Source: Erysipelotrichaceae bacterium (lineage in GTDB: Bacteria > Bacillota_I > Bacilli_A > Erysipelotrichales > Erysipelotrichaceae). Taken from it: DNA of 64,000 nt. Position 1 is the stretch's first letter. Every line of letters begins with the position of its first letter. Below, piece by piece: positions 1 to 64,000 of this stretch. Location of the stretch: the NCBI GenBank assembly GCA_017404785.1, contig JAFRBQ010000009.1, positions 1 to 64,000 on the forward strand, in the 5' to 3' direction. Both the position numbers and the translations under genes were made by a program. The notes under the pieces were generated by a model. It was given only the letters and a program-made list of their open reading frames with translations, was not told the DNA's origin and did no database searches.

Positions 1-91
1 CACTGCATCCGGCCTGTTCAGGCTTTTCAGTCCATACACCTTTCTTATAATCCTCAACACATTTCAGTTTGAATTTCCAGTCATACTTCAT
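1..91 (-). CDS. IS3-type transposase OrfA, N-terminal fragment (partial at window edge)
   Basis: ATG at 91 (minus strand) is preceded by AAGGAGGG at a normal distance. The visible 30 residues (MKYDWKFKLKCVEDYKKG...) match the start of IS3-family OrfA proteins, which open with a short basic helix leading into a helix-turn-helix that binds the terminal repeats. Only the beginning is visible, so it cannot be said whether the gene is intact. It is divergent from the pruA promoter 60 bp away. Confidence 0.5.
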   Translation of the reverse strand, partial: MKYDWKFKLKCVEDYKKGVWTEKPEQAGCS

Positions 92-133
92 TTAAAAACC
101 CTCCTTACTGGTTTGTCCAGTTTGGAGGGTACA
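1..133 (-). mobile_element. Left end of an IS3-family-like insertion sequence (partial)
   Basis: The block running off the window edge reads as the start of a transposase gene on the minus strand. On that strand it is preceded by TGTACCCTCCAAACTGGAC (ending at 133), which looks like an IS3/IS150-type terminal repeat beginning with TG. The opposite end lies outside the window, so the element cannot be closed and any target duplication is unseen. The element boundary is inferred. Confidence 0.35.
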
Positions 134-154
134 TATCAGATCGTTGATACCCTC

Positions 155-184
155 TTGTCATAAATAATTGAGAAAAATTATAAT
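155..184 (+). promoter_or_regulatory. Probable sigma-A promoter of pruA-rocD
   Basis: TTGTCA (155-160), an 18-base spacer and TATAAT (179-184). The resulting 5' leader of about 120 bases before the pruA start ends in a clear AAGGAGG. A run of seven T at 274-280 follows only a weak hairpin, so I see no convincing attenuator in the leader. Confidence 0.55.
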
Positions 185-311
185 CATATTATGTAAATGT
201 CAGTATATCAGACATGGTCAGTCATCTTGTTTTTGTGATGGAAAGGATCCTGAAACTTCCTCACGAGAAACGGATTTTTTTGTTTTAATCATCAGTCAAA
301 AAGGAGGAATT

Positions 312-1940
312 ATGTCAAACGCTTATTTCACCATCGCTCGTCCTGAAAACGACGCATTCCACGCATATCTGAGCGGATCAAAAGAACGTGCAGAACTCAA
401 GGAAGAACTTGCCCGTCAGGCTGCGCAGGTCGTAAAGATCCCGCTGATCATCGGCGGTAAAGAGATCTATACGGAAAAGACTTTCAAGGTCACGATGCCG
501 CATGATCATGGTCATGTGATAGCCGAATGTTCGCTCGCCGGTGAAAAAGAACTGACGATGGCTGTGGATGCCGCACTGGCAGCCAAGAAAGCCTGGGAGG
601 AGATGCCCTGGGAACATCGTTCAGCCATCTTCTTAAAAGCTGCTGACATGATCACCGGTCCTTACCGCAAGGTATTGAATGCTGCGACGATGCTGGGACA
701 GTCCAAGACTGTCTTCCAGGCAGAGATCGATATCGCTGAATTGGCCGACTTCCTTCGTTTCGGTGTCTGGTCAGCTCAGGAGATCTTCAAGGATCAGCCG
801 GCTTCCATACCGGGTATCTGGGACCGTCAGGACTACCGTGCTTTAGACGGATTCATCTGTGCCATCACGCCGTTCAATTTCACTTCCATCGGCGGTAACC
901 TTCCGACAGCACCGGCGATCGTCGGCAATGTCGCCGTCTGGAAACCGTCCCGTACGGCCGTTCTGGCAAATTACTATTATATGAAACTGCTCATGAACTG
1001 CGGTCTTCCGGCCGGTGTCATCAATTTCGTGCCGTCTGAAGGAAGCGACGTAGGAAAATATGTCCTCTCCCGCAAGGAACTGGCAGGTTTCCATTTCACA
1101 GGTTCCACTGAAGTCTTCCAGGGCGTCTGGAAGCAGATCGGTGAGAATATATCATCTTACTGCAATTATCCGCGCATCGTCGGTGAGACAGGAGGCAAGG
1201 ATTTCATCTTCGCTCACAATAGTGCCGATATCCGTCCGCTGGCAGCGGCACTGATCCGCGGTTCCTTCGAGTATCAGGGTCAGAAATGTTCAGCCTGCTC
1301 ACGTGCTTTCATTCCTGAAAGCATCTGGCCTGAGGTCCTTTCGACCATGAAGGAGATGATGAAGGAAGTGAAGATGGGCGATGTTCAGGATTTCGATACT
1401 TTCCTGGCTGCCGTCATCGACAAGGCATCGTTTGAACGCTGCAGAGATTATCTCGACAGAGCAAAGAAGAGTCCGGATTGTCAGATCGTGATCGGCGGCG
1501 GATATGATGATTCCAAGGGCTGGTTCATTGAACCGACCGTCATCGTCTGTAAGAAGCCGGATTATGAATCGATGGTCAAAGAGATCTTCGGACCGATCCT
1601 TTCCGTATATGTCTATCCTGATTACAAACTGGAAGAGACGCTGAAGATCTGTGATGAGGCTTCTCCTTATGCTTTGACCGGTGCCGTATTCGGCCAGGAC
1701 CGTGAAGCTATCGTCATGATGGAAAAAGCACTCCTTCATGCGGAAGGAAATTTCTACATCAATGACAAGTGTACCGGTGCAGTCGTCGGTCAGCAGCCGT
1801 TCGGCGGTGCCCGTCAGTCCGGTACGAACGATAAAGCCGGTACGGTACTCAATATGATCCGCTGGATGTCTCCGCATTCCGTTAAGGAGACGTTCAATCC
1901 TTCTGACGCGATCGTTTATCCGTACATGTCAGAAAAGTAA
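312..1940 (+). CDS. pruA: L-glutamate gamma-semialdehyde (1-pyrroline-5-carboxylate) dehydrogenase
   Basis: The product oxidises glutamate semialdehyde/P5C to glutamate with NAD+, the last step of proline and ornithine breakdown. The 542-residue length and the N-terminal arm match the long ALDH4A1-like P5CDH type rather than the ~515-aa Bacillus RocA. A Rossmann segment with PFNFTS and WKPS is visible near residues 185-220. The catalytic base is Glu292 (GETGGKDF) and the nucleophile Cys326 (GQKCSACSR). The start at ATG 312 is set by AAGGAGGAATT just upstream; an in-frame extension to 168 has no ribosome site. It is followed after 21 bp by rocD, so the pair forms an ornithine-to-glutamate route, probably cytosolic. 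Confidence 0.93.
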   Translation: MSNAYFTIARPENDAFHAYLSGSKERAELKEELARQAAQVVKIPLIIGGKEIYTEKTFKVTMPHDHGHVIAECSLAGEKELTMAVDAALAAKKAWEEMPWEHRSAIFLKAADMITGPYRKVLNAATMLGQSKTVFQAEIDIAELADFLRFGVWSAQEIFKDQPASIPGIWDRQDYRALDGFICAITPFNFTSIGGNLPTAPAIVGNVAVWKPSRTAVLANYYYMKLLMNCGLPAGVINFVPSEGSDVGKYVLSRKELAGFHFTGSTEVFQGVWKQIGENISSYCNYPRIVGETGGKDFIFAHNSADIRPLAAALIRGSFEYQGQKCSACSRAFIPESIWPEVLSTMKEMMKEVKMGDVQDFDTFLAAVIDKASFERCRDYLDRAKKSPDCQIVIGGGYDDSKGWFIEPTVIVCKKPDYESMVKEIFGPILSVYVYPDYKLEETLKICDEASPYALTGAVFGQDREAIVMMEKALLHAEGNFYINDKCTGAVVGQQPFGGARQSGTNDKAGTVLNMIRWMSPHSVKETFNPSDAIVYPYMSEK

Positions 1941-1961
1941 CAACAGAAGAAGGCAGTAACT

Positions 1962-3155
1962 ATGTATACATCAAAAGAAATAATCGAGAAAACGAACAGA
2001 TACGGTGCTCATAACTATGCACCGAAACCGGTCGTGATCGCCAAAGCTGAAGGAGCTGTCGTAACCGATCCGGAAGGGAAACAGTATTATGACATGCTGT
2101 CGGCCTATTCAGCACATAACTTCGGTCATCGTCATCCGGAGATCCTCGCTGCGGCCAAGGAACAGCTGGATAAATGTACACTGACCAGCCGTGCTTTTCA
2201 TTGCGAGAATCTTGGTGAATTCTACGAAAGTCTTAGCAGGCTGACGGGCAAGGACATGATCTTGCCGATGAACACCGGGGCAGAAGCAGTCGAGACGGCA
2301 CTGAAGACAGCACGTCTCTGGGGCAACCGCATCAAGGGTGTTGAGAACGGCAGACAGCAGATCATCACCTGTGCCGGCAACTTTCACGGGCGTACGATCG
2401 CGATCATCAGTTTTTCGACTGACCCGCTGGCCAGAGACGGCTACGGTCCGTACTGTCCGGGTTTCGTAACGATCCCTTATGGCGATGCGAAAGCACTCCG
2501 TGATGCCATCACACCGGATACCGTCGCTTTCCTGGCTGAACCGATCCAGGGCGAGGCTGGTATCATCGTCCCGCCTGATGGCTGGCTTAAGGAAGTCAGA
2601 GAGATCTGTACAGAAAACAATATTCTGTTCCTGGCAGATGAGGTCCAGACCGGATTTGCCCGTACGGGCGATATGTTCGCCTGCTGGCATGAAGATGTGA
2701 TCCCGGATATCTACATCATGGGCAAGGCTCTCGGTGGCGGTGTCATGCCGTTATCAGCGATCGCCGCCAATGAAGATATCCTCGGTCTGTACACACCTGG
2801 TTCTCACGGTTCCACCTTCGGCGGCAATCCTTTGGCCTGTGCCTGTGGCATCAAGGCGATCGAGATCGTTCAGCGTGATGACTATCCGAAAATAGCACGT
2901 GAGAAGGGAAAGCATTTCATGGACGGTCTGAAGAAGATCAATAACCCGGAGATCAAAGAGATCCGCGGCCGCGGCATGATGGTTGGAGTCGAATTCTACA
3001 GTGATGCCTTTGATTACGTCAAGGCCTGCATCCATGAGGGCGTTTTGTGCAAGGAGACTCATGATCACACGATTCGTTTTGCACCGCCGATCCCTATCTC
3101 CTATGAGCAGTTGGATGATGCTCTGGAGAGGATCACGAGGGCATTAAGCAAATAA
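1962..3155 (+). CDS. rocD: Ornithine aminotransferase (class III PLP)
   Basis: The enzyme transfers the delta-amino group of ornithine to 2-oxoglutarate, giving glutamate semialdehyde, the substrate of the upstream pruA product. At 397 residues it is full length. Visible are the PLP-phosphate segment NTGAEAVETALK, the aspartate of FLADEVQTGFARTG that contacts the pyridine nitrogen, and the Schiff-base lysine Lys255 in MGKALGGG. It starts 21 bp after pruA with an AGAAGAAGG ribosome site and surely shares its transcript. Acetylornithine aminotransferase is the main alternative, but pairing with a P5C dehydrogenase argues for OAT. Confidence 0.9.
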   Translation: MYTSKEIIEKTNRYGAHNYAPKPVVIAKAEGAVVTDPEGKQYYDMLSAYSAHNFGHRHPEILAAAKEQLDKCTLTSRAFHCENLGEFYESLSRLTGKDMILPMNTGAEAVETALKTARLWGNRIKGVENGRQQIITCAGNFHGRTIAIISFSTDPLARDGYGPYCPGFVTIPYGDAKALRDAITPDTVAFLAEPIQGEAGIIVPPDGWLKEVREICTENNILFLADEVQTGFARTGDMFACWHEDVIPDIYIMGKALGGGVMPLSAIAANEDILGLYTPGSHGSTFGGNPLACACGIKAIEIVQRDDYPKIAREKGKHFMDGLKKINNPEIKEIRGRGMMVGVEFYSDAFDYVKACIHEGVLCKETHDHTIRFAPPIPISYEQLDDALERITRALSK

Positions 3156-3205
3156 GTATCCCTGTGATCACAGATGTATCAGGAGGATCTTTGAGGAAGA
3201 AAAAT

Positions 3206-3427
3206 ATGAAAAAAGCTTTACTGGTTGCAGGTATCGTGATGATCATTGCCTGTGTATTATCTATGATATATGCCGGACTGAATCTGTTCGGATACTATCG
3301 TGTACTTGACGGATCAGCTTCCCTGTACAGGAGGCTACATGATACCGCGATAACTTTCGGGATCATTGCTCTTGTTCTGGGACTGATCGGAACAGTATGC
3401 CTGGTGATCCGTTCCAGAATCAGTTAG
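3206..3427 (+). CDS. Small two-helix membrane protein, unknown function
   Basis: A 73-residue protein with two predicted membrane helices (roughly residues 3-25 and 43-68) separated by a short polar loop. No family is recognised. ATG 3206 is chosen because GAGGAAG lies six bases upstream; a TTG at 3191 just after AGGAGG is the alternative and would add five basic residues. It lies 50 bp after rocD and before a terminator, so it may be the last gene of that operon. No function is proposed. Confidence 0.6.
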   Translation: MKKALLVAGIVMIIACVLSMIYAGLNLFGYYRVLDGSASLYRRLHDTAITFGIIALVLGLIGTVCLVIRSRIS

Positions 3428-3460
3428 TTTAAAGAAAACAGATATATCATGATCAGCAGA

Positions 3461-3486
3461 AAGGCGCTAACAGCGCCTTTTTTCGT
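3461..3486 (+). terminator. Rho-independent terminator
   Basis: AAGGCGCT-AAC-AGCGCCTT hairpin followed by TTTTTTCG. It closes the pruA-rocD unit. Confidence 0.85.
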
Positions 3487-3561
3487 TATTTTGTCTGAAT
3501 TCAGTTAGAGTTCACATTTCTTTACTATGATAGAAAACGGTTGAAAAAAAGGAGCTGCGAA

Positions 3562-4254
3562 ATGGAACAGGAAAAGCATTATCGTCACGAACTGAAATAT
3601 GCCATACCTTATGCGGAATATGTTGCCATGCGTAACAGACTTCGTACAGTCATGAAGCAAGATCCTCATGTATCTGCAGACGGACTGTACAGAATCAGAA
3701 GTGTCTACTTCGACAACAGTGATGACAAAGCACTGCTGGAAAAGGTCAACGGCATCGCCAAGCGGGAGAAGTTCCGTATCCGCTACTACAATGATGATCT
3801 CTCGTTCATTACTCTGGAAAAGAAGATGAAGATCAATGATCTGTGTCTGAAATACGATGCGACGATCAGTGAAGAAGAATTCCGGAAGATCATGAAGGGA
3901 GATTATGAATGGATGAAGGAGTATCCTGATGAACTGGTCAGAGAATTCTATGCGAAGATCAGATATCAGCTCCTCAGACCTAAAGTGCTGGTATCTTACG
4001 TCAGAGAACCTTATATCTTCGCCGCAGGCAATGTCCGGGTCACCTTTGATTCAAAGATCCGTACCAGTCTCTTCCGTCAGGATCTGCTTAGTGAAGAGAT
4101 TAATGATATAAGTGCGACGGAAACACCGCAGGATATGTTTCTGGAAATTAAATATGATGCCTTTCTGCCTGAAATAATTCAGGATCTGATACAGGTAAAA
4201 GGAATGAGACAGCAGGCTTTCTCAAAATACGGTGCCTGCCGGACATTCGGTTGA
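3562..4254 (+). CDS. VTC-domain (polyphosphate-polymerase-like) protein
   Basis: The 230-residue product has the marks of the VTC/CYTH-like tunnel fold: HELKYAI at the N-terminus, RIRSVYFDN, REKFRIRYYN and LEKKMKI, which supply the basic and acidic residues lining the phosphate tunnel. Yeast Vtc4 makes polyphosphate, but in bacteria this stand-alone domain is usually found with DUF4956 and CotH genes and its reaction is unproven. ATG 3562 follows AAGGAG; an in-frame TTG at 3541 is less likely. It is first in a three-gene cluster with the next two genes (gaps 32 and 15 bp). Confidence 0.8.
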   Translation: MEQEKHYRHELKYAIPYAEYVAMRNRLRTVMKQDPHVSADGLYRIRSVYFDNSDDKALLEKVNGIAKREKFRIRYYNDDLSFITLEKKMKINDLCLKYDATISEEEFRKIMKGDYEWMKEYPDELVREFYAKIRYQLLRPKVLVSYVREPYIFAAGNVRVTFDSKIRTSLFRQDLLSEEINDISATETPQDMFLEIKYDAFLPEIIQDLIQVKGMRQQAFSKYGACRTFG

Positions 4255-4286
4255 TAAATGTTTGTTAAATATGGGGGAAAAATAAA

Positions 4287-4958
4287 ATGACATTCAGTGA
4301 TATTTTCAAATCAAGTTTTCTGGAGAGCGTTACCGAGTTCTCAGTGATCGATACGCTGATCGGCATGCTGTTTGCGCTGGTCATCGGTCTGTACATCTTC
4401 CTGATCTACAAGAAGACGTTCAGCGGTATCATGTATTCTACCGGTTTTGCGATGACCCTGGTCGGCCTTTCACTGGTAACGACGCTGGTCATCATGGCCG
4501 TTACATCCAATGTCGTACTGTCATTAGGTATGGTCGGTGCTCTGTCGATCGTCCGTTTCCGTACAGCGATCAAGGAACCGATGGAGATCGTCTTCCTGTT
4601 CTGGGCTCTGGCTGTCGGTATCGTCATCGGTGCCGGTATGATCCCATTGGCTGTCATCGGTTCAGTGATCATCGGTCTGATCCTGGTCATCTTCTCCAGT
4701 CAGAAATTCCACAATATACCTTATATCCTGATCGTCAGCTGTGCTGATGAAAAAGCTGAGCAGGAAGCCATGAACGTTATCGAAAAGTCCGTTGACAAGT
4801 TCATCATCAAATCGAAGACCGTCAACAACGCCGGTATCGAACTGACAGCTGAGATCAGAGTGAAAGATGATTCGACCGGTTTCGTCAACAGCGTCAATGA
4901 TGTTAATGGCGTATCCGGTGCTACCCTTGTGACCTTTAACGGGGAATACATGGCCTAA
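4287..4958 (+). CDS. DUF4956 membrane protein
   Basis: A 223-residue integral membrane protein with about four helices in the first 140 residues, then a soluble C-terminal domain of about 80 residues. The segment LSIVRFRTAIKEPMEIVFLFWALAVGIVIG between helices is the hallmark of DUF4956. It is preceded by GGGGGAAA at a good distance. DUF4956 proteins are regularly encoded between a VTC-domain protein and a CotH-type protein, exactly as here; a shared role in surface phosphorylation or export is commonly suspected but not established. Confidence 0.82.
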   Translation: MTFSDIFKSSFLESVTEFSVIDTLIGMLFALVIGLYIFLIYKKTFSGIMYSTGFAMTLVGLSLVTTLVIMAVTSNVVLSLGMVGALSIVRFRTAIKEPMEIVFLFWALAVGIVIGAGMIPLAVIGSVIIGLILVIFSSQKFHNIPYILIVSCADEKAEQEAMNVIEKSVDKFIIKSKTVNNAGIELTAEIRVKDDSTGFVNSVNDVNGVSGATLVTFNGEYMA

Positions 4959-4973
4959 AAGGAGGCAGCGATT

Positions 4974-6989
4974 ATGGCTGCAAACAGACATATTTCCAAA
5001 ATAATAATCGCGCTTACGGCCATTGCTGTCCTGCTGTGTTTCCTGGCTATCGGTTATGCTGACAAGCTGAATAAACTGTTTGGAGGCAGCAGTGTCACGA
5101 TGGAATATGAATCCAAACTGTTCAATACTGATGAGGTCATCAGTATCGATATACAGATGGATGAGGACGAATGGGAAAAGATGCTGGCGAATGCCTCATC
5201 TGAAGAGTATTACGTCTGCGATGTCGTGATCAACGGCAAGAAGATCAGAAATGTCGCCATCAGGCCTAAAGGCAATACCAGTCTTTCCGCGATCATGATG
5301 GATCCTGATTCCGACCGTTTCTCTCTGAAACTGGAATTCGATCACTTTGTGGACGGACAGACGTGCTTCGGTCTCGATAAGCTGATCCTGAACAACAATT
5401 ATGCTGATGCCACCAACATGAAGGAGGCCATCATCTATGATATGTTCCAGTATCTGGGAGCTGATGCATCCTTATATAATTACGCGGAAGTATCAGTAAA
5501 CGGTGAATACTGGGGCGTCTATCTGGCACTGGAAGGTGTCGAACAGAGCTTCATGTTACGAAACTATGGCACACAGGACGGCGAACTTTATAAGCCTGAT
5601 ACGATGGAGATGGGCGGCGGAAGCAGTTCTTCCTCATCAGGTCCTTCGATGCCTGGCATGAGCTTCCCTTCAGGAGGCGGCTCAGGTTTCGGCGGCATGA
5701 CTCCTCCGTCAGGTGATTTCCCTTCAGACGGCAACTTCGAGATGCCGGAAGGAAGTTTTCCTGGAAATGGGGAAAGACCTGAAGGCAACGGTTTCAACTT
5801 CAATGGTGGAGGAAGACCGGATGGTGAGAGCGAAGGTGATCCTTCTTCCAGCGGTTTCCCTAGTGGCGAAAAACCGGAAGGCTTCAGCTTCAGCGGTGAA
5901 GGAAGATCGGAAGGCGGCTTCAGCTTTGACAGCGAAAACATGCCTGATATGGGTGATTTCGATCCATCCGAAATGGGTGGCGGATTCTCCATGGGTGGCA
6001 ATGGTGGCGCCAATCTGAATTATACTGATGATGATCTCGACAGTTATTCAACGATCTGGGAAGCCGAGATCACCGGCACCAGCAAAAACGATCACCGTCG
6101 GGTAGTAACTGCTTTAAAGAATATTTCTGAAGGAAATGATCTGGAGAAATATCTCGATGTCGACAATGTTCTGAAATACATGGCTGTGCATACCTTCGCG
6201 GTCAATATGGACTCGCTTTCAGGATCGATGTCGCACAACTACTATCTCTATGAATATGACGGTCAGCTCAACATCCTGCCTTGGGACTATAATCTGTCCT
6301 TAGGCGGCATGTCCATGAACAGCAACAATACCGGTACGGATATCGTCAATGATGCGATCGATACACCATTCTCCGGAACGAAGTTCTTTGATTCCTTGCT
6401 GGAAAACGATGAGTATAGAGAAAGATATCATGAGTATCTGCAGCAGCTGGTCGATGAGTATGTGAACGGCGGACGCTTCGATGAAGTATACAGCCGGATC
6501 AGAAATCAGATCGATGAGCTGGTCAAGAACGACCCTACAGCGTTCTTCAGCTATGAGGAATATGATAAGGCAACAGGTATCCTGTATGAGATCATAAAAC
6601 TGCGTGCTGAAAGTATCGACGGTCAGATCAAGGGTACGATTCCTTCAACAGATGCCGGACAGCGTGAGGATTCATCTGCACTGATCGATGCATCGCATCT
6701 TGATGTCTCGGCGATGGGTGAATTCGATATGGGCGGTTTCTCCGATAGAGACTCTGATGAGGATCCTGATTCTGAAGAAGGAGGCAGACCGGAAATGGGA
6801 GGCTTTGATTTCTCGAATATGGATTTCCCGTTTGACGGAGAAAGGCCTTCGGCAGACGGCATGATGCCATCCTTCGGCAATCAGTACGGAGGAATATCGA
6901 AGATAAAGAATCTGCTTGTCTTCGGTGCCTGCCTGCTCGGCATGCTGGTGGCACTGTTCATCGTAAAGCGAAATAAACGGGTTAAATAA
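4974..6989 (+). CDS. CotH-type secreted/membrane kinase-like protein with low-complexity insert
   Basis: A 671-residue extracellular protein with an N-terminal membrane segment (about 8-28) and a C-terminal membrane helix followed by KRNKRVK (about 645-671). Its CotH core is visible in VAIRPKGNTSL (about 103), LDKLILNN, GEYWGVYLALE and the later NILPWDYNLSLGG, the DxD-like metal region of CotH kinases. Between the halves sits a Gly/Ser/Pro/Met-rich, Glu-bearing insert (about residues 208-350), and a second such patch precedes the C-terminal helix. CotH of Bacillus phosphorylates spore-coat proteins; here it is likely a surface kinase acting with the VTC and DUF4956 neighbours. The start at 4974 has GGAGGCAG upstream. 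Confidence 0.82.
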   Translation: MAANRHISKIIIALTAIAVLLCFLAIGYADKLNKLFGGSSVTMEYESKLFNTDEVISIDIQMDEDEWEKMLANASSEEYYVCDVVINGKKIRNVAIRPKGNTSLSAIMMDPDSDRFSLKLEFDHFVDGQTCFGLDKLILNNNYADATNMKEAIIYDMFQYLGADASLYNYAEVSVNGEYWGVYLALEGVEQSFMLRNYGTQDGELYKPDTMEMGGGSSSSSSGPSMPGMSFPSGGGSGFGGMTPPSGDFPSDGNFEMPEGSFPGNGERPEGNGFNFNGGGRPDGESEGDPSSSGFPSGEKPEGFSFSGEGRSEGGFSFDSENMPDMGDFDPSEMGGGFSMGGNGGANLNYTDDDLDSYSTIWEAEITGTSKNDHRRVVTALKNISEGNDLEKYLDVDNVLKYMAVHTFAVNMDSLSGSMSHNYYLYEYDGQLNILPWDYNLSLGGMSMNSNNTGTDIVNDAIDTPFSGTKFFDSLLENDEYRERYHEYLQQLVDEYVNGGRFDEVYSRIRNQIDELVKNDPTAFFSYEEYDKATGILYEIIKLRAESIDGQIKGTIPSTDAGQREDSSALIDASHLDVSAMGEFDMGGFSDRDSDEDPDSEEGGRPEMGGFDFSNMDFPFDGERPSADGMMPSFGNQYGGISKIKNLLVFGACLLGMLVALFIVKRNKRVK

Positions 6990-7000
6990 TATACTGATTA

Positions 7001-7027
7001 GAGACTGTTATGACAGTCTCTTTTTTG
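7001..7027 (+). terminator. Rho-independent terminator
   Basis: GAGACTGT-TA-TGACAGTCTC stem followed by TTTTTTGTT, ending the VTC-DUF4956-CotH operon. Confidence 0.85.
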
Positions 7028-7115
7028 TTGAAACTATAAGTAACAGGAATGAGAAGACCCGGTTATGTATAATAAAGGAAAGATAAGTTCCAAACAGATA
7101 AAGGGGGAAAACGAT

Positions 7116-7895
7116 ATGATCAAGATCGAGATGACGATGCGTTCAGCAGTGCTGGATATGGACTGCAAGCTGGAGATGCTTCTGCCGGAAAACAGGAAGA
7201 AGACAGAAGATCTGAGAGGAAAGAAGTATCCTGTTCTTTATGTGCTGCACGGCATGAAGGATGACTGCAGTTCCTGGATCGATATGAGCAATATCAAGCT
7301 GGTGTGCAGAGATCTTGATCTGATTGTGGTCTTTCCGTCCGTCACCAATTCTTCCTATGCAGATATGAAGTACGGTTATGATTACTATACCTATGTCACG
7401 GAAGAACTGCCGCTGAAACTGAAGAACTATTTCCCGATCAGTGACAGAAGAGAAGATACCTTCATCATGGGTGAAAGTATGGGCGGTTACGGGACTCTGA
7501 AGATCGCACTGAACAATCCGGATAAATACGCCAAAGCTGTCTGCCTTTCCGGTCCAAATATCGTTGATTTCCTGGATTATGACAGTAAAGTCACCAAAGC
7601 CAATTTCGGTTCAAGGGAGGAAGTCGAAGGAAGTCACAATGATCTCTGCAAAGTCGTTGATGATCTTAAGGCATATGGAGGTGAGCTTCCTGAACTGGCT
7701 TTCTATTGCGGAACAGAGGACTTTGTCTATGAGGGTTGCCGCAAGATGGCTGATTATGTGAAAGAGAATCTTCCGGCGATGAGAGTGGAAGAAGGATACT
7801 GGAAGGGTGAACATAATTTCTTTTTCTGGAACGAAGCCGTTCCCAAAGCTTTACAGTTCTTCGGCTTTGAGGTAAAGGGAAACAGTATCATCTGA
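7116..7895 (+). CDS. Alpha/beta-hydrolase esterase (esterase D / tributyrin-esterase type)
   Basis: The 259-residue cytosolic protein has the esterase-D/acetyl-esterase layout: LYVLHGMKDD (oxyanion region), nucleophile Ser121 in GESMGGYGT, the acid Asp in YCGTEDF and the His in GEHNFFFW. It probably hydrolyses short acyl esters. ATG 7116 is supported by AAAGGGGG five bases upstream; an in-frame ATG at 7065 has no ribosome site. The next gene starts 21 bp later, so they are likely co-transcribed. Confidence 0.82.
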   Translation: MIKIEMTMRSAVLDMDCKLEMLLPENRKKTEDLRGKKYPVLYVLHGMKDDCSSWIDMSNIKLVCRDLDLIVVFPSVTNSSYADMKYGYDYYTYVTEELPLKLKNYFPISDRREDTFIMGESMGGYGTLKIALNNPDKYAKAVCLSGPNIVDFLDYDSKVTKANFGSREEVEGSHNDLCKVVDDLKAYGGELPELAFYCGTEDFVYEGCRKMADYVKENLPAMRVEEGYWKGEHNFFFWNEAVPKALQFFGFEVKGNSII

Positions 7896-7916
7896 TTATA
7901 AAAGAAGGGAATAAAC

Positions 7917-8681
7917 ATGATTACAGAGTCGTTTGATGACAGATCGCCTGCGAAGATAAATCCGCATATAAAAGAAAACAGAATAAAAACAGAGGCTGTG
8001 ATCTTTACATTTTCATATGTTGTTGAGAAGTATGTCATCGAGAATTATCAGTGCGAGAAGGTCGGAGAACTGAAGATAGCTCACGGGTCGACTGATGTCT
8101 ATTGTTTTGATCATCAGGGAAAGAAGTATGGTTTCTATAAGACCTGGGTCGGAGCTCCATCCTGTGTCGCAACCGTAGAGGAAGTACTGACGATCCTGGA
8201 TACGGACAAAGTGATCCATTTCGGCGGAGCCGGCTGTCTTGATAAAGAGATCGCCAGAGGAAAAGTGATGATACCGACTGAAGCATATCGCGATGAAGGC
8301 ACATCATATCACTATGCTCCAGCATCGGACTACATCAGGATCAGGAATGCGGATATAGTTGCTTCCTGCATGGAAGAAAACGGGATCCCGTACGTCATGG
8401 GCAAGACCTGGACGACGGATGCGTTCTACAGGGAGACATTGAACAACTTTGAGAAGCACAAGGCTGACGGCTGTATTTCCGTGGAGATGGAAGGTTCTGC
8501 TGTTCAGGCAGTATGCGATTTCAGAGGCGTGGAAGTTTATATGTTTTTCACCAGTGGCGATCTGCTGGATGCACCGGAATGGACGAACAGAAAAGAGAAG
8601 GGTCAGATCAGGGATACTCAGCACGATTCAGGACATTTTGAAATAGCACTGAGACTTGCGGAATACGTTTCAGATCGCTGA
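7917..8681 (+). CDS. Nucleoside phosphorylase (uridine/purine phosphorylase family)
   Basis: The 254-residue protein has the PNP/UDP fold signature: phosphate loop region GAPSCVATVEEVL, IHFGGAGCL, and VEMEGSAVQAVC with the Met-Glu that binds ribose. It cleaves nucleosides with phosphate to base plus ribose-1-phosphate. Base preference (uridine or purine) cannot be told from sequence alone. AAAGAAGGG precedes the start. It follows the esterase gene closely and ends just before the structured leader of the GNAT gene. Confidence 0.82.
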   Translation: MITESFDDRSPAKINPHIKENRIKTEAVIFTFSYVVEKYVIENYQCEKVGELKIAHGSTDVYCFDHQGKKYGFYKTWVGAPSCVATVEEVLTILDTDKVIHFGGAGCLDKEIARGKVMIPTEAYRDEGTSYHYAPASDYIRIRNADIVASCMEENGIPYVMGKTWTTDAFYRETLNNFEKHKADGCISVEMEGSAVQAVCDFRGVEVYMFFTSGDLLDAPEWTNRKEKGQIRDTQHDSGHFEIALRLAEYVSDR

Positions 8682-8720
8682 ACATTTCAGTCAGAGAATA
8701 TGTTAGAATAGTGATGCATC

Positions 8721-8834
8721 GGAGGACAGTATGCCGTAGCATAGGGGATCGTAAGTCATAAGACTTGCAGGCCGCCTGTCAGATAAGATGTCGGGTGAGC
8801 CCGGTAATGAATCATTTTTCATGCCGGGCTTTTA
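8721..8834 (+). promoter_or_regulatory. Structured 5' leader with terminator; candidate riboswitch of unassigned class
   Basis: Between a possible -10 (TAGAAT, 8704-8709) and the GNAT gene lies about 140 bases of hairpin-rich sequence. ATGC-CGTA-GCAT, AAGTC-ATAA-GACTT and CAGG-CCG-CCTG are followed by CGGG-TGAG-CCCG, which competes with a full terminator (GCCCGG...CCGGGC then CTTTT, 8799-8833). In addition CCTGTC (8775-8780) can pair with GACAGG (8845-8850), which overlaps the ribosome site. I compared it by eye with T-box, ZTP, THF, fluoride and guanidine consensus features and none fitted. Confidence 0.5.
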
Positions 8835-8860
8835 GTTTCCGGCAGACAGGAGGTAAAACT

Positions 8861-9391
8861 ATGTTACAGGTAGAATTGGTTTCATTACAGGAAGAAGACA
8901 AGGAACAGTTTATCAGGGATAACCAGTGGGCTTTCAAATACGGAGCTACTGAGGAATTCGGAATGAGAGATGATCATTTTGAAGAAGATGATCAGATCAT
9001 TTCACGAGAGACCATCGAACGCAGTATCGAAGAGGGGGCTGCATACAGGATCATGGCTGACGGAAAGAAAGCAGGCGGTATCGTCGTCAGTGTTGACGGA
9101 GAACACGGTGAACTGGAGATCCTGTTCACCCTTCCCGAATGTCACAGTAAAGGGATCGGATATAAGGCCTGGTGTGAGATCGAAAAGCTTTATCCTGATG
9201 TGAAGGTATGGGAGACAGTCACTCCTTACTTTGAGACGCGCAACATCCATTTCTATGTCAATAAACTGGGATTCCATATCGTAGAATTCTATAATTCTCA
9301 TCATCCGGATCCGGGTGATCCAGACATGACTGAAGAGATGGATGACCAGTTCCCTGACGGGATGTTCCGGTTTGAGAAGAAGATGAACTGA
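8861..9391 (+). CDS. GNAT-family N-acetyltransferase
   Basis: A 176-residue protein with a GNAT fold. The acetyl-CoA site is seen in LFTLPECHSKGIGYKAWCEIEKLYP (a Q/RxxGxG/A-type loop, here HSKGIG) and the typical late motif NIHFYVNKLGFHIVEFY. The substrate is unknown. The acidic C-terminal tail MTEEMDDQFPDGMF resembles small stress or resistance acetyltransferases. ATG 8861 has AGGAGGT upstream. Expression appears gated by the leader hairpins just before it, so the substrate may be linked to whatever the leader senses. Confidence 0.8.
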   Translation: MLQVELVSLQEEDKEQFIRDNQWAFKYGATEEFGMRDDHFEEDDQIISRETIERSIEEGAAYRIMADGKKAGGIVVSVDGEHGELEILFTLPECHSKGIGYKAWCEIEKLYPDVKVWETVTPYFETRNIHFYVNKLGFHIVEFYNSHHPDPGDPDMTEEMDDQFPDGMFRFEKKMN

Positions 9392-9424
9392 AAGAAACAG
9401 ACCGGATTCTATGAGAAATATACC

Positions 9425-9449
9425 GAGGATCTGAAATGATCCTCTTTTG
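9425..9449 (+). terminator. Rho-independent terminator
   Basis: GAGGATC-TGAAAT-GATCCTC followed by TTTTGATT, ending the GNAT gene. Confidence 0.75.
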
Positions 9450-9491
9450 ATTAATTATTTTTTATGAACGATAATAATTTATAATTGAGAT

Positions 9492-10121
9492 ATGGAATAC
9501 TTTGTTACAGCGATCATTTCTTATCTGTTAGGCACCATCAATGCAGCTTACTTCATCGGCAAAGCACATGGTTTTGATATCCGTGAAAGAGGAAGCCACA
9601 ATGCCGGTGCCAGCAATATCAAGGTAAACTTCGGCTGGGGAGCCGCTGCCTTTACATGTTTGTGCGACATGTTCAAGGCGATCGTAGCCGTAAAGCTCTG
9701 TACTTATCTGTATCCTGACAACGAGATCATTCCGTTTCTGGCCGGAGCCATGGCCGTCATCGGACACATCTTTCCTTTCTATATGGGGTTCAGAGGCGGC
9801 AAAGGCTTTGCGAGTTATCTGGGTATGCTGATAGCACTGGACTGGAAGTTTGCTCTGGTCGCAATGGCTACTACAGCCGTTGTGTCGCTCATCACTAACT
9901 ACATCGTTGCCGGAACACTGATGGTCATGGTGATGTCACCGATCTACTTTTTCTGCAGCGGAGCCAATACCGTAGGAGTCATTATCGTCAGCTGTCTTTC
10001 ACTGCTGATCATCTGGAAACATCGGATCAACATCAGAAGGATCATCAAACATGAGGAGATGGTGATCTTCGATCGAAACAAGAAAAAGGATCAGAATGAT
10101 AACGGACAACAGGATCAATAA
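9492..10121 (+). CDS. plsY: Glycerol-3-phosphate acyltransferase PlsY
   Basis: A 209-residue integral membrane enzyme that moves the acyl group from acyl-phosphate to glycerol-3-phosphate, making lysophosphatidic acid. PlsY motifs are clear: RGSHNAGASN (motif 1) and FRGGKGFASYLG (motif 2), with about five membrane helices. TATAAT ends only six bases before ATG 9492 and no ribosome site is present, so the mRNA may be leaderless. The 3' end, including the stop codon, lies inside a terminator hairpin. Confidence 0.92.
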   Translation: MEYFVTAIISYLLGTINAAYFIGKAHGFDIRERGSHNAGASNIKVNFGWGAAAFTCLCDMFKAIVAVKLCTYLYPDNEIIPFLAGAMAVIGHIFPFYMGFRGGKGFASYLGMLIALDWKFALVAMATTAVVSLITNYIVAGTLMVMVMSPIYFFCSGANTVGVIIVSCLSLLIIWKHRINIRRIIKHEEMVIFDRNKKKDQNDNGQQDQ

Positions 10122-10135
10122 AGATCCTGTTTTTG
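10108..10135 (+). terminator. Terminator overlapping the plsY stop codon
   Basis: AACAGGATC-AATAAA-GATCCTGTT followed by TTTG; the TAA stop lies in the loop. Confidence 0.75.
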
Positions 10136-10166
10136 TATAATATAAAGTGAAAGAAGGTAAATAATA

Positions 10167-11084
10167 ATGAAATACTGTTCATACTGCGGAAGTTCCGTAA
10201 ACAACAATGCCAACTACTGTCCTAACTGTGGCGGCGCTTTGAGCGGCGGCACCAAGGATGTTATGACCGTTTATGGTGAACCGGTCGACCTGGATACCGG
10301 ATATCGTATCATTCTGTTTTCCAGAGGGACCTGCAGCCTCAAGACGGCCAGGGAAGTACTGTGTGACCTCTTAGGTTATACTACCTCTACTTCTGATGAT
10401 CTTTTGAGCAATATGCCGATCGAAGTGGCAGATGAATTGACTGAGTTACAGGCCATAACGATCGCTCAGGCATTGAGCGAATACGGCATGGAAGTGACGA
10501 TCGTCGATGAGAATGACCAGTATGTGGATTTCAATGATAAAGCCAAGAGTTCAGTCTTTGATTCTACCGGATCGCTGATCGCATCAGCGGTAGCTGCTCT
10601 GGCAACACTTTCAGCTGCCAACAGAGTTCACCGTTATCGCCGTTACAAGAAGCCGAGTCTTCTGCAGCTTCTGTTCAGACCTCGATATGTGGTACCGGTC
10701 CCTGTAGTTCATAAACGTCGTAATGTCGTTCATCATCCTGAACCAAGATACAGATACGAGGTAAGAAAGCCTCAGCCGATGATGATGACAAAACCAAAAC
10801 CGGTCTATAACAGCAGACCTGCTTCAAAACCTTCCAGCAACATTCGTGTCGGTACAGGTTTCGGTGTCAAACCGGCTGTAAAGCAGGCAGGCAATACAGG
10901 TTTCAGTAACCGTAAACCGGCAGGCAAGACCAGTACTTCTTCAGGTTTCGGTACAGCCAGACAGCCTAAGGCATCAAAAGCCAGCACCGGACTGGGCGTA
11001 CATAAATCAGCCAGCCATTCAGCCGGAAACAGGCCGTCTTTATCAAACAGACAGCCGGCCGGCAGAGGAACGAAGAAAAGATAA
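10167..11084 (+). CDS. Zinc-ribbon protein with basic, low-complexity tail
   Basis: The 305-residue protein starts with a four-cysteine zinc ribbon (CSYCGSSVNNNANYCPNCGG). Residues about 40-115 form a compact alpha/beta domain whose ITIAQALSEYGMEVTIVDEN segment recalls the C-terminal domain of ribosomal protein L7/L12. A short hydrophobic stretch (about 132-150) and a very basic Arg/Tyr/Pro and then Ser/Gly/Lys-rich tail follow. Related double-domain zinc-ribbon proteins occur in Bacillota with no proven role. It has its own ribosome site (AAGAAGG) and terminator. Confidence 0.6.
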   Translation: MKYCSYCGSSVNNNANYCPNCGGALSGGTKDVMTVYGEPVDLDTGYRIILFSRGTCSLKTAREVLCDLLGYTTSTSDDLLSNMPIEVADELTELQAITIAQALSEYGMEVTIVDENDQYVDFNDKAKSSVFDSTGSLIASAVAALATLSAANRVHRYRRYKKPSLLQLLFRPRYVVPVPVVHKRRNVVHHPEPRYRYEVRKPQPMMMTKPKPVYNSRPASKPSSNIRVGTGFGVKPAVKQAGNTGFSNRKPAGKTSTSSGFGTARQPKASKASTGLGVHKSASHSAGNRPSLSNRQPAGRGTKKR

Positions 11085-11092
11085 GATGAGAT

Positions 11093-11121
11093 GAAGGATC
11101 GCGGAAAGCGATCCTTCTTTA
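11093..11121. terminator. Bidirectional terminator between convergent genes
   Basis: GAAGGATCGC-GGAAA-GCGATCCTTC followed by TTT on the plus strand; it lies between two genes that converge, so it can serve both. Confidence 0.75.
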
Positions 11122-11134
11122 TGAAAAAAACAAA

Positions 11135-12229
11135 TCAATGTCTGTCGATATTGATCTGTATCCGAATGTCTTTATTGTATTCTCGGACCTGCCTGGTGAT
11201 CTCGGCGATGATATCGTTCTTTTTCAGATCATAGGAATAAGGTATGGAGATATCAACGTGGTAACACGCAAGATTCTTGTTGTAGTGAAGATCGTGATAG
11301 GAGAAACCGTCATAGAGATCAGTCGTTTTCTTGATGATCTTTCTGAGCTGTCTGATATCCTGATCGTCACTTACCGGATCGCCATGCAGAGTGATGATGA
11401 CACCGGTCTTTTCCTTGACTTCCTCTTCAAGAGTATCGAGCAGGTCATGGACCTTGATAAAACTCATCCTGCCATTGACTTCCACATCGGCACTGGCATA
11501 GTTGGTATTTAAACCATAGGAATGAATGCGCAGGTCATGGACACCCATTATCTGTTTATTCTCTTTCAGGATCGTACTTATCTCTTCTGTCAGCTGCGCA
11601 TCACCTGATCTGCCCAGAAGGATGGAACTTGTTTCCGAGAACAGTCTGAAGCCGTTATAGATGATCAGGATCGAAACAGCGATACCGATATAGCCGTCCA
11701 GATTGATTCCTGTATAAAGAGTTATGAAATAGCCGATGACGATGACCAGGTTCCTGGCGATATCGGAAAGAGAATCAGATACCTGAGCCTTGATACTGAT
11801 GAGCTTGGTGGAATTATATATACGGCTATAGTACCAGGCCAAAGCCATTTTGATCAGGATCGAGATGACGATCAAGATGATGATCCTGCTGTCCTGTAAT
11901 AATGTTTGAGGATGAAGGATCCTTTGGGCTGAAGCTGCCAGCAGTGTCACACCGACAAACATAATCATCAGGGAGATGCCCTGTGAGAGCATATTCTCCA
12001 TGCGACCGTGACCGTAAGGGTGATCCTTGTCAGCCGGCTTGGCCGCGATCCGATAGGCGATGAAGATCAGCAGGGAGTTGCCTACATCAGCCAGGTTGTC
12101 GAAACCGTCAGAAAGGATGGCTATCGATCTGCTGAAATAACCGACGATGAGTTTAATGATACACAGCAGAGAATTGGTGATGATACCGATGACTGCGATC
12201 TTCAGGCTGATCTTTTTGAGATCGTTCAT
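11135..12229 (-). CDS. Cation diffusion facilitator family transporter
   Basis: A 364-residue membrane antiporter that exports divalent metal ions (Zn, Mn, Fe or Co) from the cytosol. Six helices lie in residues 1-210. Metal-site segments are SDGFDNLADVG (helix 2, with the metal-binding aspartates), HPYGHGRMENM (His-rich loop) and SDSLSDIARN (helix 5). Two C-terminal ferredoxin-like domains follow, longer than the classic ~300-aa proteins. The metal cannot be named. A near-perfect promoter places the transcription start at or next to ATG, so the message is probably leaderless. Confidence 0.88.
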   Translation of the reverse strand: MNDLKKISLKIAVIGIITNSLLCIIKLIVGYFSRSIAILSDGFDNLADVGNSLLIFIAYRIAAKPADKDHPYGHGRMENMLSQGISLMIMFVGVTLLAASAQRILHPQTLLQDSRIIILIVISILIKMALAWYYSRIYNSTKLISIKAQVSDSLSDIARNLVIVIGYFITLYTGINLDGYIGIAVSILIIYNGFRLFSETSSILLGRSGDAQLTEEISTILKENKQIMGVHDLRIHSYGLNTNYASADVEVNGRMSFIKVHDLLDTLEEEVKEKTGVIITLHGDPVSDDQDIRQLRKIIKKTTDLYDGFSYHDLHYNKNLACYHVDISIPYSYDLKKNDIIAEITRQVREYNKDIRIQINIDRH

Positions 12230-12236
12230 ATAAATA

Positions 12237-12265
12237 ATTATATGTCCGATGAAGATGCATGTTAA
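12237..12265 (-). promoter_or_regulatory. Promoter giving a probable leaderless mRNA
   Basis: On the minus strand TTAACA (12265-12260), a spacer of exactly 17 and TATAAT (12242-12237) are followed by only seven bases before the ATG of the cation transporter. Transcription from this promoter would start at about the A of ATG. No ribosome site is present. Confidence 0.7.
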
Positions 12266-12321
12266 GTCTGGGATCGACGCTGCACTCCTGTATAATAGAT
12301 AAGGAAAAGAGGTAAATGTGA

Positions 12322-14232
12322 ATGGAAAATGTAAGGATTCAGGACGATCTGTACCATAGTGTCAATAATGAAAAACTCGAGAAGCTGGTCATTCCGGATG
12401 ACAAGTTCATGGCCGGAGGCTTCGCCGAGCTGGAAGAAGATGTGGAAAACATCATGAGAAAGGATTTTGCAGCTTTTGCCGGAAACGAACTGGCGATCCC
12501 GGAAGATCTGCCGGAAGTGAAGGAAGCTGTAAAGCTGTACCGCAAAGTTCTCGATGTTTCGCCGAGAAACGAAGAAGGTATCAGACCTGCCTTGAAATAT
12601 CTGAATAAGATAAGGGAGATTCAAACACCGGCTGAACTGAACAGTTCATCACTTTCACTGATGCTGGAATATGCTTTACCGTTACCTTTTAATTATGATG
12701 TCCAGCCGGATATGAAAAATACCGATGTCTACGCCCTGTATCTGAAGGGACCTTCCATGATCCTGCCGGATACCACTTATTATGAGGAAGGGAACGAGAC
12801 CGGGAAGATGCTGCTGGAAGTCTACAGGCAGATGATCAGTGAACTGCTGGCATTAACGCCTTTGAGTGAAGAGGAAAGAGAAACATATGTAAAGGATACT
12901 CTGGCATTTGACCGCAATGTTGCCAAAGTTTCCAAGAGCATGCTGGAATGGGCCGACTATGTAGCCGACTACAATCCGATGTCACTTGCGGAAGCAAAGG
13001 AATACATGAAACCTTTCAATCTTGAAGGTTTCCTGAGACAGGTCTATGGCGATGAGATACCAGAGATGATCGTAACTGCTGATCCTAAGGCGATCAAAGG
13101 TTTCAGCACCTATTTCAATGAGGAACATTTCGATCAGTATCTGCACTGGGCTTATGTCAATCTGCTTGTCAGAGTTGCCGGTTTCCTTTCTGAAGACATC
13201 CATACTTTATCAACGACATTCGAACGGACAAAGATGGGTATTGCCAAAGATCCGATCCTGGAGAAACAGGCTTATCAGCTGGCCAGTGAGACTTTTGCGG
13301 AACCGATAGGTATCTATTATGGACGCAAGTATTTCGGTGAAGAAGCCAAGGCTGATGTGATCGCGATGGTCAGACAGATCATCGATACTTTCAAAGAGAG
13401 GATCTTGAATAATGATTTCCTGGCTCAATCCACCAAGGATAAAGCGATCCTTAAGCTTGATACGATGAAGGTCAAGATGGGTTATCCTGATAAGGCTGAT
13501 CCGTATTATGCTTCGCTGAAAGTTGATGAGGAAAAGACGCTTCTTGATATCATGTGCAGTCTGAATATCAAACGTCAGCTTCATGTACTGAACAAACTGA
13601 AAAAGCCGGTCAACCGTGAAGAATGGCTGATGCCGGGACATATGGTAAATGCCTGCTTCAATCCTTTTGCCAACGACATCACCTTCCCGGCAGCTATACT
13701 GCAGGAACCGTTCTATTCCCTGAAGCAGAGTGTCTCAGAGAATCTGGGCGGTATCGGTGCAGTCATCGGACATGAAATGAGCCACGCTTTTGACAACAAT
13801 GGTGCTCAGTTTGATGAAAAGGGCAATCTTTACAGCTGGTGGACCGAGGATGACTATGCCGGATTCAGAAAGAAGACACAGGATATGATCGCAATCTATG
13901 ACGGCATGGATTTCTATGGCGGCAGAGTCAACGGTGAACTGATCGTTTCCGAGAATATCGCGGATAACGGCGGTGTTGCCGTAACGCTTGCCATCATGGC
14001 GAAGAGAGACGATGCGAACTATGAGGAATACTTCCGCAACTGGGCAAGGATCTGGTGTCTGAAGTCTTCTGAAGAATTCAGGCAGATGGCACTGGTCAAT
14101 GATGTCCATGCGCCGAATGAGCTCAGAGCCAATATCCAGCCACGCTTCTTTGAAGAATGGTACAGGACTTTTGGTGTAACTGATAAAGACGGAATGTATA
14201 TGGAACCTGACAAGCGTATCGTCATCTGGTAA
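12322..14232 (+). CDS. pepO: M13-family metallopeptidase (PepO / neprilysin-like)
   Basis: A 636-residue oligopeptidase. The zinc site is the HExxH of VIGHEMSHAFDNNGAQFD with the third ligand in SENIADNGG; the NACFNP substrate-binding motif (family NAxYxP) and the C-terminal VNDVHAPNELR with its catalytic-support His/Arg are also present. No signal peptide is seen, so it is a cytosolic PepO-type enzyme trimming peptides, plausibly those imported by the Opp system encoded further right. The start has AAGAGGT upstream. Confidence 0.9.
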   Translation: MENVRIQDDLYHSVNNEKLEKLVIPDDKFMAGGFAELEEDVENIMRKDFAAFAGNELAIPEDLPEVKEAVKLYRKVLDVSPRNEEGIRPALKYLNKIREIQTPAELNSSSLSLMLEYALPLPFNYDVQPDMKNTDVYALYLKGPSMILPDTTYYEEGNETGKMLLEVYRQMISELLALTPLSEEERETYVKDTLAFDRNVAKVSKSMLEWADYVADYNPMSLAEAKEYMKPFNLEGFLRQVYGDEIPEMIVTADPKAIKGFSTYFNEEHFDQYLHWAYVNLLVRVAGFLSEDIHTLSTTFERTKMGIAKDPILEKQAYQLASETFAEPIGIYYGRKYFGEEAKADVIAMVRQIIDTFKERILNNDFLAQSTKDKAILKLDTMKVKMGYPDKADPYYASLKVDEEKTLLDIMCSLNIKRQLHVLNKLKKPVNREEWLMPGHMVNACFNPFANDITFPAAILQEPFYSLKQSVSENLGGIGAVIGHEMSHAFDNNGAQFDEKGNLYSWWTEDDYAGFRKKTQDMIAIYDGMDFYGGRVNGELIVSENIADNGGVAVTLAIMAKRDDANYEEYFRNWARIWCLKSSEEFRQMALVNDVHAPNELRANIQPRFFEEWYRTFGVTDKDGMYMEPDKRIVIW

Positions 14233-14248
14233 GTGATGAGACTGCTGT

Positions 14249-14710
14249 ATGAAAGAAGCCGGATACAGACTGGAATTTGAAACCGATCATCTTTCCGCTG
14301 AAATGGTCAGTATATGCGATACAGCAGCTGAAGGAACAGGATGGTACAACAAAACAGAGACAGCACGTGATCTGATCTTTGTCCGCAAAACGCTCCTGGA
14401 GGAAGATGATCTTACTGAAGAAGGATATGAAGACGGGGACACGCTGTTTCAGCGAGTGTGTTTTGCTCTGGCAGAGAGATATCCTGATCTGCCGTTTACG
14501 GGTATCTGCAACAGCGAGGATGAAAACACAAAGATCAGGATCACTGTCACGCATACAGCTGAAGAGCTGCGTTTCAGGATGCGGAAGAATGATCACAGAA
14601 AACTGTCATACAGAATGATCTGCTGGTATAGAGACAGTGAAGGATCGTTTGTGAAGAGTGAACTTGGAAGCAACAGGGAAAAGGACCTTGAACAAAGGAG
14701 AGAAAAATGA
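14249..14710 (+). CDS. Hypothetical 153-aa acidic protein
   Basis: No family is recognised. The protein is charged, without membrane segments, and has a compact ITVTHTAEELRFRMRKN segment. It starts 16 bp after pepO and its stop overlaps the ATG of the next gene by four bases (ATGA), so it is translationally coupled to the dehydratase-like gene and is likely a real gene. No strong ribosome site is visible. Confidence 0.55.
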   Translation: MKEAGYRLEFETDHLSAEMVSICDTAAEGTGWYNKTETARDLIFVRKTLLEEDDLTEEGYEDGDTLFQRVCFALAERYPDLPFTGICNSEDENTKIRITVTHTAEELRFRMRKNDHRKLSYRMICWYRDSEGSFVKSELGSNREKDLEQRREK

Positions 14711-15717
14711 AAGTATTCATGATCGGTGGAACAGGGCTTCTGGGTAGTCAGGCTGCTAAAGAGCTTATCTCAAGAGGACATACAGTATCTTCGCTGGCGC
14801 TGCCGCCTTTACCTGAAGGAGCACAGCTGCCTGAAGAGATGAAACTGGAATTCGGCAATTACCTGGAGATGAGCGATGAAGAGCTGAAGGAACATCTCAA
14901 AGGCTGTGACGGTTTCGTATTTGCGGCCGGAGTGGATGAACGTGTCGAAGGTCCGGCACCGATCTATGAGATGTACAGGAAATACAATATCGATCCGGTA
15001 AAAAGACTGCTGGCTTTATGTAAAGACTGCGGTGTGAAACATGCGGTGATCTGCGGTTCTTATTTCTCCTATGCAGCCCGGAAATGGCCGGAAAAAGAAC
15101 TTACGAAGTGGCATCCTTATATAAGAAGCCGTATCGATCAGGAAAATATCGCCCTGGAATATGCCAACGACATGGATGTCGCCATCCTGGAACTGCCGTA
15201 CATTTTCGGAACACAACCGGGCCGAAAACCGGTCTGGGTCTTTCTGGTACAGAATGTTTTGAGCATGAAGACTGTGACGATGTATCCGGATGGCGGATCC
15301 ACGATGGTGACGGTCGATCAGGTCTCACAGGCGATCGCCGGAGCACTTGAAAGAAATAAGGGCGGCAACTGTTATCCGATCGGTTATTACAACCTGACCT
15401 GGAGACAATTGTTGAAGGTCGTCCACAGGTATCTGGGAGTACCTGACAAGAAGATCGTCACGATCCCGAAATGGATGTTTGCGTTAGGCTGCAGGGCGAT
15501 CATGAACGCTCAGAAGAAACGCGGCATCGAAGGCGGACTGAATCTGGTCAGATTCGCAGACGTCATGTGTTCGAACCTCTTCATCGACAAGAGCGAGGGC
15601 TGCGAGTTCCTCGGTGTCGAAGATGATGATATCGAAGCAGCGATCGGTGATTCTGTCCTTTTGTGTAAGCAGATCATTGACAGGAAGACGGATGTCCTGG
15701 ATATGAAGGGTGAGTGA
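14707..15717 (+). CDS. NAD(P)-dependent epimerase/dehydratase (atypical SDR)
   Basis: The 336-residue protein has the nucleotide-binding GGTGLLGSQAAKEL at its N-terminus, typical of extended/atypical SDRs, and a later VICGSYFSYAA in the place of the catalytic Ser/Tyr region. The usual YxxxK is not clearly conserved (SYFSYAARKWPEK), so it may be a non-classical SDR such as an NmrA- or isoflavone-reductase-like protein. It overlaps the upstream gene by four bases. Substrate unknown. Confidence 0.7.
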   Translation: MKVFMIGGTGLLGSQAAKELISRGHTVSSLALPPLPEGAQLPEEMKLEFGNYLEMSDEELKEHLKGCDGFVFAAGVDERVEGPAPIYEMYRKYNIDPVKRLLALCKDCGVKHAVICGSYFSYAARKWPEKELTKWHPYIRSRIDQENIALEYANDMDVAILELPYIFGTQPGRKPVWVFLVQNVLSMKTVTMYPDGGSTMVTVDQVSQAIAGALERNKGGNCYPIGYYNLTWRQLLKVVHRYLGVPDKKIVTIPKWMFALGCRAIMNAQKKRGIEGGLNLVRFADVMCSNLFIDKSEGCEFLGVEDDDIEAAIGDSVLLCKQIIDRKTDVLDMKGE

Positions 15718-15731
15718 GAGTTCATAATTAT

Positions 15732-15760
15732 TTGCCACCCGTGCAGGATAATCGTATAAA
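15732..15760 (+). promoter_or_regulatory. Promoter of the double-glycine-leader SH3 gene
   Basis: TTGCCA (15732-15737), 17-base spacer, TATAAA (15755-15760), followed by GACAGGAGG before ATG 15783. Confidence 0.7.
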
Positions 15761-15782
15761 ATAAAGACAGGAGGATTTAACT

Positions 15783-16058
15783 ATGGCAGAGAGAAGATTA
15801 AGTGATGATGCATTGAATGAAGTATCAGGCGGTGCAGCTGGTCAGATGACTGTTATCGGTTATGCAAGAGTCATAACTACTAATCTTAACATCAGATCCG
15901 CGGCATCAAAGAATTCTAGTTTCTTAGGCCAGACCAATGCGCCTGATCAGCATAACGTCTATCAGATCGTACAGAATGAAGGATTTATATGGTACATGAT
16001 CGACGTTAACAAATGGATCGCCAATGACGGTACATGGGTCAAATTCATCAGCAAGTAA
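15783..16058 (+). CDS. Small SH3b protein with a double-glycine (bacteriocin-type) leader
   Basis: The 91-residue product begins with LSDDALNEVSGG (residues 6-17), a textbook double-glycine leader of the kind cut by C39-peptidase ABC exporters. The remainder (18-91) reads as a bacterial SH3 domain (ARVITTNLNIRSAASKNSSFLG...), a fold that commonly binds cell wall. It has its own promoter, AGGAGG ribosome site and terminator. No C39 transporter is in the window, so export would rely on one elsewhere. It may be a secreted cell-wall-binding effector rather than a pore-forming bacteriocin; that is inference. Confidence 0.75.
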   Translation: MAERRLSDDALNEVSGGAAGQMTVIGYARVITTNLNIRSAASKNSSFLGQTNAPDQHNVYQIVQNEGFIWYMIDVNKWIANDGTWVKFISK

Positions 16059-16084
16059 TCTATCGTTAAACAGATAACATAGCA

Positions 16085-16109
16085 AAGTCGCTTCAGGCGG
16101 CTTTTCTAT
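16085..16109 (+). terminator. Rho-independent terminator (weak)
   Basis: AGTCG-CTTCAGG-CGGCT with one G-U pair, followed by TTTTCT. Confidence 0.5.
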
Positions 16110-16165
16110 TATGTTCTGCTTTTCAGTTATAATTGAATTGAAGAAGAATCATCAGGAGACATAAA

Positions 16166-17686
16166 ATGAATGCCGATATCTTTATAAGCTATAAATCTGA
16201 AGAAGAGGAGTATGCCCGCCGGGTCCGCAAGGTCCTGGAAGACAACGGGATCTCCTGCTGGATGGCGCCTGACAGCATTCCGATCGGATCCAATTACATG
16301 AAGCAGATCCCGCAGGCGATCGAATCATGCAAGGTCATGATCGTACTGGTCTCGGAGAAGTCGCAGCAGTCGACCTGGGTCAAGAATGAGTTCTCCCAGG
16401 CCATCAGCAAAAACAAGCTCATCATTCCATATGTCATTCAGGACTGCAAGCTCGAAGACGAGTTCGCTTTCAGCATGAGCACGATGCAGCAGGTCTTCGC
16501 CTGGAAGAATGAAGAGGAAGCGCTTCAGAGAGTCGTTCAGGATATCAGGACAGCTTTGGGTGATGATCCCAATGCCAGGATCGAGATCTCGGTCGTCAGA
16601 AAACCGAAGATCGCTCCTTATGTGATCGGTGCTGCACTGGCAGTCGTTGCCTTGATCGCGGGGTTCCTTCTTTTCAATAAAGGCGGCAAGCACGTTCCTG
16701 TTTCAGCAACTTCAGCAGAGGTCTATTATTCCGAAGTCATCCCTTATTTCATGACCGGTCGTCTGGAGAGCGTGGATGATGCCATGAATAATAATTATTT
16801 CAATGAAGATACCTACAGCAGAGCTTTCTCGCTGCTGAGTTTCATCCGCAACGATTCAGATAAATCGGTCTTTGTGGAAAAGATCGCCTGCGACATCGAT
16901 GAAGTCGTACCGATCGAGGTGCCGGTCGTTCATCTGGATGGTTTTTTCGAAGGTGATACTTTTGCGGCTTTCGCTTTCAATAACGGCTGGGGCGAGGCAA
17001 AGAATGCCAAAGTGACCTGGGAAGCAGAAGTAAGTGACGGGATCCCGGTCTATCCGGAACTCATCTCAGCCCTGAGTGGATCCAAGACTGTGTCGATCAA
17101 TTCCGGAGAGGCAGCTGAGGTCTACAGGATCAAAGTCGACCTGAGTGAACTGCAGGCATGGTGCCGCGAGAGAAAAGATGAATATATCCCGACATTATAT
17201 TCGGTATATACGCAAGTTGAATTTGACGGCGGTCATGACGGTTTTGCGATGTTCCTGATGTATGACAGTGATAATGATTCGTTCTTCGTCGATTACGGCG
17301 GTGCCGATGACGAGAAACCGAGCGTTACTCTGTATGCAGTGCTGGATGTCGATAATCCTCCTGAAACGCTGCGTTTCATTTCGGAGGATGCCAACCCGTT
17401 AGTCGAAGATACTTACCGGATCGAAACCGTCATCATTCCGACCAAGTCCTGCGAAGTGAAACTCAACGGTTCCTACTCGATCGGCGGAACGCTGTATGAG
17501 ACGGAAGATTACGATGTTATAGTCGCTGTACCTTATTTCTCGGATGATGCTTTCGAAATGGGCGGATATCTCACCCGAGATCTCTACCGGATCGATATGA
17601 ACAATACATCTGAAATGAAGAAGATCTGTCAGAAATACCGTTATGATATCGAATCGATCCTGCCTGATGATGCACCACGCGGATAG
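16166..17686 (+). CDS. Membrane-anchored TIR-domain protein
   Basis: A 506-residue protein with an N-terminal TIR domain (about 1-135: DIFISYKSEEEEYARRV, box-2-like CWMAPDSIPIGSNY, and Glu75 in STWVKNEF at the position of the catalytic glutamate of TIR NADases). A single membrane helix (about 152-172) and a ~330-residue predicted extracellular region follow. The topology (TIR inside, sensor outside) differs from soluble Thoeris TIR proteins. AGGAGAC precedes the start. The next gene, a zinc-ribbon protein, begins three bases after its stop, and two enzyme genes follow with tiny gaps, so it is the first gene of a four-gene operon. Confidence 0.8.
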   Translation: MNADIFISYKSEEEEYARRVRKVLEDNGISCWMAPDSIPIGSNYMKQIPQAIESCKVMIVLVSEKSQQSTWVKNEFSQAISKNKLIIPYVIQDCKLEDEFAFSMSTMQQVFAWKNEEEALQRVVQDIRTALGDDPNARIEISVVRKPKIAPYVIGAALAVVALIAGFLLFNKGGKHVPVSATSAEVYYSEVIPYFMTGRLESVDDAMNNNYFNEDTYSRAFSLLSFIRNDSDKSVFVEKIACDIDEVVPIEVPVVHLDGFFEGDTFAAFAFNNGWGEAKNAKVTWEAEVSDGIPVYPELISALSGSKTVSINSGEAAEVYRIKVDLSELQAWCRERKDEYIPTLYSVYTQVEFDGGHDGFAMFLMYDSDNDSFFVDYGGADDEKPSVTLYAVLDVDNPPETLRFISEDANPLVEDTYRIETVIIPTKSCEVKLNGSYSIGGTLYETEDYDVIVAVPYFSDDAFEMGGYLTRDLYRIDMNNTSEMKKICQKYRYDIESILPDDAPRG

Positions 17687-17689
17687 ACA

Positions 17690-18064
17690 ATGTTCTTTGT
17701 ATTAGGCATTAACGAAAAACGTGAAGATCTGGCTGATGAACAGCTGGTGACCTGTGAAAGATGCGGAAGCTACGGACGCTATCTTGTTTTCATGACATAT
17801 AGTGTCCTGTCGCTGTTTTTCATCCCGGTCTTTCGCTGGAACAGACATTACTATGTGGAGATGAGCTGCTGCAGGGCTCTTTATGAACTGGATCCCGAGA
17901 TTGGCAGACAGATCGCTTCCGGGCAGAATGTCGAGATAAGAAATGAAGACCTGACCCTGCTCAGTTCAGGATACGGTAACACATATAAGAAATGCAGCTA
18001 TTGCGGATATGAGACGAATGAAGATTTTGCTTTCTGTCCCAAATGCGGCAACAGATTTGAATAG
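17690..18064 (+). CDS. Zinc-ribbon protein (C-terminal and N-terminal cysteine pairs)
   Basis: A 124-residue protein with one cysteine pair near the N-terminus (CERCGSYGRY), a hydrophobic stretch that could be membrane-associated (about 34-48, VLSLFFIPVF), and a C-terminal zinc ribbon (CSYCGYETNEDFAFCPKCG). This matches small zinc-ribbon family proteins of Bacillota with no known function. It lies three bases after the TIR gene and three before the TrpF-like gene. Confidence 0.65.
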   Translation: MFFVLGINEKREDLADEQLVTCERCGSYGRYLVFMTYSVLSLFFIPVFRWNRHYYVEMSCCRALYELDPEIGRQIASGQNVEIRNEDLTLLSSGYGNTYKKCSYCGYETNEDFAFCPKCGNRFE

Positions 18065-18066
18065 AC

Positions 18067-18753
18067 ATGATCACTCAAATATATTCCATCCAGAGTGTTG
18101 AAGAAGCACTGGCCTGTGCCAAGGCCGGAGCAGACTATATCGGTCTTTCGATCGATACGGGTTTTGCCTTGCCTTCTCAGGTTTCGATCGAGACGGCCAA
18201 GCAGATCTTTGATGCACTGGAAGGCAAAGCGAAAAGAGTACTGATCTGTGTCACCAACAGTGACGAACCGCTCTATGAGCCGGTCACTTATCTGAAACCG
18301 GATGTGATCCATCTGTGCGGTTATGACTACTATGCGACTCCTGATTTTGTGAAGAAGATCAAGGGACTCTGTCCGGGCATCGAAGTCCTGCAGGCGATCG
18401 GGGTGGAAGATGAATCTTCCATCGAACAGGCGATCTACTATTCGAAATTCTGCGATACGCTGATCCTTGATTCCGTCGATCATAATATCAACGGGATCGG
18501 AGCAGCCGGTTTCACCAATGACTGGGATATCGACCGCCAGATCGTGGAACAATCTTCCTGCAAAGTCATCCTGGCCGGTGGTCTTTCACCGGACAATGTC
18601 AGAGAAGCGATCTTGAAAGTGAGACCCTGGGGCGTCGATTCTTTCACGAAGACCAGCGATGTCTTTCCGGACGGCACCAGCAGGAAGAACATCGAAAAAG
18701 TCGAAGCTTTCGTAAGAAATGCGAAAGCAGCTTTTGAGGAACTGAATGGCTGA
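18067..18753 (+). CDS. Phosphoribosylanthranilate-isomerase-like (TrpF family) protein
   Basis: A 228-residue TIM-barrel protein with TrpF-family features: KAGADYIGLSI, DVIHLCGYDYY in the place of the LQLHG motif, LILDS and the phosphate-binding end LAGGLSPDNVREAI followed by WGVDSFTKTS. No other tryptophan gene is nearby. It overlaps a PfkB kinase by eight bases, which suggests a sugar-phosphate role other than tryptophan synthesis. The general-acid cysteine and aspartate of true TrpF are not clearly at the expected places, so the exact reaction is uncertain. Confidence 0.65.
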   Translation: MITQIYSIQSVEEALACAKAGADYIGLSIDTGFALPSQVSIETAKQIFDALEGKAKRVLICVTNSDEPLYEPVTYLKPDVIHLCGYDYYATPDFVKKIKGLCPGIEVLQAIGVEDESSIEQAIYYSKFCDTLILDSVDHNINGIGAAGFTNDWDIDRQIVEQSSCKVILAGGLSPDNVREAILKVRPWGVDSFTKTSDVFPDGTSRKNIEKVEAFVRNAKAAFEELNG

Positions 18754-19666
18754 AGTCCTTTGTCTGGGCGACAGCTGCGCCGATATCATCATCCCGTATG
18801 GAGAAAGTCTGACGGATCAGGATGTATCCGTCGTTTTCAACTGCGGCGGAGCAGCTGCCAATACGGCTTTCGCCTTAGGCAGACTGGGTGTATCAGTAGC
18901 TTTTGCCGGCAAGGCCGGTGTCGATCTCTATGGTCTGTCCATGCGTAAGGAACTTGTTGAAAATAATGTCGATGTCTCTTCTTTCATCCTTTCGGATAAA
19001 CTGGTCTCGACGCAGATCCTGATCGTCATCGATGAGAAAGGGGACCGTCATCCTTTCCTGATGCCGAAAAAAGATCCTTCCTATCTTGAGATCTATCCTG
19101 AAGAACTTGAACAGATCGATCTGAGAGAAATGAAATATATCATCACCAACGGAATGATGCTGTTTGAAGATCCGGCTGCTTCAACGATCGTATCTTTTCT
19201 AGAGAAAGCACGTGAACGGGGCATAAAGATAATGCTGGATCTCAATTTCCGTCCGGAGACAGCAGGCAAGGATCGTTCACATCTGAATAAAGTTATAGCG
19301 ATGACCGATATCCTTCTGGGATCAGCTGATGAAGATTTTGCGATCCTGACAGGAAAGAAGGATCTGAAAGAGGCAGTGAAAGATCTGCAGGAAGCTGACA
19401 GAACGATCGTCGCACATGATAAAAACGGATCAACGGTTTTTGAAAAAGACAGAACATATCATACCGATTCCTATAAGGTCGAAGTGGCTGACACCATCGG
19501 TGCCGGTGATGTATTCAATGCGGGCTTCATCTATGGACTGATACAGGGGAAAGGACCGGATGAATGTAACAGACTGGGCTGTGCAGCAGCTGCTTATTCT
19601 TTGATGAGACCAGGAGCCAGGAACACTCCTGATCCTGAAGAACTATACAGATTCATGAAGGTATAA
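18746..19666 (+). CDS. PfkB-family (ribokinase-like) carbohydrate kinase
   Basis: A 306-residue kinase with CGGAAANTAFALGRLG (substrate-binding glycine region) and the signature DTIGAGDVFNAGFIYGL holding the catalytic aspartate. It phosphorylates a sugar or nucleoside hydroxyl using ATP. The eight-base overlap with the TrpF-like gene implies translational coupling and a shared pathway; the substrate is not evident. Confidence 0.8.
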   Translation: MAEVLCLGDSCADIIIPYGESLTDQDVSVVFNCGGAAANTAFALGRLGVSVAFAGKAGVDLYGLSMRKELVENNVDVSSFILSDKLVSTQILIVIDEKGDRHPFLMPKKDPSYLEIYPEELEQIDLREMKYIITNGMMLFEDPAASTIVSFLEKARERGIKIMLDLNFRPETAGKDRSHLNKVIAMTDILLGSADEDFAILTGKKDLKEAVKDLQEADRTIVAHDKNGSTVFEKDRTYHTDSYKVEVADTIGAGDVFNAGFIYGLIQGKGPDECNRLGCAAAAYSLMRPGARNTPDPEELYRFMKV

Positions 19667-19697
19667 AAAAGATCATATCGCTAGGATATGATCTTTT
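19667..19697. terminator. Terminator between convergent genes
   Basis: AAAAGATCATATC-GCTAG-GATATGATCTTTT, a 13-bp perfect stem with A/T tails on both sides, so it can act on both strands. Confidence 0.85.
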
Positions 19698-19715
19698 CAG
19701 GTTTTAAGATTTTGC

Positions 19716-20285
19716 CTATGCTAACATCTTGTTGACCAGAGCCTGGACTTCATCATAATTGTAGCCAGCAGCAGTCAGCTTGTCATATCTCTCCTGACCG
19801 TTGCCCCACTTGCCCTGGATTACTTCCTTAGCGATAGCCTCAAGATCCTTGTTGCCGCCGCCATGGAGCAGTTCGTTGACTTTGCCCTGTACTTCAGAAT
19901 AATCGTAGCCAGCAGCTGTCAGTTTGTCTTTTCTTTCCTGACCGTTGCCCCACTTGCCCTGGATAACTTCTTTAGCCAGCTTTTCAATGTTTTCAGCTCT
20001 TACTTTCTGCTTTTCAGCTTCGAGTTTAGCTTTTGCTTCAGCAGCAGCCTGCTCTGCAGCCTTCTTGGCATCTTCAGCAGCCTTGATCAGACTGTTGGCT
20101 TTTGATTTGACCTGCAGATAGTTGTTGTAGCCGGCAGCTTCCAGTTTTTCCTTGATTTCAGTGTCGTTGGCACCCCAGAGACCGTCTACTACTTCCTTAG
20201 CGAGAGTATCGACATCTTTTGCGACTTTCTCGATCTTGGCAGCAGCCTGTTCTTCTTTCTTTTTGAATCCATCGAATAAACCCAT
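19716..20285 (-). CDS. CW_7 (Cpl-7-like) repeat protein without signal peptide
   Basis: A 189-residue protein with an N-terminal basic/Glu segment (MGLFDGFKKKEE), a first divergent CW_7-like repeat (EVVDGLWGANDTEIKEKLEAAGY), an Ala/Lys/Glu coiled coil (about 65-105), and two near-identical repeats with EVIQGKWGNGQERxDKLTAAGY. CW_7 repeats bind peptidoglycan muropeptides in phage and bacterial lysins. Here no lytic domain and no signal peptide are visible, which is odd. ATG 20285 follows AGGAGGAAT; the upstream extension has no ribosome site. The two last repeats are also near-identical in DNA. Confidence 0.75.
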   Translation of the reverse strand: MGLFDGFKKKEEQAAAKIEKVAKDVDTLAKEVVDGLWGANDTEIKEKLEAAGYNNYLQVKSKANSLIKAAEDAKKAAEQAAAEAKAKLEAEKQKVRAENIEKLAKEVIQGKWGNGQERKDKLTAAGYDYSEVQGKVNELLHGGGNKDLEAIAKEVIQGKWGNGQERYDKLTAAGYNYDEVQALVNKMLA

Positions 20286-20482
20286 TAAATCATTCCTCCT
20301 TCTTTTTTCGATCAGCTGGCGGTAAACGTCAGATCTGATCATGATTATAGTTTTAATGAACTTCTATAAATAATTATATTACACATTAGGGCTCCTTTTC
20401 ATATTTTCTATACAGTTTTTTAAATAGGAAGCTATAATTAGATTAAGGTAACATTTTAAAGATAAATACGAGGTGATCCAAT

Positions 20483-21433
20483 ATGAGTGAAACGAAAAAA
20501 AGGCTTGTGACCAGAAGTGATTTTGACGGTCTGGTATGTGCGATGATCCTGAAGGAGCTCGATCTGATCGATGACATCAAGTTCGTGCATCCGAAGGATG
20601 TACAGGACGGCAAAGTCGATATCACATCCAACGATATCACGACCAACCTTCCTTTCGACAAGCGCGTAGGTCTGGCTTTCGACCATCATGAATCCGAGCT
20701 TTCAAGGCTGGTCGGTGTTGACTACAAAGAACGTTATATCATCGATCCTGATGCCAAGAGCGCAGCCAGAGTCGTCTATGACTACTATGGCGGCAAAGAA
20801 GCTCTGCCACGCATCTCCGATGAACTGATGGAAGCTGTCGATAAGGGTGATTCCGCTGATTTCACGCTGGAAGAAGTGCTCGATCCGAAAGGCTGGGTAC
20901 TGATGAACTTCCTCATGGATGCCAGGACAGGTCTGGGACGTTTCCACACTTTCCGCATCTCCAACTATGATCTGATGATGGAACTGATCGATCACTGCAT
21001 CACGATGGACGTGAACGATATCCTCGAACTGCCGGATGTCAAAGAGAGAGTAGAACTTTATTTTGAACAGCAGGAGCTCTTCAAGGAACAGCTTAAGCGC
21101 ATCGCCAGAGTCTATGATCGAGTCGTTGTGATCGACCTGAGAAATGAAGAGACCATCTATGCCGGTAACCGTTTCATGGTCTATGCCATGTATCCTGAGA
21201 CGCAGATCTCTGTTCATGTAGCCTGGGGCTTCAAGAAGCAGAATACTGCTGTCATGATCGGCAAATCGATCATCAATAAAGATTCCAATGCGAATATCGG
21301 TGATCTGTGCCTGAAGTATGGTGGTGGCGGACACCGAAATGCGGGGACCTGCCAGATCGACAATGACAAGGTCGATGAAGCATTACCTGATATCATCGCA
21401 GAACTGAACAAAGACTGTACACCGATGGAATAA
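20483..21433 (+). CDS. DHH-family phosphoesterase
   Basis: A 316-residue protein with RSDFDGLVCA (metal motif I), AFDHHESE (the DHH motif) and the C-terminal DHHA1 substrate motif GGGGHRNAGTC. This is the layout of NrnA/pAp-phosphatase-type proteins that cut short oligonucleotides, pAp or cyclic dinucleotides. The spacing is wider than in NrnA and the middle ~120 residues are helical. It has CGAGGTG upstream and its own terminator. Confidence 0.85.
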   Translation: MSETKKRLVTRSDFDGLVCAMILKELDLIDDIKFVHPKDVQDGKVDITSNDITTNLPFDKRVGLAFDHHESELSRLVGVDYKERYIIDPDAKSAARVVYDYYGGKEALPRISDELMEAVDKGDSADFTLEEVLDPKGWVLMNFLMDARTGLGRFHTFRISNYDLMMELIDHCITMDVNDILELPDVKERVELYFEQQELFKEQLKRIARVYDRVVVIDLRNEETIYAGNRFMVYAMYPETQISVHVAWGFKKQNTAVMIGKSIINKDSNANIGDLCLKYGGGGHRNAGTCQIDNDKVDEALPDIIAELNKDCTPME

Positions 21434-21436
21434 TTC

Positions 21437-21466
21437 AAAGCTCCGAAAAAATCGGAGCTTTTTCTT
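21437..21466 (+). terminator. Rho-independent terminator
   Basis: AAAGCTCCGA-AAAAA-TCGGAGCTTT followed by TTC and a T-rich stretch. Confidence 0.9.
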
Positions 21467-21511
21467 TTTTCTCTTTATCTTTTCAAATATTCGAGTATAA
21501 TAGTCTTACAG

Positions 21512-21587
21512 GGGGTTTTAGCGCAGTTGGAAGCGCGCATCGCTGGCAGCGATGAGGTCACGGGTTCGAATCCCGTAAGCTCCACCA
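21512..21587 (+). tRNA. tRNA-Ala (anticodon GGC)
   Basis: Complete 76-nt cloverleaf with CCA encoded. Anticodon stem CATCG/CGATG with loop CTGGCAG gives anticodon GGC (codon GCC). The acceptor stem carries the G3-U70 pair that identifies alanine tRNAs. A TATAAT lies at 21496-21501, ten bases before the gene. Confidence 0.95.
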
Positions 21588-21592
21588 TGAAT

Positions 21593-21668
21593 GGACACTT
21601 AGCTCAGTTGGGAGAGCACCTCCTTGACGTGGAGGGGGTCAGGGGTTCGAGTCCCTTAGTGTCCACCA
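21593..21668 (+). tRNA. tRNA-Val (anticodon GAC), integration target
   Basis: Complete 76-nt cloverleaf: acceptor GGACACT/AGTGTCC, anticodon stem CCTCC/GGAGG with loop TTGACGT (anticodon GAC), CCA encoded. It follows tRNA-Ala by five bases in one transcript. Its last 13 bases plus one more T recur twice downstream, marking it as the attachment site of the mobile region. Confidence 0.95.
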
Positions 21669-21669
21669 T
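21656..21669 (+). repeat. att direct repeat 1 (attL, tRNA-Val 3' end)
   Basis: TTAGTGTCCACCAT, identical at 46476-46489 and 48808-48821. It lies in the tRNA-Val acceptor/T-arm end, the usual target of tyrosine integrases, and keeps the tRNA intact. Confidence 0.85.
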
Positions 21670-21680
21670 ATCTGCTTCGA

Positions 21681-21710
21681 AAATGCCTGTAAAATGGGCA
21701 TTTTTCTTTT
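21681..21710 (+). terminator. Terminator inside the left end of module 1
   Basis: AAATGCC-TGTAAAATG-GGCATTT followed by TTCTTTT; it would end the tRNA transcript after integration. Confidence 0.8.
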
Positions 21711-21734
21711 ATCCGTGGAAAAATCCGTGGAAAA
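21711..21734 (+). repeat. Left subterminal integrase arm repeats
   Basis: Two copies of ATCCGTGGAAAA in tandem (21711 and 21723). The same pair occurs near the other end at 46317-46339. Short directly repeated words next to a core site are typical arm-type binding sites for tyrosine integrases. Confidence 0.65.
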
Positions 21735-21746
21735 TATATGGGATTA

Positions 21747-22967
21747 CTATTTTTTGTATTTGCGATTTAATGTTGTGCTAATCAGATCTTCGTTGCTTGC
21801 AGTCGCATAGGCATTCAATGACATGTCTTCGTTCTTATGTCCCATCAGTCTCTTTGTGACAGCTGGATTGGTGCCCTGGGCATACAGATCAGCTGAGAAT
21901 GATTTCCTCATAAGAAGTGAATAAACCTTGATGCCGCAGGATCTGCTGACACGAGCCAGATAGTCACTAAAGTTTGTTGAACTGAAGGGATTACCGTCGT
22001 AATCCGCAAACAGCAGATCGTTTCTTGAGTATTTCAGAATCTCTTTGACAAGATTCAGGTTTTTGCCGGTAATCGGAATATTCCTGACAGACTGTGGAGT
22101 TTTCGTTGATACTTCAGTCACATATTCCGTCTTGCTAGATCCGATCGATCTTCTGATACAAAGATATGCAATTTCAACTTTTACAATATCCCCGGTTTCA
22201 GTTTCAGATTCCATTTCAGTAAAGACAATATTCTCTCTTCTGATTGCTCTGGCTTCCTGAGATCTGATCCCCGTGATCCGCATCAGCTTCAGCATATAAA
22301 GCATAATATCCCGATTGTAAATGCGATTTACTTCAGTCGGAAGATAATGCCCATATTCTGACATCGCTTTGCAGAAGGCCTGAAAATCATCCTCAGTGAT
22401 GTTCTGTTCAGACATCGACCTTTCAGTTACATTGTCAGACTTCGGGCTCTCTACCAAATCGACCAGATTCATTTGAACCACTCTTTTCCTTTGAGCGATT
22501 ATGAACAGTTTCTTCCAGATCGTTTTGACTTTTGTTACATGATGAGCTACGCAGGTTTCCGAGCATTTTTTCAGAGATGACAAGATATCTTCTTCGGTAA
22601 TATCCTTGATATCTTTATCTCCAAATTGCTCCTTGATGTACTTGCCATAAAGCTTATTATAGTTTTCATATGTGTTAAGCTTTCGGTCAAAATTGGAAGG
22701 GATCAGATCAAACAGTTCCTGAACTGTATAATCATCAAAACTGACAATCCCTTTTTCGGCCTGCCGGATCAGTTCTATCTGGTTGTCTCTGACTTTGATC
22801 GCATCTTTAAAAGCGGCATTGGCATTAACATAATCCTTGATTCTGAATCTCTGGTAGAACTTGCTTCCGTTGGGAAGCGGCATGTTTACCACAAAAGCGA
22901 CAAGCGTCTTCTTTTTATCGGCTACAGATTCTGAATACTTTTCTTCAATATACTTTTCTTTTCTCAT
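21747..22967 (-). CDS. int: Tyrosine-recombinase integrase
   Basis: A 406-residue site-specific recombinase expected to join the element to the tRNA-Val end. An N-terminal arm-binding region (about 1-90) and a SAM-like core-binding domain (about 90-190) precede the catalytic domain. There, the first Arg (RITGIRSQEARAI), the second Arg (LLMRKSFSADLY), the late His (LMGHKNED) and the Tyr nucleophile (LNAYAT) are seen. The His normally three residues before the second Arg appears to be Leu. The ATG at 22967 has GAGGAAC upstream, embedded in a hairpin. The gene end lies next to attL and the arm repeats. Confidence 0.9.
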   Translation of the reverse strand: MRKEKYIEEKYSESVADKKKTLVAFVVNMPLPNGSKFYQRFRIKDYVNANAAFKDAIKVRDNQIELIRQAEKGIVSFDDYTVQELFDLIPSNFDRKLNTYENYNKLYGKYIKEQFGDKDIKDITEEDILSSLKKCSETCVAHHVTKVKTIWKKLFIIAQRKRVVQMNLVDLVESPKSDNVTERSMSEQNITEDDFQAFCKAMSEYGHYLPTEVNRIYNRDIMLYMLKLMRITGIRSQEARAIRRENIVFTEMESETETGDIVKVEIAYLCIRRSIGSSKTEYVTEVSTKTPQSVRNIPITGKNLNLVKEILKYSRNDLLFADYDGNPFSSTNFSDYLARVSRSCGIKVYSLLMRKSFSADLYAQGTNPAVTKRLMGHKNEDMSLNAYATASNEDLISTTLNRKYKK

Positions 22968-22970
22968 TAA

Positions 22971-23084
22971 TTAGTTCCTCACTTTCTTCTAACTAATGAG
23001 CAGTAATTGCTTCTCCTTTCTTCCAAGCAATACTACTCAAATGTGTAATATTACCCGGATGCATATTCGCTACTTATAATATGC
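22971..23084 (-). promoter_or_regulatory. Integrase leader with three tandem hairpins
   Basis: Read on the minus strand toward the integrase start: GCATATT/AATATGC (23084-23061), then AGTATTGCTT with loop GGAAGAAAGGAG closed by AAGCAATTACT (23034-23002), then TTAGTT with loop AGAAGAAAGTGAGG closed by AACTAA (22996-22971). The last two loops are both purine-rich and ribosome-site-like, and the last contains the actual integrase site. Control of integrase translation by these hairpins is inferred. Confidence 0.5.
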
Positions 23085-23111
23085 AGCCAGATCGAAATAA
23101 TGGCAATCGAT

Positions 23112-23354
23112 CTATTGCTTATCTACTCCGTATTTCTCTCTGGCTGCTTCAGGTGTCATATCCCTGAAGTTGGCATAATCTTTACCTTTGCTGCGCCTGA
23201 TGAAATCATAGATCTCCTCCTTCTCGAATAACCAGTACTTTCCAAAACGGGTACCAACAAGCAGACCGTATTTTCTCAGATAACCTACCTGATGCGTGGA
23301 ACAGCGTAAGATTGCTGCTACTTCTTTTGTGGTCAGTATTTGATTGAGTTCCAT
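23112..23354 (-). CDS. Excisionase-like helix-turn-helix protein
   Basis: An 80-residue DNA-binding protein with the MerR/Xis-type start LTTKEVAAILRCSTHQVGYLRKYGLL and the wing residues RFGKYWLFEKEEI. Such proteins help integrases excise elements or act as small regulators. It lies between the integrase and the relaxase and overlaps the relaxase stop by one base. A role as the element's Xis is the natural reading. Confidence 0.75.
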   Translation of the reverse strand: MELNQILTTKEVAAILRCSTHQVGYLRKYGLLVGTRFGKYWLFEKEEIYDFIRRSKGKDYANFRDMTPEAAREKYGVDKQ

Positions 23355-24664
23355 TATTTGATACCTCCGTTTCGGTCTAACCCCTGACTAAAATCTTCTG
23401 TTAATTCTTTAGACATATCTCCAAAACTTCTCTGCCACTGCTCAGCCAGATCTCTATCGGCAAAGCCTCCTTGGACAGTCTGATAGGATCCGTCATCCTG
23501 TCTAGATACGACTCTGAACATTCCCTCGTTCTCATCATCAGGAATGACACGAAGACTTTTTGGATCCAACTGCTCAGCTTTATCCGTAAGCTCACTGATA
23601 CCGGCAGATACTTCCTTGGATGGGAACTGCCTGATTGATGAATCATCCTTGACATCATATCCGAAATATTCCATCAGTCTGCTTCCGGCCTTGTGAGCCA
23701 TATCGGTGAATCTGTCTTTCCATTCCTGAGCAGTTTCTTTAAGATCCTCAATTGTCTGTCTGAACTTTTCTGCCTCTTCCTGCAGCCTCTCTATGATCCT
23801 ATCTTTCAAAGAGAGTTCTTCCTTCAGGGAAGTGTTCTCCTCAACGACAGTCTCATATGTTTTGATGTCAGGAGCTTCAGTGATCTCGATGAATTTGTCT
23901 TCATAGAGCTGTTTTGCTTCAGCGGCTTCCTGAGTCTTTACGGTCAGTTCTTCACTCCTTTGATTGAGATCACCAATCTGCTGCTTTGTCTCTACCAGCT
24001 GCTGTTGCATCTGCTGAACACTCTCTGCGATCTTCATTTCCTTATACTCCGATTCCTGGAGATGCTTCCTTCCTGAATCGATCTGATAGGGATCCATCTT
24101 CTCGATTGGCTGATCAAGATGCTTGCTGTTGTATTCGTCGATCCATTTGAAGGTGAAGTCCTGTGATTCTTTCTGCAGATCTCTGAGAAACTGCTTGTCC
24201 AGAATGTTCTTGGCTTGCAGCTTCTCGTCCTTCATCGGCAGCCAGGCATAAGTCGCGTGCGGTGTCGTTTCATCAAGATGCACAGCCACCGATAAGAGCG
24301 AATCCTTATCGACACCTTTATCTTCCAGAAATTCTCTGAACCAATCGGCTTTATCCTGAAAGTAGCTCTGGCAGATATCGACATCCCAGGATGACGGTAC
24401 GGACTCCACCGTTGAGCAGAGTACGACCGCATCTTTTCTTATCGCCTTGCCAGTCACCTGTTCAGTTGATTCCTTTGCTTCGCGGATCTGCCTGTACCAG
24501 TTCATTCCATCCTCAGACATAGCCTTATAAACGTTATTGAGAGTCCGATGTTCATCTACATAATTCCTGTATTTTGAGGAATCCTCATATTGCCTGAACT
24601 GTTCCTTCATAATCCCGCCGACATCCTTTGTCTGATACTTCTCATTGTGAATGTTATATTGCAT
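23354..24664 (-). CDS. mob: MobV/Pre-type relaxase
   Basis: A 436-residue mobilization protein that nicks oriT and pilots the DNA strand. The first ~190 residues show the Mob_Pre domain with the metal motif HLDETTPH (family HxDExxPH) in SVAVHLDETTPHATYAWLP. A long coiled coil follows (about 210-330), then a small C-terminal domain with repeats of acidic residues. The N-terminus YNIHNEKYQTKDVGGIMKEQ fits MobV, where an N-terminal His or Tyr is the nucleophile. The start at 24664 has AGAGGT upstream, and a pMV158-like oriT lies about 65 bp before it. Confidence 0.88.
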   Translation of the reverse strand: MQYNIHNEKYQTKDVGGIMKEQFRQYEDSSKYRNYVDEHRTLNNVYKAMSEDGMNWYRQIREAKESTEQVTGKAIRKDAVVLCSTVESVPSSWDVDICQSYFQDKADWFREFLEDKGVDKDSLLSVAVHLDETTPHATYAWLPMKDEKLQAKNILDKQFLRDLQKESQDFTFKWIDEYNSKHLDQPIEKMDPYQIDSGRKHLQESEYKEMKIAESVQQMQQQLVETKQQIGDLNQRSEELTVKTQEAAEAKQLYEDKFIEITEAPDIKTYETVVEENTSLKEELSLKDRIIERLQEEAEKFRQTIEDLKETAQEWKDRFTDMAHKAGSRLMEYFGYDVKDDSSIRQFPSKEVSAGISELTDKAEQLDPKSLRVIPDDENEGMFRVVSRQDDGSYQTVQGGFADRDLAEQWQRSFGDMSKELTEDFSQGLDRNGGIK

Positions 24665-24728
24665 AACTAACCTCTGGTTCGAAGCGGGATGTTGAGCGAC
24701 ACTTCACTGAGCGTAAACGAAATATGAG

Positions 24729-24767
24729 AAGTATAGCCCACTATACTTTGTTCCAAAGCAGTGGGCT
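24729..24767 (-). other. Probable oriT of MobV/pMV158 type
   Basis: On the minus strand the motif reads AAAGTATAGTGGGCTATACTT, closely like the pMV158 nick region (AAGTATAGTGTG/TTATACTT). AAGTATAG/CTATACTT forms one hairpin, while AGCCCACT (24735-24742) with AGTGGGCT (24760-24767) forms a mutually exclusive one, as in known MobV origins. By analogy the nick falls after the GGG on the minus strand. Its place just before the relaxase gene is also typical. Confidence 0.75.
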
Positions 24768-24822
24768 CTGCCGAGGGCTGCCTTCCGCAGAACTTCCCAG
24801 TGCAGAGAAGCGTGCAGACCTG

Positions 24823-24849
24823 AGCCAGGCAATCAGTGAACGCCTGGCT
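24823..24849. repeat. Hairpin between the relaxase oriT region and the next gene
   Basis: AGCCAGGC-N11-GCCTGGCT, a perfect 8-bp inverted repeat directly after the stop of the minus-strand gene at 24852. It has no U-tract, so it is either a weak terminator or part of the transfer origin. Confidence 0.45.
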
Positions 24850-24851
24850 TA

Positions 24852-26483
24852 TCATAACGACATGCCTCCTTTGAGATCCATGCCGTTATCCATATGTATC
24901 TCGTAATCCTTGCTGTAGGCATCGATGTCTGACAGGATCTCCTTTGCTTCATCAGACATCGGACCGTTGTTGCTGATTTCTGCGCGGAGATCATCGGTGA
25001 TCTTTTCGAAATCATTGTGTCTGACAGCGCTGATCATCTCATCAAAACCTTTGTCCTGATAGTATTCCGATTCGGCATAGGACAGCGGATCGTGATGGAG
25101 ATTGTACTGATCGATCTTGTCTGCCAGATCATGGGCAGACATGACAGTAAAGTCATATCCTCTGTCGTTTCTGATCAGACCGCCGTCTCGTGGAGCGACA
25201 CCGATTTCTCCCAGTTCGGAGAATTCCGGATAGGTCAGGTTGTTGACATAGCTGTATGCAAATCCTTCCTTAAGGATCTCTCTGTCCTCTTTCCATTCGG
25301 ACATGGAATCGGAGACATAAAGGTAATTCTCCATTTCCATCTTTGTGCCATCAGTCATAGTGTATTCATCATGAACGACATGATATACAGTGCAGTTGTT
25401 ATTTTCTTCGAACTGCAGAACCCTCAGATCCTGATCTTCTGACAAACGGTAGAGATCGCCTCCGCTGGTTGATTGCCAAAGTTCTCCGTTTTTGAAATTG
25501 TCGATGATATCTTCTTTCAGACGGAGTGATTCCATCCGGTAAAGAGCTTCGTCATGTTGCAGACCATGGATCTCCTGCTGAACGATTTCTCCTTCAAGGT
25601 GATGCATATCCCGGATCGATTCATAGACGGATCCAGGGATGGAATCCAGATGATGCGTGTTGTCAATGATTCCTCCATCAAGTTCGGAAAGATCTTTGCT
25701 GTAGATCGTGTAGTCAAAATCTCTGTCTGAGTTGAACTGGACATTGACAGTCTTATCTCCGATCTCTATGAGCATTTCTTCTACCGGGAAAGTCATGGGA
25801 AACTTTTCTCCCTGCTGATAAGGAAGCAGATGGTCAAGGATCTGCTGCCTGGTCTCTTCGTTGCAGACACGATCCAGAAAGCCTCCAGGAAGAGAAGAGA
25901 CGACAAAGCTGTCCATACTATCGGTGACAACCGTCTGATTGAACTGATTGTTCATGACGAACAACGAGATATTTTCCGAATTCGCTTCAAACAGGATCGG
26001 ATCACCATGCATGCCATTGTCATCATAGATATAACCGTAGAATGTTTCATACTGCTGCGGCTGTTCAATCTCGATGCCAAGATCCTGTTTGATCTGTTCA
26101 ATAACATCTGGGGTCAGAGTGATTTGTTCATCCCAATGTCTTGTAATGTATTCAGACCTGTTGAGCATCTGATCAACTCCGTAATATCCCATATAAAAAC
26201 TGTAGGTATCAGGATCCTGAAACGGGTTGATATCCATTCCGATTTCTCTGTAATATTCATATGTTTCTGCAGCCTGATTTGGATGATCGTTAATGAAATC
26301 TCTTGCATCCTGTGTATATGCAAACATGGTTCCGTTTGTGTTATCTTCCATGGTGATTTCTGATGCAAGATCGGAAGCATAATAGGTATTGCCTTCAAAC
26401 TCATCGAGCTTATCAGAAATGTAATCACGGATGACTTCATCAAAAGACATCATCCGCATTTCATCGGTATATTGTCCGTACAT
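24852..26483 (-). CDS. Element-encoded 543-aa protein of unknown function
   Basis: A large, acidic, soluble protein with no catalytic motif I recognise. Its N-terminus (FDEVIRDYISDKLDEFEGNTYYASDL... YTQDARDFINDHP... MDINPFQDPDTYSFYMGYYG) resembles accessory domains common in conjugative-element proteins. The rest is Asp/Glu/His rich with repeated short strands. It starts in a one-base overlap with the coupling-protein stop (TAATG), so the two are co-translated, implying a transfer or anti-host role. Confidence 0.6.
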   Translation of the reverse strand: MYGQYTDEMRMMSFDEVIRDYISDKLDEFEGNTYYASDLASEITMEDNTNGTMFAYTQDARDFINDHPNQAAETYEYYREIGMDINPFQDPDTYSFYMGYYGVDQMLNRSEYITRHWDEQITLTPDVIEQIKQDLGIEIEQPQQYETFYGYIYDDNGMHGDPILFEANSENISLFVMNNQFNQTVVTDSMDSFVVSSLPGGFLDRVCNEETRQQILDHLLPYQQGEKFPMTFPVEEMLIEIGDKTVNVQFNSDRDFDYTIYSKDLSELDGGIIDNTHHLDSIPGSVYESIRDMHHLEGEIVQQEIHGLQHDEALYRMESLRLKEDIIDNFKNGELWQSTSGGDLYRLSEDQDLRVLQFEENNNCTVYHVVHDEYTMTDGTKMEMENYLYVSDSMSEWKEDREILKEGFAYSYVNNLTYPEFSELGEIGVAPRDGGLIRNDRGYDFTVMSAHDLADKIDQYNLHHDPLSYAESEYYQDKGFDEMISAVRHNDFEKITDDLRAEISNNGPMSDEAKEILSDIDAYSKDYEIHMDNGMDLKGGMSL

Positions 26484-28150
26484 TATTTAACCTTTCCGGC
26501 TGCCTTGTTTGCAGCGACAATCTCATCTGATTTTTCAAGTAGCATCGGGATGGTGAAATATGGAGCCTTTTTCACCAGGAACCATCCTGCTATGGTAAAC
26601 ACCAACACCTCTTTATTTCTTTCAAGCATGTTGATGTCGGATACATCCATGACCGGCCTGTACTCCATGGAAGTGGTTGTGGATGAATCACCGGTAAGAA
26701 GTCCTTTGCTCTGATAGGATGTTTTTGTTTCTCGATAATAACCAGTCCGCTTGGAAAGATTTTCAGCAGTCTTGGTATCATTGCAGGAGAAGACGATCGT
26801 CGTCTTGCAACAGTCCATGATAGCTCTGGCGTTTCTGTCACCATAGAGATCCTCAAGCTGAGAAAAGGACTGAGCCACTATAGACAATTGAATTTTCTTG
26901 GATCTTCCTCTTGAAGCGACATCCAGCAGTGACGGAACATAAATCGTTCCTCCTTCATCGATCAGACACCATACAGGCTTTTTATCTTCAAGCTCTTCCT
27001 CCGGAATGGAAGTAAGATACTTCAGACAGATCTCCATGATCACTCCGAAGACTGTTTTGTAGGATACGATCAGATGATCAGGAATAGCCAGGAAGATTGA
27101 AATTCCATTCAGTAGATCTTCCGGAGTTGCTTTCCTTGGATTCCCGGAAAAGCACCACTTCACTGTTTCCGTATTGAAGATGTCCAGATCCTTTTCCATC
27201 GTGTCCTTGATGGATGCGAATTCGTCAGAGTCATTTCCGTTAAAGCCCTTGACCTTATCCAGAACTTTTGGATGCTGCTTGATGATCGGATCCGTTATGA
27301 TTTCAGCGATTAGATCTTCTGTGGATACATGCATGATCTTTATTACCGAATCAGAGAAAGACAGACCTTTGATAAATCCGTACATCAGGAATCCGGAAAG
27401 AAGTTTCTGAGCATTGGCTGAAAAGTGAACGTTATCTCCGGAAAGATTCGGGATGATTGATCGGGCGATCATTTCCATCCGTTCCTTGATCTGATCATCA
27501 CTGCTTCTGCTCGACAGTCCATACCATAGATCAAAACCATAATTGTTTTCCCCAAAGCTGCTGGGATTGACCATTCTGATTTTCGGATCAGAATACAGAG
27601 ATGATTTCTTCTGCAGCTCCGGCTTCACGTCCAAAGCAAGTACCGCTCCAAGCTTTTCCTTATCAGAAGCAAAATTAAAGTTGTAGATCAGAGCGGAAAG
27701 AATGGATGTAGACTTGTTGCTGCCGGGAGATCCTAAAATCAGTTGATGCTCTGGAGAATTTTGGAACGGCAAGCGAACATAACGTCTTTTGTATTTTCCA
27801 ACCGTGAAACCGTCAGGCTCTTTTGAAAGATAATCATCTGGAACATAGTGATACTGTGCCAGTCGTTTGTCTCTGGAAAGGTCAGTAACCGACTTTTTCT
27901 TAAATGGATTGAACTCTCTTTCCCCATGAACAAAGTATTTCCAGAGATTGATTGCGACAAACAGGACGACTGTTGCGATAGTAATCAGGATTATTGCCAG
28001 CCAATCAGAATCAATAAACGTTTCAGATGTAAAGTCAAATAATCCATAATTCATTAGTCCTCTGTACAAGACGATTAACCTGGCACAGGCCCACCCTAAT
28101 AGAATTCCACATGGAATTCCAACTAAACTGCCAAAAAACAATTTCTTCAT
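26483..28150 (-). CDS. VirD4/TraG-type IV coupling protein
   Basis: A 555-residue ATPase that links the relaxase-DNA complex to a mating pore. Two N-terminal membrane helices (about 3-28 and 48-68) precede a P-loop of the coupling-protein type (LGSPGSNKSTSI, about residue 130), and the Walker B region is KPVWCLIDEGGT. A conserved GRSKKIQLSIVAQSFSQL follows. ATG 28150 has AGGAGG upstream; the in-frame extension to 28213 is unsupported. It has no pore genes around it, so the element must borrow a type IV secretion system. Confidence 0.87.
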   Translation of the reverse strand: MKKLFFGSLVGIPCGILLGWACARLIVLYRGLMNYGLFDFTSETFIDSDWLAIILITIATVVLFVAINLWKYFVHGEREFNPFKKKSVTDLSRDKRLAQYHYVPDDYLSKEPDGFTVGKYKRRYVRLPFQNSPEHQLILGSPGSNKSTSILSALIYNFNFASDKEKLGAVLALDVKPELQKKSSLYSDPKIRMVNPSSFGENNYGFDLWYGLSSRSSDDQIKERMEMIARSIIPNLSGDNVHFSANAQKLLSGFLMYGFIKGLSFSDSVIKIMHVSTEDLIAEIITDPIIKQHPKVLDKVKGFNGNDSDEFASIKDTMEKDLDIFNTETVKWCFSGNPRKATPEDLLNGISIFLAIPDHLIVSYKTVFGVIMEICLKYLTSIPEEELEDKKPVWCLIDEGGTIYVPSLLDVASRGRSKKIQLSIVAQSFSQLEDLYGDRNARAIMDCCKTTIVFSCNDTKTAENLSKRTGYYRETKTSYQSKGLLTGDSSTTTSMEYRPVMDVSDINMLERNKEVLVFTIAGWFLVKKAPYFTIPMLLEKSDEIVAANKAAGKVK

Positions 28151-28248
28151 AAAAAACCTCCTCTTTTTTCTGGCAAAAACAGTAGAGGAGCATCTCAAAT
28201 TATAAATGTACAAATGACTACTCTTATATCTTTTGATAAAATATAAAA

Positions 28249-28334
28249 GGAGTGTTCTCGTAGGTAGCCAATATCTAACTTGAAATGCTCCGTTTGTCCG
28301 TTATAGATGTACCAGATCTATAACGGATTTTTTT
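28249..28334 (+). ncRNA. Candidate small RNA
   Basis: On the plus strand ATGACT (28214), a 17-base spacer and TAAAAT (28237-28242) precede about 85 bases without an ORF. They end in a perfect 12-bp hairpin TCCGTTATAGAT/ATCTATAACGGA (28297-28327) and seven T. No plus-strand gene lies upstream, so the terminator needs its own transcript. The RNA would be antisense to the minus-strand operon between the 162-aa gene and the coupling-protein gene. Confidence 0.5.
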
Positions 28335-28806
28335 GGGATAATGGATCTTCGAAGATAAGTAAGTCGTGCTTTTTGCAAGCTCTTTTTATTATCTCTACAT
28401 TCAAAGCCCCATAATACTCTGTCGCATCTTTGAGGACATCATTTATATCAACTAAAGAGTAATTATAATCAGAAAGAACAGCGGACCACAAATCTTCAAA
28501 TAATGCATCAGTGAATTCCATTGCTTTGTTTATTGTAAGAACGGAATAATTATTATCTGAATCACATCCTTTAAAGAAAAATAAATAACCATCTTTGTTT
28601 CGAATAAAATAGTGGATTTCAATTCTATCAGGAGGAATCATAATACCTAATACAATTGTTTTCCCATTCTCTAAATAGGTTTTTATTTCTGATATACTTG
28701 GGTTCTCAAGCTTCAACATCATATATGTTTTATCAATGATGTCCCCATGTTCTTTGTCATACTTCTTGTTCCTCAATAACCTAATAAACTGCTGAATAAA
28801 TGTCAT
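28318..28806 (-). CDS. Hypothetical 162-aa protein
   Basis: No family recognised. The protein has a compact alpha/beta look with a FIRNKDGYLFFFKGCDSDNNYSVL segment and an acidic, helical second half; it resembles small immunity-type or SUKH-like proteins only in general style. ATG 28806 is chosen because GGAGGTGAAATA lies just before it. It follows the recombinase-like gene by four bases, so both form one operon. Confidence 0.55.
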   Translation of the reverse strand: MTFIQQFIRLLRNKKYDKEHGDIIDKTYMMLKLENPSISEIKTYLENGKTIVLGIMIPPDRIEIHYFIRNKDGYLFFFKGCDSDNNYSVLTINKAMEFTDALFEDLWSAVLSDYNYSLVDINDVLKDATEYYGALNVEIIKRACKKHDLLIFEDPLSQKNPL

Positions 28807-28810
28807 TATT

Positions 28811-29413
28811 TCACCTCCTTTCTTTGGAATATTCAAAAATAAGCTTATCTAAAGTCGGCCTGCTTATTCCAAGTCTTTTAGCAAATTCTTCTTTGTTTAT
28901 TATCCTTGATGTGTATTCTTTATATAATCTTGTGAATAATGGATAGTCTTTGTATGAATATGATTTCTTTCCTTTATACTTGCCCTCTTTTTTTGCTTTT
29001 TCAATTCCGGGCATTCTCTTGTATGTTTGCTCGCTTGTTGAATTTGCTTGGAAAGCATCCATTATTGCTAATGATTTAATTAGTGATTTGCCATTTTCTG
29101 AAAAAGAATCAAATCTTTCAATTAGTGCAATTATACGGATTTTAAGAGCGCTAAAATCTGCAACGATATGTAACGCTTTATATAATGAACTAGAAAAGTT
29201 TAGTAGCGTTTTCGTAATTAATGTATCACCTGAATGCAATTCGTTTTTCATTAGTGTGATTTTATTTTCAAATGACACTTCTGATTTTTCGTCTAATATA
29301 TAGTATTTTGAAACGCTTTCTAAATTTACGGGTAAGAAATCATTAGTTGTAAAAATGGCCTGATCATAATCGGCGTTAATTAGCACATTGTTATTCTCGA
29401 ATATAGCAATCAT
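28811..29413 (-). CDS. Serine-recombinase-like protein lacking catalytic residues
   Basis: The 200-residue protein has a resolvase C-terminus: GKYKGKKSYSYKDYPLFTRLY and the helix-turn-helix NKEEFAKRLGISRPTLDKLIFEY. The middle segment ELHSGDTLITKTLLNFSSSLYKAL aligns by eye with the resolvase region LxxGDTLVVxxLDRLGRS, but the arginines are replaced (NFSSS). The N-terminal YxRVSTxxQ serine motif is absent (MIAIFENNNVLINADYDQ). It therefore looks like a recombinase turned into a DNA-binding regulator. It is divergent from the cargo operon, with an inverted repeat between them. Confidence 0.65.
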   Translation of the reverse strand: MIAIFENNNVLINADYDQAIFTTNDFLPVNLESVSKYYILDEKSEVSFENKITLMKNELHSGDTLITKTLLNFSSSLYKALHIVADFSALKIRIIALIERFDSFSENGKSLIKSLAIMDAFQANSTSEQTYKRMPGIEKAKKEGKYKGKKSYSYKDYPLFTRLYKEYTSRIINKEEFAKRLGISRPTLDKLIFEYSKERR

Positions 29414-29439
29414 TTTTATCCTTTAACAAAATTCTAACA

Positions 29440-29474
29440 AATGTAAATTTAATATACAATATCATATTTACATT
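29440..29474. promoter_or_regulatory. Inverted repeat in the divergent promoter region
   Basis: AATGTAAAT (29440-29448) and ATTTACATT (29466-29474), perfect 9-bp arms with a 17-base spacer, lie 27 bp from the start of the recombinase-like gene and before the methyltransferase gene. The distance between arm centres is about two and a half turns. A TATAAT for the rightward operon lies at 29591-29596, 14 bases before its ATG. Operator function is inferred. Confidence 0.5.
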
Positions 29475-29610
29475 ATGTAAAAGTGATATGGAATATTTAA
29501 TCTAAAGGAAAATATAATATCAACTAATACTATATGGATTTTTATATATAGATGATCTTCATAATATGCAATGAATATTATATTGATTGATATAATAATA
29601 AATAGAGAAT

Positions 29611-30531
29611 ATGGTAACAGACATTAATAAGGATCTAGAGGAGATTAATGACTTAGGTTTGCTAGATAGGCTCCTCAAGGACAAAACAACCAACGAAAAT
29701 ATCATCTGGGGAACAGATGCTTATTGTGGTTTAGGAGTAGGCTTCGGAAGAACCGATCCTATCACAGCAAATCTGCTTATTGGTCCTAATGCTTTTGTGA
29801 TTCGAAATCGTGCATCAAAAGAATCAGATGATCAATCTGACCGTACTCGCCAACACGCTGAAGTGTTTACTCCATTCTGGATTGTTAATAGGATGAATAA
29901 CTTTGCTGATGAAGTATGGTTTGGATATAAAAATGTATTTAATACAGACGGGATTCCCACGATGAATATAGAATTCCCTGAAGAGAAAACATGGGAATCT
30001 TATGTTGATTCCGATAGACTCGAAATAACCTGTGGAGAAGCACCGTTTTTAGTTAGCAGATACGATGTTGAATCAGGAGATATTATTCCTGTTAAGCAAA
30101 GGATTGGCATCCTGGATAGAAAGCTTCGTGTTGTTAACGAAAACGCAGATACAGAAGATGCTTGGCTTGAGTGGACGATTAAAGCTTTCCAATCCACATA
30201 TGGGTATGAGTTTCAAGGAGACAGTCTTCTGATAGCAAGAATCAATTTGCTCATGACATTTAAGGACTACATGCTTGAAAAATGGCATAGGGTTCCTACA
30301 ATTGAAGAATTTCGGAAAATAGTAAATATCATTTCTTGGAATATATGGCAGATGGATGGTTTAACAGGAACGATTCCATACTCAGCGATTCAAGAAGATA
30401 ACGAACAACTAACATTTGATTTATTTGCAGATGCAGAGGAAGTGAAGGAAGAGAAAAAACCGGGATGCCGAATATTTGATTGGCATAGTAATAATAGCAT
30501 TGAGTTCAGCACACTAAAAAGGAGGTACTGA
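29611..30531 (+). CDS. DNA adenine methyltransferase, SAM-binding half (split MTase subunit)
   Basis: The 306-residue product has the motif X-like AEVFTPFWIVNRMNN (about 85) and a motif I-like LEITCGEAPFLVSRYD (about 138), the order seen in Eco57I/type IIG gamma-class N6-adenine methyltransferases. The NPPY motif is not here but in the next gene, four bases downstream, so SAM binding and catalysis are on separate chains. The start has only a weak AGAG site and a -10 box 14 bases upstream. It opens the cargo operon. Confidence 0.75.
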   Translation: MVTDINKDLEEINDLGLLDRLLKDKTTNENIIWGTDAYCGLGVGFGRTDPITANLLIGPNAFVIRNRASKESDDQSDRTRQHAEVFTPFWIVNRMNNFADEVWFGYKNVFNTDGIPTMNIEFPEEKTWESYVDSDRLEITCGEAPFLVSRYDVESGDIIPVKQRIGILDRKLRVVNENADTEDAWLEWTIKAFQSTYGYEFQGDSLLIARINLLMTFKDYMLEKWHRVPTIEEFRKIVNIISWNIWQMDGLTGTIPYSAIQEDNEQLTFDLFADAEEVKEEKKPGCRIFDWHSNNSIEFSTLKRRY

Positions 30532-30534
30532 TCT

Positions 30535-31591
30535 ATGAAATTTGATTTTATTATAGGTAATCCGCCTTATCAAGAAGAAACCGAAGGCACATCTGATAAG
30601 CCGATTTACAATGATTTTATGGATGCATCTTATCAATTGTCAGATAAAGTTGAACTAATATCTCCTGCTTCCTGCTAGATTTTTGTTTGACGCTGGCAAA
30701 ACACCAAAAGCGTGGAATGAAAAGATGCTCAATGATCCACATCTAAAAGTTCTTTACTACGAACAAGATAGCAGTAAGGTATTTGGGAATACAGATATTA
30801 AGGGTGGAGTAGCAATTACATATAGGGATGCAAAAGAGAATTATGGAGCAATAGAAGTCTTTACATCATTTTCTGAACTAAACGATATAAGAGAAAAAGT
30901 TATTCATAGAAAAGATTTCCTATCATTCAGTGATCTTATTTTCGCTCCCGAAAGCTATAGGTTTAGTAATAAACTACACGAGGATTATCCAGATATAAAA
31001 TATAGAGAAGAAAAAGGAGTCAATAAAGGTGTTTTCAGTAAGGGACACGATAACGATGTTGTAACAAATGTCTTTGAAAAGATACCTTATCTTTTCAAAG
31101 ATAACAAACCAAATGGAGATGATTATGTTGGATTTATCGGATTGATTGATAATAAAAGGTATATAAAATGGATTGAAAGAAAGTATATTAGAGATCACGA
31201 TAATCTGGAAAAGTATAAAATCATTCTTCCAAAATCAAATGGATCAGGTGCGATTGGCGAAGTATTATCAACACCCCTGATCGGGGAACCCCTGATCGGT
31301 CATACACAGTCTTTTATTAGTATTGGGTCTTTTGATACAAAAGAAGAAGCTGAAAATGTTATGAAATATATTAAAACAAAGTTTGCAAGAACTATGTTGG
31401 GTATATTAAAAATAACTCAAGATAACCAAAAATCTACATGGCGTTTTGGTCCTATTCAAAACTTTACTTCAACTTCTGATATTGACTGGTCAAAGTCAGT
31501 ATCAGAAGTTGATCAGCAGCTTTATAAAAAATATGGCCTTGATGAAAAGGAGATTGAGTTTATTGAATCTCATGTAAAGGAGATGGAATAA
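30535..31591 (+). pseudogene. DNA adenine methyltransferase, catalytic half, frameshifted by a 7-bp duplication
   Basis: From ATG 30535 (AGGAGG upstream) the frame reads MKFDFIIGNPPYQEE, with the NPPY catalytic motif IV, and stops at 30676. The homologous protein resumes in another frame as RFLFDAGKTPKAWNEKM and runs to 31591. At the break, TCCTGCT is tandemly duplicated (30663-30669 and 30670-30676). Removing one copy joins ISPA to RFLF and restores an intact protein of about 349 residues. The downstream part has target-recognition character. The duplication could be a switchable off-state or a fixed lesion. Confidence 0.85.
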
Positions 31592-31592
31592 C

Positions 31593-34500
31593 ATGCCAGT
31601 AATTAAGTCCTTTACAAAGATTAGCCCAATGATTTATGCATATAACACCCCTGGGGTTACTTATCATGATGGTTGGACAAAGATCGGTTATACAGAAAAA
31701 CAAACTGTTAAAGAAAGAATAGAGCAGCAAACTCATACCGCCGGCATCCAATACAAGATTTCCTGGATGGATAATGCTTTATACAAAGATGGAACTGGCG
31801 ATCGTTTTACTGATCACGAGTTCCACTCCTACCTTGAAACGAACAAAAAAGTCGAGAGAGAAAAAGGCACTGAATGGTTTAAAACGTCAGGTCAGGAATC
31901 AAAACAATACTTTGATTCTTTTGCTATGAGACTAGACGATGAAGATGTTAATCATTCGAATTATGTTTTGAGATCGGAACAAGTCAGAGCTGTTCAGGAA
32001 ACTAAAGACTATTTCGAAACCGGTGGAAAAGAATTCCTTTGGAATGCGAAACCTCGCTTTGGTAAGACGCTAACCTCCTATGACCTTATCAGGCAGATGA
32101 ATTTCAAAAACGTCTTGATCGTAACTAATAGACCTTCAATCGCTAACTCATGGGTTGACGATTTCAATGAGTTTATCAGTTGGCAGACAGATTATATCTT
32201 TATTGCACAGACAGATAGTATAGCGAACAAGCCTGGTGTTGTATCCAGAGACGAATATACAAAAATGATGATCGATGCTGCAACCAAGGGAAAAGAGCTT
32301 GGTATGATAGCTTTTGTTTCTTTGCAAGACTTAAAGGGATCCGCTTTCTTTGGAGGAAAGTTTGATAAACTGCAGTGGATCAATACGATCAATTTCGATC
32401 TGATGATCGTCGATGAATCACAGGAAGGTGTATCAACAGCAAAAACCGAAAGAGCGTTTGATAATATCCACAGAGACCACACTCTGTATTTATCCGGTAC
32501 TCCATTTAAGCAATTAGCTAGTGATCAATTTACAAAGCAGCAGATATTTAACTGGTCATATGCTGATGAACAGGAAGCTAAAAAGAACTGGAATTCCGAT
32601 AGCACAAATCCATATGAGGTTTTACCGACATTATCGATGTTCACCTATCAGCTTTCCAATATGATCTATGAGAAGATGTTAAAAGCATCTGACATGACAA
32701 AGGATAGCGAAGCAGTTGATTTTGCTTTTGATCTGAATGAATTCTTTGCCACAAACGAAGCTGGAAGATTCATTCATGAAGAAGAGATAAAGAAGTTTTT
32801 AAAAACGTTATCTACAAATGAAAAGTATCCATTCTCAACACCTGAACTGAGAAAAGAAATGTCACATACGCTTTGGCTGCTTAATAGGATTGCAAGTGCT
32901 AGAGCTTTAGCAAAGTTGTTACAGAATGATCCGGTATTCTCTGAGTATGAGATTGTTCTGGCAGCAGGCGATGGAAAGATCGATGACGTTGATGCGATTG
33001 AAAAATCTTTTGACAAAGTTAAGAAGGCAATCGCTGAAAATAACAAGACGATCACCTTAAGTGTTGGCCAATTGACAGTCGGTGTTACGATTCCTGAATG
33101 GAGCGGTGTTTTGATGCTGTGTAATCTGCAAAGCGCATCTTCTTATATGCAGGCAGCATTCAGAGCTCAGAATCCTTATGCTTATGATGAAAACGGTACA
33201 TATTATCGCAAAGAGAACGCTTATCTTTATGATTTCGATCCAGCAAGAACACTGATCATATTTGATGAGTACGCAAACAACCTTACCGCTGATACTGCTG
33301 GTGGCAGAGGAACAACAGAGGATAGAAAGAACAATATAACCAGATTGCTTAATTTCTTCCCGGTAATCGGCGAAGACGATGAAGGAAAGATGGTTGAACT
33401 GGATGCACAACAAGTGCTTTCTATTCCAAGAAAGATCAAGTCTCAGGATGTTGTTCGTAAGGGATTTATGTCGAACTTCCTGTTTGCAAATATCTCTAAT
33501 ATATTTGGTGCCCCGAATGTTGTTACAAATATTCTTAAAAAGATCGCTCCAGCTCACGAAGAAGGAACCAAAAAGGACGACAAAACAGATGCAGCTTCAA
33601 AGATAAGTTTGGATAACAATGGCGAAGTTGAAGTTTCTGAAGAATTTGTTGTTGGTAAATCCAAGAAGATATTCGGAGAGAAGATCTATGAAAAGCTTGA
33701 GAACAAAGTTGATAAGAATCTACCTTCCGTAAGTGACAGCATCAATACTTCCTCACAAACAAAACAAGTCGATAAACTGGTTGAAGATATCACAAAATCG
33801 ATTTCCAACACAATAAAGGAACAGGTTGTGCTTCCTGCTTTTGATGAATACGATCCTAAGAAGAGTGTCAAGAACCGTATTGAAAAAGAAGTAGAAACAG
33901 AAGTAAACAACAAGATGAGCAAGATCGGTGAGGATTATAAACAAACTATCAATATTGCTCAAGTTGAACACAACCGAAGGATCAACGAAGCAGAGACACA
34001 AGCCGAGATAAAGCAAGCTGATGAAGAATTATCAAAGAAAATGAATGAAGCTATATCTGCCTTCCAAACCGGAATACAAGACATAACAAAGGAAATCATT
34101 CAGAGCAAGCCAGAAGAAATTGTTTTGAAACTGGAAAAGAGTAAGAAAGAAGAGGAGAAAAAATCTGTTGAAGATTCCATTCGTGACCATTTAAGAGGTT
34201 TCTCCAGAACGATTCCTAGTTTTGTCATGGCTTATGGTGATGAAAATCTCACACTGGCTAATTTTGATGACTACACAGAAGACGATGTTTTCCGTGAGGT
34301 TACCAGTATTACTGAAGAAGAATTCAGATTCCTTAGAGATGGCGGAGATATTGTCAATCCAAAAACCGGGGAAACAGAACATTTCGATGGTCATTTGTTC
34401 GATGAGACGGTATTCAATGATTCGATCAAGGAATTCTTGCGTATCAAAAAGAAGCTGGCAAATTATTTCGATGAGTCTCAAGAAGAAGATATCTTTGACT

Positions 34501-34913
34501 ATATTCCGCCTCAGAAAACCAATCAGATTTATACTCCAAGATGGGTTGTAAAGATGATGATTGATAAACTTGAGAACGAAAATCCTGGGTGCTTCGATGA
34601 TCCGGATAAAACATTTGCAGATCTATATATGAAATCAGGTCTATATATAACTGAGATTGTAAAAAAACTATACAATAGCGAAGCAATAAAAACCGCGTAT
34701 CCAGACGATAAAGAAAGGCTCAGACATATCTTTACTAAACAGGTATATGGTATGGCTCCAACAAGAATAATTTATCTGATTGCAACTAATTATATACTTG
34801 GATTTGATGAGAATCTTAAACTTGAAACCAGCAACTTTGTTGAAGCCGATGCTGCAGAAGCATCAAAAAAAGGCAAACTTGATAAGCTGGTTAATAAGTA
34901 TTTCAAGTCATAG
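31593..34913 (+). CDS. GIY-YIG nuclease / SF2 helicase restriction subunit
   Basis: A 1106-residue protein. Residues about 10-95 form a T5orf172/GIY-YIG-like nuclease domain (MIYAYNTPG...WTKIGYT...VKERIEQ). A superfamily 2 helicase follows: Walker A KPRFGKTLTSYD (about 150), motif II VDESQEG, motif III LSGTPFKQ and a C-terminal RecA lobe to about 620. A long charged coiled coil (about 690-870) leads to a terminal methyltransferase-like segment (IYTPRWVVKMMIDKLE...FADLYMKSGLYITEIV), which ends where an NPPY module would normally begin. It sits two bases after the broken methyltransferase gene. Confidence 0.82.
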   Translation: MPVIKSFTKISPMIYAYNTPGVTYHDGWTKIGYTEKQTVKERIEQQTHTAGIQYKISWMDNALYKDGTGDRFTDHEFHSYLETNKKVEREKGTEWFKTSGQESKQYFDSFAMRLDDEDVNHSNYVLRSEQVRAVQETKDYFETGGKEFLWNAKPRFGKTLTSYDLIRQMNFKNVLIVTNRPSIANSWVDDFNEFISWQTDYIFIAQTDSIANKPGVVSRDEYTKMMIDAATKGKELGMIAFVSLQDLKGSAFFGGKFDKLQWINTINFDLMIVDESQEGVSTAKTERAFDNIHRDHTLYLSGTPFKQLASDQFTKQQIFNWSYADEQEAKKNWNSDSTNPYEVLPTLSMFTYQLSNMIYEKMLKASDMTKDSEAVDFAFDLNEFFATNEAGRFIHEEEIKKFLKTLSTNEKYPFSTPELRKEMSHTLWLLNRIASARALAKLLQNDPVFSEYEIVLAAGDGKIDDVDAIEKSFDKVKKAIAENNKTITLSVGQLTVGVTIPEWSGVLMLCNLQSASSYMQAAFRAQNPYAYDENGTYYRKENAYLYDFDPARTLIIFDEYANNLTADTAGGRGTTEDRKNNITRLLNFFPVIGEDDEGKMVELDAQQVLSIPRKIKSQDVVRKGFMSNFLFANISNIFGAPNVVTNILKKIAPAHEEGTKKDDKTDAASKISLDNNGEVEVSEEFVVGKSKKIFGEKIYEKLENKVDKNLPSVSDSINTSSQTKQVDKLVEDITKSISNTIKEQVVLPAFDEYDPKKSVKNRIEKEVETEVNNKMSKIGEDYKQTINIAQVEHNRRINEAETQAEIKQADEELSKKMNEAISAFQTGIQDITKEIIQSKPEEIVLKLEKSKKEEEKKSVEDSIRDHLRGFSRTIPSFVMAYGDENLTLANFDDYTEDDVFREVTSITEEEFRFLRDGGDIVNPKTGETEHFDGHLFDETVFNDSIKEFLRIKKKLANYFDESQEEDIFDYIPPQKTNQIYTPRWVVKMMIDKLENENPGCFDDPDKTFADLYMKSGLYITEIVKKLYNSEAIKTAYPDDKERLRHIFTKQVYGMAPTRIIYLIATNYILGFDENLKLETSNFVEADAAEASKKGKLDKLVNKYFKS

Positions 34914-34921
34914 TATCATAG

Positions 34922-34980
34922 AAAAGTGGTAAATATTGAAAAATATTATGAAAATATTATTGATATATTACCACTTTTTT
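34922..34980 (+). terminator. Large hairpin / terminator after the helicase gene
   Basis: AAAAGTGGTAA (34922-34932) and TTACCACTTTT (34968-34978) form a perfect 11-bp stem around an AT-rich loop with repeated AATATT, followed by T. TTGATA lies inside the loop at a distance that could serve as the -35 for the next gene. Confidence 0.6.
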
Positions 34981-34994
34981 GATACTCTTTAGGT

Positions 34995-35219
34995 ATGGAA
35001 AACAAGAAGAACAATTTCAAAAGGGTTGCCGAAAATAGAACAAACAAGATCATCAATATGATTTCTTTGCTGGGCAATCTTGATAATACTTCCTTCTATG
35101 AATATACGGATGAAGAGGTAGAAGCGATTTTTAGTGCTATCCAGACGGAGCTGGACAAGCAGCATGAAAAGCTCATTAAAAAGAATAATAATGGGAAGAA
35201 AAAGAGGTTTGAATTATGA
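34995..35219 (+). CDS. Small 74-aa charged protein, first gene of the second cargo operon
   Basis: A lysine/asparagine-rich helical protein (NNFKRVAENRTNKIINMISLLGNLDNTSFYEYTDEEVEAIFSAI...). This resembles the small ribosome-site-poor leader genes often found before sigma-like or restriction genes, but no family is certain. It overlaps the start of the 935-aa gene by four bases (ATGA), which argues that it is real and coupled to it. Confidence 0.6.
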   Translation: MENKKNNFKRVAENRTNKIINMISLLGNLDNTSFYEYTDEEVEAIFSAIQTELDKQHEKLIKKNNNGKKKRFEL

Positions 35220-38023
35220 TGGGCAATCTCTTTTTTAAGCTTACTAACTCATCAGAAAAGTATACTGAAGAGCATTTGAGTTCATTGATCGAAGAAATAC
35301 TGGATAAGAATTCTGATGTTACTCCAGAATATCTGATCGGATGCATTCGGCCATATTATCCAAATGTAGCTATCAATTATAGCGCTTTCTGCGAATTTGT
35401 TTCTGAAAAGTATGGAATCAGCAAACAGAAGAAAAGCAGGATCAATTATTTTTTCAAATTGCAGAATACAGCAAAAGAATATACTGAGAAAGCACTTATC
35501 GAAAAAATAGACTCTCTTCTTCAGGATTCACCAAAATCCGTTGAAGAGATTATTGAGATGCTTGATGATATGTATTCCTGTAATATTAATCATTCAGCAA
35601 TTAAGCAACTTATCAAAAGAAATTACTCAGTAGTAAACAAGCTGGTTCTTCCTGTAAAACAGGATAGATCAGACGATAGCAAAACCGCCAATATCGAAAT
35701 AGCTAAAAAAACCGGTAATGATTTTGATAACATGCTTAAAAAAATGGAATATTTATCTGTTATCGGCAGTAATGTGCTAAGAAACAACGAAGATCTTTTC
35801 AGACAGTTGTACAATACTATCAATCAAGATGAATATAAAATAATGGATGCCGTTCTTCTTGTTATGTCCATAGTGAAAAAACAGGAGTTATTAGATCTTG
35901 ATTCCTGCGTTGATGTGTGCATTGATATAAACAACAATGTTGATTACTACACAAATGTTTTGTCAGAGTCTGTAAACAGAATTGATAAAAGCAATTCAGA
36001 TCTAAGTTGTTCAACTTACATCAACAATACATTCATTCTGCAATTACTTGGTACACAAGATATCAAAACCGTGGGAAATATAATCAACTCAAGAATAGAT
36101 AACCTGATTGTATCCTTTTCCCCTGATCTTCCAGGATGTATTAAAGCGATTGATGCAATATCCGAGTCAATAACTGCTCTTACTGTAGACGCCATCCAAA
36201 AAGTCTTTTATGAAGCATTTGATGAAAGAACATTAGAAATCCTTTACAGAAGAAACGGATTTTTAACTGGTGAAAGCGAAACTTTGGAGGCACTTGGAAG
36301 TCGTTATGGTCTTACCAAAGAAAGAGTGAGACAGGTCGAAAGCAAAGGTAATCAGAGAATAAAACTATTTTCAAAGTCTTTAGAGCAATCCGTAAAGATG
36401 TTTTTCAGGATGCACATAAATGAAAAAGGATTCTCGTATAAAAAACTTAATGAACTATGTGACGAAGTTGGAGATCCTTCCCTCGTATACAATATTTGCT
36501 TACTCTTACATCATATGGACATCAACTATAAATACAATCATCATTACTGTTTGGTTTTTGATGCCGATATTATAGAGATCAGCGACATTGAAAAAGCAGT
36601 AGAAGACAAATATGGGAAGCTGATGACACAAAAACAATACAACAGCGCTACAGACCTTGAGAAAGAAATAATAGAAAGTATCTATTCAGTCTGCGGTAAG
36701 GATCGCAATATGTACAGACTGAAGAAGTTCAACAGAACAAGTTATCTTGTTGATCTGATAGCAGAACTGTTTTCGAAAGGATATGGCTTATACAGTGATG
36801 ATGATTATGACAGACTAATTACCGAGTATAAAAATCGTTTAGGTGAAGAGGTTGATATTCCTTCAAAACCTGCTGTAAGAGGCCTTTTGGGTAGAGATAT
36901 TTTCTGTCTTTATGATAGAGGAAAATACATGCTTAGAAACGAATGTGGAGAGATACCAATAGAGATCCTGGAAAGAATGATTGAATTTATACGCGATCAT
37001 TTACCTATGGTAGATTACGATTCAATATATACGACTTTTGAAGATGAATTAAATGATATTGGTATCAACAACAAATATCACATGAAAGGATTATTGGATC
37101 CGTTGCTCCCTGAAGATCTAACCACAAGAAGAGATTACATTACTGCAGCAGAAAACCAGATTTCAGCTACCGAAGCAAGAAAACAGTATATGAGGAGCTT
37201 TGAGGGCCCATTTACCCTGAATGATCTTTTGAAAAAGTATCCGGGTGTAAAACCATATGTTTTCAGTTTTCTGTTATATGAAGAAGCTAAAAACGGTTTA
37301 ATCCAGATCGATGTTCAGAAATATATTTATTCAAATCGTATAACAGTAACAGAGAAACAAAAAGAAAAACTTAAAGAGATAATTGAGAATCTATTTGAAA
37401 TAAATAAGACCAGGATATTATCATCACGAAAAATCTATGCAAAACTGAGAATATCCTATCCTGAACTTCTTGAAGAAATGGATGTTGTTACAAATCAATA
37501 CGCTATGTTCTCTGTCGTAAAATATGTACTTGGAAATGATTATTATTTTGATAGACCATATATATCTAAAGATGCATTCGATGAAAAAGGAATTACAACA
37601 AAAGGTTTAATAGTCAATTACTTAAGATCCTACGATACGATCGACTATGATTTATACAAGAATTATTGCTTGAAGATGAATATCCCGTTCATGTATACAT
37701 TCATGAGTCTGGTTGATGAACTGCAGGATGAGTATGTTCAACTTGATGGTAGAAGAATGACACGCAAAAGCGAATTGAATTTACCCGATAAAACAATAAA
37801 TGAAATTAGGCAGATCATAGAAATGATATTTGGTCGTACTGCCGAAATCAATACAGCAACTTTCACCGGATATGCATTGTTACCACAAATAAAATATCAG
37901 TGGAATAAACATGTATTCGCCGGAATTGTTAGGAGTTACTTAAGTGATATATGCGAGGTTGAAAACATAACGAGAGGAGCTTTGTCAGAAGCGGTAGACT
38001 ACAAAATCAGGAGGTACGAATAA
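35216..38023 (+). CDS. Large protein with sigma-70 region-4-like helix-turn-helix
   Basis: A 935-residue protein. Two N-terminal repeats start FFKLTNSSEKYTEEHL and FFKLQNTAKEYTEKAL (about 4 and 80). At about 330-390 it contains TLEALGSRYGLTKERVRQVESKGNQRIK, the exact style of sigma-70 region 4, where the second helix reads the -35 element. The remaining 550 residues look like repeated winged-helix units (LEILERMIEFIRDHLP..., FTLNDLLKKYPGVKPYVF...). No enzymatic motif is visible. The operon context (GHKL ATPase next, one-base overlap) suggests a DNA-sensing or targeting subunit. Confidence 0.7.
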   Translation: MMGNLFFKLTNSSEKYTEEHLSSLIEEILDKNSDVTPEYLIGCIRPYYPNVAINYSAFCEFVSEKYGISKQKKSRINYFFKLQNTAKEYTEKALIEKIDSLLQDSPKSVEEIIEMLDDMYSCNINHSAIKQLIKRNYSVVNKLVLPVKQDRSDDSKTANIEIAKKTGNDFDNMLKKMEYLSVIGSNVLRNNEDLFRQLYNTINQDEYKIMDAVLLVMSIVKKQELLDLDSCVDVCIDINNNVDYYTNVLSESVNRIDKSNSDLSCSTYINNTFILQLLGTQDIKTVGNIINSRIDNLIVSFSPDLPGCIKAIDAISESITALTVDAIQKVFYEAFDERTLEILYRRNGFLTGESETLEALGSRYGLTKERVRQVESKGNQRIKLFSKSLEQSVKMFFRMHINEKGFSYKKLNELCDEVGDPSLVYNICLLLHHMDINYKYNHHYCLVFDADIIEISDIEKAVEDKYGKLMTQKQYNSATDLEKEIIESIYSVCGKDRNMYRLKKFNRTSYLVDLIAELFSKGYGLYSDDDYDRLITEYKNRLGEEVDIPSKPAVRGLLGRDIFCLYDRGKYMLRNECGEIPIEILERMIEFIRDHLPMVDYDSIYTTFEDELNDIGINNKYHMKGLLDPLLPEDLTTRRDYITAAENQISATEARKQYMRSFEGPFTLNDLLKKYPGVKPYVFSFLLYEEAKNGLIQIDVQKYIYSNRITVTEKQKEKLKEIIENLFEINKTRILSSRKIYAKLRISYPELLEEMDVVTNQYAMFSVVKYVLGNDYYFDRPYISKDAFDEKGITTKGLIVNYLRSYDTIDYDLYKNYCLKMNIPFMYTFMSLVDELQDEYVQLDGRRMTRKSELNLPDKTINEIRQIIEMIFGRTAEINTATFTGYALLPQIKYQWNKHVFAGIVRSYLSDICEVENITRGALSEAVDYKIRRYE

Positions 38024-39942
38024 TGGAAGACATTAGATGGAGATTCCCAGGCAACAATTACACTGCGGATAATGGATTAGATACCGCAGATATGGAAACC
38101 TTCAAAAAGGATGCTATTTCCTCTTTGGCGAGAGAAGTTTGTCAAAACTCAATAGATGCAAAGAATAATGATGTTGAAGGACCGGTACTTTTGGAATTCC
38201 ATTCTTTTGAAGTTGACAGAAACAACATCCCTGATATAGACGATATTGATAAACAGATTGATGCGTGTATTGATACTTGGAGCCTGAACGCTAAAATTAA
38301 AAAGCAGTTGACAGTAATGTCTGACCAGATTAAAAAAGACAAGATCGTTTGCCTTCGTATCAGTGATTTTAATACCACTGGATTGGTTGGCGTATATGGA
38401 GGAGACAATACACCGTGGCATTATTTGGTTCATGGTTCGGGTCTTTCTGATAAAAGTGCAACAAGCGGCGGATCCAAAGGTATTGGTAAGTTTGCCACTT
38501 TTGTAACTTCTCACTTCAATTCCGTTTTTTATTCGACAAGAACAATAAAGAATGAATCAGGATACGAAGGCATATGTAAGCTCTGCTCAGCCAAACAGGA
38601 AGGTACAACTGAAAAAACGCAAGGCATCGGTTATTTTGGAAGCAACGATATGAACGAACCTATACAAGGCGAATTCGTGTTGGATCCAGATTTCAATAGA
38701 TCAGAAAACGATTATGGCAGCGATATTTTTATCGTTGGTTTCAAATCACCTGATGGATGGAAGAGAGATATTATTTCAAAAATCCTGGATAGCTTTATGG
38801 CTGCGATAGTATTTAATTCTCTGAGAATCGATGTCGATGGTATAGAAATAAATTCTGAAACATTGAAAGATGTTGTGTTCAACGATCTTTATATCAACAA
38901 AAACATGAAAAAGAGCATTGTCTCCCAGTATATGCTTTTGACCGATACTGAACACAGATATGAAGATGTTATAACCGTTCAAGAGTATGGGAATGCTCGT
39001 TTATATCTGATGGAATTCTCAGGTGAAGATGAACAATACGCAACAAACAACTGCGTAATGATTCGATATCCTTATATGAAAATCAAGGAATTGAATAGGA
39101 TATCTTCTCTTCCTTGTAGTGCGCTCTGCATTATTGAAAACAATCAGTTAAACACAATACTCAGAAATGTTGAGAATCCGCAGCATACCAACTGGGAATT
39201 CAATAGAATTGAAGACCCTTCTGAAAAAGCCGAAGTACAAGCTATTTATAAAGATCTGCTTGATCAGATCAGAGACAATATTACAAGACACCTGGCAAGT
39301 AGTGATGATACAAAAACCGATTTAGAAGGTGCAGGTGAATACTTGCCTATCACGGAAAACGATGACAAAAAGAGCAAAAATGAAGGCCAGAAAAAGATCA
39401 TCGATAAACCAAATATACGCAAAAATAAAGTTAAAGCAAAAAATATCAACATGAACGCATCAATCGAAGATCCAAATGGAAATGGTGTCGAAGTTGACTT
39501 CTTGAATGCAAATGACGAAGGCGAAGAAGAACAGGTAGTTCCTTCTGGAAACAATAAAGGTGGTGGAGGATCATTACATGGCGATAATGAAGAACATGGT
39601 GACCCAGATCCAAACGGCCATATCGGATTAAGGCACGCCGAATTAAGAGGAATGTCATATTTGTTCTATTGCAAAAATAAAAAGAATAGAGAATATGGCG
39701 TATCATTCTCTTCTGATTTTGATGAAGATGAAGCATATTTTGAACTGTACGCAGTTGATGATGCTGGCGGAAAGGATCAGGTTAATTTTGAAAGATGCTT
39801 CATAAATGAAATACCTGTAGAACCAATAAACGAAAGCATAATCAAGTTAAAACTTCAAAAAGGCCAAAGATACAATATTCTAATGGTTACCGATCAGGAA
39901 GACTTATTCAGTGGGGAGGTTAAGGTATATGCGTATAGGTAA
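38023..39942 (+). CDS. GHKL-fold ATPase (MutL/MORC/Hsp90-like)
   Basis: A 639-residue ATPase. The Bergerat fold motifs are clear: N box LAREVCQNSIDAKN (about 34), G1 box CLRISDFNTTGLVGVYGG (about 110) and G2 box GGSKGIGKFATF (about 148). There is no histidine-kinase phosphoacceptor, so it belongs with the MutL/MORC-type ATPases that occur in restriction neighbourhoods. A linker rich in Asn, Gly and Glu (about 430-545) joins a C-terminal domain. TAATG overlap links it to the preceding gene. Confidence 0.78.
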   Translation: MEDIRWRFPGNNYTADNGLDTADMETFKKDAISSLAREVCQNSIDAKNNDVEGPVLLEFHSFEVDRNNIPDIDDIDKQIDACIDTWSLNAKIKKQLTVMSDQIKKDKIVCLRISDFNTTGLVGVYGGDNTPWHYLVHGSGLSDKSATSGGSKGIGKFATFVTSHFNSVFYSTRTIKNESGYEGICKLCSAKQEGTTEKTQGIGYFGSNDMNEPIQGEFVLDPDFNRSENDYGSDIFIVGFKSPDGWKRDIISKILDSFMAAIVFNSLRIDVDGIEINSETLKDVVFNDLYINKNMKKSIVSQYMLLTDTEHRYEDVITVQEYGNARLYLMEFSGEDEQYATNNCVMIRYPYMKIKELNRISSLPCSALCIIENNQLNTILRNVENPQHTNWEFNRIEDPSEKAEVQAIYKDLLDQIRDNITRHLASSDDTKTDLEGAGEYLPITENDDKKSKNEGQKKIIDKPNIRKNKVKAKNINMNASIEDPNGNGVEVDFLNANDEGEEEQVVPSGNNKGGGGSLHGDNEEHGDPDPNGHIGLRHAELRGMSYLFYCKNKKNREYGVSFSSDFDEDEAYFELYAVDDAGGKDQVNFERCFINEIPVEPINESIIKLKLQKGQRYNILMVTDQEDLFSGEVKVYAYR

Positions 39943-40837
39943 AAGATTATTTCCATATCCTGTACTTAATAGTGAGAAGGTCTATTCTCAATACAAGGAG
40001 AGCAGCTTTTCGCTTTCTTATGAAGATGGCATATCTGAAGATAAGCAGTTTTACGAACTGAATAATCTACATTGTGACATAGATAGCGAATTGCTAATAA
40101 GGCTTATAAAAGACGATAAAGCAGAGATCATTTGTGTTATCGAATGCCCAAGTACAATGTTTCGGCGGAAGTATGTTCTCCCGTTGGAAGGAATGGATCT
40201 TGCAATTCCTTTGACTGATCTGAACAATAAAGTCAATGTTTCGGCGTTCGTTGCAGCAAAGGAAGAAATAAATGATTATCAGTCTGATGATTTCTTGAAC
40301 GGTTACGAAGATATCTCATTTACGATTGAAAAGCACGATATCCTGGCAGCTGATGACGGTTTTGTAAATACTATCGACTTTGATGATTTTGAAGATAATA
40401 AGCAAAAATCAATTTTCCTTGTAATAAAGGACAAGAATATCACGGATGGCACGATGCGAGTCGAATATGATTCTGATAAGATCACCATATGTCTTCCGGA
40501 GAAAGAATGGAATGAATACGATAAGACAAAGCGTATCTCCAAATTCGAAAGTCTGTATTTTTCTGTTATAGCAATTCCGGCTTTGGGATATGCACTATCC
40601 TGTTTGCAGAGGAATGATCCGTCTGTTGATATTCTCAAAATAGATTACAGATGGTTCAATTCTTTCGCTGCAGCATACAAGAATTATCATGGTGAAGAGC
40701 TGACCGATGATGTTTTTATCAAGATGAATACCAACTTGGAATCTCAAATGGTATTGAACAATCCTGTTACAAAAGCTGTAGATCAGATATTTGGATTTAC
40801 AATCGGATTAAACGGAGGTGATGATAGTGTTGATTAA
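39929..40837 (+). CDS. Hypothetical 302-aa cargo protein
   Basis: No known domain is recognised. The protein has a beta-rich N-terminal half (YPVLNSEKVYSQYKESSFSLSYEDG..., IICVIECPSTMFRRKYVLP) and a helical C-terminal part. ATG 39929 is preferred over the GTG at 39911 because GGAGGTTAAGG then lies in front of it; it overlaps the GHKL gene by 14 bases. It is tightly coupled to its neighbours, so it is probably a core subunit of the same complex. Confidence 0.65.
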   Translation: MRIGKRLFPYPVLNSEKVYSQYKESSFSLSYEDGISEDKQFYELNNLHCDIDSELLIRLIKDDKAEIICVIECPSTMFRRKYVLPLEGMDLAIPLTDLNNKVNVSAFVAAKEEINDYQSDDFLNGYEDISFTIEKHDILAADDGFVNTIDFDDFEDNKQKSIFLVIKDKNITDGTMRVEYDSDKITICLPEKEWNEYDKTKRISKFESLYFSVIAIPALGYALSCLQRNDPSVDILKIDYRWFNSFAAAYKNYHGEELTDDVFIKMNTNLESQMVLNNPVTKAVDQIFGFTIGLNGGDDSVD

Positions 40838-41573
40838 TATCAAGATGATGACCGAAGAAGCATATAAAACCCTTCAGAAGAATTATAAGGAAGTATATGA
40901 AAACATCATTAACCACCCTTCTGATTCCACCTGGTTAGAATCTTTTTTGGGTTTTGAGCCTTATGAAGAAAAGAAATACACTATTGAAGACTTTGAATTA
41001 GCTGATGACGTTGATTATGGCGAGGTTGCTTATAATAACGGTATCATTCTATATGATCATCTGAATGAACTTCCACGATACATTCTTTGCAATAGTAGAT
41101 TTTGGGCATGGATAACTTTTGAAAAAGCATATAAACAAGCTCAACATAGTATAAAGATTACCAGCGCACAGATTATTAGAAAATGGTGGCTTGGCAATGA
41201 CACAAAAAGGTCATTGATGCTCGGTGTAGTTTCTAGGTCGTTTTTTAGAATTATGGTTTCAGTAGATGAAAAGGGTAATGAAAAATATAAGTATTGCAGA
41301 AGATTGTTTGAAGGAATACAGAATTATGAAATATACAGATTTTTCGTTGATAGAAGCATGGGATTGATACCAGAAGTTTCAAAAGGGTTTATAAAATCTA
41401 TTATTGAATGTGAAGAAACTTACGGGAAAGATATAATCGATCAAAAGCTTATTCGTGAAATTGTAAAAGACGCTAGAAAAATAGGAAGTGTTATGTTAGT
41501 TGATACTATGGGAGAAGATGAAATAAATCTAATACTGATGGACAAGATTAAAAGAAGGTTGTCAAATGGATAA
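40827..41573 (+). CDS. DUF6339-like protein
   Basis: A 248-residue protein with NNGIILYDHLNELPRYILCNSRFWAWITFEKAYKQA, which matches the DUF6339 style (a short helix, then a LW/FWA motif and a helical C-terminus ending in an IGSVMLVDTMGEDEI motif). Function unknown; it is linked to restriction-type operons. GTG 40827 is chosen because GGAGG (40814-40818) is eight bases upstream; the ATG at 40821 is too close. It overlaps the preceding gene by 11 bases. A degraded paralogue lies inverted at 48430-48733. Confidence 0.62.
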   Translation: MLINIKMMTEEAYKTLQKNYKEVYENIINHPSDSTWLESFLGFEPYEEKKYTIEDFELADDVDYGEVAYNNGIILYDHLNELPRYILCNSRFWAWITFEKAYKQAQHSIKITSAQIIRKWWLGNDTKRSLMLGVVSRSFFRIMVSVDEKGNEKYKYCRRLFEGIQNYEIYRFFVDRSMGLIPEVSKGFIKSIIECEETYGKDIIDQKLIREIVKDARKIGSVMLVDTMGEDEINLILMDKIKRRLSNG

Positions 41574-41601
41574 ATTGAATGAACTGTAGGAGATTGGAAT
41601 A

Positions 41602-42006
41602 ATGAAACGTGACATGGAATTGTGTAGGAAAATACTATTTGCAATTGAAAAACAGTATATCGATGCTTCAATTTACAATCTTAAAATTGAAGGGTATTCG
41701 CCGAAAGAAGTATCATACAACTCGGGTTTATTATATGAAGCAGGTTTAATTTCGGCATACAAATCACAAAACGCAGATGATCATTTATATTCTTTTGCCG
41801 TCGGACATTTAACATGGGAAGGTCACGATTTTTTAGATAAAATTCGGGAAGATACAATCTGGAATAAAACCAAATCAATAATCAAAGGTAAAGTGCTTCC
41901 TATGACTTTAGATATCATCAAGGAAGTCGCCTCTGCAATAATTTCTGCAGCTGTTCAGGGAGCAGTAAAAGGTATCGCTTCGAGTAACATAGAAATTACT
42001 GAATAG
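41602..42006 (+). CDS. DUF2513-like protein
   Basis: The 134-residue protein starts MKRDMELCRKILFAIE and has the winged-helix segment SYNSGLLYEAGLISAYKSQ and LTWEGHDFLDKIR, typical of DUF2513, a DNA-binding-like family found in phages and islands. Its C-terminus (IIKEVASAIISAAVQGAVKGIAS) is an alanine/glycine-rich helix that could be membrane active. AGGAGA precedes it. It ends the second cargo operon. A truncated paralogue lies at 48074-48349. Confidence 0.75.
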   Translation: MKRDMELCRKILFAIEKQYIDASIYNLKIEGYSPKEVSYNSGLLYEAGLISAYKSQNADDHLYSFAVGHLTWEGHDFLDKIREDTIWNKTKSIIKGKVLPMTLDIIKEVASAIISAAVQGAVKGIASSNIEITE

Positions 42007-42051
42007 ATAAATAGACTACATATTTTATTATCTTATAAACGATTAATCAAA

Positions 42052-43782
42052 ATGCCTACTAAGCCAAAACAAGTGATCGGAGAAAATACGATTCTTATGA
42101 AAGAATGGGATTACGAGAAGAATGACACTCTATCTCTTGATCCGTTTTCTTTAGGTATTAGCAGTCACACCAGAGCATGGTGGAAATGTAACGAAGGCCA
42201 TTCCTGGTATTCTTCTATTAGCAACCGAACCAGAAAAGGACATATGAATGGATGCCCATATTGTGCTCACCAATTGCTTATTCCTGGTGAAACCGATCTG
42301 GAAACATTATATCCGGAACTTGCAAAGCAATGGCATCCAACCAAGAACAAATTAAAACCTTCAGAAGTGATGCCAGGAACTCATAAAAAGGCATGGTGGA
42401 TCTGTGACAAAGGACATGAGTGGGAAGCTCAGATTAAATCTCGTGTAACAGGCGTTAGCTGTCCTTATTGTTCAAACAAGAAAGTATTATATGGCTTCAA
42501 TGACCTCGCAACAATTAACCCGGATCTTGCCAAGGAGTGGCACCCTACAAAAAACGGTGATCTCACTCCTTCAGACGTCACTCCATCAAGTGGAAAAAAG
42601 GTATGGTGGAAATGTTCTTTTGGACACGAATGGGAGGCGCAAATATGTAACAGAAATGCAGGACGTGGATGTCCAGAATGCTCCGATTCCCTTAGAACAT
42701 CCTTCCCTGAACAAGCTATTTTTTATTACATCAAACAGGTTTTTCCAGATGCAATAAGTTCATATAAAGATATTTTCAAATCTTCAATGGAACTGGATAT
42801 TTACATCCCTACAATAAAAGTTGGAATAGAATATGACGGAAAAACATATCATTCGGATTCAAAGAATCAGATCCGTGATGCAAAGAAATATAAAATCTGC
42901 AAAGAGAACGGAATCATTCTGATTCGAATAAGAGAAATGTCAAGATATACACCGATCACAATGTGCGATCACAAAATCGAAATACCAGATGCGAGTGATA
43001 AATACTTGAACTGGGCAATTAACAAGCTCTGCTATCATCTTGGCAAAAATGTGGTACCAGATGTTCGCAGAGATCGCAATGAGATACTTAGTTATTTGAA
43101 TAATAAGAAGGTGTCTTTAGCATCTGAATTCCCTGAAATTGCAGCGGAATGGGATTATAAGGAAAACTATCCGTTGATTCCTGAAAACTTCCCGCCACAT
43201 TCAAATGAAAGGGTTGGATGGAAATGTAAAGACTGCGGGCACAAATGGAAAGCCGCAATCGGAGATAGAACTGGTGAAGATAAAAACGGTTGCCCGGTAT
43301 GTGCTAAAAAACGTGGGGGAGCGAAGCGAGTTCGCAGTCTAGTAAAAAAGAACGGCAGTTTGGCATCGCTATATCCAGAACTTCTGGAAGAATGGGATTT
43401 TGAAAAGAATAGTAAAATTGGATTAGACCCATATTCTATAACTCCTGGAAGTGGTAAAAAAGCCAATTGGATATGTAAGAAATGTGAATACTCTTGGAGT
43501 ACAACAATTAATCATAGAATTCATGGAAGAGGGTGCCCATATTGTGCAGGCAAGGCAGTTGTTACAGGAAAAAACGATTTAGCAATACTTAAACCTGATT
43601 TGATGAAGGAATGGGATTACGAAAAGAATAATATGTTAGGGCTAGATCCAAAAAAACTCCCTGTTCGAACCGCTAAAAAAGCATATTGGATTTGTTCTGT
43701 ATGTGGGAATAGATGGAAAGCGTCTATTTGTTCTAGATCGGCAGGAAGTGGATGCCCATATTATAGATACCACGATAAATAG
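42052..43782 (+). CDS. Putative endonuclease with six zinc-ribbon repeats
   Basis: A 576-residue protein built as three treble-clef/zinc-ribbon repeats, a Vsr-like nuclease domain (about 225-330: FPEQAIFYYIKQVF, then ELDIYIPTIKVGIEYDGKTYH with the Glu/Asp metal residues, IILIRIRE) and three more repeats. Each repeat has the style LAKEWHPTKN...KKxWWxCxxGHEWEA...GCPYC. The last repeat ends GCPYY, so one metal ligand is lost. This arrangement matches the DUF4379-like zinc-ribbon families seen beside Vsr-type nucleases. No ribosome site is present; TATAAA lies 12 bases before ATG. Confidence 0.75.
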   Translation: MPTKPKQVIGENTILMKEWDYEKNDTLSLDPFSLGISSHTRAWWKCNEGHSWYSSISNRTRKGHMNGCPYCAHQLLIPGETDLETLYPELAKQWHPTKNKLKPSEVMPGTHKKAWWICDKGHEWEAQIKSRVTGVSCPYCSNKKVLYGFNDLATINPDLAKEWHPTKNGDLTPSDVTPSSGKKVWWKCSFGHEWEAQICNRNAGRGCPECSDSLRTSFPEQAIFYYIKQVFPDAISSYKDIFKSSMELDIYIPTIKVGIEYDGKTYHSDSKNQIRDAKKYKICKENGIILIRIREMSRYTPITMCDHKIEIPDASDKYLNWAINKLCYHLGKNVVPDVRRDRNEILSYLNNKKVSLASEFPEIAAEWDYKENYPLIPENFPPHSNERVGWKCKDCGHKWKAAIGDRTGEDKNGCPVCAKKRGGAKRVRSLVKKNGSLASLYPELLEEWDFEKNSKIGLDPYSITPGSGKKANWICKKCEYSWSTTINHRIHGRGCPYCAGKAVVTGKNDLAILKPDLMKEWDYEKNNMLGLDPKKLPVRTAKKAYWICSVCGNRWKASICSRSAGSGCPYYRYHDK

Positions 43783-43818
43783 AATAATAGATAGTTTATT
43801 ATATAAGGGGATAAACTT

Positions 43819-45993
43819 ATGAAAATAGATTTGCATTGTCATACAAAATGTATTAAAAACGGCGACGAAGGTAGAGAAATATCTGCAGAACACCTTGTCT
43901 CAATATTAAAAGAGTCCAATGTTAAAATCGCCGCAATAACAAATCACAACTCGTTTTGTTTGGAACAGTACCATGAAGCAGTGTCTCTTGCTGGTAACAG
44001 TCTAATAATATGGCCTGGAGTTGAATTGGATGTTAACTCAAATATAGGAAAGAAAAAGAATCACGGACATGTTATTGTTGTTGTTTCACCAGATAAAGCT
44101 AAGCTATTTGATCAAAAAATAAAAGAATTATGCAAAGGGGATTTAAACAAAGTTGCTGTCGACATAAAAGATCTAATCAACCTAATAAATCAATTAGAAA
44201 AGTGTTTTGTAGCATGTCATTATAAAAAAACACCATCTTTAAATATGGAAGATGTGGTTTACTTAGAAAAACATATAACAAGTGAAAATGCTGTTGTTTT
44301 AGAACCGTCTGATATTCGTAGAGCAGGAATAATACTTAATGGCGATCAAAAAAGTGCTTGCTGGTTTGGATCGGATGTTAAAGACTGGAAAAACTATAGT
44401 CCGGACATATTACCAGAACTTATATTCAATATTGAATCTTTTGATACCTTTATTAGGATGATTAATAAACATCCTGATACAGTTTTGCTTAAATCGTATT
44501 TAGATAAAAAAGAACCAATTAATATAACAATTGAACCGTATAATGACCTAAAACTAAATCTTCAAATTTATAAGGATTTTAATGTGATATTTGGAGAAAA
44601 GGCCACTGGGAAAACCGATATTTTGCATGAAATCGAAAAAGAATTGACCAAAGCTCATCTTAAAGTTTCTTCTTTCTATGTTGAACAAAAATCTGAAGAT
44701 TTTATAAAAATTGTTGATCACGTTCCATCCAATGAGGAAATAGATTTACTGGGCAGTAATTTTTGCGAATCCGAGATAAAAGATCTTTCTGTTGATTTAG
44801 CTAACAAAATAACATCTTTGATAGAATATAAGAGTTATTTCGAGTACGCAAGGAAACGATCGCAAATTGAACATTTACAGATTTCAAAAGCGAGATTTAA
44901 TAATAATATATCTTCAATTGAAATCAATAACAACAAAAAACAGTTGGACGACGAACTTAAAAGCATCTCAACTGTATTAAATATCGATTCTTATAACGTA
45001 TTGAATAAAACTGAGGCAAGTTATTTAGAAAATCTGCTAATTAAACTACGGCAAGAATTGATAAAAAGGTTTATAAACCAATGGATCGAATTTGAAGCTT
45101 TAAAACTCGAAAAGTTTAGTATTGATAATATTAAAAACAAGCTTGCTCTAAAACAAGGTGTGCCAGTCAGGCCAAATGGTACGGGGTTGCTGAATGTTTT
45201 TAATGATTATTTAAGGATTATGATAGATACTGAAAAGATAATTAAAGCATCACAAAACCAAATCGAATTGCCAAAACAAATCCTTGGGAAATTGCCTACT
45301 AAAGGAATAATACAAAGAGCAACATATATAGGCGTTCTTGACCAACGTTCATCAAAAAACAATAAATGGACAAAAAGAAATTATATTTATGGAAAAACCC
45401 AAAAAGATTTTAAAGACTTTATGGGGCATGTAAGGAGAATAAGAGATAATGCATTGACTAATATGTTGTCTAAAGCAATACCTGACTTTAAACGATTTGT
45501 ATATGAAAAAAACATTCACTCTTTGAAAGATTTTGTTAATTACTCAAATATTCTTCTAACAGATTTTTCTGATGATTATAAACCATCGAATGGAGAACAA
45601 TCTATTTTACTAGTTCAACATGTTCTAATGGATCAAGAATGTGATGCTATCATTCTAGATGAAGCAGAAAGCGGTATGGGAGCGGATTATGTCAATGATG
45701 TGCTGTTACCTGAAATGAAAAGAAAAACAAATGAACATAAAATAATAGTTATTGTTACACACGATCCAAATGTTGTTGTTAGATCATCTCCATATTTAAG
45801 TATCTTTCGGGAAGAAGCAGGACCAGGCTCATATAAAACTTACATAGGGAATAGTTTTGAAGAATATATGATAAATGTTGATGATGAAAACGACAAGATA
45901 TCTTGGAGTGAAGCATGTTTAAAAATATGTGAAGGAGGGCATGCGGCTTTTATAGAAAGAGGATTAACATATGGAGAATACAACAAATATTAA
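43819..45993 (+). CDS. PHP-domain / SMC-type ATPase (Ppl-like)
   Basis: A 724-residue protein. Residues 1-250 are a PHP phosphoesterase (KIDLHCHTKCI, AITNHNSF, GVELDV, HVIVVVS). From about 250 an ATPase starts with Walker A FGEKATGKTDIL. A helical coiled-coil middle part follows, and the C-terminus has signature SNGEQSILL, Walker B DAIILDEAESGMG and switch His VTHDPNVVV. This PHP plus SMC/ABC pairing matches the phage-defence protein called Ppl. AAGGGGAT precedes the start; a 105-aa gene overlaps its 3' end. Confidence 0.8.
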   Translation: MKIDLHCHTKCIKNGDEGREISAEHLVSILKESNVKIAAITNHNSFCLEQYHEAVSLAGNSLIIWPGVELDVNSNIGKKKNHGHVIVVVSPDKAKLFDQKIKELCKGDLNKVAVDIKDLINLINQLEKCFVACHYKKTPSLNMEDVVYLEKHITSENAVVLEPSDIRRAGIILNGDQKSACWFGSDVKDWKNYSPDILPELIFNIESFDTFIRMINKHPDTVLLKSYLDKKEPINITIEPYNDLKLNLQIYKDFNVIFGEKATGKTDILHEIEKELTKAHLKVSSFYVEQKSEDFIKIVDHVPSNEEIDLLGSNFCESEIKDLSVDLANKITSLIEYKSYFEYARKRSQIEHLQISKARFNNNISSIEINNNKKQLDDELKSISTVLNIDSYNVLNKTEASYLENLLIKLRQELIKRFINQWIEFEALKLEKFSIDNIKNKLALKQGVPVRPNGTGLLNVFNDYLRIMIDTEKIIKASQNQIELPKQILGKLPTKGIIQRATYIGVLDQRSSKNNKWTKRNYIYGKTQKDFKDFMGHVRRIRDNALTNMLSKAIPDFKRFVYEKNIHSLKDFVNYSNILLTDFSDDYKPSNGEQSILLVQHVLMDQECDAIILDEAESGMGADYVNDVLLPEMKRKTNEHKIIVIVTHDPNVVVRSSPYLSIFREEAGPGSYKTYIGNSFEEYMINVDDENDKISWSEACLKICEGGHAAFIERGLTYGEYNKY

Positions 45994-46288
45994 AGTAGAC
46001 CTTAGAATGAATGATAACAAAGAAGTTCTTTATTGTCGGATAGATGACAATGACTACTTTTTAGACTTCACTAACGAAAATCAAGATTATTTAAGAAGTT
46101 TTTTCAATTTAATCATCCACAAACTTAAATACGAAAAAATACAATTCGTTTTTGATGAGGATAATTCATCTATAAAAAACGAAATGCTTATATCTGTTAG
46201 TAAAGAATATATAAATGATTTAAATACAGAAATTGAATTAGTGTACCATAATTTAAAAAACATGTTAGTGGAATATTCGATGAAATAA
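45971..46288 (+). CDS. Small 105-aa partner of the PHP-ATPase
   Basis: An Asp/Asn-rich, acidic alpha/beta protein of no recognised family. It overlaps the PHP-ATPase gene by 23 bases, so it is translationally coupled and likely a partner, inhibitor or regulator of it. It is the last gene of module 1 before the right end repeats. Confidence 0.6.
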   Translation: MENTTNIKVDLRMNDNKEVLYCRIDDNDYFLDFTNENQDYLRSFFNLIIHKLKYEKIQFVFDEDNSSIKNEMLISVSKEYINDLNTEIELVYHNLKNMLVEYSMK

Positions 46289-46316
46289 ATTATTATTCAT
46301 AAGTTGTAAATCGCAT

Positions 46317-46339
46317 ATCCGTGGAAAATCCGTGGAAAA
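46317..46339 (+). repeat. Right subterminal integrase arm repeats
   Basis: ATCCGTGGAAA followed directly by ATCCGTGGAAAA (46317 and 46328), the same words in the same orientation as at 21711-21734. The rest of 46289-46475 holds no gene that I can support. Confidence 0.65.
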
Positions 46340-46475
46340 CAGAATAAAAAACAGATGCATTCATATTCATTGACGTACATTGAAATACATCTGCTGGTTT
46401 AATTTGATCTCAGATTATGCCATATTTAAGCGAATATGCACCCGGTATAATGTGGATACCAGAATGATATCTGTG

Positions 46476-46489
46476 TTAGTGTCCACCAT
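46476..46489 (+). repeat. att direct repeat 2 (junction of modules 1 and 2)
   Basis: TTAGTGTCCACCAT, identical to the tRNA-Val end. It is the right boundary of module 1 and the left boundary of module 2. Confidence 0.85.
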
Positions 46490-46498
46490 TTACAAACG

Positions 46499-46522
46499 AA
46501 GGCTTAAATAAGCCTTTTTTTA
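46499..46522 (+). terminator. Terminator at the left end of module 2
   Basis: AAGGCTTA-AA-TAAGCCTT followed by TTTT, right after att repeat 2. Confidence 0.75.
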
Positions 46523-46529
46523 TTGTTTT

Positions 46530-46558
46530 ATGACATTTTTACACAATTTGTGTAGAAT
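46530..46558 (+). promoter_or_regulatory. Promoter with palindromic operator before the LTA-synthase-like gene
   Basis: ATGACA (46530-46535), 17-base spacer, TAGAAT (46553-46558). A perfect inverted repeat TACACAA-T-TTGTGTA (46540-46554) fills the spacer and touches the -10, a classic place for a repressor site. Confidence 0.6.
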
Positions 46559-46593
46559 TATTTGTGTATATCGCATCTATCTCGAGGTAAATC

Positions 46594-46605
46594 ATGGCAG
46601 GCTGA
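46594..46605 (+). CDS. Three-codon upstream ORF (Met-Ala-Gly)
   Basis: ATG GCA GGC TGA follows the only good ribosome site in the leader (GAGGT, spacing 4). The true gene begins three bases after its stop and lacks a clear site of its own, so translation may depend on re-initiation. Whether it is translated is inference. Confidence 0.35.
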   Translation: MAG

Positions 46606-46608
46606 TAT

Positions 46609-48060
46609 ATGGATCTGAAAACTTTTTTCCGTAAAAATAAGATCACGATGATCATCCTGCTTCTGGCGGACTTCATCCTTTGTCTGACGCTGTGGCTTAA
46701 TCATGAATATGCCCAGATCCACCTCGATGAGGTTCTTTTTCAATTGAAAGCGCCGACTGAGGGCATACAGCCATCACTTTTAGGCAGTGCAATCCTCTGG
46801 CTTATCGTCCTGCCGTTTTTCCTGACGCTGCTTTTGCTGTATCTTTACTGGCGCTATGCCAGTAAAAAAGACCTCTTGGTTTATGCTGCAGCATTTCTGA
46901 TCTTCGGTCTTATTCTACTCGGTCTTCATGTCGATGCCTTCCGTTTTATGAAAAATACCGTTACGGAATCCGACTTTATTGAGGATAACTATGTCAAAGC
47001 CGATCCGGAGATCCTGCATTTTCCGAAGGAAAAACGCAATCTGATCTACATATTCCTGGAATCGATGGAAAACAGCTATGCCGATGAAAAGATGGGGCTC
47101 AAGATCGCCGGTCCCTGCATTCCGGAATTGAAACAGCTGGCTGATGAAAACCTCTATTTCTCCAATTCCGATACTATTGGCGGAGCTCTGTCCTTACCGG
47201 GAACGACCTGGACGGTAGCGGCGATGACCGCTCAGACTTCGGGCATGATCGTCAAGGTCGATCTGGGAGCTGATGCCTATGGCAAGGAAGAAACTTTTCT
47301 GCCGGGCCTTGTTTCGATCGGTGACATCCTGAAAAATGAAGGCTACAGACAGGAGCTTCTGCTTGGTTCATATGCGATCTTTCATGGCCGGGAGGTCTAT
47401 TTCCATGAACACGGCGACTATGAGATCCTGGATGTCAATGCCCTTAAGAATGCCGGACGTCTTGAGCAGGATTACGAAGCCTGGTGGGGTTTTGAGGACC
47501 AGAAGCTCTTCGCTTTTGCCAGAGAAGAGCTGCTCACCCTGGCAGAGACTGATCAGCCGTTCAATCTGACTCTTTTAACTGCCGACACTCACTTTCCGAA
47601 CGGTTATCATTGCGAGCTGTGCAAAGATGAATTTGATCTGCCATACGCCAATACTCTGGCCTGTTCCTCAAGACAGATCGCACAGTTCATCAGCTGGATA
47701 AAGGAACAGCCGTTTTATGAAAATACCACGATCATCATCAGCGGCGATCATCTCAGTATGGATGCGGGCTTTATGGAAAACATCGATCCCAACTATGTTA
47801 GAACCATCTACAACTGTTTCATCAACGTCCCGCTTGCACCCCACAAAACCGACAACCGCATCTTTGGAACGATCGATATGTTTCCAACAACATTGGCAGC
47901 CCTGGGTGTAAGCATCGATGGTGAACGTCTGGGTCTTGGTACCAACCTGTTTTCTGAAAAGCCGACATTATGTGAACAATATGGCTATGAAAACTTCTGT
48001 GAAGAATTACAAAAGCAATCAGATTTCTATGATCAGGAGATCCTGGAGATCGAAAAATAA
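46609..48060 (+). CDS. LTA-synthase-like sulfatase-fold phosphoglycerol transferase
   Basis: A 483-residue membrane enzyme with three N-terminal helices (about 10-32, 55-82, 90-110) and an extracellular alkaline-phosphatase-like domain. Visible are the first metal motif IYIFLESMENSYA, the threonine nucleophile region LPGTTWTVAAMTAQTSG, LLTADTHFPNG and ISGDHLSMD. It is like LtaS/MdoB proteins that transfer phosphoglycerol from phosphatidylglycerol. It is shorter than LtaS (five helices), so it is a family member of other specificity. Codon use is host-like. Confidence 0.8.
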   Translation: MDLKTFFRKNKITMIILLLADFILCLTLWLNHEYAQIHLDEVLFQLKAPTEGIQPSLLGSAILWLIVLPFFLTLLLLYLYWRYASKKDLLVYAAAFLIFGLILLGLHVDAFRFMKNTVTESDFIEDNYVKADPEILHFPKEKRNLIYIFLESMENSYADEKMGLKIAGPCIPELKQLADENLYFSNSDTIGGALSLPGTTWTVAAMTAQTSGMIVKVDLGADAYGKEETFLPGLVSIGDILKNEGYRQELLLGSYAIFHGREVYFHEHGDYEILDVNALKNAGRLEQDYEAWWGFEDQKLFAFAREELLTLAETDQPFNLTLLTADTHFPNGYHCELCKDEFDLPYANTLACSSRQIAQFISWIKEQPFYENTTIIISGDHLSMDAGFMENIDPNYVRTIYNCFINVPLAPHKTDNRIFGTIDMFPTTLAALGVSIDGERLGLGTNLFSEKPTLCEQYGYENFCEELQKQSDFYDQEILEIEK

Positions 48061-48073
48061 TTTTCTGGAAAAA

Positions 48074-48349
48074 TTAAAATCGGAAAATATTAGCGGCTTT
48101 ACTGATACGAGAACACAAGAAATCGTGGCCTTCCCATGTTAAATGCCCGACGGCAAATGCATACAATCGATTATCTGCGTTTTTTGATTTATAATCCGCT
48201 ATTAAACCAGCTTCATATAACAAACCAGAGTTATATGATACTTCTTCTGGAGAATATCCTTTAATCTGTAGGTTATATATTGCAGAATCAACATATTGTT
48301 CTTCAATTGCAAAAAGGATTTTTCTGCATAATTCCATGTCACGTTTCAT
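48074..48349 (-). pseudogene. Truncated DUF2513 paralogue
   Basis: The 91-residue frame (AGGAGAC upstream) runs parallel to the DUF2513-like gene of module 1 (MKRDMELCRKILFAIEEQYVDSAIYNLQIKGYSPEEVSYNSG...) with high identity through LTWEGHDFL, then diverges abruptly to CSRISKAANIFRF. Its C-terminal helix is therefore missing; the break lies at the end of the LTA-type gene. It may still make a truncated protein. Confidence 0.75.
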
Positions 48350-48429
48350 GTTTCTTGTCTCCTAGAATCTATCAGGGATGTTCAAACCCTGGTTTTCATA
48401 AAGTTCTTTCACTACCGAATATATTTAAA

Positions 48430-48733
48430 TCATGCGCTTGTTAATCGTCTGCTAGTTTTCTCCATTAGTATCTGATATATCTCGTCTTCTTTCATGGTGT
48501 CAACCAGCATGACGCTTCCAATTCTTCTGGCATCTTTGATTACTTTTCTTATGAACTCTTTATCTATTATTGATTCGCCATAAATCTTCTCGCAATCCAT
48601 AATAGTTCGTATGAATCCTGTTGTAGCAGCAGGTATCATTCCCATGTTACTATCAACAATAAATCGATACACTTCGTAGCTTTGAAATCCATGAAATAAC
48701 CTTTTGGTATAGATATTTTTTTCAGATCTGAAT
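48430..48733 (-). pseudogene. DUF6339-like gene fragment
   Basis: The C-terminal part of the DUF6339-like protein is recognisable (RLFHGFQSYEVYRFIVDSNMGM, then RKVIKDARRIGSVMLVDTMKEDEI), matching 40827-41573 over about 95 residues. An in-frame TAA blocks upstream extension, so the N-terminal two thirds are gone. It precedes the DUF2513 copy in the same order as in module 1. Confidence 0.75.
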
Positions 48734-48807
48734 GTTTAGGTATATAAACTACACTGCAATTGTAAACATGTGCCTAAGTTTTACTGTCTACACGAACACC
48801 GACAGAA

Positions 48808-48821
48808 TTAGTGTCCACCAT
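48808..48821 (+). repeat. att direct repeat 3 (attR, chromosome junction)
   Basis: TTAGTGTCCACCAT, third exact copy. Just after it a chromosomal terminator and host-like genes resume. Confidence 0.85.
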
Positions 48822-48834
48822 TGTCCACTCAAAG

Positions 48835-48857
48835 TCACTGAATTTCAGTGATTTTTA
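48835..48857 (+). terminator. Terminator after attR, likely the original tRNA terminator
   Basis: TCACTGAATTTCAGTGA followed by TTTTTATTT, directly after the third att repeat. Confidence 0.65.
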
Positions 48858-48941
48858 TTTGCGTTCTATCAGTGACAACATAGACAATTTATCTGTAAAT
48901 AAATATAATGGCGATGAAATCATAAGATCATTGAAACAGAT

Positions 48942-50345
48942 ATGGAAAAAGACTTTAAAGAAAAATACGAGCGGATAAAAAATACATTCATACCGGATAT
49001 CCCATACAGTGAAGAACTTTCTGAAGGAGAAAAGAAACTGGATGACAAGCTCACCAGGATCAAGAAGGAAGCAGATGCTCTGTACACGGTTAACGATCCT
49101 TACGGGATCGTTGAATGGTATGACGAAGAAGATATCCATACTGAGCTTTATCAGTTCTGTTACGCACTTCCCAAGGGCGGCGATCTTCATGCGCATGACA
49201 ATACGATGATCTCGTATGACCGTTTTGAACAGATCATAAAAGAATATGCCTATATCAGTCTGAACGGTGATACGAAAGGTATGTTGTATACGAAATTCAG
49301 CTCTGATCTTCCTGAAGATGCAATCAGCATCAATGAAGCACTTGGCAAGGGGATCCTGAGCCAGAAAGAACTGGGACAGATGCTGGTGATGAATGACGGC
49401 ACAGAAGAGAACGGCTACTGGGCCAGACTTGAACAGCTGTTCTCTGCGACCGGTGATTTCTACAATGATGTGTCTATCATGGAGAAGATCTGGGAAGAGG
49501 GCTTCCGCAGCTGTGTCGAAAGGGGCGTAATGCTGGTGGAGGTCAGAGACTGGGGCGTTGAAGATGACGTTTTGAATATGATCCGGATCCGCACGCTCCG
49601 TGAAGCTTATTACAGAGTAAAGAAGGAACATCCGGACTTCCTGGTCAGACTGATCGGCTGTTCCGGCAAGGATGAGGGAACTACGGTCGAATCATCATGT
49701 GAGGTATTGCGTTCATATATCCGTGTCAGCAAACTGGTGAAAGACGATTTCGATCCAGATAATGCTGAGGATTTCATCATCGGTCTCGATCTGGCCAATG
49801 AAGAGGATGTCAGCAAGCCGTTAGGTGATTTCGCTGAATTTCTGATGTCTGACGAAGTAAGAGACAGTGGTCTTAAACTGTATCTGCATTGCGGAGAAAG
49901 CTTGAGAAGAGACAATAACAGTGTGGTCGATGCCTACATCATGAAGACCCGCCGGGCCGGCCATGCGCTGAATATGTATCGTTTTCCGCAGCTGATGAAA
50001 GAATATGCCGGTAAGCATATCGCGGTCGAAGTCTGTCTGATGAGCAATTACCGTCTGGGTTATGTCAGGGATCTGCGACTTCATCCGGGTCTGCAGTATA
50101 TGATCAGCGGTATTCCGATCGTCTTATGTTCGGATGACGGGCTGTTCATGGCCAGGGCGCCGATGGTCGATGATTTCTATTCGGCGATCCTGTGCTGGGA
50201 TCTCAATCTCGGTGATATAAAAGCACTCTGCCGCAATTCGATAATCTACAGTGGTCTGTCAGAAACAGAGAGAAACAGACTGATGAAAGCCTGGGAGAAC
50301 TGCTGGGATGAATTCATCAGGGAACAGAACAAAAAACTGAATTAA
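48942..50345 (+). CDS. Adenosine-deaminase-family amidohydrolase
   Basis: A 467-residue protein of the ADA/ADGF type: GGDLHAHDN (metal His-x-His), LYLHCGES (replacing the usual HAGE), VEVCLMSNYRLG (replacing CPxSN) and IVLCSDDGLF with the metal-binding aspartates. It should deaminate adenosine or a related nucleoside, but the altered motifs make the substrate uncertain. No signal peptide. No strong ribosome site is seen before ATG 48942. Confidence 0.78.
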   Translation: MEKDFKEKYERIKNTFIPDIPYSEELSEGEKKLDDKLTRIKKEADALYTVNDPYGIVEWYDEEDIHTELYQFCYALPKGGDLHAHDNTMISYDRFEQIIKEYAYISLNGDTKGMLYTKFSSDLPEDAISINEALGKGILSQKELGQMLVMNDGTEENGYWARLEQLFSATGDFYNDVSIMEKIWEEGFRSCVERGVMLVEVRDWGVEDDVLNMIRIRTLREAYYRVKKEHPDFLVRLIGCSGKDEGTTVESSCEVLRSYIRVSKLVKDDFDPDNAEDFIIGLDLANEEDVSKPLGDFAEFLMSDEVRDSGLKLYLHCGESLRRDNNSVVDAYIMKTRRAGHALNMYRFPQLMKEYAGKHIAVEVCLMSNYRLGYVRDLRLHPGLQYMISGIPIVLCSDDGLFMARAPMVDDFYSAILCWDLNLGDIKALCRNSIIYSGLSETERNRLMKAWENCWDEFIREQNKKLN

Positions 50346-50347
50346 AC

Positions 50348-50383
50348 AAAAACCGATCTTCATATGACATAGATCGGTTTTTA
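50348..50383. terminator. Terminator between convergent genes
   Basis: AAAACCGATCT-N11-AGATCGGTTTTT, A/T-flanked on both sides. Confidence 0.85.
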
Positions 50384-50387
50384 AGTA

Positions 50388-51443
50388 TCAGTTGTTTTCC
50401 AGTATCTTTAAGCCTTCTTTGAGGTCCTGTCCCAGGATCTCCTGAGTCTTTTCGAAATCAAATTTCTTATGGAGACGGTCCTGGACTTTCAGCAGTTCTT
50501 TCTTGCCATATTTTCTTATATACAGGCAATGAGCCTTGGCGGCATTGGCTCCGTCGTTTGACGGGACATAGAAGCCTTTTTGACAGCTTTCCAGTTCTTC
50601 GCATTCATAGCAGCCGTCATATCCTTTTTCTCTGCAGCATTTTACATTAGGACAGACACCGTCAGGCGACATGGTCGCATTGGAACAGACGTTGTAATCT
50701 GTACGGCAGGATCCACAATACAGACCAAGAAAACAGTGATCGCATGACAGTCCGCAATAAGCGATCGGATCAATGCCTTTACGGGCCAGCTGCCGGATTC
50801 TGCTGGCGATGCGAAGCATCGCTTCGATATGCATGATCCAGTGACGGGAGAATGGCATTCTGATCAGTCCTTCGACATCTTTCGAGCACCAGTAGTCGAT
50901 CAGATTGCTGGCCTTTTCATCACTGCTGATACAGCCGCTTTCCTGCAGTTTCCTGTACATATCTTCATCGAATCTTCTCTTCAGATCAGGATATTCCAGT
51001 TTCTGCAGGATCCTGTCAGTGGAATCTTTCGCATTGCTGGCATATTTATAGAGTTTTGTGATGTTCAGCTTTTTAGAGAATTCAACGATCTCATCTCCTG
51101 CCAGTTCGTTTCCGGTCGTGATGATCGGTGAACCGATCGACTTATCGTATTTCTTTGAAAACAGGATCTGCCTGTCTTCGGCTATCATTTCATGAGCGAC
51201 GATGTCTTCGATCCTGAAGATGTGCCAGATCGAGTAGGCTAGAGTCTTGTTGTGAAAACCGCTGGCTTTGGGATAGGGCATCTGACAGAAAGCTTGCTTC
51301 GGATAGGTCATCACGATCTGGGTGATCTGGCTGAACAGTTCTTCCCTCAGCTCAAGAAGGGTGCTGATCCCTTCTTTGAAAGTCTTCTCTCTGGCAAGCA
51401 GTTTCTGCATCTGTTTATTCTTGTCTGACCAGTTTTTATCCAT
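50388..51443 (-). CDS. DinB-like protein with Cys-rich DUF3795-type C-terminus
   Basis: A 351-residue protein. The N-terminal ~210 residues are helical and resemble a DinB/DUF664 bundle (TLAYSIWHIFRIEDIVAHEMI, with later FSRHWIMHIEAMLRI). The C-terminal ~140 residues are Cys-rich (YCGLSCDHCFLGLYCGSCRTD, VKCCREKGYDGCYECEE), as in DUF3795. It might bind zinc or thiols. AAGGAGA precedes the start. It is divergent from the glycosylase gene with an inverted repeat between. Confidence 0.7.
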   Translation of the reverse strand: MDKNWSDKNKQMQKLLAREKTFKEGISTLLELREELFSQITQIVMTYPKQAFCQMPYPKASGFHNKTLAYSIWHIFRIEDIVAHEMIAEDRQILFSKKYDKSIGSPIITTGNELAGDEIVEFSKKLNITKLYKYASNAKDSTDRILQKLEYPDLKRRFDEDMYRKLQESGCISSDEKASNLIDYWCSKDVEGLIRMPFSRHWIMHIEAMLRIASRIRQLARKGIDPIAYCGLSCDHCFLGLYCGSCRTDYNVCSNATMSPDGVCPNVKCCREKGYDGCYECEELESCQKGFYVPSNDGANAAKAHCLYIRKYGKKELLKVQDRLHKKFDFEKTQEILGQDLKEGLKILENN

Positions 51444-51483
51444 GGTGTCTCCTTGTGTTACTGTCCTTATCTTAACACGCCTG

Positions 51484-51520
51484 AAACGCTACGATTGATA
51501 TTATGTTTAAGGTAGCGTTT
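51484..51520. promoter_or_regulatory. 9-bp inverted repeat between divergent genes
   Basis: AAACGCTAC (51484-51492) and GTAGCGTTT (51512-51520), a perfect inverted repeat with a 19-base spacer. The right arm touches TAATAT, eight bases before the glycosylase ATG. Either an operator or a stem; no U-tract follows on either strand. Confidence 0.45.
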
Positions 51521-51533
51521 AATATAGGTAGAT

Positions 51534-52016
51534 ATGCCGATACACAATATCCAGCCGGTCTATGATGAGAACTCCCGGATCCTGATCCTGGGCAGTTTTC
51601 CTTCGGTGAAGTCACGGGAAATGAAGTTCTTCTACGGACATCCGCAGAACCGTTTCTGGAAGATCATGGCACATCTGTACGGTGAGGAAATACCCCAAAG
51701 CATTCCGGAAAAGAAAGATTTTCTTCTGCGTAACGGGATCGCCGTATGGGATGTGATCGGATCATGTGATATAAAAGGATCAGCTGATTCTTCGATAAGC
51801 AATATCAGAACCAACGATATCGGAAAGATACTTAAGAAAAGTAAGATCGAAAAGATATACGTGAACGGGAGAACGGCTGAAAAATATTACAAGAAGTATC
51901 TTGAGGAAAAGACGGGAATGAAGGCGATCGAACTGGAATCCAGTTCACCGGCCAATGTCCGCTGCAGCCTGGAGATGCTTATAGAAGACTGGCGTGAAAA
52001 ACTGGGAGGTCAATGA
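51534..52016 (+). CDS. Mug-like DNA-deoxyinosine/uracil glycosylase
   Basis: A 160-residue glycosylase-fold protein of the COG3663 type: LILGSFPSVKSREMKFFYGHPQNRFWKIM (active-site region), WDVIGSCDIKGSADSSI, and the C-terminal SSSPANVRCSL in place of the family His-Pro-Ser motif. It removes deaminated bases (hypoxanthine or uracil). Its stop overlaps the ribosome site of the zinc-ribbon gene that starts two bases later, so they are coupled. Confidence 0.82.
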   Translation: MPIHNIQPVYDENSRILILGSFPSVKSREMKFFYGHPQNRFWKIMAHLYGEEIPQSIPEKKDFLLRNGIAVWDVIGSCDIKGSADSSISNIRTNDIGKILKKSKIEKIYVNGRTAEKYYKKYLEEKTGMKAIELESSSPANVRCSLEMLIEDWREKLGGQ

Positions 52017-52017
52017 A

Positions 52018-52536
52018 ATGAAATTCTGTCCGGAATGTGGGACTAAGCTTGAAGGAAGTGAAACGAAATGTCCGATCTGCGGCTATCAGATAAGTGATGA
52101 GCTGGCTGATATTCAGATCAGTACGGATGTCTCTGCTTCGGGAAACAAGACGGTCCTGATCGATTATTATGAGAAGACTGTTGGTACGCCAGTCGAGATG
52201 CCGTACTATGAGATCGTCCTATATAAATTAAATGACAAGGAAGTTATGCTGGAAGAGTATACCAATGGCGGCATGAAGAACGAAGTATGCAAGAGCTATC
52301 CGATCGATCATGATGCCTATGATGAGGCCTTACAGATCGTAGAGCGATATGAGCTGAAGAAGCACCTCAATGACAGGGGTGACGGGATGGAAGGCAAGAA
52401 GTTCGTGATAAAGTTCAGGGAAAGCGAAGATGCGCAAGAACTCTACCGCATCTCTTCCGAGGATCTTGATGACATGAACTGTTACCGGGCATTTACGGAT
52501 ATGCTGGCACTGTTGAGAGGATATCTGAAGAGATGA
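52018..52536 (+). CDS. Zinc-ribbon protein, 172 aa
   Basis: N-terminal four-cysteine zinc ribbon (CPECGTKLEGSETKCPICG), followed by an alpha/beta domain with strands TVLIDYYEK, YEIVLYKLNDKEVMLEEY and a helical end. ATG 52018 follows GGGAGGTCA; an in-frame start further up is not supported. Function unknown; it resembles other zinc-ribbon plus ubiquitin-like-domain proteins of Bacillota. Confidence 0.6.
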   Translation: MKFCPECGTKLEGSETKCPICGYQISDELADIQISTDVSASGNKTVLIDYYEKTVGTPVEMPYYEIVLYKLNDKEVMLEEYTNGGMKNEVCKSYPIDHDAYDEALQIVERYELKKHLNDRGDGMEGKKFVIKFRESEDAQELYRISSEDLDDMNCYRAFTDMLALLRGYLKR

Positions 52537-52583
52537 TGTTTGTTTCAGGTTTATAATATTTGATAGAGAAACGAGGTTTTGTG

Positions 52584-54125
52584 ATGACAGGAATCAGAAA
52601 AATAGTTACGATCATTCTTTGTGTATCCATCCTCTGCGGATGTGATACGCTTTTCAAAAAGAAGGACACGGCATACGAGGTGTTCCAGAAGATGCTGCAG
52701 GCCAACACGGCCAGTGAGCTGAAGAAGGTACATGAAAGTGTCTATCTGCTGTCGCTTAACGATGACATGAGCGGTTATTCGATCTATGACGACAAGACAG
52801 AAGTACACTATGTGGAGAAAGCCAGAGATGAAAATGTGCTCTATGCCAGCATCAAGCGCAAGGATTTTCTTTTTGAACTGCGCAAGGACGGAAGCTTTGT
52901 CCAGAATCTGGTCCTGGATGAGAATGAGGATGGCAGTATCTGGGATCTGACGAAGGATCTGCAGATCGAAGAGATGGTTCCGGAGAATGTGACCTATACT
53001 GATTCATTCACGATCCTCAAGGTCAGACTCGGTCTGCCTGAAGGTACGACCAGACCGAATGCCGATCATATCGAGGAGACTTATCTGCTCGATTCAAAGA
53101 CCAATGTCATCAACAGCCGCAAACAGGAACTGTTCTTTAAAGACGGAAGCAGCGAGAATCTGTTTGAAGAAGAATACCGATTCGATGAAGCTGATCCGGA
53201 TGCTGAATACATCAAACAGCTCGATGAACATTTCAAGAGCGCTAACTATGACCGTAATATGACTGTCGTCTTTGATAAGGGTCTGGAGAATGAAAGACAG
53301 ACGACCTACAAAGTCGTTACCGGTGATCAGGTGGAAGTCATCGCCAGCGGAAAACAGGTCATCGATCAGGACAATTCCGTCTTTGATGATATCCGTCACA
53401 GCCGTGATCTGACTTTCTATGTCTACAGTAACGGGGAGATCCCGAAACCTCAGGAAGACAAGCCGGAAGAACCTGTTGTTGAGATCAGACCGGAAGAAGA
53501 CAGTTCTGGTTTCGTCCTTCTGTCTGAAGCTGTTCCTGATGCCATACTGGAGATCCGCTACTATTCGACTTATAACTTTGTCGGTGAGAGGATCGACGGA
53601 TATGAGGAACCACTGGCATTTTTGACCAAGGAAGCTGCAGCAGCATTGAAGCAGGTCTCTGATGAAGTCATGGCTAAGGGCTATCGTCTGAAGATCTATG
53701 ATGCCTATCGTCCGCAGAAAGCAGTCGATCACTTCGTCAGATGGTCAAAGACTGCCGACACAGCGATGAAGGAATACTTCTATCCGGAACTTGATAAATC
53801 CGTCCTCTTTAAACAGGGCTATATCTTGGAGAAATCCGGTCACAGCAGAGGCTCGACCGTCGATCTTACACTGTTCGATATGGCGACCGGCAAGGAGCTG
53901 GATATGGGCGGAACATTCGATTATTTCGGAGAACTGTCACATCCTGACTACAAAGACATCACTGAGGAACAGTACAATAACAGGATGATCTTAAGGGAAG
54001 CGATGCTGGCTCACGGATTCAATCCGCTGGACGAGGAATGGTGGCATTTCACCCTGAAGGATGAACCGTATCCTGATACTTATTTCAATTTCCCGATCAA
54101 TTCTGATCAGCTGAATAAACAATAA
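52584..54125 (+). CDS. Lipoprotein with VanX-type D-Ala-D-Ala dipeptidase domain
   Basis: A 513-residue secreted lipoprotein. The signal peptide ends in the lipobox LCGC (about residue 17). Residues 20-300 are an unrecognised N-terminal domain with VVFDKGLENERQ; about 310-513 is a D-alanyl-D-alanine dipeptidase domain: LKIYDAYRPQKAV, SGHSRGSTVDLTLF (Zn His and Asp) and EWWHF (Zn His and catalytic Glu). In VanX the free domain protects against vancomycin; here the fused lipoprotein more likely trims peptidoglycan stems. ATG 52584 follows ACGAGG. Confidence 0.8.
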   Translation: MTGIRKIVTIILCVSILCGCDTLFKKKDTAYEVFQKMLQANTASELKKVHESVYLLSLNDDMSGYSIYDDKTEVHYVEKARDENVLYASIKRKDFLFELRKDGSFVQNLVLDENEDGSIWDLTKDLQIEEMVPENVTYTDSFTILKVRLGLPEGTTRPNADHIEETYLLDSKTNVINSRKQELFFKDGSSENLFEEEYRFDEADPDAEYIKQLDEHFKSANYDRNMTVVFDKGLENERQTTYKVVTGDQVEVIASGKQVIDQDNSVFDDIRHSRDLTFYVYSNGEIPKPQEDKPEEPVVEIRPEEDSSGFVLLSEAVPDAILEIRYYSTYNFVGERIDGYEEPLAFLTKEAAAALKQVSDEVMAKGYRLKIYDAYRPQKAVDHFVRWSKTADTAMKEYFYPELDKSVLFKQGYILEKSGHSRGSTVDLTLFDMATGKELDMGGTFDYFGELSHPDYKDITEEQYNNRMILREAMLAHGFNPLDEEWWHFTLKDEPYPDTYFNFPINSDQLNKQ

Positions 54126-54128
54126 ACA

Positions 54129-54155
54129 TCAAAGGCCAGCTTAACTGGCCTTTGT
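54129..54155. terminator. Terminator between convergent genes
   Basis: AAAGGCCAG-CTTAA-CTGGCCTTT, flanked by A/T; it serves both convergent genes. Confidence 0.75.
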
Positions 54156-54170
54156 ACTGTATTGAATGAA

Positions 54171-55496
54171 TTATTCGCTGATATGGACGGCAGTACCGAT
54201 ATCGGCCATCTCAAACAGCTGAGCTACTTTATCGGTAGGCATGTTGACACAGCCTCTTGAAGGATCATAGAGATAGATATCACCGCCGAATTCATTTCGC
54301 CAGGAGGCATCATGGAAACCGTAGACGCGTCCGGATTCATCGAAGCCGATCCAGTAGTCGACGTGTTCGACATAGCCGGCACCGAGGAGCGTTGAGTCGT
54401 TCGCTTTCTTTCTGACGGCAAAATCTCCTGTCGGTGTGGCATCGGTGATATCACCGTTTCCGGTCACGACCGGTGATTCCAGCATGAGTTCACCGTTCTC
54501 ATAATAGTAAAGTTTCTGTTCGGAGATCTTCACTTCGATCTTCTTTTCGACTTTATCAATCCAGTTCACACTGATGGATGCATCTGTTGTTTCCAGCAGG
54601 TCTTCATTAAGAATGCTTTTGAGATTGGCCTTGTCGATGTAACGGGATGAGACATCGTATTGGGCAGCCAGATCGTTGATATAGGTGTTGAGTTCATCGG
54701 TATCCACACTCGCTTCACTGCCTTCCACTTTCAGCAGTCTGCACAGTTCGTCTTTACTGATGGATTCAGATACTGAATCAGATATATCGATCGTGATGTT
54801 TTTATCGATCACATCTTCCAGTTCTTTCTTCTTTTCTTCAAAGGAAGGATCGTCAGCAGTGATCGTCGCTTTTTCATAATAGGGACGCAGATCCACCGTT
54901 CCGTTCTCGAGACTTTCGGAATAATCTTGCAGGGCTTTCGTTGTCAGCTGCTTCGCTATATCTTCGTCGATATATGATCCGTCGTTTTCTTTGATCAGAC
55001 TTATCTGTCCGTCGATGATATCCAGATGGGCATCCTCAGGTCTGACGATATTTTCCTGTTTCGTACAGTAGAGATCATTAAGAAGTTCACTGATCCTGCC
55101 ACTGTCCAGGGGAGCAGATATCTTGTTATGACAGTAGGTTTTCTCCTTGCCCAGATCCAGGAACCACAGCGATACATCCTGTGCCTTCAGCAAGGCAGAA
55201 GCGTCGTAACTGAGATCGGCTGACAATGTTCTGAGATCCAGTTCCTGTTCGATATCGGTCTGACCGTCAGAGCTTCTCTGAATGACCGTTAAGGTAGGCC
55301 TCAGATCGGCCAGAGCTTCATTGGATTTACTGATATCCATGCCGGAGACATCGATCCCGTCGATCACCGAGTGAGGCAGGAAAACTGAACTGAAGCGGAT
55401 CAGACCGATCAGATAGACCGTGGCCACAAAAAGAAAAATGCTCAGGATGATGATCATTTTCTTCTGCTGTTTCTCTCTGTTTTCGTTTTTTACCAT
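54171..55496 (-). CDS. L,D-transpeptidase (YkuD) with membrane anchor
   Basis: A 441-residue protein with one N-terminal membrane helix (about 15-36), a peptidoglycan-binding-like PG4 region (about 40-310) and a YkuD catalytic domain (about 320-441): EQKLYYYENGEL, GFHDASWR with the His, and SRGCVNMP with the catalytic Cys. It makes 3-3 cross-links in the wall or anchors proteins to it, working outside the cell. TATAAT ends nine bases before ATG with no ribosome site. Confidence 0.88.
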   Translation of the reverse strand: MVKNENREKQQKKMIIILSIFLFVATVYLIGLIRFSSVFLPHSVIDGIDVSGMDISKSNEALADLRPTLTVIQRSSDGQTDIEQELDLRTLSADLSYDASALLKAQDVSLWFLDLGKEKTYCHNKISAPLDSGRISELLNDLYCTKQENIVRPEDAHLDIIDGQISLIKENDGSYIDEDIAKQLTTKALQDYSESLENGTVDLRPYYEKATITADDPSFEEKKKELEDVIDKNITIDISDSVSESISKDELCRLLKVEGSEASVDTDELNTYINDLAAQYDVSSRYIDKANLKSILNEDLLETTDASISVNWIDKVEKKIEVKISEQKLYYYENGELMLESPVVTGNGDITDATPTGDFAVRKKANDSTLLGAGYVEHVDYWIGFDESGRVYGFHDASWRNEFGGDIYLYDPSRGCVNMPTDKVAQLFEMADIGTAVHISE

Positions 55497-55541
55497 CAGT
55501 AAATAATTATAAGGGAAAAAGCTTTAAAAGAGTGAAACAAA

Positions 55542-56882
55542 TTGAAGGAAGACAGAAAAACAGATATCGTTAAAGATCTGGATGTGATCTATAATATATA
55601 TGAAGAAATGAACCGTAAGAGATTGTTGTTTATCGGTAAAGAAAATTATCTGAATGAAGACTTCCTCAAACAGCTGGAGGAGTCTTTTGAACTGTTTTTC
55701 TGCGAAGATGAGGATAAGATCATTTCCGTTTTGAGGAATGAAAGAGAAAAGACGGCAGCAGTCGTGACAGATCTGGATCATTGTGAAAACAGTGACTACG
55801 CCTTCCTGAAGAAACTTGATCTTGATCCGTTCTATGCGGATGTTCCGGTTATCGCTTTCTCAAAAAGAGAGTTGAAGAAGGAAGACTCTGAGGCGATCGA
55901 GAGAGGGGTTTCCGATATCATCGTCTTACCTTGTGAGATAAAACTGGTCCTGAGGCGGATCAGCAATGCGGTCAGATCCAAAGACTCCCTGACTTTCTCG
56001 GAGATCGAAAAGATGCTGAAACAGCTGCCTTCCAACATCTATTTGAAAGATAAGGAAGGACGCTATGTCTTTGCGACCCATTACTGGCACCATCTTGAAC
56101 ATGCGCAAGATCCGGGCTGGACGATCAGAGGCAAGACGGACGTCGAGATCCGCAAGGACAAGGAGAATGCCCTGAAGGCGATGGAGTCGGATAAGGTGCT
56201 TTTAAGGACCGGCAAGGGGACGACCTATGTCATCGAAGAGAAAGCTGATGGGATGAGAGAATATCTGGAACTGATCAAGGAACCGGTCTTTGATGATGAA
56301 GGCAACGTCAGCGGTATCATCTCGCTGATCAACGATGTGACAGAGAAGGAACTGCTGAAGCTGGAACTGGAAAAGAAATCGACGACTGATCAGCTGACCG
56401 GTCTGTATAACCGTGCAGCGACCCAGGATCTGATCATGAAGGCGATCGAAGAAGACAGGAAACATGGACGGAGAAGTGCCATGATGATGATCGATGTGGA
56501 TCATTTCAAGTTCATCAACGATACTTACGGACACGATGTCGGTGACAAGGTGCTGGCCGGTATCGGCGAACTCCTGCACGAATGTTTCAAGGGCATGGAT
56601 GTCTGCGGCAGGATCGGCGGTGATGAGTTCACAGTCTTCCTCAGAGGGATTGAAAATGAGGAAACAGTTGAAAAGCTGATCGGGCATCTGGAAGACGGGA
56701 TGAAGGAGAAGATCTTCGATGACAGGATGAAGCAGAATGTGACTCTGTCGATCGGAGCGGCGATCTGTCCTGATCACGGCGATGAATTCGAGAAGCTGTA
56801 TTCAGCAGCTGACAGGGCTCTGTATCAGGTCAAGAAGAAGGGCCGAGCATCTCATCTTATCTATAATGACAGTATGGAATAA
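55542..56882 (+). CDS. Diguanylate cyclase with REC-like and PAS domains
   Basis: A 446-residue cytosolic signal protein: a degenerate receiver-like domain (about 23-145), a PAS domain (about 155-275) and a GGDEF domain (about 285-446) with the intact signature RIGGDEFTVF that joins two GTP to c-di-GMP. The RxxD inhibitory site reads KGMD, so product inhibition may be lost. TTG 55542 is used as start; ATG 55608 is the alternative. It is divergent from the L,D-transpeptidase gene. Confidence 0.82.
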   Translation: MKEDRKTDIVKDLDVIYNIYEEMNRKRLLFIGKENYLNEDFLKQLEESFELFFCEDEDKIISVLRNEREKTAAVVTDLDHCENSDYAFLKKLDLDPFYADVPVIAFSKRELKKEDSEAIERGVSDIIVLPCEIKLVLRRISNAVRSKDSLTFSEIEKMLKQLPSNIYLKDKEGRYVFATHYWHHLEHAQDPGWTIRGKTDVEIRKDKENALKAMESDKVLLRTGKGTTYVIEEKADGMREYLELIKEPVFDDEGNVSGIISLINDVTEKELLKLELEKKSTTDQLTGLYNRAATQDLIMKAIEEDRKHGRRSAMMMIDVDHFKFINDTYGHDVGDKVLAGIGELLHECFKGMDVCGRIGGDEFTVFLRGIENEETVEKLIGHLEDGMKEKIFDDRMKQNVTLSIGAAICPDHGDEFEKLYSAADRALYQVKKKGRASHLIYNDSME

Positions 56883-56884
56883 GC

Positions 56885-56909
56885 AAGACCGGTACCCTGG
56901 TCTTTTTTG
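56885..56909 (+). terminator. Rho-independent terminator
   Basis: AAGACC-GGTACCC-TGGTCTT followed by TTTT, after the cyclase gene. Confidence 0.75.
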
Positions 56910-56923
56910 AGCCCAATAATTAA

Positions 56924-56996
56924 TGAAAAATTTTTCATAAAATGTAAAATAATTTACATTTAAATTGACAAGCGTTTTCAATTGATTTATTATAAT
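56924..56996 (+). promoter_or_regulatory. Opp operon promoter with three stacked palindromes
   Basis: TTGACA (56965-56970) and TATTAT (56988-56993, spacer 17) form the promoter. Upstream lie ATGAAAAATTTTTCAT (56924-56939, perfect palindrome) and AATGTAAA-ATAA-TTTACATT (56941-56960). TTGACAAGCGTTTTCAA (56965-56981) overlaps the -35 and is LacI/CcpA-like: it matches AANCGNTNWCA at its right half. Nutrient control (carbon or amino acids) is the likely reading; the regulators are not proven. Confidence 0.6.
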
Positions 56997-57020
56997 TTCA
57001 TTACAAGGAGGAATATTGTA

Positions 57021-58646
57021 ATGAAAAAATTATTTTCGCTTATTATGGTATTACTGCTGCTTGTAGGTTGCTCAGGCGGTAACGGCGGTAACGGCGGTGG
57101 CGGTTCCGACGCAACTGTCAGAACAGTAACAGTACAGGCTCCGACTCCGATCATTTCGATGGACCATCATATCGCAACTGATGGTACTTCATTTATCGCT
57201 CAGACGATGATTATCTCCGGTCTTATGGAACTGGATGCCAATGGTAATCCGCTTCCTGATATGGCTGAATCATATGAGATGAGTGATGATGGTCTGGTTT
57301 ATACCTTCAAGATCCGTGATGATGCCAACTGGTCAAACGGCGATCCTGTAACAGCAAATGACTTCGTCTATGGCTGGAACAGACTGGTCGATCCTGATAC
57401 AGCATCAGACTATAGCTGGATCCTTGAAACTGCATGTGTTGAATCATATGAAGCAGTCGATGACAAGACTTTCAAAGTCACATTAGGTGCTCCAACCGGA
57501 TTCTTCCTTGCTCTGACTGCATTCCCTTCATTCTTCCCGATGAACCAGAAGTTCGTTGAAGAAAAGGGCGATCAGTATTCACTTACACCAAACGATCTGC
57601 TGTTCAACGGTCCGTACGTAATGACTTCCTGGACTTCAGGTTACTCATTCGAATTCGAACTGAATCCTAATTACTGGAATGCTGCTGAATATGCTGAGAA
57701 GTATGCTGAGAAGGTCGTCTTCCGTGAGATCACTGATACTCAGACTGCTCTGATGGAATATGAAAGCGGCAACCTCGACAACGTTACCTTATCAGGTGAA
57801 CAGGTCGATGCCAACAAGGATGTTGCAGGCTTCATCAACAAGCTGACAGGTTATATGTACTATCTGTCAATCAACATGGGCAACAACGTTCATGAACGTG
57901 ATGGTGCTGCAAATCTGGCTAACGCCAATGTCAGACAGGCTATCCTGTATGCGATCGACAGAGATGAGATCGCCAGAGTTCTGAACGATGGTTCAGTAGC
58001 TGCCAACGGTATCATTCCTATCGGACTGGCTTCTAATCCTTCAACCGGAAAAGACTTCCGTGATGATGCAGGTGCTGTTGTAGCTTACGATGTCGACAAG
58101 GCTAAGGAATACTATGCAGCTGCTGTTGCTGAACTCGGTCACGATGTAACATTCGAACTGTTATATGGTACAGACGAAGGTGACTCTATCATCAAGGCTG
58201 CTGAGCAGATCCAGTACTATCTCGAACAGGTCGGTTTCACTGTAAATCTTAACGGTAAACCAAAGAAAGAACGTCTCGATCTGGCCGGCAATGCCAATGA
58301 CCATGATTACGATGTCATGCTGACTCGTTGGGGTCCTGACTACGGTGATCCTCAGACTTACATGGATCTGTTTGTTTCGACCAACTCTTCCAACAACGAT
58401 GGTGGTTACAATTCTGCTGATTACGATGCACTGGTCGCTGATGCCGAAGGTGGCGCAGGCGCTACTGATGCTGATGTAAGATGGAAAGACTTCCTCGCTG
58501 CTGAAGTACAGCTGGTCAAGACTGACGCTGCTGTTGTTCCTGTATTCCAGGCTGGTGGCGCTATGATCATCAACCCGGCAGTTACCGGAATCGAATTCCA
58601 CTCTGCTGCAGTTGACAGCTACCGTCACATTCAGGTCAACAGATAA
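57021..58646 (+). CDS. oppA: Oligopeptide ABC transporter substrate-binding lipoprotein
   Basis: A 541-residue lipoprotein (lipobox LLVGCSGG at residues 11-18, then a Gly/Asn linker) of the SBP_bac_5 family. The signature YTFKIRDDANWSNGDPVTANDFVYGWNR is the standard peptide-binding region, and the C-terminal TRWGPDYGDPQTYMDLF matches OppA. It captures peptides outside the cell. ATG 57021 follows AAGGAGGAATATT; a start further up is not supported. First gene of oppABCDF. Confidence 0.88.
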   Translation: MKKLFSLIMVLLLLVGCSGGNGGNGGGGSDATVRTVTVQAPTPIISMDHHIATDGTSFIAQTMIISGLMELDANGNPLPDMAESYEMSDDGLVYTFKIRDDANWSNGDPVTANDFVYGWNRLVDPDTASDYSWILETACVESYEAVDDKTFKVTLGAPTGFFLALTAFPSFFPMNQKFVEEKGDQYSLTPNDLLFNGPYVMTSWTSGYSFEFELNPNYWNAAEYAEKYAEKVVFREITDTQTALMEYESGNLDNVTLSGEQVDANKDVAGFINKLTGYMYYLSINMGNNVHERDGAANLANANVRQAILYAIDRDEIARVLNDGSVAANGIIPIGLASNPSTGKDFRDDAGAVVAYDVDKAKEYYAAAVAELGHDVTFELLYGTDEGDSIIKAAEQIQYYLEQVGFTVNLNGKPKKERLDLAGNANDHDYDVMLTRWGPDYGDPQTYMDLFVSTNSSNNDGGYNSADYDALVADAEGGAGATDADVRWKDFLAAEVQLVKTDAAVVPVFQAGGAMIINPAVTGIEFHSAAVDSYRHIQVNR

Positions 58647-58667
58647 TTAAAGACTAAAAAATCTAAG

Positions 58668-58707
58668 ACAGTAGAGCGGTTGAGTGATGCTTGATCGCTC
58701 TATTGTT
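58668..58707 (+). terminator. Intercistronic hairpin between oppA and oppB
   Basis: CAGTAGAGCGGTTGA...TTGATCGCTCTATTG stem with G-U pairs, followed by TTTTA. It probably trims or partly ends the message so that more OppA than transporter is made. Confidence 0.6.
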
Positions 58708-58726
58708 TTATGAAAGGATTGAGGCT

Positions 58727-59659
58727 ATGAAGAAATATATAATGAAAAGAGTTCTGATCAGTATAGCCACACTGCTGGTCATCATACTTGTCCTGTTCCT
58801 GCTGATGGACCTGATGCCGGGAACACCTTTTAATGATGAAAAGCTGACGGAAGCTCAGCTTGCTTTGCTTTATAAGAAATACGGACTGGATAAACCGCTG
58901 ATCGTAAGGTTCCTGCTTTATCTCAAGAACATGCTTACCGGCGACCTGGGTGTTTCTTATGCTATCAACAAGAATTTCGCGATCAGCGACATGATTAAAG
59001 GGCGTTTGGGTATTTCGATCGCTGTCGGTGCCATGGCTATGATCTTCGGAACGATCATGGGTCTGCTTTTAGGTATCCTGGCGGCGCTTAACCATAACAG
59101 CTGGATAGACAACCTTTGTTCAGTCATCTCCGTCATCGGTGTCAGTGTGCCTTCCTATGTTTGCGCACTGTTGCTGTGCTACTATGTGGCCTACAAGATG
59201 AAACTGCTGCCGATCCTGTATAATCAGACGATGCCTTTCAGATCACTGATCTTACCGGCCCTGGCTCTTTCGGTCTCACCGACAGCCAATATCGCGCGTT
59301 TCACGAGATCGGAAATGATCGATGTTCTGAATTCAGATTATATCCTTCTGGCTCAGTCCAAAGGTATCAAAGACTACAAGATGATCATCAGACATGCACT
59401 TCGTAACACACTGATCCCGATCATCACTGTCATGGGACCGTTACTGGTCAACCTGCTGACAGGTTCATCCGTCATCGAAAGGATCTTCGGTATTCCGGGT
59501 ATCGGTTTACTGATGATCAGCGGTATCCAGCAGAATGACTACAACGTGACGATCGCCTGTTCATTCATCTATTCAGTTATGTATATCGCCGTGATGCTGG
59601 TGGTCGATATCCTTTACGGTGTCATCGATCCGCGTATCAGAGTAAGCAAGGAGGGTTAA
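58727..59659 (+). CDS. oppB: Oligopeptide ABC permease OppB
   Basis: A 310-residue membrane permease with six helices; the N-terminal helix and DLMPGTPF motif, the EAA loop region (ILLAQSKGIKDYKMIIRHALRNTLIPIITVMG) that contacts the ATPases, and the ending IYGVIDPRIR typical of OppB/DppB. ATG 58727 follows AAAGGATTGAGG. Confidence 0.88.
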   Translation: MKKYIMKRVLISIATLLVIILVLFLLMDLMPGTPFNDEKLTEAQLALLYKKYGLDKPLIVRFLLYLKNMLTGDLGVSYAINKNFAISDMIKGRLGISIAVGAMAMIFGTIMGLLLGILAALNHNSWIDNLCSVISVIGVSVPSYVCALLLCYYVAYKMKLLPILYNQTMPFRSLILPALALSVSPTANIARFTRSEMIDVLNSDYILLAQSKGIKDYKMIIRHALRNTLIPIITVMGPLLVNLLTGSSVIERIFGIPGIGLLMISGIQQNDYNVTIACSFIYSVMYIAVMLVVDILYGVIDPRIRVSKEG

Positions 59660-59662
59660 GAG

Positions 59663-60679
59663 ATGAGCGAGATAAACAATCATGAATTTCTTAATGACGA
59701 TTTCCAGTTTGCTCATGAGCGTGGTGAGAAGCTCATAGACAAGACCTACAAGGCTTCTTCCTACTGGAAGGATGTCTGGGGCAACTTCTCTAAAAACAAG
59801 GGTGCTCTGATCGGTGCAGTGATCATCCTGATCATCATCTTCTTTGCGCTGGTCGGACCGAGTATGAATCCTCATACCTACAAATCCATTCAGCACGGAC
59901 ATGAGTGTCTGGTGCCAAGGATCCCGGGTTTAGAGAAGATCGGTATTGCCAAAGGTTATTTCAAGGGCAACGATCAGTATGCTGCCAAAGGCGTCAAAGA
60001 TGTCTATTACTGGTTCGGTACGGATACCCAGGGCAGAGATATCTTTACCCGTGTCTGGGCCGGTACCAGAGTCTCCCTGGTCATCGCTTTTGCCGCAGTT
60101 GTCGTCGATATCTGTATCGGTATGGTCTACGGTCTGGTCTCCGGTTTCATCGGCGGACGTGTCGACCTTTATCTGCAGCGTTTCGCCGAGATCCTCAACG
60201 GTATCCCGACGCTGGTCGTCGTTACCCTGCTGGGTCTCGTACTTAAACCGGGTATTTCTTCCATCGTCTTCTCGCTGGTCCTGACCGGCTGGATCGGCAT
60301 GGAAAGGATCGCCCGTGCGCAGGTCTTGAAAGTCAAGGAACAGGAATACATCCTGGCTTCGACGACTTTGGGTGCTTCAAAATTCCGTCTGATCTTCAAG
60401 GAAGTACTGCCTAACATCTTCGGTCAGGTCATCATCACTTCGATGTTCTCGATCCCGAGCGCGATCTTCCTTGAGGCTTATCTGTCCTTCCTGGGTCTCG
60501 GTGTTCCGGCTCCGCTGGCTTCACTGGGTTCACTGGTCTCGGACGGCTATAAATCTATGACTACCTATCCGCATATCCTGCTGATCCCCGTTGTCGTGCT
60601 GGGTATCCTGATGCTTTGCTTCAACCTTTTCGCGGATGGATTAAGGGATGCATTCGATCCTAAGATGCTCAACAAGTAG
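59663..60679 (+). CDS. oppC: Oligopeptide ABC permease OppC
   Basis: A 338-residue permease with the OppC N-terminal extension, a helix at about 45-68, an extracellular segment, GTDTQGRDIFTRVWAGTRVSL, and the EAA loop EYILASTTLGASKFRLIFKEVLPNIFGQVI. It pairs with OppB to form the channel. It starts three bases after oppB, with GGAGGGTT upstream. Confidence 0.88.
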   Translation: MSEINNHEFLNDDFQFAHERGEKLIDKTYKASSYWKDVWGNFSKNKGALIGAVIILIIIFFALVGPSMNPHTYKSIQHGHECLVPRIPGLEKIGIAKGYFKGNDQYAAKGVKDVYYWFGTDTQGRDIFTRVWAGTRVSLVIAFAAVVVDICIGMVYGLVSGFIGGRVDLYLQRFAEILNGIPTLVVVTLLGLVLKPGISSIVFSLVLTGWIGMERIARAQVLKVKEQEYILASTTLGASKFRLIFKEVLPNIFGQVIITSMFSIPSAIFLEAYLSFLGLGVPAPLASLGSLVSDGYKSMTTYPHILLIPVVVLGILMLCFNLFADGLRDAFDPKMLNK

Positions 60680-60687
60680 GTGACGTT

Positions 60688-61782
60688 ATGGCAAAGTTCA
60701 AAAGAGATAAAAACGAAAGAGTACTTTCGATCAGAGACCTCAACATATCGTTCAAGACTAATTTCGGGACAGTCAGAGCGATCAGAGGTGTACGTCTCGA
60801 CCTTTTCCAGGGTGAGACGATCGCCATCGTCGGCGAGTCCGGTTCCGGCAAATCCGTAACGGTCAAGACGATGATGGGTATCCTTGATTCCAACGGCATG
60901 ATCGATTCAGGATCCATCATGTACAAGTGCAAGGATAAAGATGGCGTAGAACACGAATATGATCTGGTGAAGATGTCCCAGAAAGATATCCGTTACAAAC
61001 TGTGCGGCAAGCACATTGCGATGGTCTTCCAGGATCCGATGACTTCTCTGGATCCGACCATGCAGATAGGAAAGCAGATCATGGAACCGATCCTCGAGCA
61101 TGAGGAGGTCTCCAAGAAGGAAGCGGCTGACAGGGCTCTGCAGCTGCTCGATGAAGTAGGTATCTCCGAGCCGGCCAAGACATTCAGACAGTATCCGCAT
61201 GAGCTTTCAGGCGGTATGCGTCAGCGTGTCGTCATCGCGATCGCGATGGCCTGTGACCCGGATATCCTGATCTGTGATGAGCCGACGACGGCGCTGGATG
61301 TCACGATCCAGGCCAAGATCCTTGAGAAGATCAAGGAGATCCAGCTCAAGAAGAATATTTCCGTCATCTACATCACCCATGACCTGGGCGTCGTTGCCAA
61401 GGTCGCGGATTATGTAGCAGTCATGTATGCCGGCAGGATCGTCGAGAAAGGCAACATCAACGAAGTCTTCTACGATCCAAGGCATCCTTATACCTGGGGA
61501 CTTTTGAGTTCCATGCCGGATGTCGATACTGATTCAGACAGACTCTTCGCGATCCCGGGCACTCCGCCTAATCTCATGGAAGAGATCAAGGGTGATGCTT
61601 TCGCTCCGCGAAATCCGTATGCGCTGAAGATCGACTACCGTGAAGAACCACCGATGTATGATGTCGGCGGTCAGCACCGTGTCGCATCATGGCTGTGTGA
61701 TCCGAATGCTCCGAAGGTCGAACTGCCTGAGGAACTCAAAGTCAGGATCGCCAAGATGAAGAAGGAGGCCGGAGTACAATGA
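60688..61782 (+). CDS. oppD: Oligopeptide ABC ATPase OppD
   Basis: A 364-residue ATPase: Walker A GESGSGKS, signature LSGGMRQRV, Walker B LICDEPTTALD, switch His in ITHDLG, plus the C-terminal oligo_HPY domain with RHPYTWGLLSSMPD. The Cys-cluster of many OppD proteins is reduced. It powers import with OppF and overlaps the oppF start by four bases. Confidence 0.9.
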   Translation: MAKFKRDKNERVLSIRDLNISFKTNFGTVRAIRGVRLDLFQGETIAIVGESGSGKSVTVKTMMGILDSNGMIDSGSIMYKCKDKDGVEHEYDLVKMSQKDIRYKLCGKHIAMVFQDPMTSLDPTMQIGKQIMEPILEHEEVSKKEAADRALQLLDEVGISEPAKTFRQYPHELSGGMRQRVVIAIAMACDPDILICDEPTTALDVTIQAKILEKIKEIQLKKNISVIYITHDLGVVAKVADYVAVMYAGRIVEKGNINEVFYDPRHPYTWGLLSSMPDVDTDSDRLFAIPGTPPNLMEEIKGDAFAPRNPYALKIDYREEPPMYDVGGQHRVASWLCDPNAPKVELPEELKVRIAKMKKEAGVQ

Positions 61783-62711
61783 GTGAAAACAGAAAACCAT
61801 TGCTTCATGTCGAGAATCTGAAGCAGTATTTCCGGATCAGCCGCAAACAGGTCACCAAGGCCGTTGACGGCATCAGTTTCGATATCTATGAAGGTGAGAC
61901 TTACGGTCTGGTCGGTGAATCGGGTTCCGGTAAATCGACGACCGGCCGTTCGATCATCAGGCTGTATGAGCCGACGGACGGCAAGATCATCTTCAACGGT
62001 CATGACATCTCCGGAAAACTGACCAAGGAAGATGAACAGTATCTGCGTATGAACATGGCCATGATCTTCCAGGATCCGATGGCCTGTCTCAATCCGCGTA
62101 AGAAAGTCAAAGAGATCATCGCTGAGGGTCTGGAGATCCACAAGCTGTGTAAGAGCCAGGAAGAGATCGATGCGAAGGTCAACGATGTTCTGGACCGTGT
62201 CGGTCTGTCAAGAGAACAGGCGACGCGTTTCCCGCATCAGTTCTCCGGCGGTCAGCGTCAGCGTGTCGGTATTGCCAGAGCGCTGGTCATGAATCCAAAA
62301 CTCGTCATTGCCGATGAGTGTATCTCGGCTCTGGATGTTTCGATTCAGGCTCAGGTGGTCAACCTGATGAAGGATATTCAGGATGATATGGGCACGACTT
62401 ATCTGTTCATTGCCCATGACCTTTCCATGGTCAAATATATTTCTGACCGTATCGGTGTCATGCATCTGGGACACATCGTCGAGACAGGTACGACAGATGA
62501 GATCTTCGCCAATCCGATCCATCCGTATACGATATCCCTGCTTTCCGCGATCCCGCATCCGAATCCGATCGTCGAGAAGAAGCGTGTGGCCATCTCCTAC
62601 AACAAGGATGAAGAAGGCGTCGACTACAATGCCGGCCATGAACATTCTTTCTCTGAAACACACAAAGTCCTGGCGACCGATGAAGAGATCGAGCGCTGGA
62701 CGAACAGATAA
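61779..62711 (+). CDS. oppF: Oligopeptide ABC ATPase OppF
   Basis: A 310-residue ATPase: Walker A GESGSGKS, signature FSGGQRQRVGIA, Walker B VIADECISALD (Glu replaced by Cys at the DE-P position, DECI), switch His AHDLSM, and oligo_HPY end HPYTISLLSAIPHPNP. It forms a heterodimer with OppD. The DEPx to DECI change is seen in some OppF proteins. Confidence 0.9.
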   Translation: MSENRKPLLHVENLKQYFRISRKQVTKAVDGISFDIYEGETYGLVGESGSGKSTTGRSIIRLYEPTDGKIIFNGHDISGKLTKEDEQYLRMNMAMIFQDPMACLNPRKKVKEIIAEGLEIHKLCKSQEEIDAKVNDVLDRVGLSREQATRFPHQFSGGQRQRVGIARALVMNPKLVIADECISALDVSIQAQVVNLMKDIQDDMGTTYLFIAHDLSMVKYISDRIGVMHLGHIVETGTTDEIFANPIHPYTISLLSAIPHPNPIVEKKRVAISYNKDEEGVDYNAGHEHSFSETHKVLATDEEIERWTNR

Positions 62712-62740
62712 TATTACGGTATTACCTCCTATTAAACAGA

Positions 62741-62773
62741 AGAAGCTGAGCGATCAGCTTTTTCTGTTTTTCT
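62741..62773 (+). terminator. Rho-independent terminator of the opp operon
   Basis: AAGCTGA-GCGA-TCAGCTT followed by TTTCTGTTTTTC. Confidence 0.8.
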
Positions 62774-62834
62774 TATTTAACCGTTTGTTCACAATTGAAA
62801 GATATAATAGACATATAGAAATAAGGTGAACTTT

Positions 62835-63806
62835 ATGAATAATACAAGATATGACGTCACCTCGTTGGGTGAACTGCTTATTGATTTCACGCAATACGGG
62901 GTTTCTGATCAGGGCAATCCGACCTTTGAAGCCAATCCGGGCGGAGCACCGGCCAATGTGCTGTCGATGCTGCAGAAGCTGGGAAAGAAGACTTTATTTA
63001 TAGGCAAAGTCGGTGATGACGGTTTCGGTCATCAACTGGAAGAAGCGCTTAAGGAACAGGGCATATCCGTCGAAGGATTATACAAAGATTCTGAGATACC
63101 GACGACACTGGCACTGGTCCACAAACTGCCTAACGGCGACCGGGATTTTTCTTTCTATCGTAAACCGGGTGCCGATGTGATGTTGAAGGCGGAGGAAGTG
63201 AAAGAAGAATTCTTCGATACGAAGATCTTTCATCTGGGCTCGCTGTCTCTCACGGATCAGCCGGTCAAGGATGCGACTTTAAAAGCATTGAGCATCGCCA
63301 AGGAGAACAGATGCATCATCACCTTTGATCCGAACCTGCGTGAACCGCTGTGGTCATCACTGGATGATGCGAAAAAAGAGATCGCTTTCGTCATGAGCCG
63401 AGCTGATGTCATGAAGATCTCGGACAATGAAGTACTCTGGTTCACCGGTCTTGATGACTACGATGAAGCGATTCAGAAGATCAGGAAGGGCAATCCGAAT
63501 CTGAAGCTGATCTGTCTGTCATTGGGTAAAGAGGGCTCTAGAGCCTACTATGAGGATCTGCGCGTAGAAGTACCGGGCTTCATTACCGATAAGACAGTCG
63601 AGACGACCGGTGCCGGTGATACTTTCTGTGCCTGCCTGCTTAACTTCGTATTGGAGAAAGGGCTGGAAGGACTTAAGGAAGAAGAGATCAGAGAGATGCT
63701 GCGTTTCGCCAATGCGGCTGCTTCACTGGTCACGACCCGCAAGGGTGCTTTGAGAGTGATGCCTGAAAAAGAAGAAGTGGAAAAGTTCCTGGAGGAATAC
63801 CGATGA
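62835..63806 (+). CDS. PfkB-family fructokinase
   Basis: A 323-residue kinase: NPGGAPANVLSMLQKLG (substrate glycine motif), the DFSFYRKPGAD lid region typical of fructokinases, and the signature VETTGAGDTFCACLLNFVL with the catalytic Asp. It makes fructose-6-phosphate. ATG 62835 with AAGGTG seven bases before is preferred over GTG 62826. Its stop overlaps the start of the next gene (ATGA). Confidence 0.82.
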   Translation: MNNTRYDVTSLGELLIDFTQYGVSDQGNPTFEANPGGAPANVLSMLQKLGKKTLFIGKVGDDGFGHQLEEALKEQGISVEGLYKDSEIPTTLALVHKLPNGDRDFSFYRKPGADVMLKAEEVKEEFFDTKIFHLGSLSLTDQPVKDATLKALSIAKENRCIITFDPNLREPLWSSLDDAKKEIAFVMSRADVMKISDNEVLWFTGLDDYDEAIQKIRKGNPNLKLICLSLGKEGSRAYYEDLRVEVPGFITDKTVETTGAGDTFCACLLNFVLEKGLEGLKEEEIREMLRFANAAASLVTTRKGALRVMPEKEEVEKFLEEYR

Positions 63807-64000
63807 ACGAGATCGAAGTTCAGGAATTTGACCGTCGCTATATCGGAAAAGAGAATGAGCTGCGCAGTCTTTATCTGAGTCTCTATCATGACGAACATGC
63901 CTATGAGTATTTCGTCTCGATGCTAAAGAAGATGTATGACAAAAGATCGAAGACTTTAAAGAAATGGGATGAGAAGCGACTCAGCGAAAGAAGCTGGTAC
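63803..64000 (+). CDS. Probable amylosucrase/alpha-amylase-family enzyme, N-terminal part (partial at window edge)
   Basis: The visible 66 residues (start MNEIEVQEFDRRYIG, ending KKWDEKRLSERSWY) match the helical N-terminal domain of amylosucrase-like GH13 enzymes, which ends in a xxxRxxxxxWY motif. GGAGGAA precedes the start. Coupling to a fructokinase fits sucrose use, because amylosucrase releases fructose. The catalytic domain is outside the window. Confidence 0.55.
   Translation, partial: MNEIEVQEFDRRYIGKENELRSLYLSLYHDEHAYEYFVSMLKKMYDKRSKTLKKWDEKRLSERSWY

Follow-up and report, generated by a model that had tools for sequence, protein, structure and literature searches.

The plus strand of a 64,000-nucleotide stretch of Erysipelotrichaceae DNA (contig JAFRBQ010000009.1; here, the window) carries two tightly packed gene clusters, which a preliminary description had read as a single restriction or defense system. 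Do the two clusters belong together, and what might the second one do? An open reading frame (ORF) check of the window recovered all of the described ORFs on the plus strand at their reported positions, with overlaps in the second cluster of 4 bases (74-aa/935-aa genes), 1 base (935-aa/639-aa genes), and 14 bases (639-aa/302-aa genes). The cargo lies inside a ∼24.8-kb mobilizable element with putative att repeats (TTAGTGTCCACCAT) at 21656, the 3′ end of a tRNA-Val gene, and at 46476; the element also encodes a Mob_Pre relaxase and, by inspection only, an integrase-like gene (21747 to 22967). Between the clusters is an 81-bp gap holding a strong terminator-like hairpin (34914 to 34990, plus strand; −20.5 kcal/mol, z −5.73) that is kept in the related locus L028. 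Because of this hairpin, the earlier reading of two separate transcription units is right for the window.

The first cluster encodes a type IIG-like restriction-modification (R-M) system with a GIY-YIG helicase, its methyltransferase (MTase) gene being frameshifted here. M1 (29611 to 30531, plus strand) encodes the N-terminal half, with motif I, of a type II/IIG-like N6-adenine MTase (PADLOC MTase_II PDLC03390, 5.8e−100) and aligns to residues 23 to 314 of the intact 662-aa MTase in L192; M2 (30535 to 31591, plus strand) encodes the C-terminal half with NPPY (PADLOC MTase_II, 6e−28 for 30683 to 31591). The MTase is thus split over two ORFs as first described, but the second gene starts at the ATG at 30535, preceded by AGGAGG, rather than at 30683, and the split is a frameshift. 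Its cause is an exact 7-bp tandem duplication (TCCTGCT, twice) at 30663 to 30676, which recurs in L027, another assembly of the species with 3 differences over 21.9 kb. Homologous two-gene systems in L192 and L193 have an intact, single-gene MTase of 662 to 678 aa. R (31593 to 34913, plus strand) encodes a 1,106-aa restriction subunit with a GIY-YIG-like N terminus, an SF2 (ResIII) helicase, and a remnant MTase segment at the C terminus (ResIII, 2.5e−11; REase_MTase_IIG, 3.4e−22). The GIY-YIG assignment is by homology only, through N-terminal matches of homologues to MUG113 (GIY-YIG clan; 1.5e−5, L193) and T5orf172 (L196).

Among 92 related loci, this R-M system adjoins the second cluster only in L027/L028, and in a genome of the same genus the R-M homologue and the module lie on different contigs. 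What survives of the proposed single system is therefore a conserved unit of GHKL ATPase, B, and DUF6339 protein, of which the first cluster is not an obligate part. A DUF2513 gene does follow 28 bp after C (41602 to 42006; Pfam, 2e−30), as reported, but among the 92 loci it accompanies the module in this species only, and we ruled it out as a component.

The conserved unit comprises three genes on the plus strand. A (38023 to 39942) encodes a 639-aa, paraMORC2-like GHKL-type ATPase (PDC-M33A; PADLOC, 1.9e−139). B (39929 to 40837; PDC-M33B; PADLOC, 4.4e−61) encodes a protein of 302 aa when read from the methionine at 39929, which all 87 homologues (100%) share. C (40818 or 40827 to 41573; 248 to 251 aa) is PDC-M33C (PADLOC, 4.2e−26), and its earlier assignment to DUF6339 was confirmed (Pfam, 5.1e−19). 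The absence of any named system with this set, as first supposed, held up only in part: over nearly their whole length and in the same order, A, B, and C correspond to M33A, M33B, and M33C of PDC-M33, an entry in the PADLOC library of known and candidate systems, and A carries the signature of the paraMORC2 GHKL family. In the openly accessible literature searched, no paper describes PDC-M33 or an anti-phage assay of it, and none was found for DUF6339 or for an anti-phage GHKL ATPase with a methyltransferase. Models of PDC-M33 match neither the small 74-aa protein (s74), the large DNA-binding protein (sig), nor the MTase. The A-B-C set also recurs elsewhere, with its order kept in nearly all of the 92 related loci.

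Motifs N, G1, and G2 of A are conserved in 91 sequences, with E38, Q41, N42, and D45; D115, T118, and G120; and G150, S151, G153, G155, and K156 invariant or nearly so. Downstream of the GHKL domain lies an ExxxH motif in which E384 and H388 are 100% conserved in the 91 sequences. The GHKL assignment rests on these motifs, since A had no significant match in Pfam or the PDB and its profile aligned with that of MutL in the N-box alone (E, 0.042); the best match to HATPase_c_3 was weak (0.022, in 4 of 46 sequences). AlphaFold predicted an Ig/FnIII-like beta domain with a helical C terminus for B (pLDDT 86) and an all-helical fold for C (pLDDT 92), the latter with no significant structural match in the PDB; a missing structural match for B or C is no proof of a new fold. 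A nuclease hidden in B or C was rejected on the predicted folds and on Foldseek and VIA matches that were weak and generic (Z below 9). The search for a nuclease came up empty for s74 and sig as well as for A, B, and C; any cutting would therefore probably fall to the linked R-M enzyme.

Two further genes precede A on the plus strand. The first, s74 (34995 to 35219), encodes a small conserved partner of GHKL ATPases; its profile was found in 58 of the 92 loci, usually directly upstream of A or of sig-A, and it also adjoins other GHKL-like proteins (L126/L127). The second, sig (35216 to 38023), encodes the 935-aa protein previously called sigma-like. That likeness is borne out at residues 336 to 383 (Sigma70_r4, 2.9e−6) but not beyond: against Pfam and NCBIfam, region 4 was the sole matched part, with no sigma region 2 or 3 detected. 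A sigma factor was rejected on this ground, and judged by its domains sig is a modular DNA-binding protein. Across loci, Sigma70_r4 occurs in 24 of 28 such large proteins and alpha-CTD in 10 of 28; the conserved C-terminal part of sig spans about residues 659 to 916. Both s74 and sig are recurrent parts without a PADLOC model, and s74 and this C-terminal part, as defined here, are missed by PADLOC, NCBIfam, and Pfam models alike. The sensor/ATPase complex suggested earlier, made by the sigma-region-4 protein, the GHKL ATPase, and DUF6339, is a plausible hypothesis.

The A-B-C unit is strongly associated with DNA MTases and R-M systems. Its distribution is patchy (13 of 245 genomes). A DNA MTase lay within 8 kb in 33 of 43 loci with full flanks, compared with 2 of 20 control AbiEii loci (p = 8e−7) and 0 of 20 random loci (p = 2e−9), as counted with MTase profiles that were built from the case loci, may undercount MTases in controls, and miss the window's own Eco57I-like MTase. 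Linkage went with s74 (27 of 28 full-flank loci with it, 6 of 15 without it; p = 7e−5), and with A clustered at 70, 50, and 40% identity, an MTase accompanied 23/23, 12/12, and 4/4 s74-bearing clusters. In some loci (Anaeroplasmataceae and others), A-B-C stands with no MTase, s74, or sig. The partners comprise a D12 MTase, either by itself or paired with a DUF6997 REase; a C5 MTase together with a FokI/AlwI-like or NgoFVII-like REase; an MmeI-type IIG enzyme; and type III Mod/Res. Those of plasmid copies are AlwI-like, MutH/Sau3AI-like, or IIG with helicase and GIY-YIG. Within one genus the same core sits beside the GIY-YIG R-M system of the window and a type III system in L017. As partner systems may be of any type (II, IIG, or III), the module appears to be a plug-in. 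Many partner MTases have no recognizable REase nearby (L038 to L041, L060, L064, L072, L076, and L088).

How does this module relate to described systems? AbiR is a multicomponent Abi system with an R-M system on the lactococcal pKR223; lactococcal relatives match PDC-M33 and no AbiR model, and on the matches of these relatives AbiR was set aside as the same system. The paraMORC2 family was proposed in 2008 as an R-M component (Iyer, Abhiman, and Aravind; PMC2292703), and A resembles it in its GHKL motifs plus ExxxH, Gram-positive distribution, and R-M neighborhoods; B, DUF6339, s74, and a sigma-region-4 protein do not figure in the consulted text. Paired HEF_HK/Response_reg_2 proteins likewise include a paraMORC-related ATPase adjoining C5 methylases, but they have a two-component-like domain architecture, and their description makes no mention of DUF6339 (PMC8011034).

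The MZA system (MzaABCDE; modeled in PADLOC and NCBIfam) shares with the module a GHKL ATPase near a sigma-related protein and a C5 MTase bearing an insert. A Vsr gene follows this MTase in the MZA locus L234 and also adjoins a PDC-M33 locus (L219). It differs in that the window locus lacks the Z1 helicase, DUF4420, and AIPR, and A belongs to another GHKL family than MzaB; models for MzaB (MORC), MzaC (Z1), MzaD (DUF4420), and MzaE (AIPR) had no match in the window cluster. The MzaA model, which spans sigma regions 2 to 4, unlike the region 4 of sig, gave a weak region-4 match (1.3e−3). We dropped sig as an MzaA homologue on this model, which is unusable as a marker because housekeeping sigma factors match it through regions 2 to 4 in all 245 genomes. 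L026 is a hybrid locus, MzaC - PDC-M33A-like - B′ - C′ - MzaD. Homology of B to the 314-aa gene of Z1-type hybrids was rejected because hhalign found no significant similarity; for C, the match was weak (E, 5e−4; probability, 33%).

Across bacteria, an MTase almost always stands next to the module, so joint action with systems that discriminate self from foreign DNA is very likely. We lean slightly toward reading the second cluster as a self/non-self DNA defense module working with its linked MTase, a role for which its mobile-element setting counts. The architecture is a constant A-B-C core, which s74 accompanies in most cases and a large modular DNA-binding protein in many, beside an MTase; this MTase may stand by itself or belong to a type II, IIG, or III R-M system. 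On this reading, A would form a dimer that works as a clamp under ATP control, as MutL/MORC proteins do, and B and C would be its constant partners. Loading of the clamp onto invading DNA would be the task of s74 and the large DNA-binding protein, and the linked MTase would mark host DNA to keep the clamp from acting on it. The invader might then be trapped or blocked, or passed to a linked endonuclease. In the window, the frames of A-B-C, sig, and R remain open although the nearest MTase is frameshifted, which is awkward if that enzyme shields the host from the module.

The same linkage could be read in other ways. The module might guard R-M systems, giving a second-tier, possibly abortive response when the linked system fails or is blocked by a phage, much as PrrC and RloC stand beside type I systems. 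It would fit that the linked partners include whole R-M systems whose types are unrelated, two of them in one genus, and that an R-M system occurs without the module (G095, contig C12). Yet many partner MTases lack a recognizable REase, which often leaves the module without an R-M system to protect, and we regard this reading as unlikely. R-M linkage irrespective of type could also reflect protection or repair of host DNA harmed by the linked restriction enzyme or during loss of methylation, with no action against invaders. The MutL-like motifs in A and a Vsr-like endonuclease gene adjoining one copy (L219) agree with such maintenance; we nonetheless think it quite improbable, as the module also accompanies MTases without a visible REase and combines a patchy distribution with a mobile setting, typical of defense cargo.

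There is similarly little chance that the sigma-region-4/alpha-CTD protein merely tunes the linked R-M genes, through transcription or DNA topology, with no defense effector. The frequency of these two domains among the large proteins speaks for such a regulator, whereas the window protein has no detected sigma region 2 or 3, the A-B-C core is also found without sig, and a GHKL ATPase with two fixed partners would be heavy machinery for the task.

The defense reading can be carried further, with a good deal of doubt, to a type-agnostic accessory restriction layer: a GHKL clamp, tethered by s74 and a DNA-reading subunit with an exchangeable N terminus (sigma region 4, alpha-CTD, or another domain), might couple to any DNA MTase, giving nuclease-free, methylation-sensitive exclusion of foreign DNA with machinery interchangeable with that of MZA. 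Bacterial MORC/paraMORC ATPases are relatives of eukaryotic MORC chromatin proteins, and their restriction role was predicted in 2008. Here they come as a compact set of A-B-C, s74, and a DNA-binding subunit with exchangeable MTases; some of these have no visible linked nuclease, so exclusion of unmethylated DNA by a GHKL clamp alone becomes testable.

A nuclease hidden in the C5 MTases of 530 to 555 aa was rejected, as they matched no REase model and their only strong Pfam hit was DNA_methylase. The 170-aa insert that they carry appears helical by eye. Each of 13 genomes has a single C5 MTase with this insert, located at the module in every case, and outside the module such an MTase was found in two MZA-type loci only; the locus family also defines a dedicated C5-methyltransferase subfamily.

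The preliminary description of the second gene cluster held that no named system carries this set of genes. Comparison with the PADLOC models indicated otherwise for part of it: the 639-, 302-, and 248-amino-acid (aa) proteins (A, B, and C) match PDC-M33A, PDC-M33B, and PDC-M33C, a candidate system that may bear a later name, our literature search having run without recent preprints and most subscription papers. Protein A carries the GHKL motifs N, G1, and G2 together with an invariant ExxxH, the signature given for paraMORC2 by Iyer et al. (PMC2292703), who link that family to restriction-modification (R-M) neighborhoods. General GHKL profiles gave no significant match to A, so its assignment as a GHKL ATPase rests on motifs. 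The single-chain structure predictions for B and C gave no nuclease-like match.

The genes of this cluster co-occur elsewhere. A was found in 13 of the 245 genomes of a phylum sample, and a species-level collection yielded 245 candidate places encoding a relative. Tabulating neighbors at 92 loci, we found B at 89, C at 79, the 74-aa protein s74 at 58, and the large protein sig (935 aa in the window) at 36 to 39; the orders seen were s74-sig-A-B-C, sig-s74-A-B-C, s74-A-B-C-sig, and s74-A-B-C. Away from A-B-C, s74 adjoins two other GHKL-like proteins of 735 and 776 aa (compared loci L126, 1933-4330, and L127, 7540-12423), which matched no PADLOC model. At L127, where the protein is GHKL-like by motif only, the pair occurs together with a C5 methyltransferase and an HNH protein.

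A DNA methyltransferase lay within 8 kb of the module in 33 of the 43 loci flanked on each side by 6 kb or more, a count made with profiles built from the case loci, compared with 2 of 20 AbiEii and 0 of 20 random control loci. Linkage was seen at 27 of 28 loci with s74 versus 6 of 15 without it, and was unchanged when near relatives were removed (s74 clusters, 23/23, 12/12, and 4/4 at 70, 50, and 40% identity). Partners included D12 adenine methyltransferases with or without a DUF6997 endonuclease, C5 methyltransferases with FokI/AlwI-like or NgoFVII-like endonucleases, MmeI-like type IIG enzymes, and type III Mod/Res; on plasmids they were AlwI-like, MutH/Sau3AI-like, or type IIG with helicase and GIY-YIG genes. 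L017 belongs to the window's genus; there, s74-sig-A-B-C is preceded by a gene for an N6/N4-type methyltransferase and an 871-aa gene, interpreted here as type III Mod and Res, and the gaps measure 12 and 16 bp. Because the methyltransferases and their companions are of many kinds, the module accompanies R-M in general rather than one R-M system.

Fifteen C5 methyltransferases linked to the module carry a helical-looking, 170-aa insert after the catalytic PCQ region. Searched alone against 30 whole genomes, the insert was found once in each of 13, always at the module by matched coordinates. In the plasmid collection it gave only two hits, in Subdoligranulum and Acetoanaerobium records (L234, 1395-10690; L235, 1369-10251), both behind a four-gene set and not at the module. 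The L234 set is MzaB, MzaC, MzaD, and MzaE, with a Vsr gene after the C5 methyltransferase, and the L235 genes equal these in size and in their beginnings. The insert-bearing enzyme is thus common to MZA-type and PDC-M33 loci. Furthermore, s74-A-B-C stands beside an insert-bearing C5 methyltransferase and a Vsr gene on a viral contig (L219), and in a hybrid locus (L026) an M33A-like GHKL gene lies between MzaC and MzaD, along with two further genes that take the places of B and C. The common methyltransferase, the Vsr neighbors, and the hybrid tie PDC-M33 to systems of the MZA kind.

From the observed association, we conclude that s74-(sig)-A-B-C is a methyltransferase-coupled defense module. 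As to mechanism, we infer that the likeliest working would be an ATP-gated clamp acting on foreign DNA, with self DNA marked by the linked methyltransferase; the strongest rival is that the module serves as a guard of R-M. Since a nuclease is not visible near many partner methyltransferases, a putative nuclease-free mode of exclusion merits priority.

The large protein had been called sigma-like. Profile searches found region 4 as its sole sigma region; among 28 long family members, 24 have region 4 and 10 an RNA polymerase alpha-CTD. The C-terminal part (about 659-916) is common to members with quite different N termini, and one such N-terminal domain is encoded as a separate gene at three loci (L019, L054, and L056). 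On these sequence features, sig fits the description of a modular DNA-binding protein better than that of a sigma factor.

ORF and domain searches located every gene named in the preliminary description. In the first cluster, the domain and PADLOC searches identify a type IIG-like R-M system in which M1 (306 aa) and M2 accompany R (1106 aa), the protein with the ResIII helicase. The GIY-YIG label for R is supported indirectly: R itself matched no GIY-YIG model, but in its homologs the corresponding N-terminal segment matches MUG113 or T5orf172. Loci from the same genus (L192) and family (L193) encode a single intact methyltransferase of 662 to 678 aa adjoining R. In the window, the M1/M2 boundary consists of one stop, a good ribosome-binding site, and an ATG at 30535, and an exact 7-bp tandem duplication (TCCTGCT twice, 30663-30676) frameshifts M2 while R remains open; the previously read 302-aa ORF (30683-31591) is the downstream remnant of M2. 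The identical duplication in a second assembly of the species makes a random assembly error improbable, and decay or phase variation could account for it. With M2 damaged in the window, the copy at L017 or on a Lactococcus plasmid would be better suited to testing. A strong 77-nt hairpin with a T-run (34914-34990), kept in L028, lies between R and s74; at L017 a 16-bp gap separates R-M from the module.

Contig C22, which constitutes the window, belongs to an Erysipelotrichaceae-like genome that is 76% complete. No MutL above the family cutoff was found in 11 searched genomes of its genus, several of them >93% complete; mismatch repair may be absent from the genus. Both clusters sit within a mobilizable element of ∼24.8 kb that encodes a Mob_Pre relaxase, with putative att sites at a 14-base repeat of the tRNA-Val 3′ end (21656; second copy, 46476) and an integrase-like gene, recognized by ORF inspection only, adjoining the tRNA. 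Two DUF2513 genes in inverted orientation (41602-41834 and 48117-48349), one within the putative att sites and the other outside, are 82% identical over 233 bp. The gene at 42052-43782 encodes six treble-clef zinc fingers (DUF4379) together with a weak endonuclease-like stretch (MTES_1575). At 43819-46288 lie a 724-aa PHP/TrlF-like ATPase gene and, behind it, a 105-aa gene, probably a separate two-gene defense unit; a similar pair (791 and 106 aa) lies downstream of a related R-M system at L196, and a relative of the ATPase lies near the module at L049.
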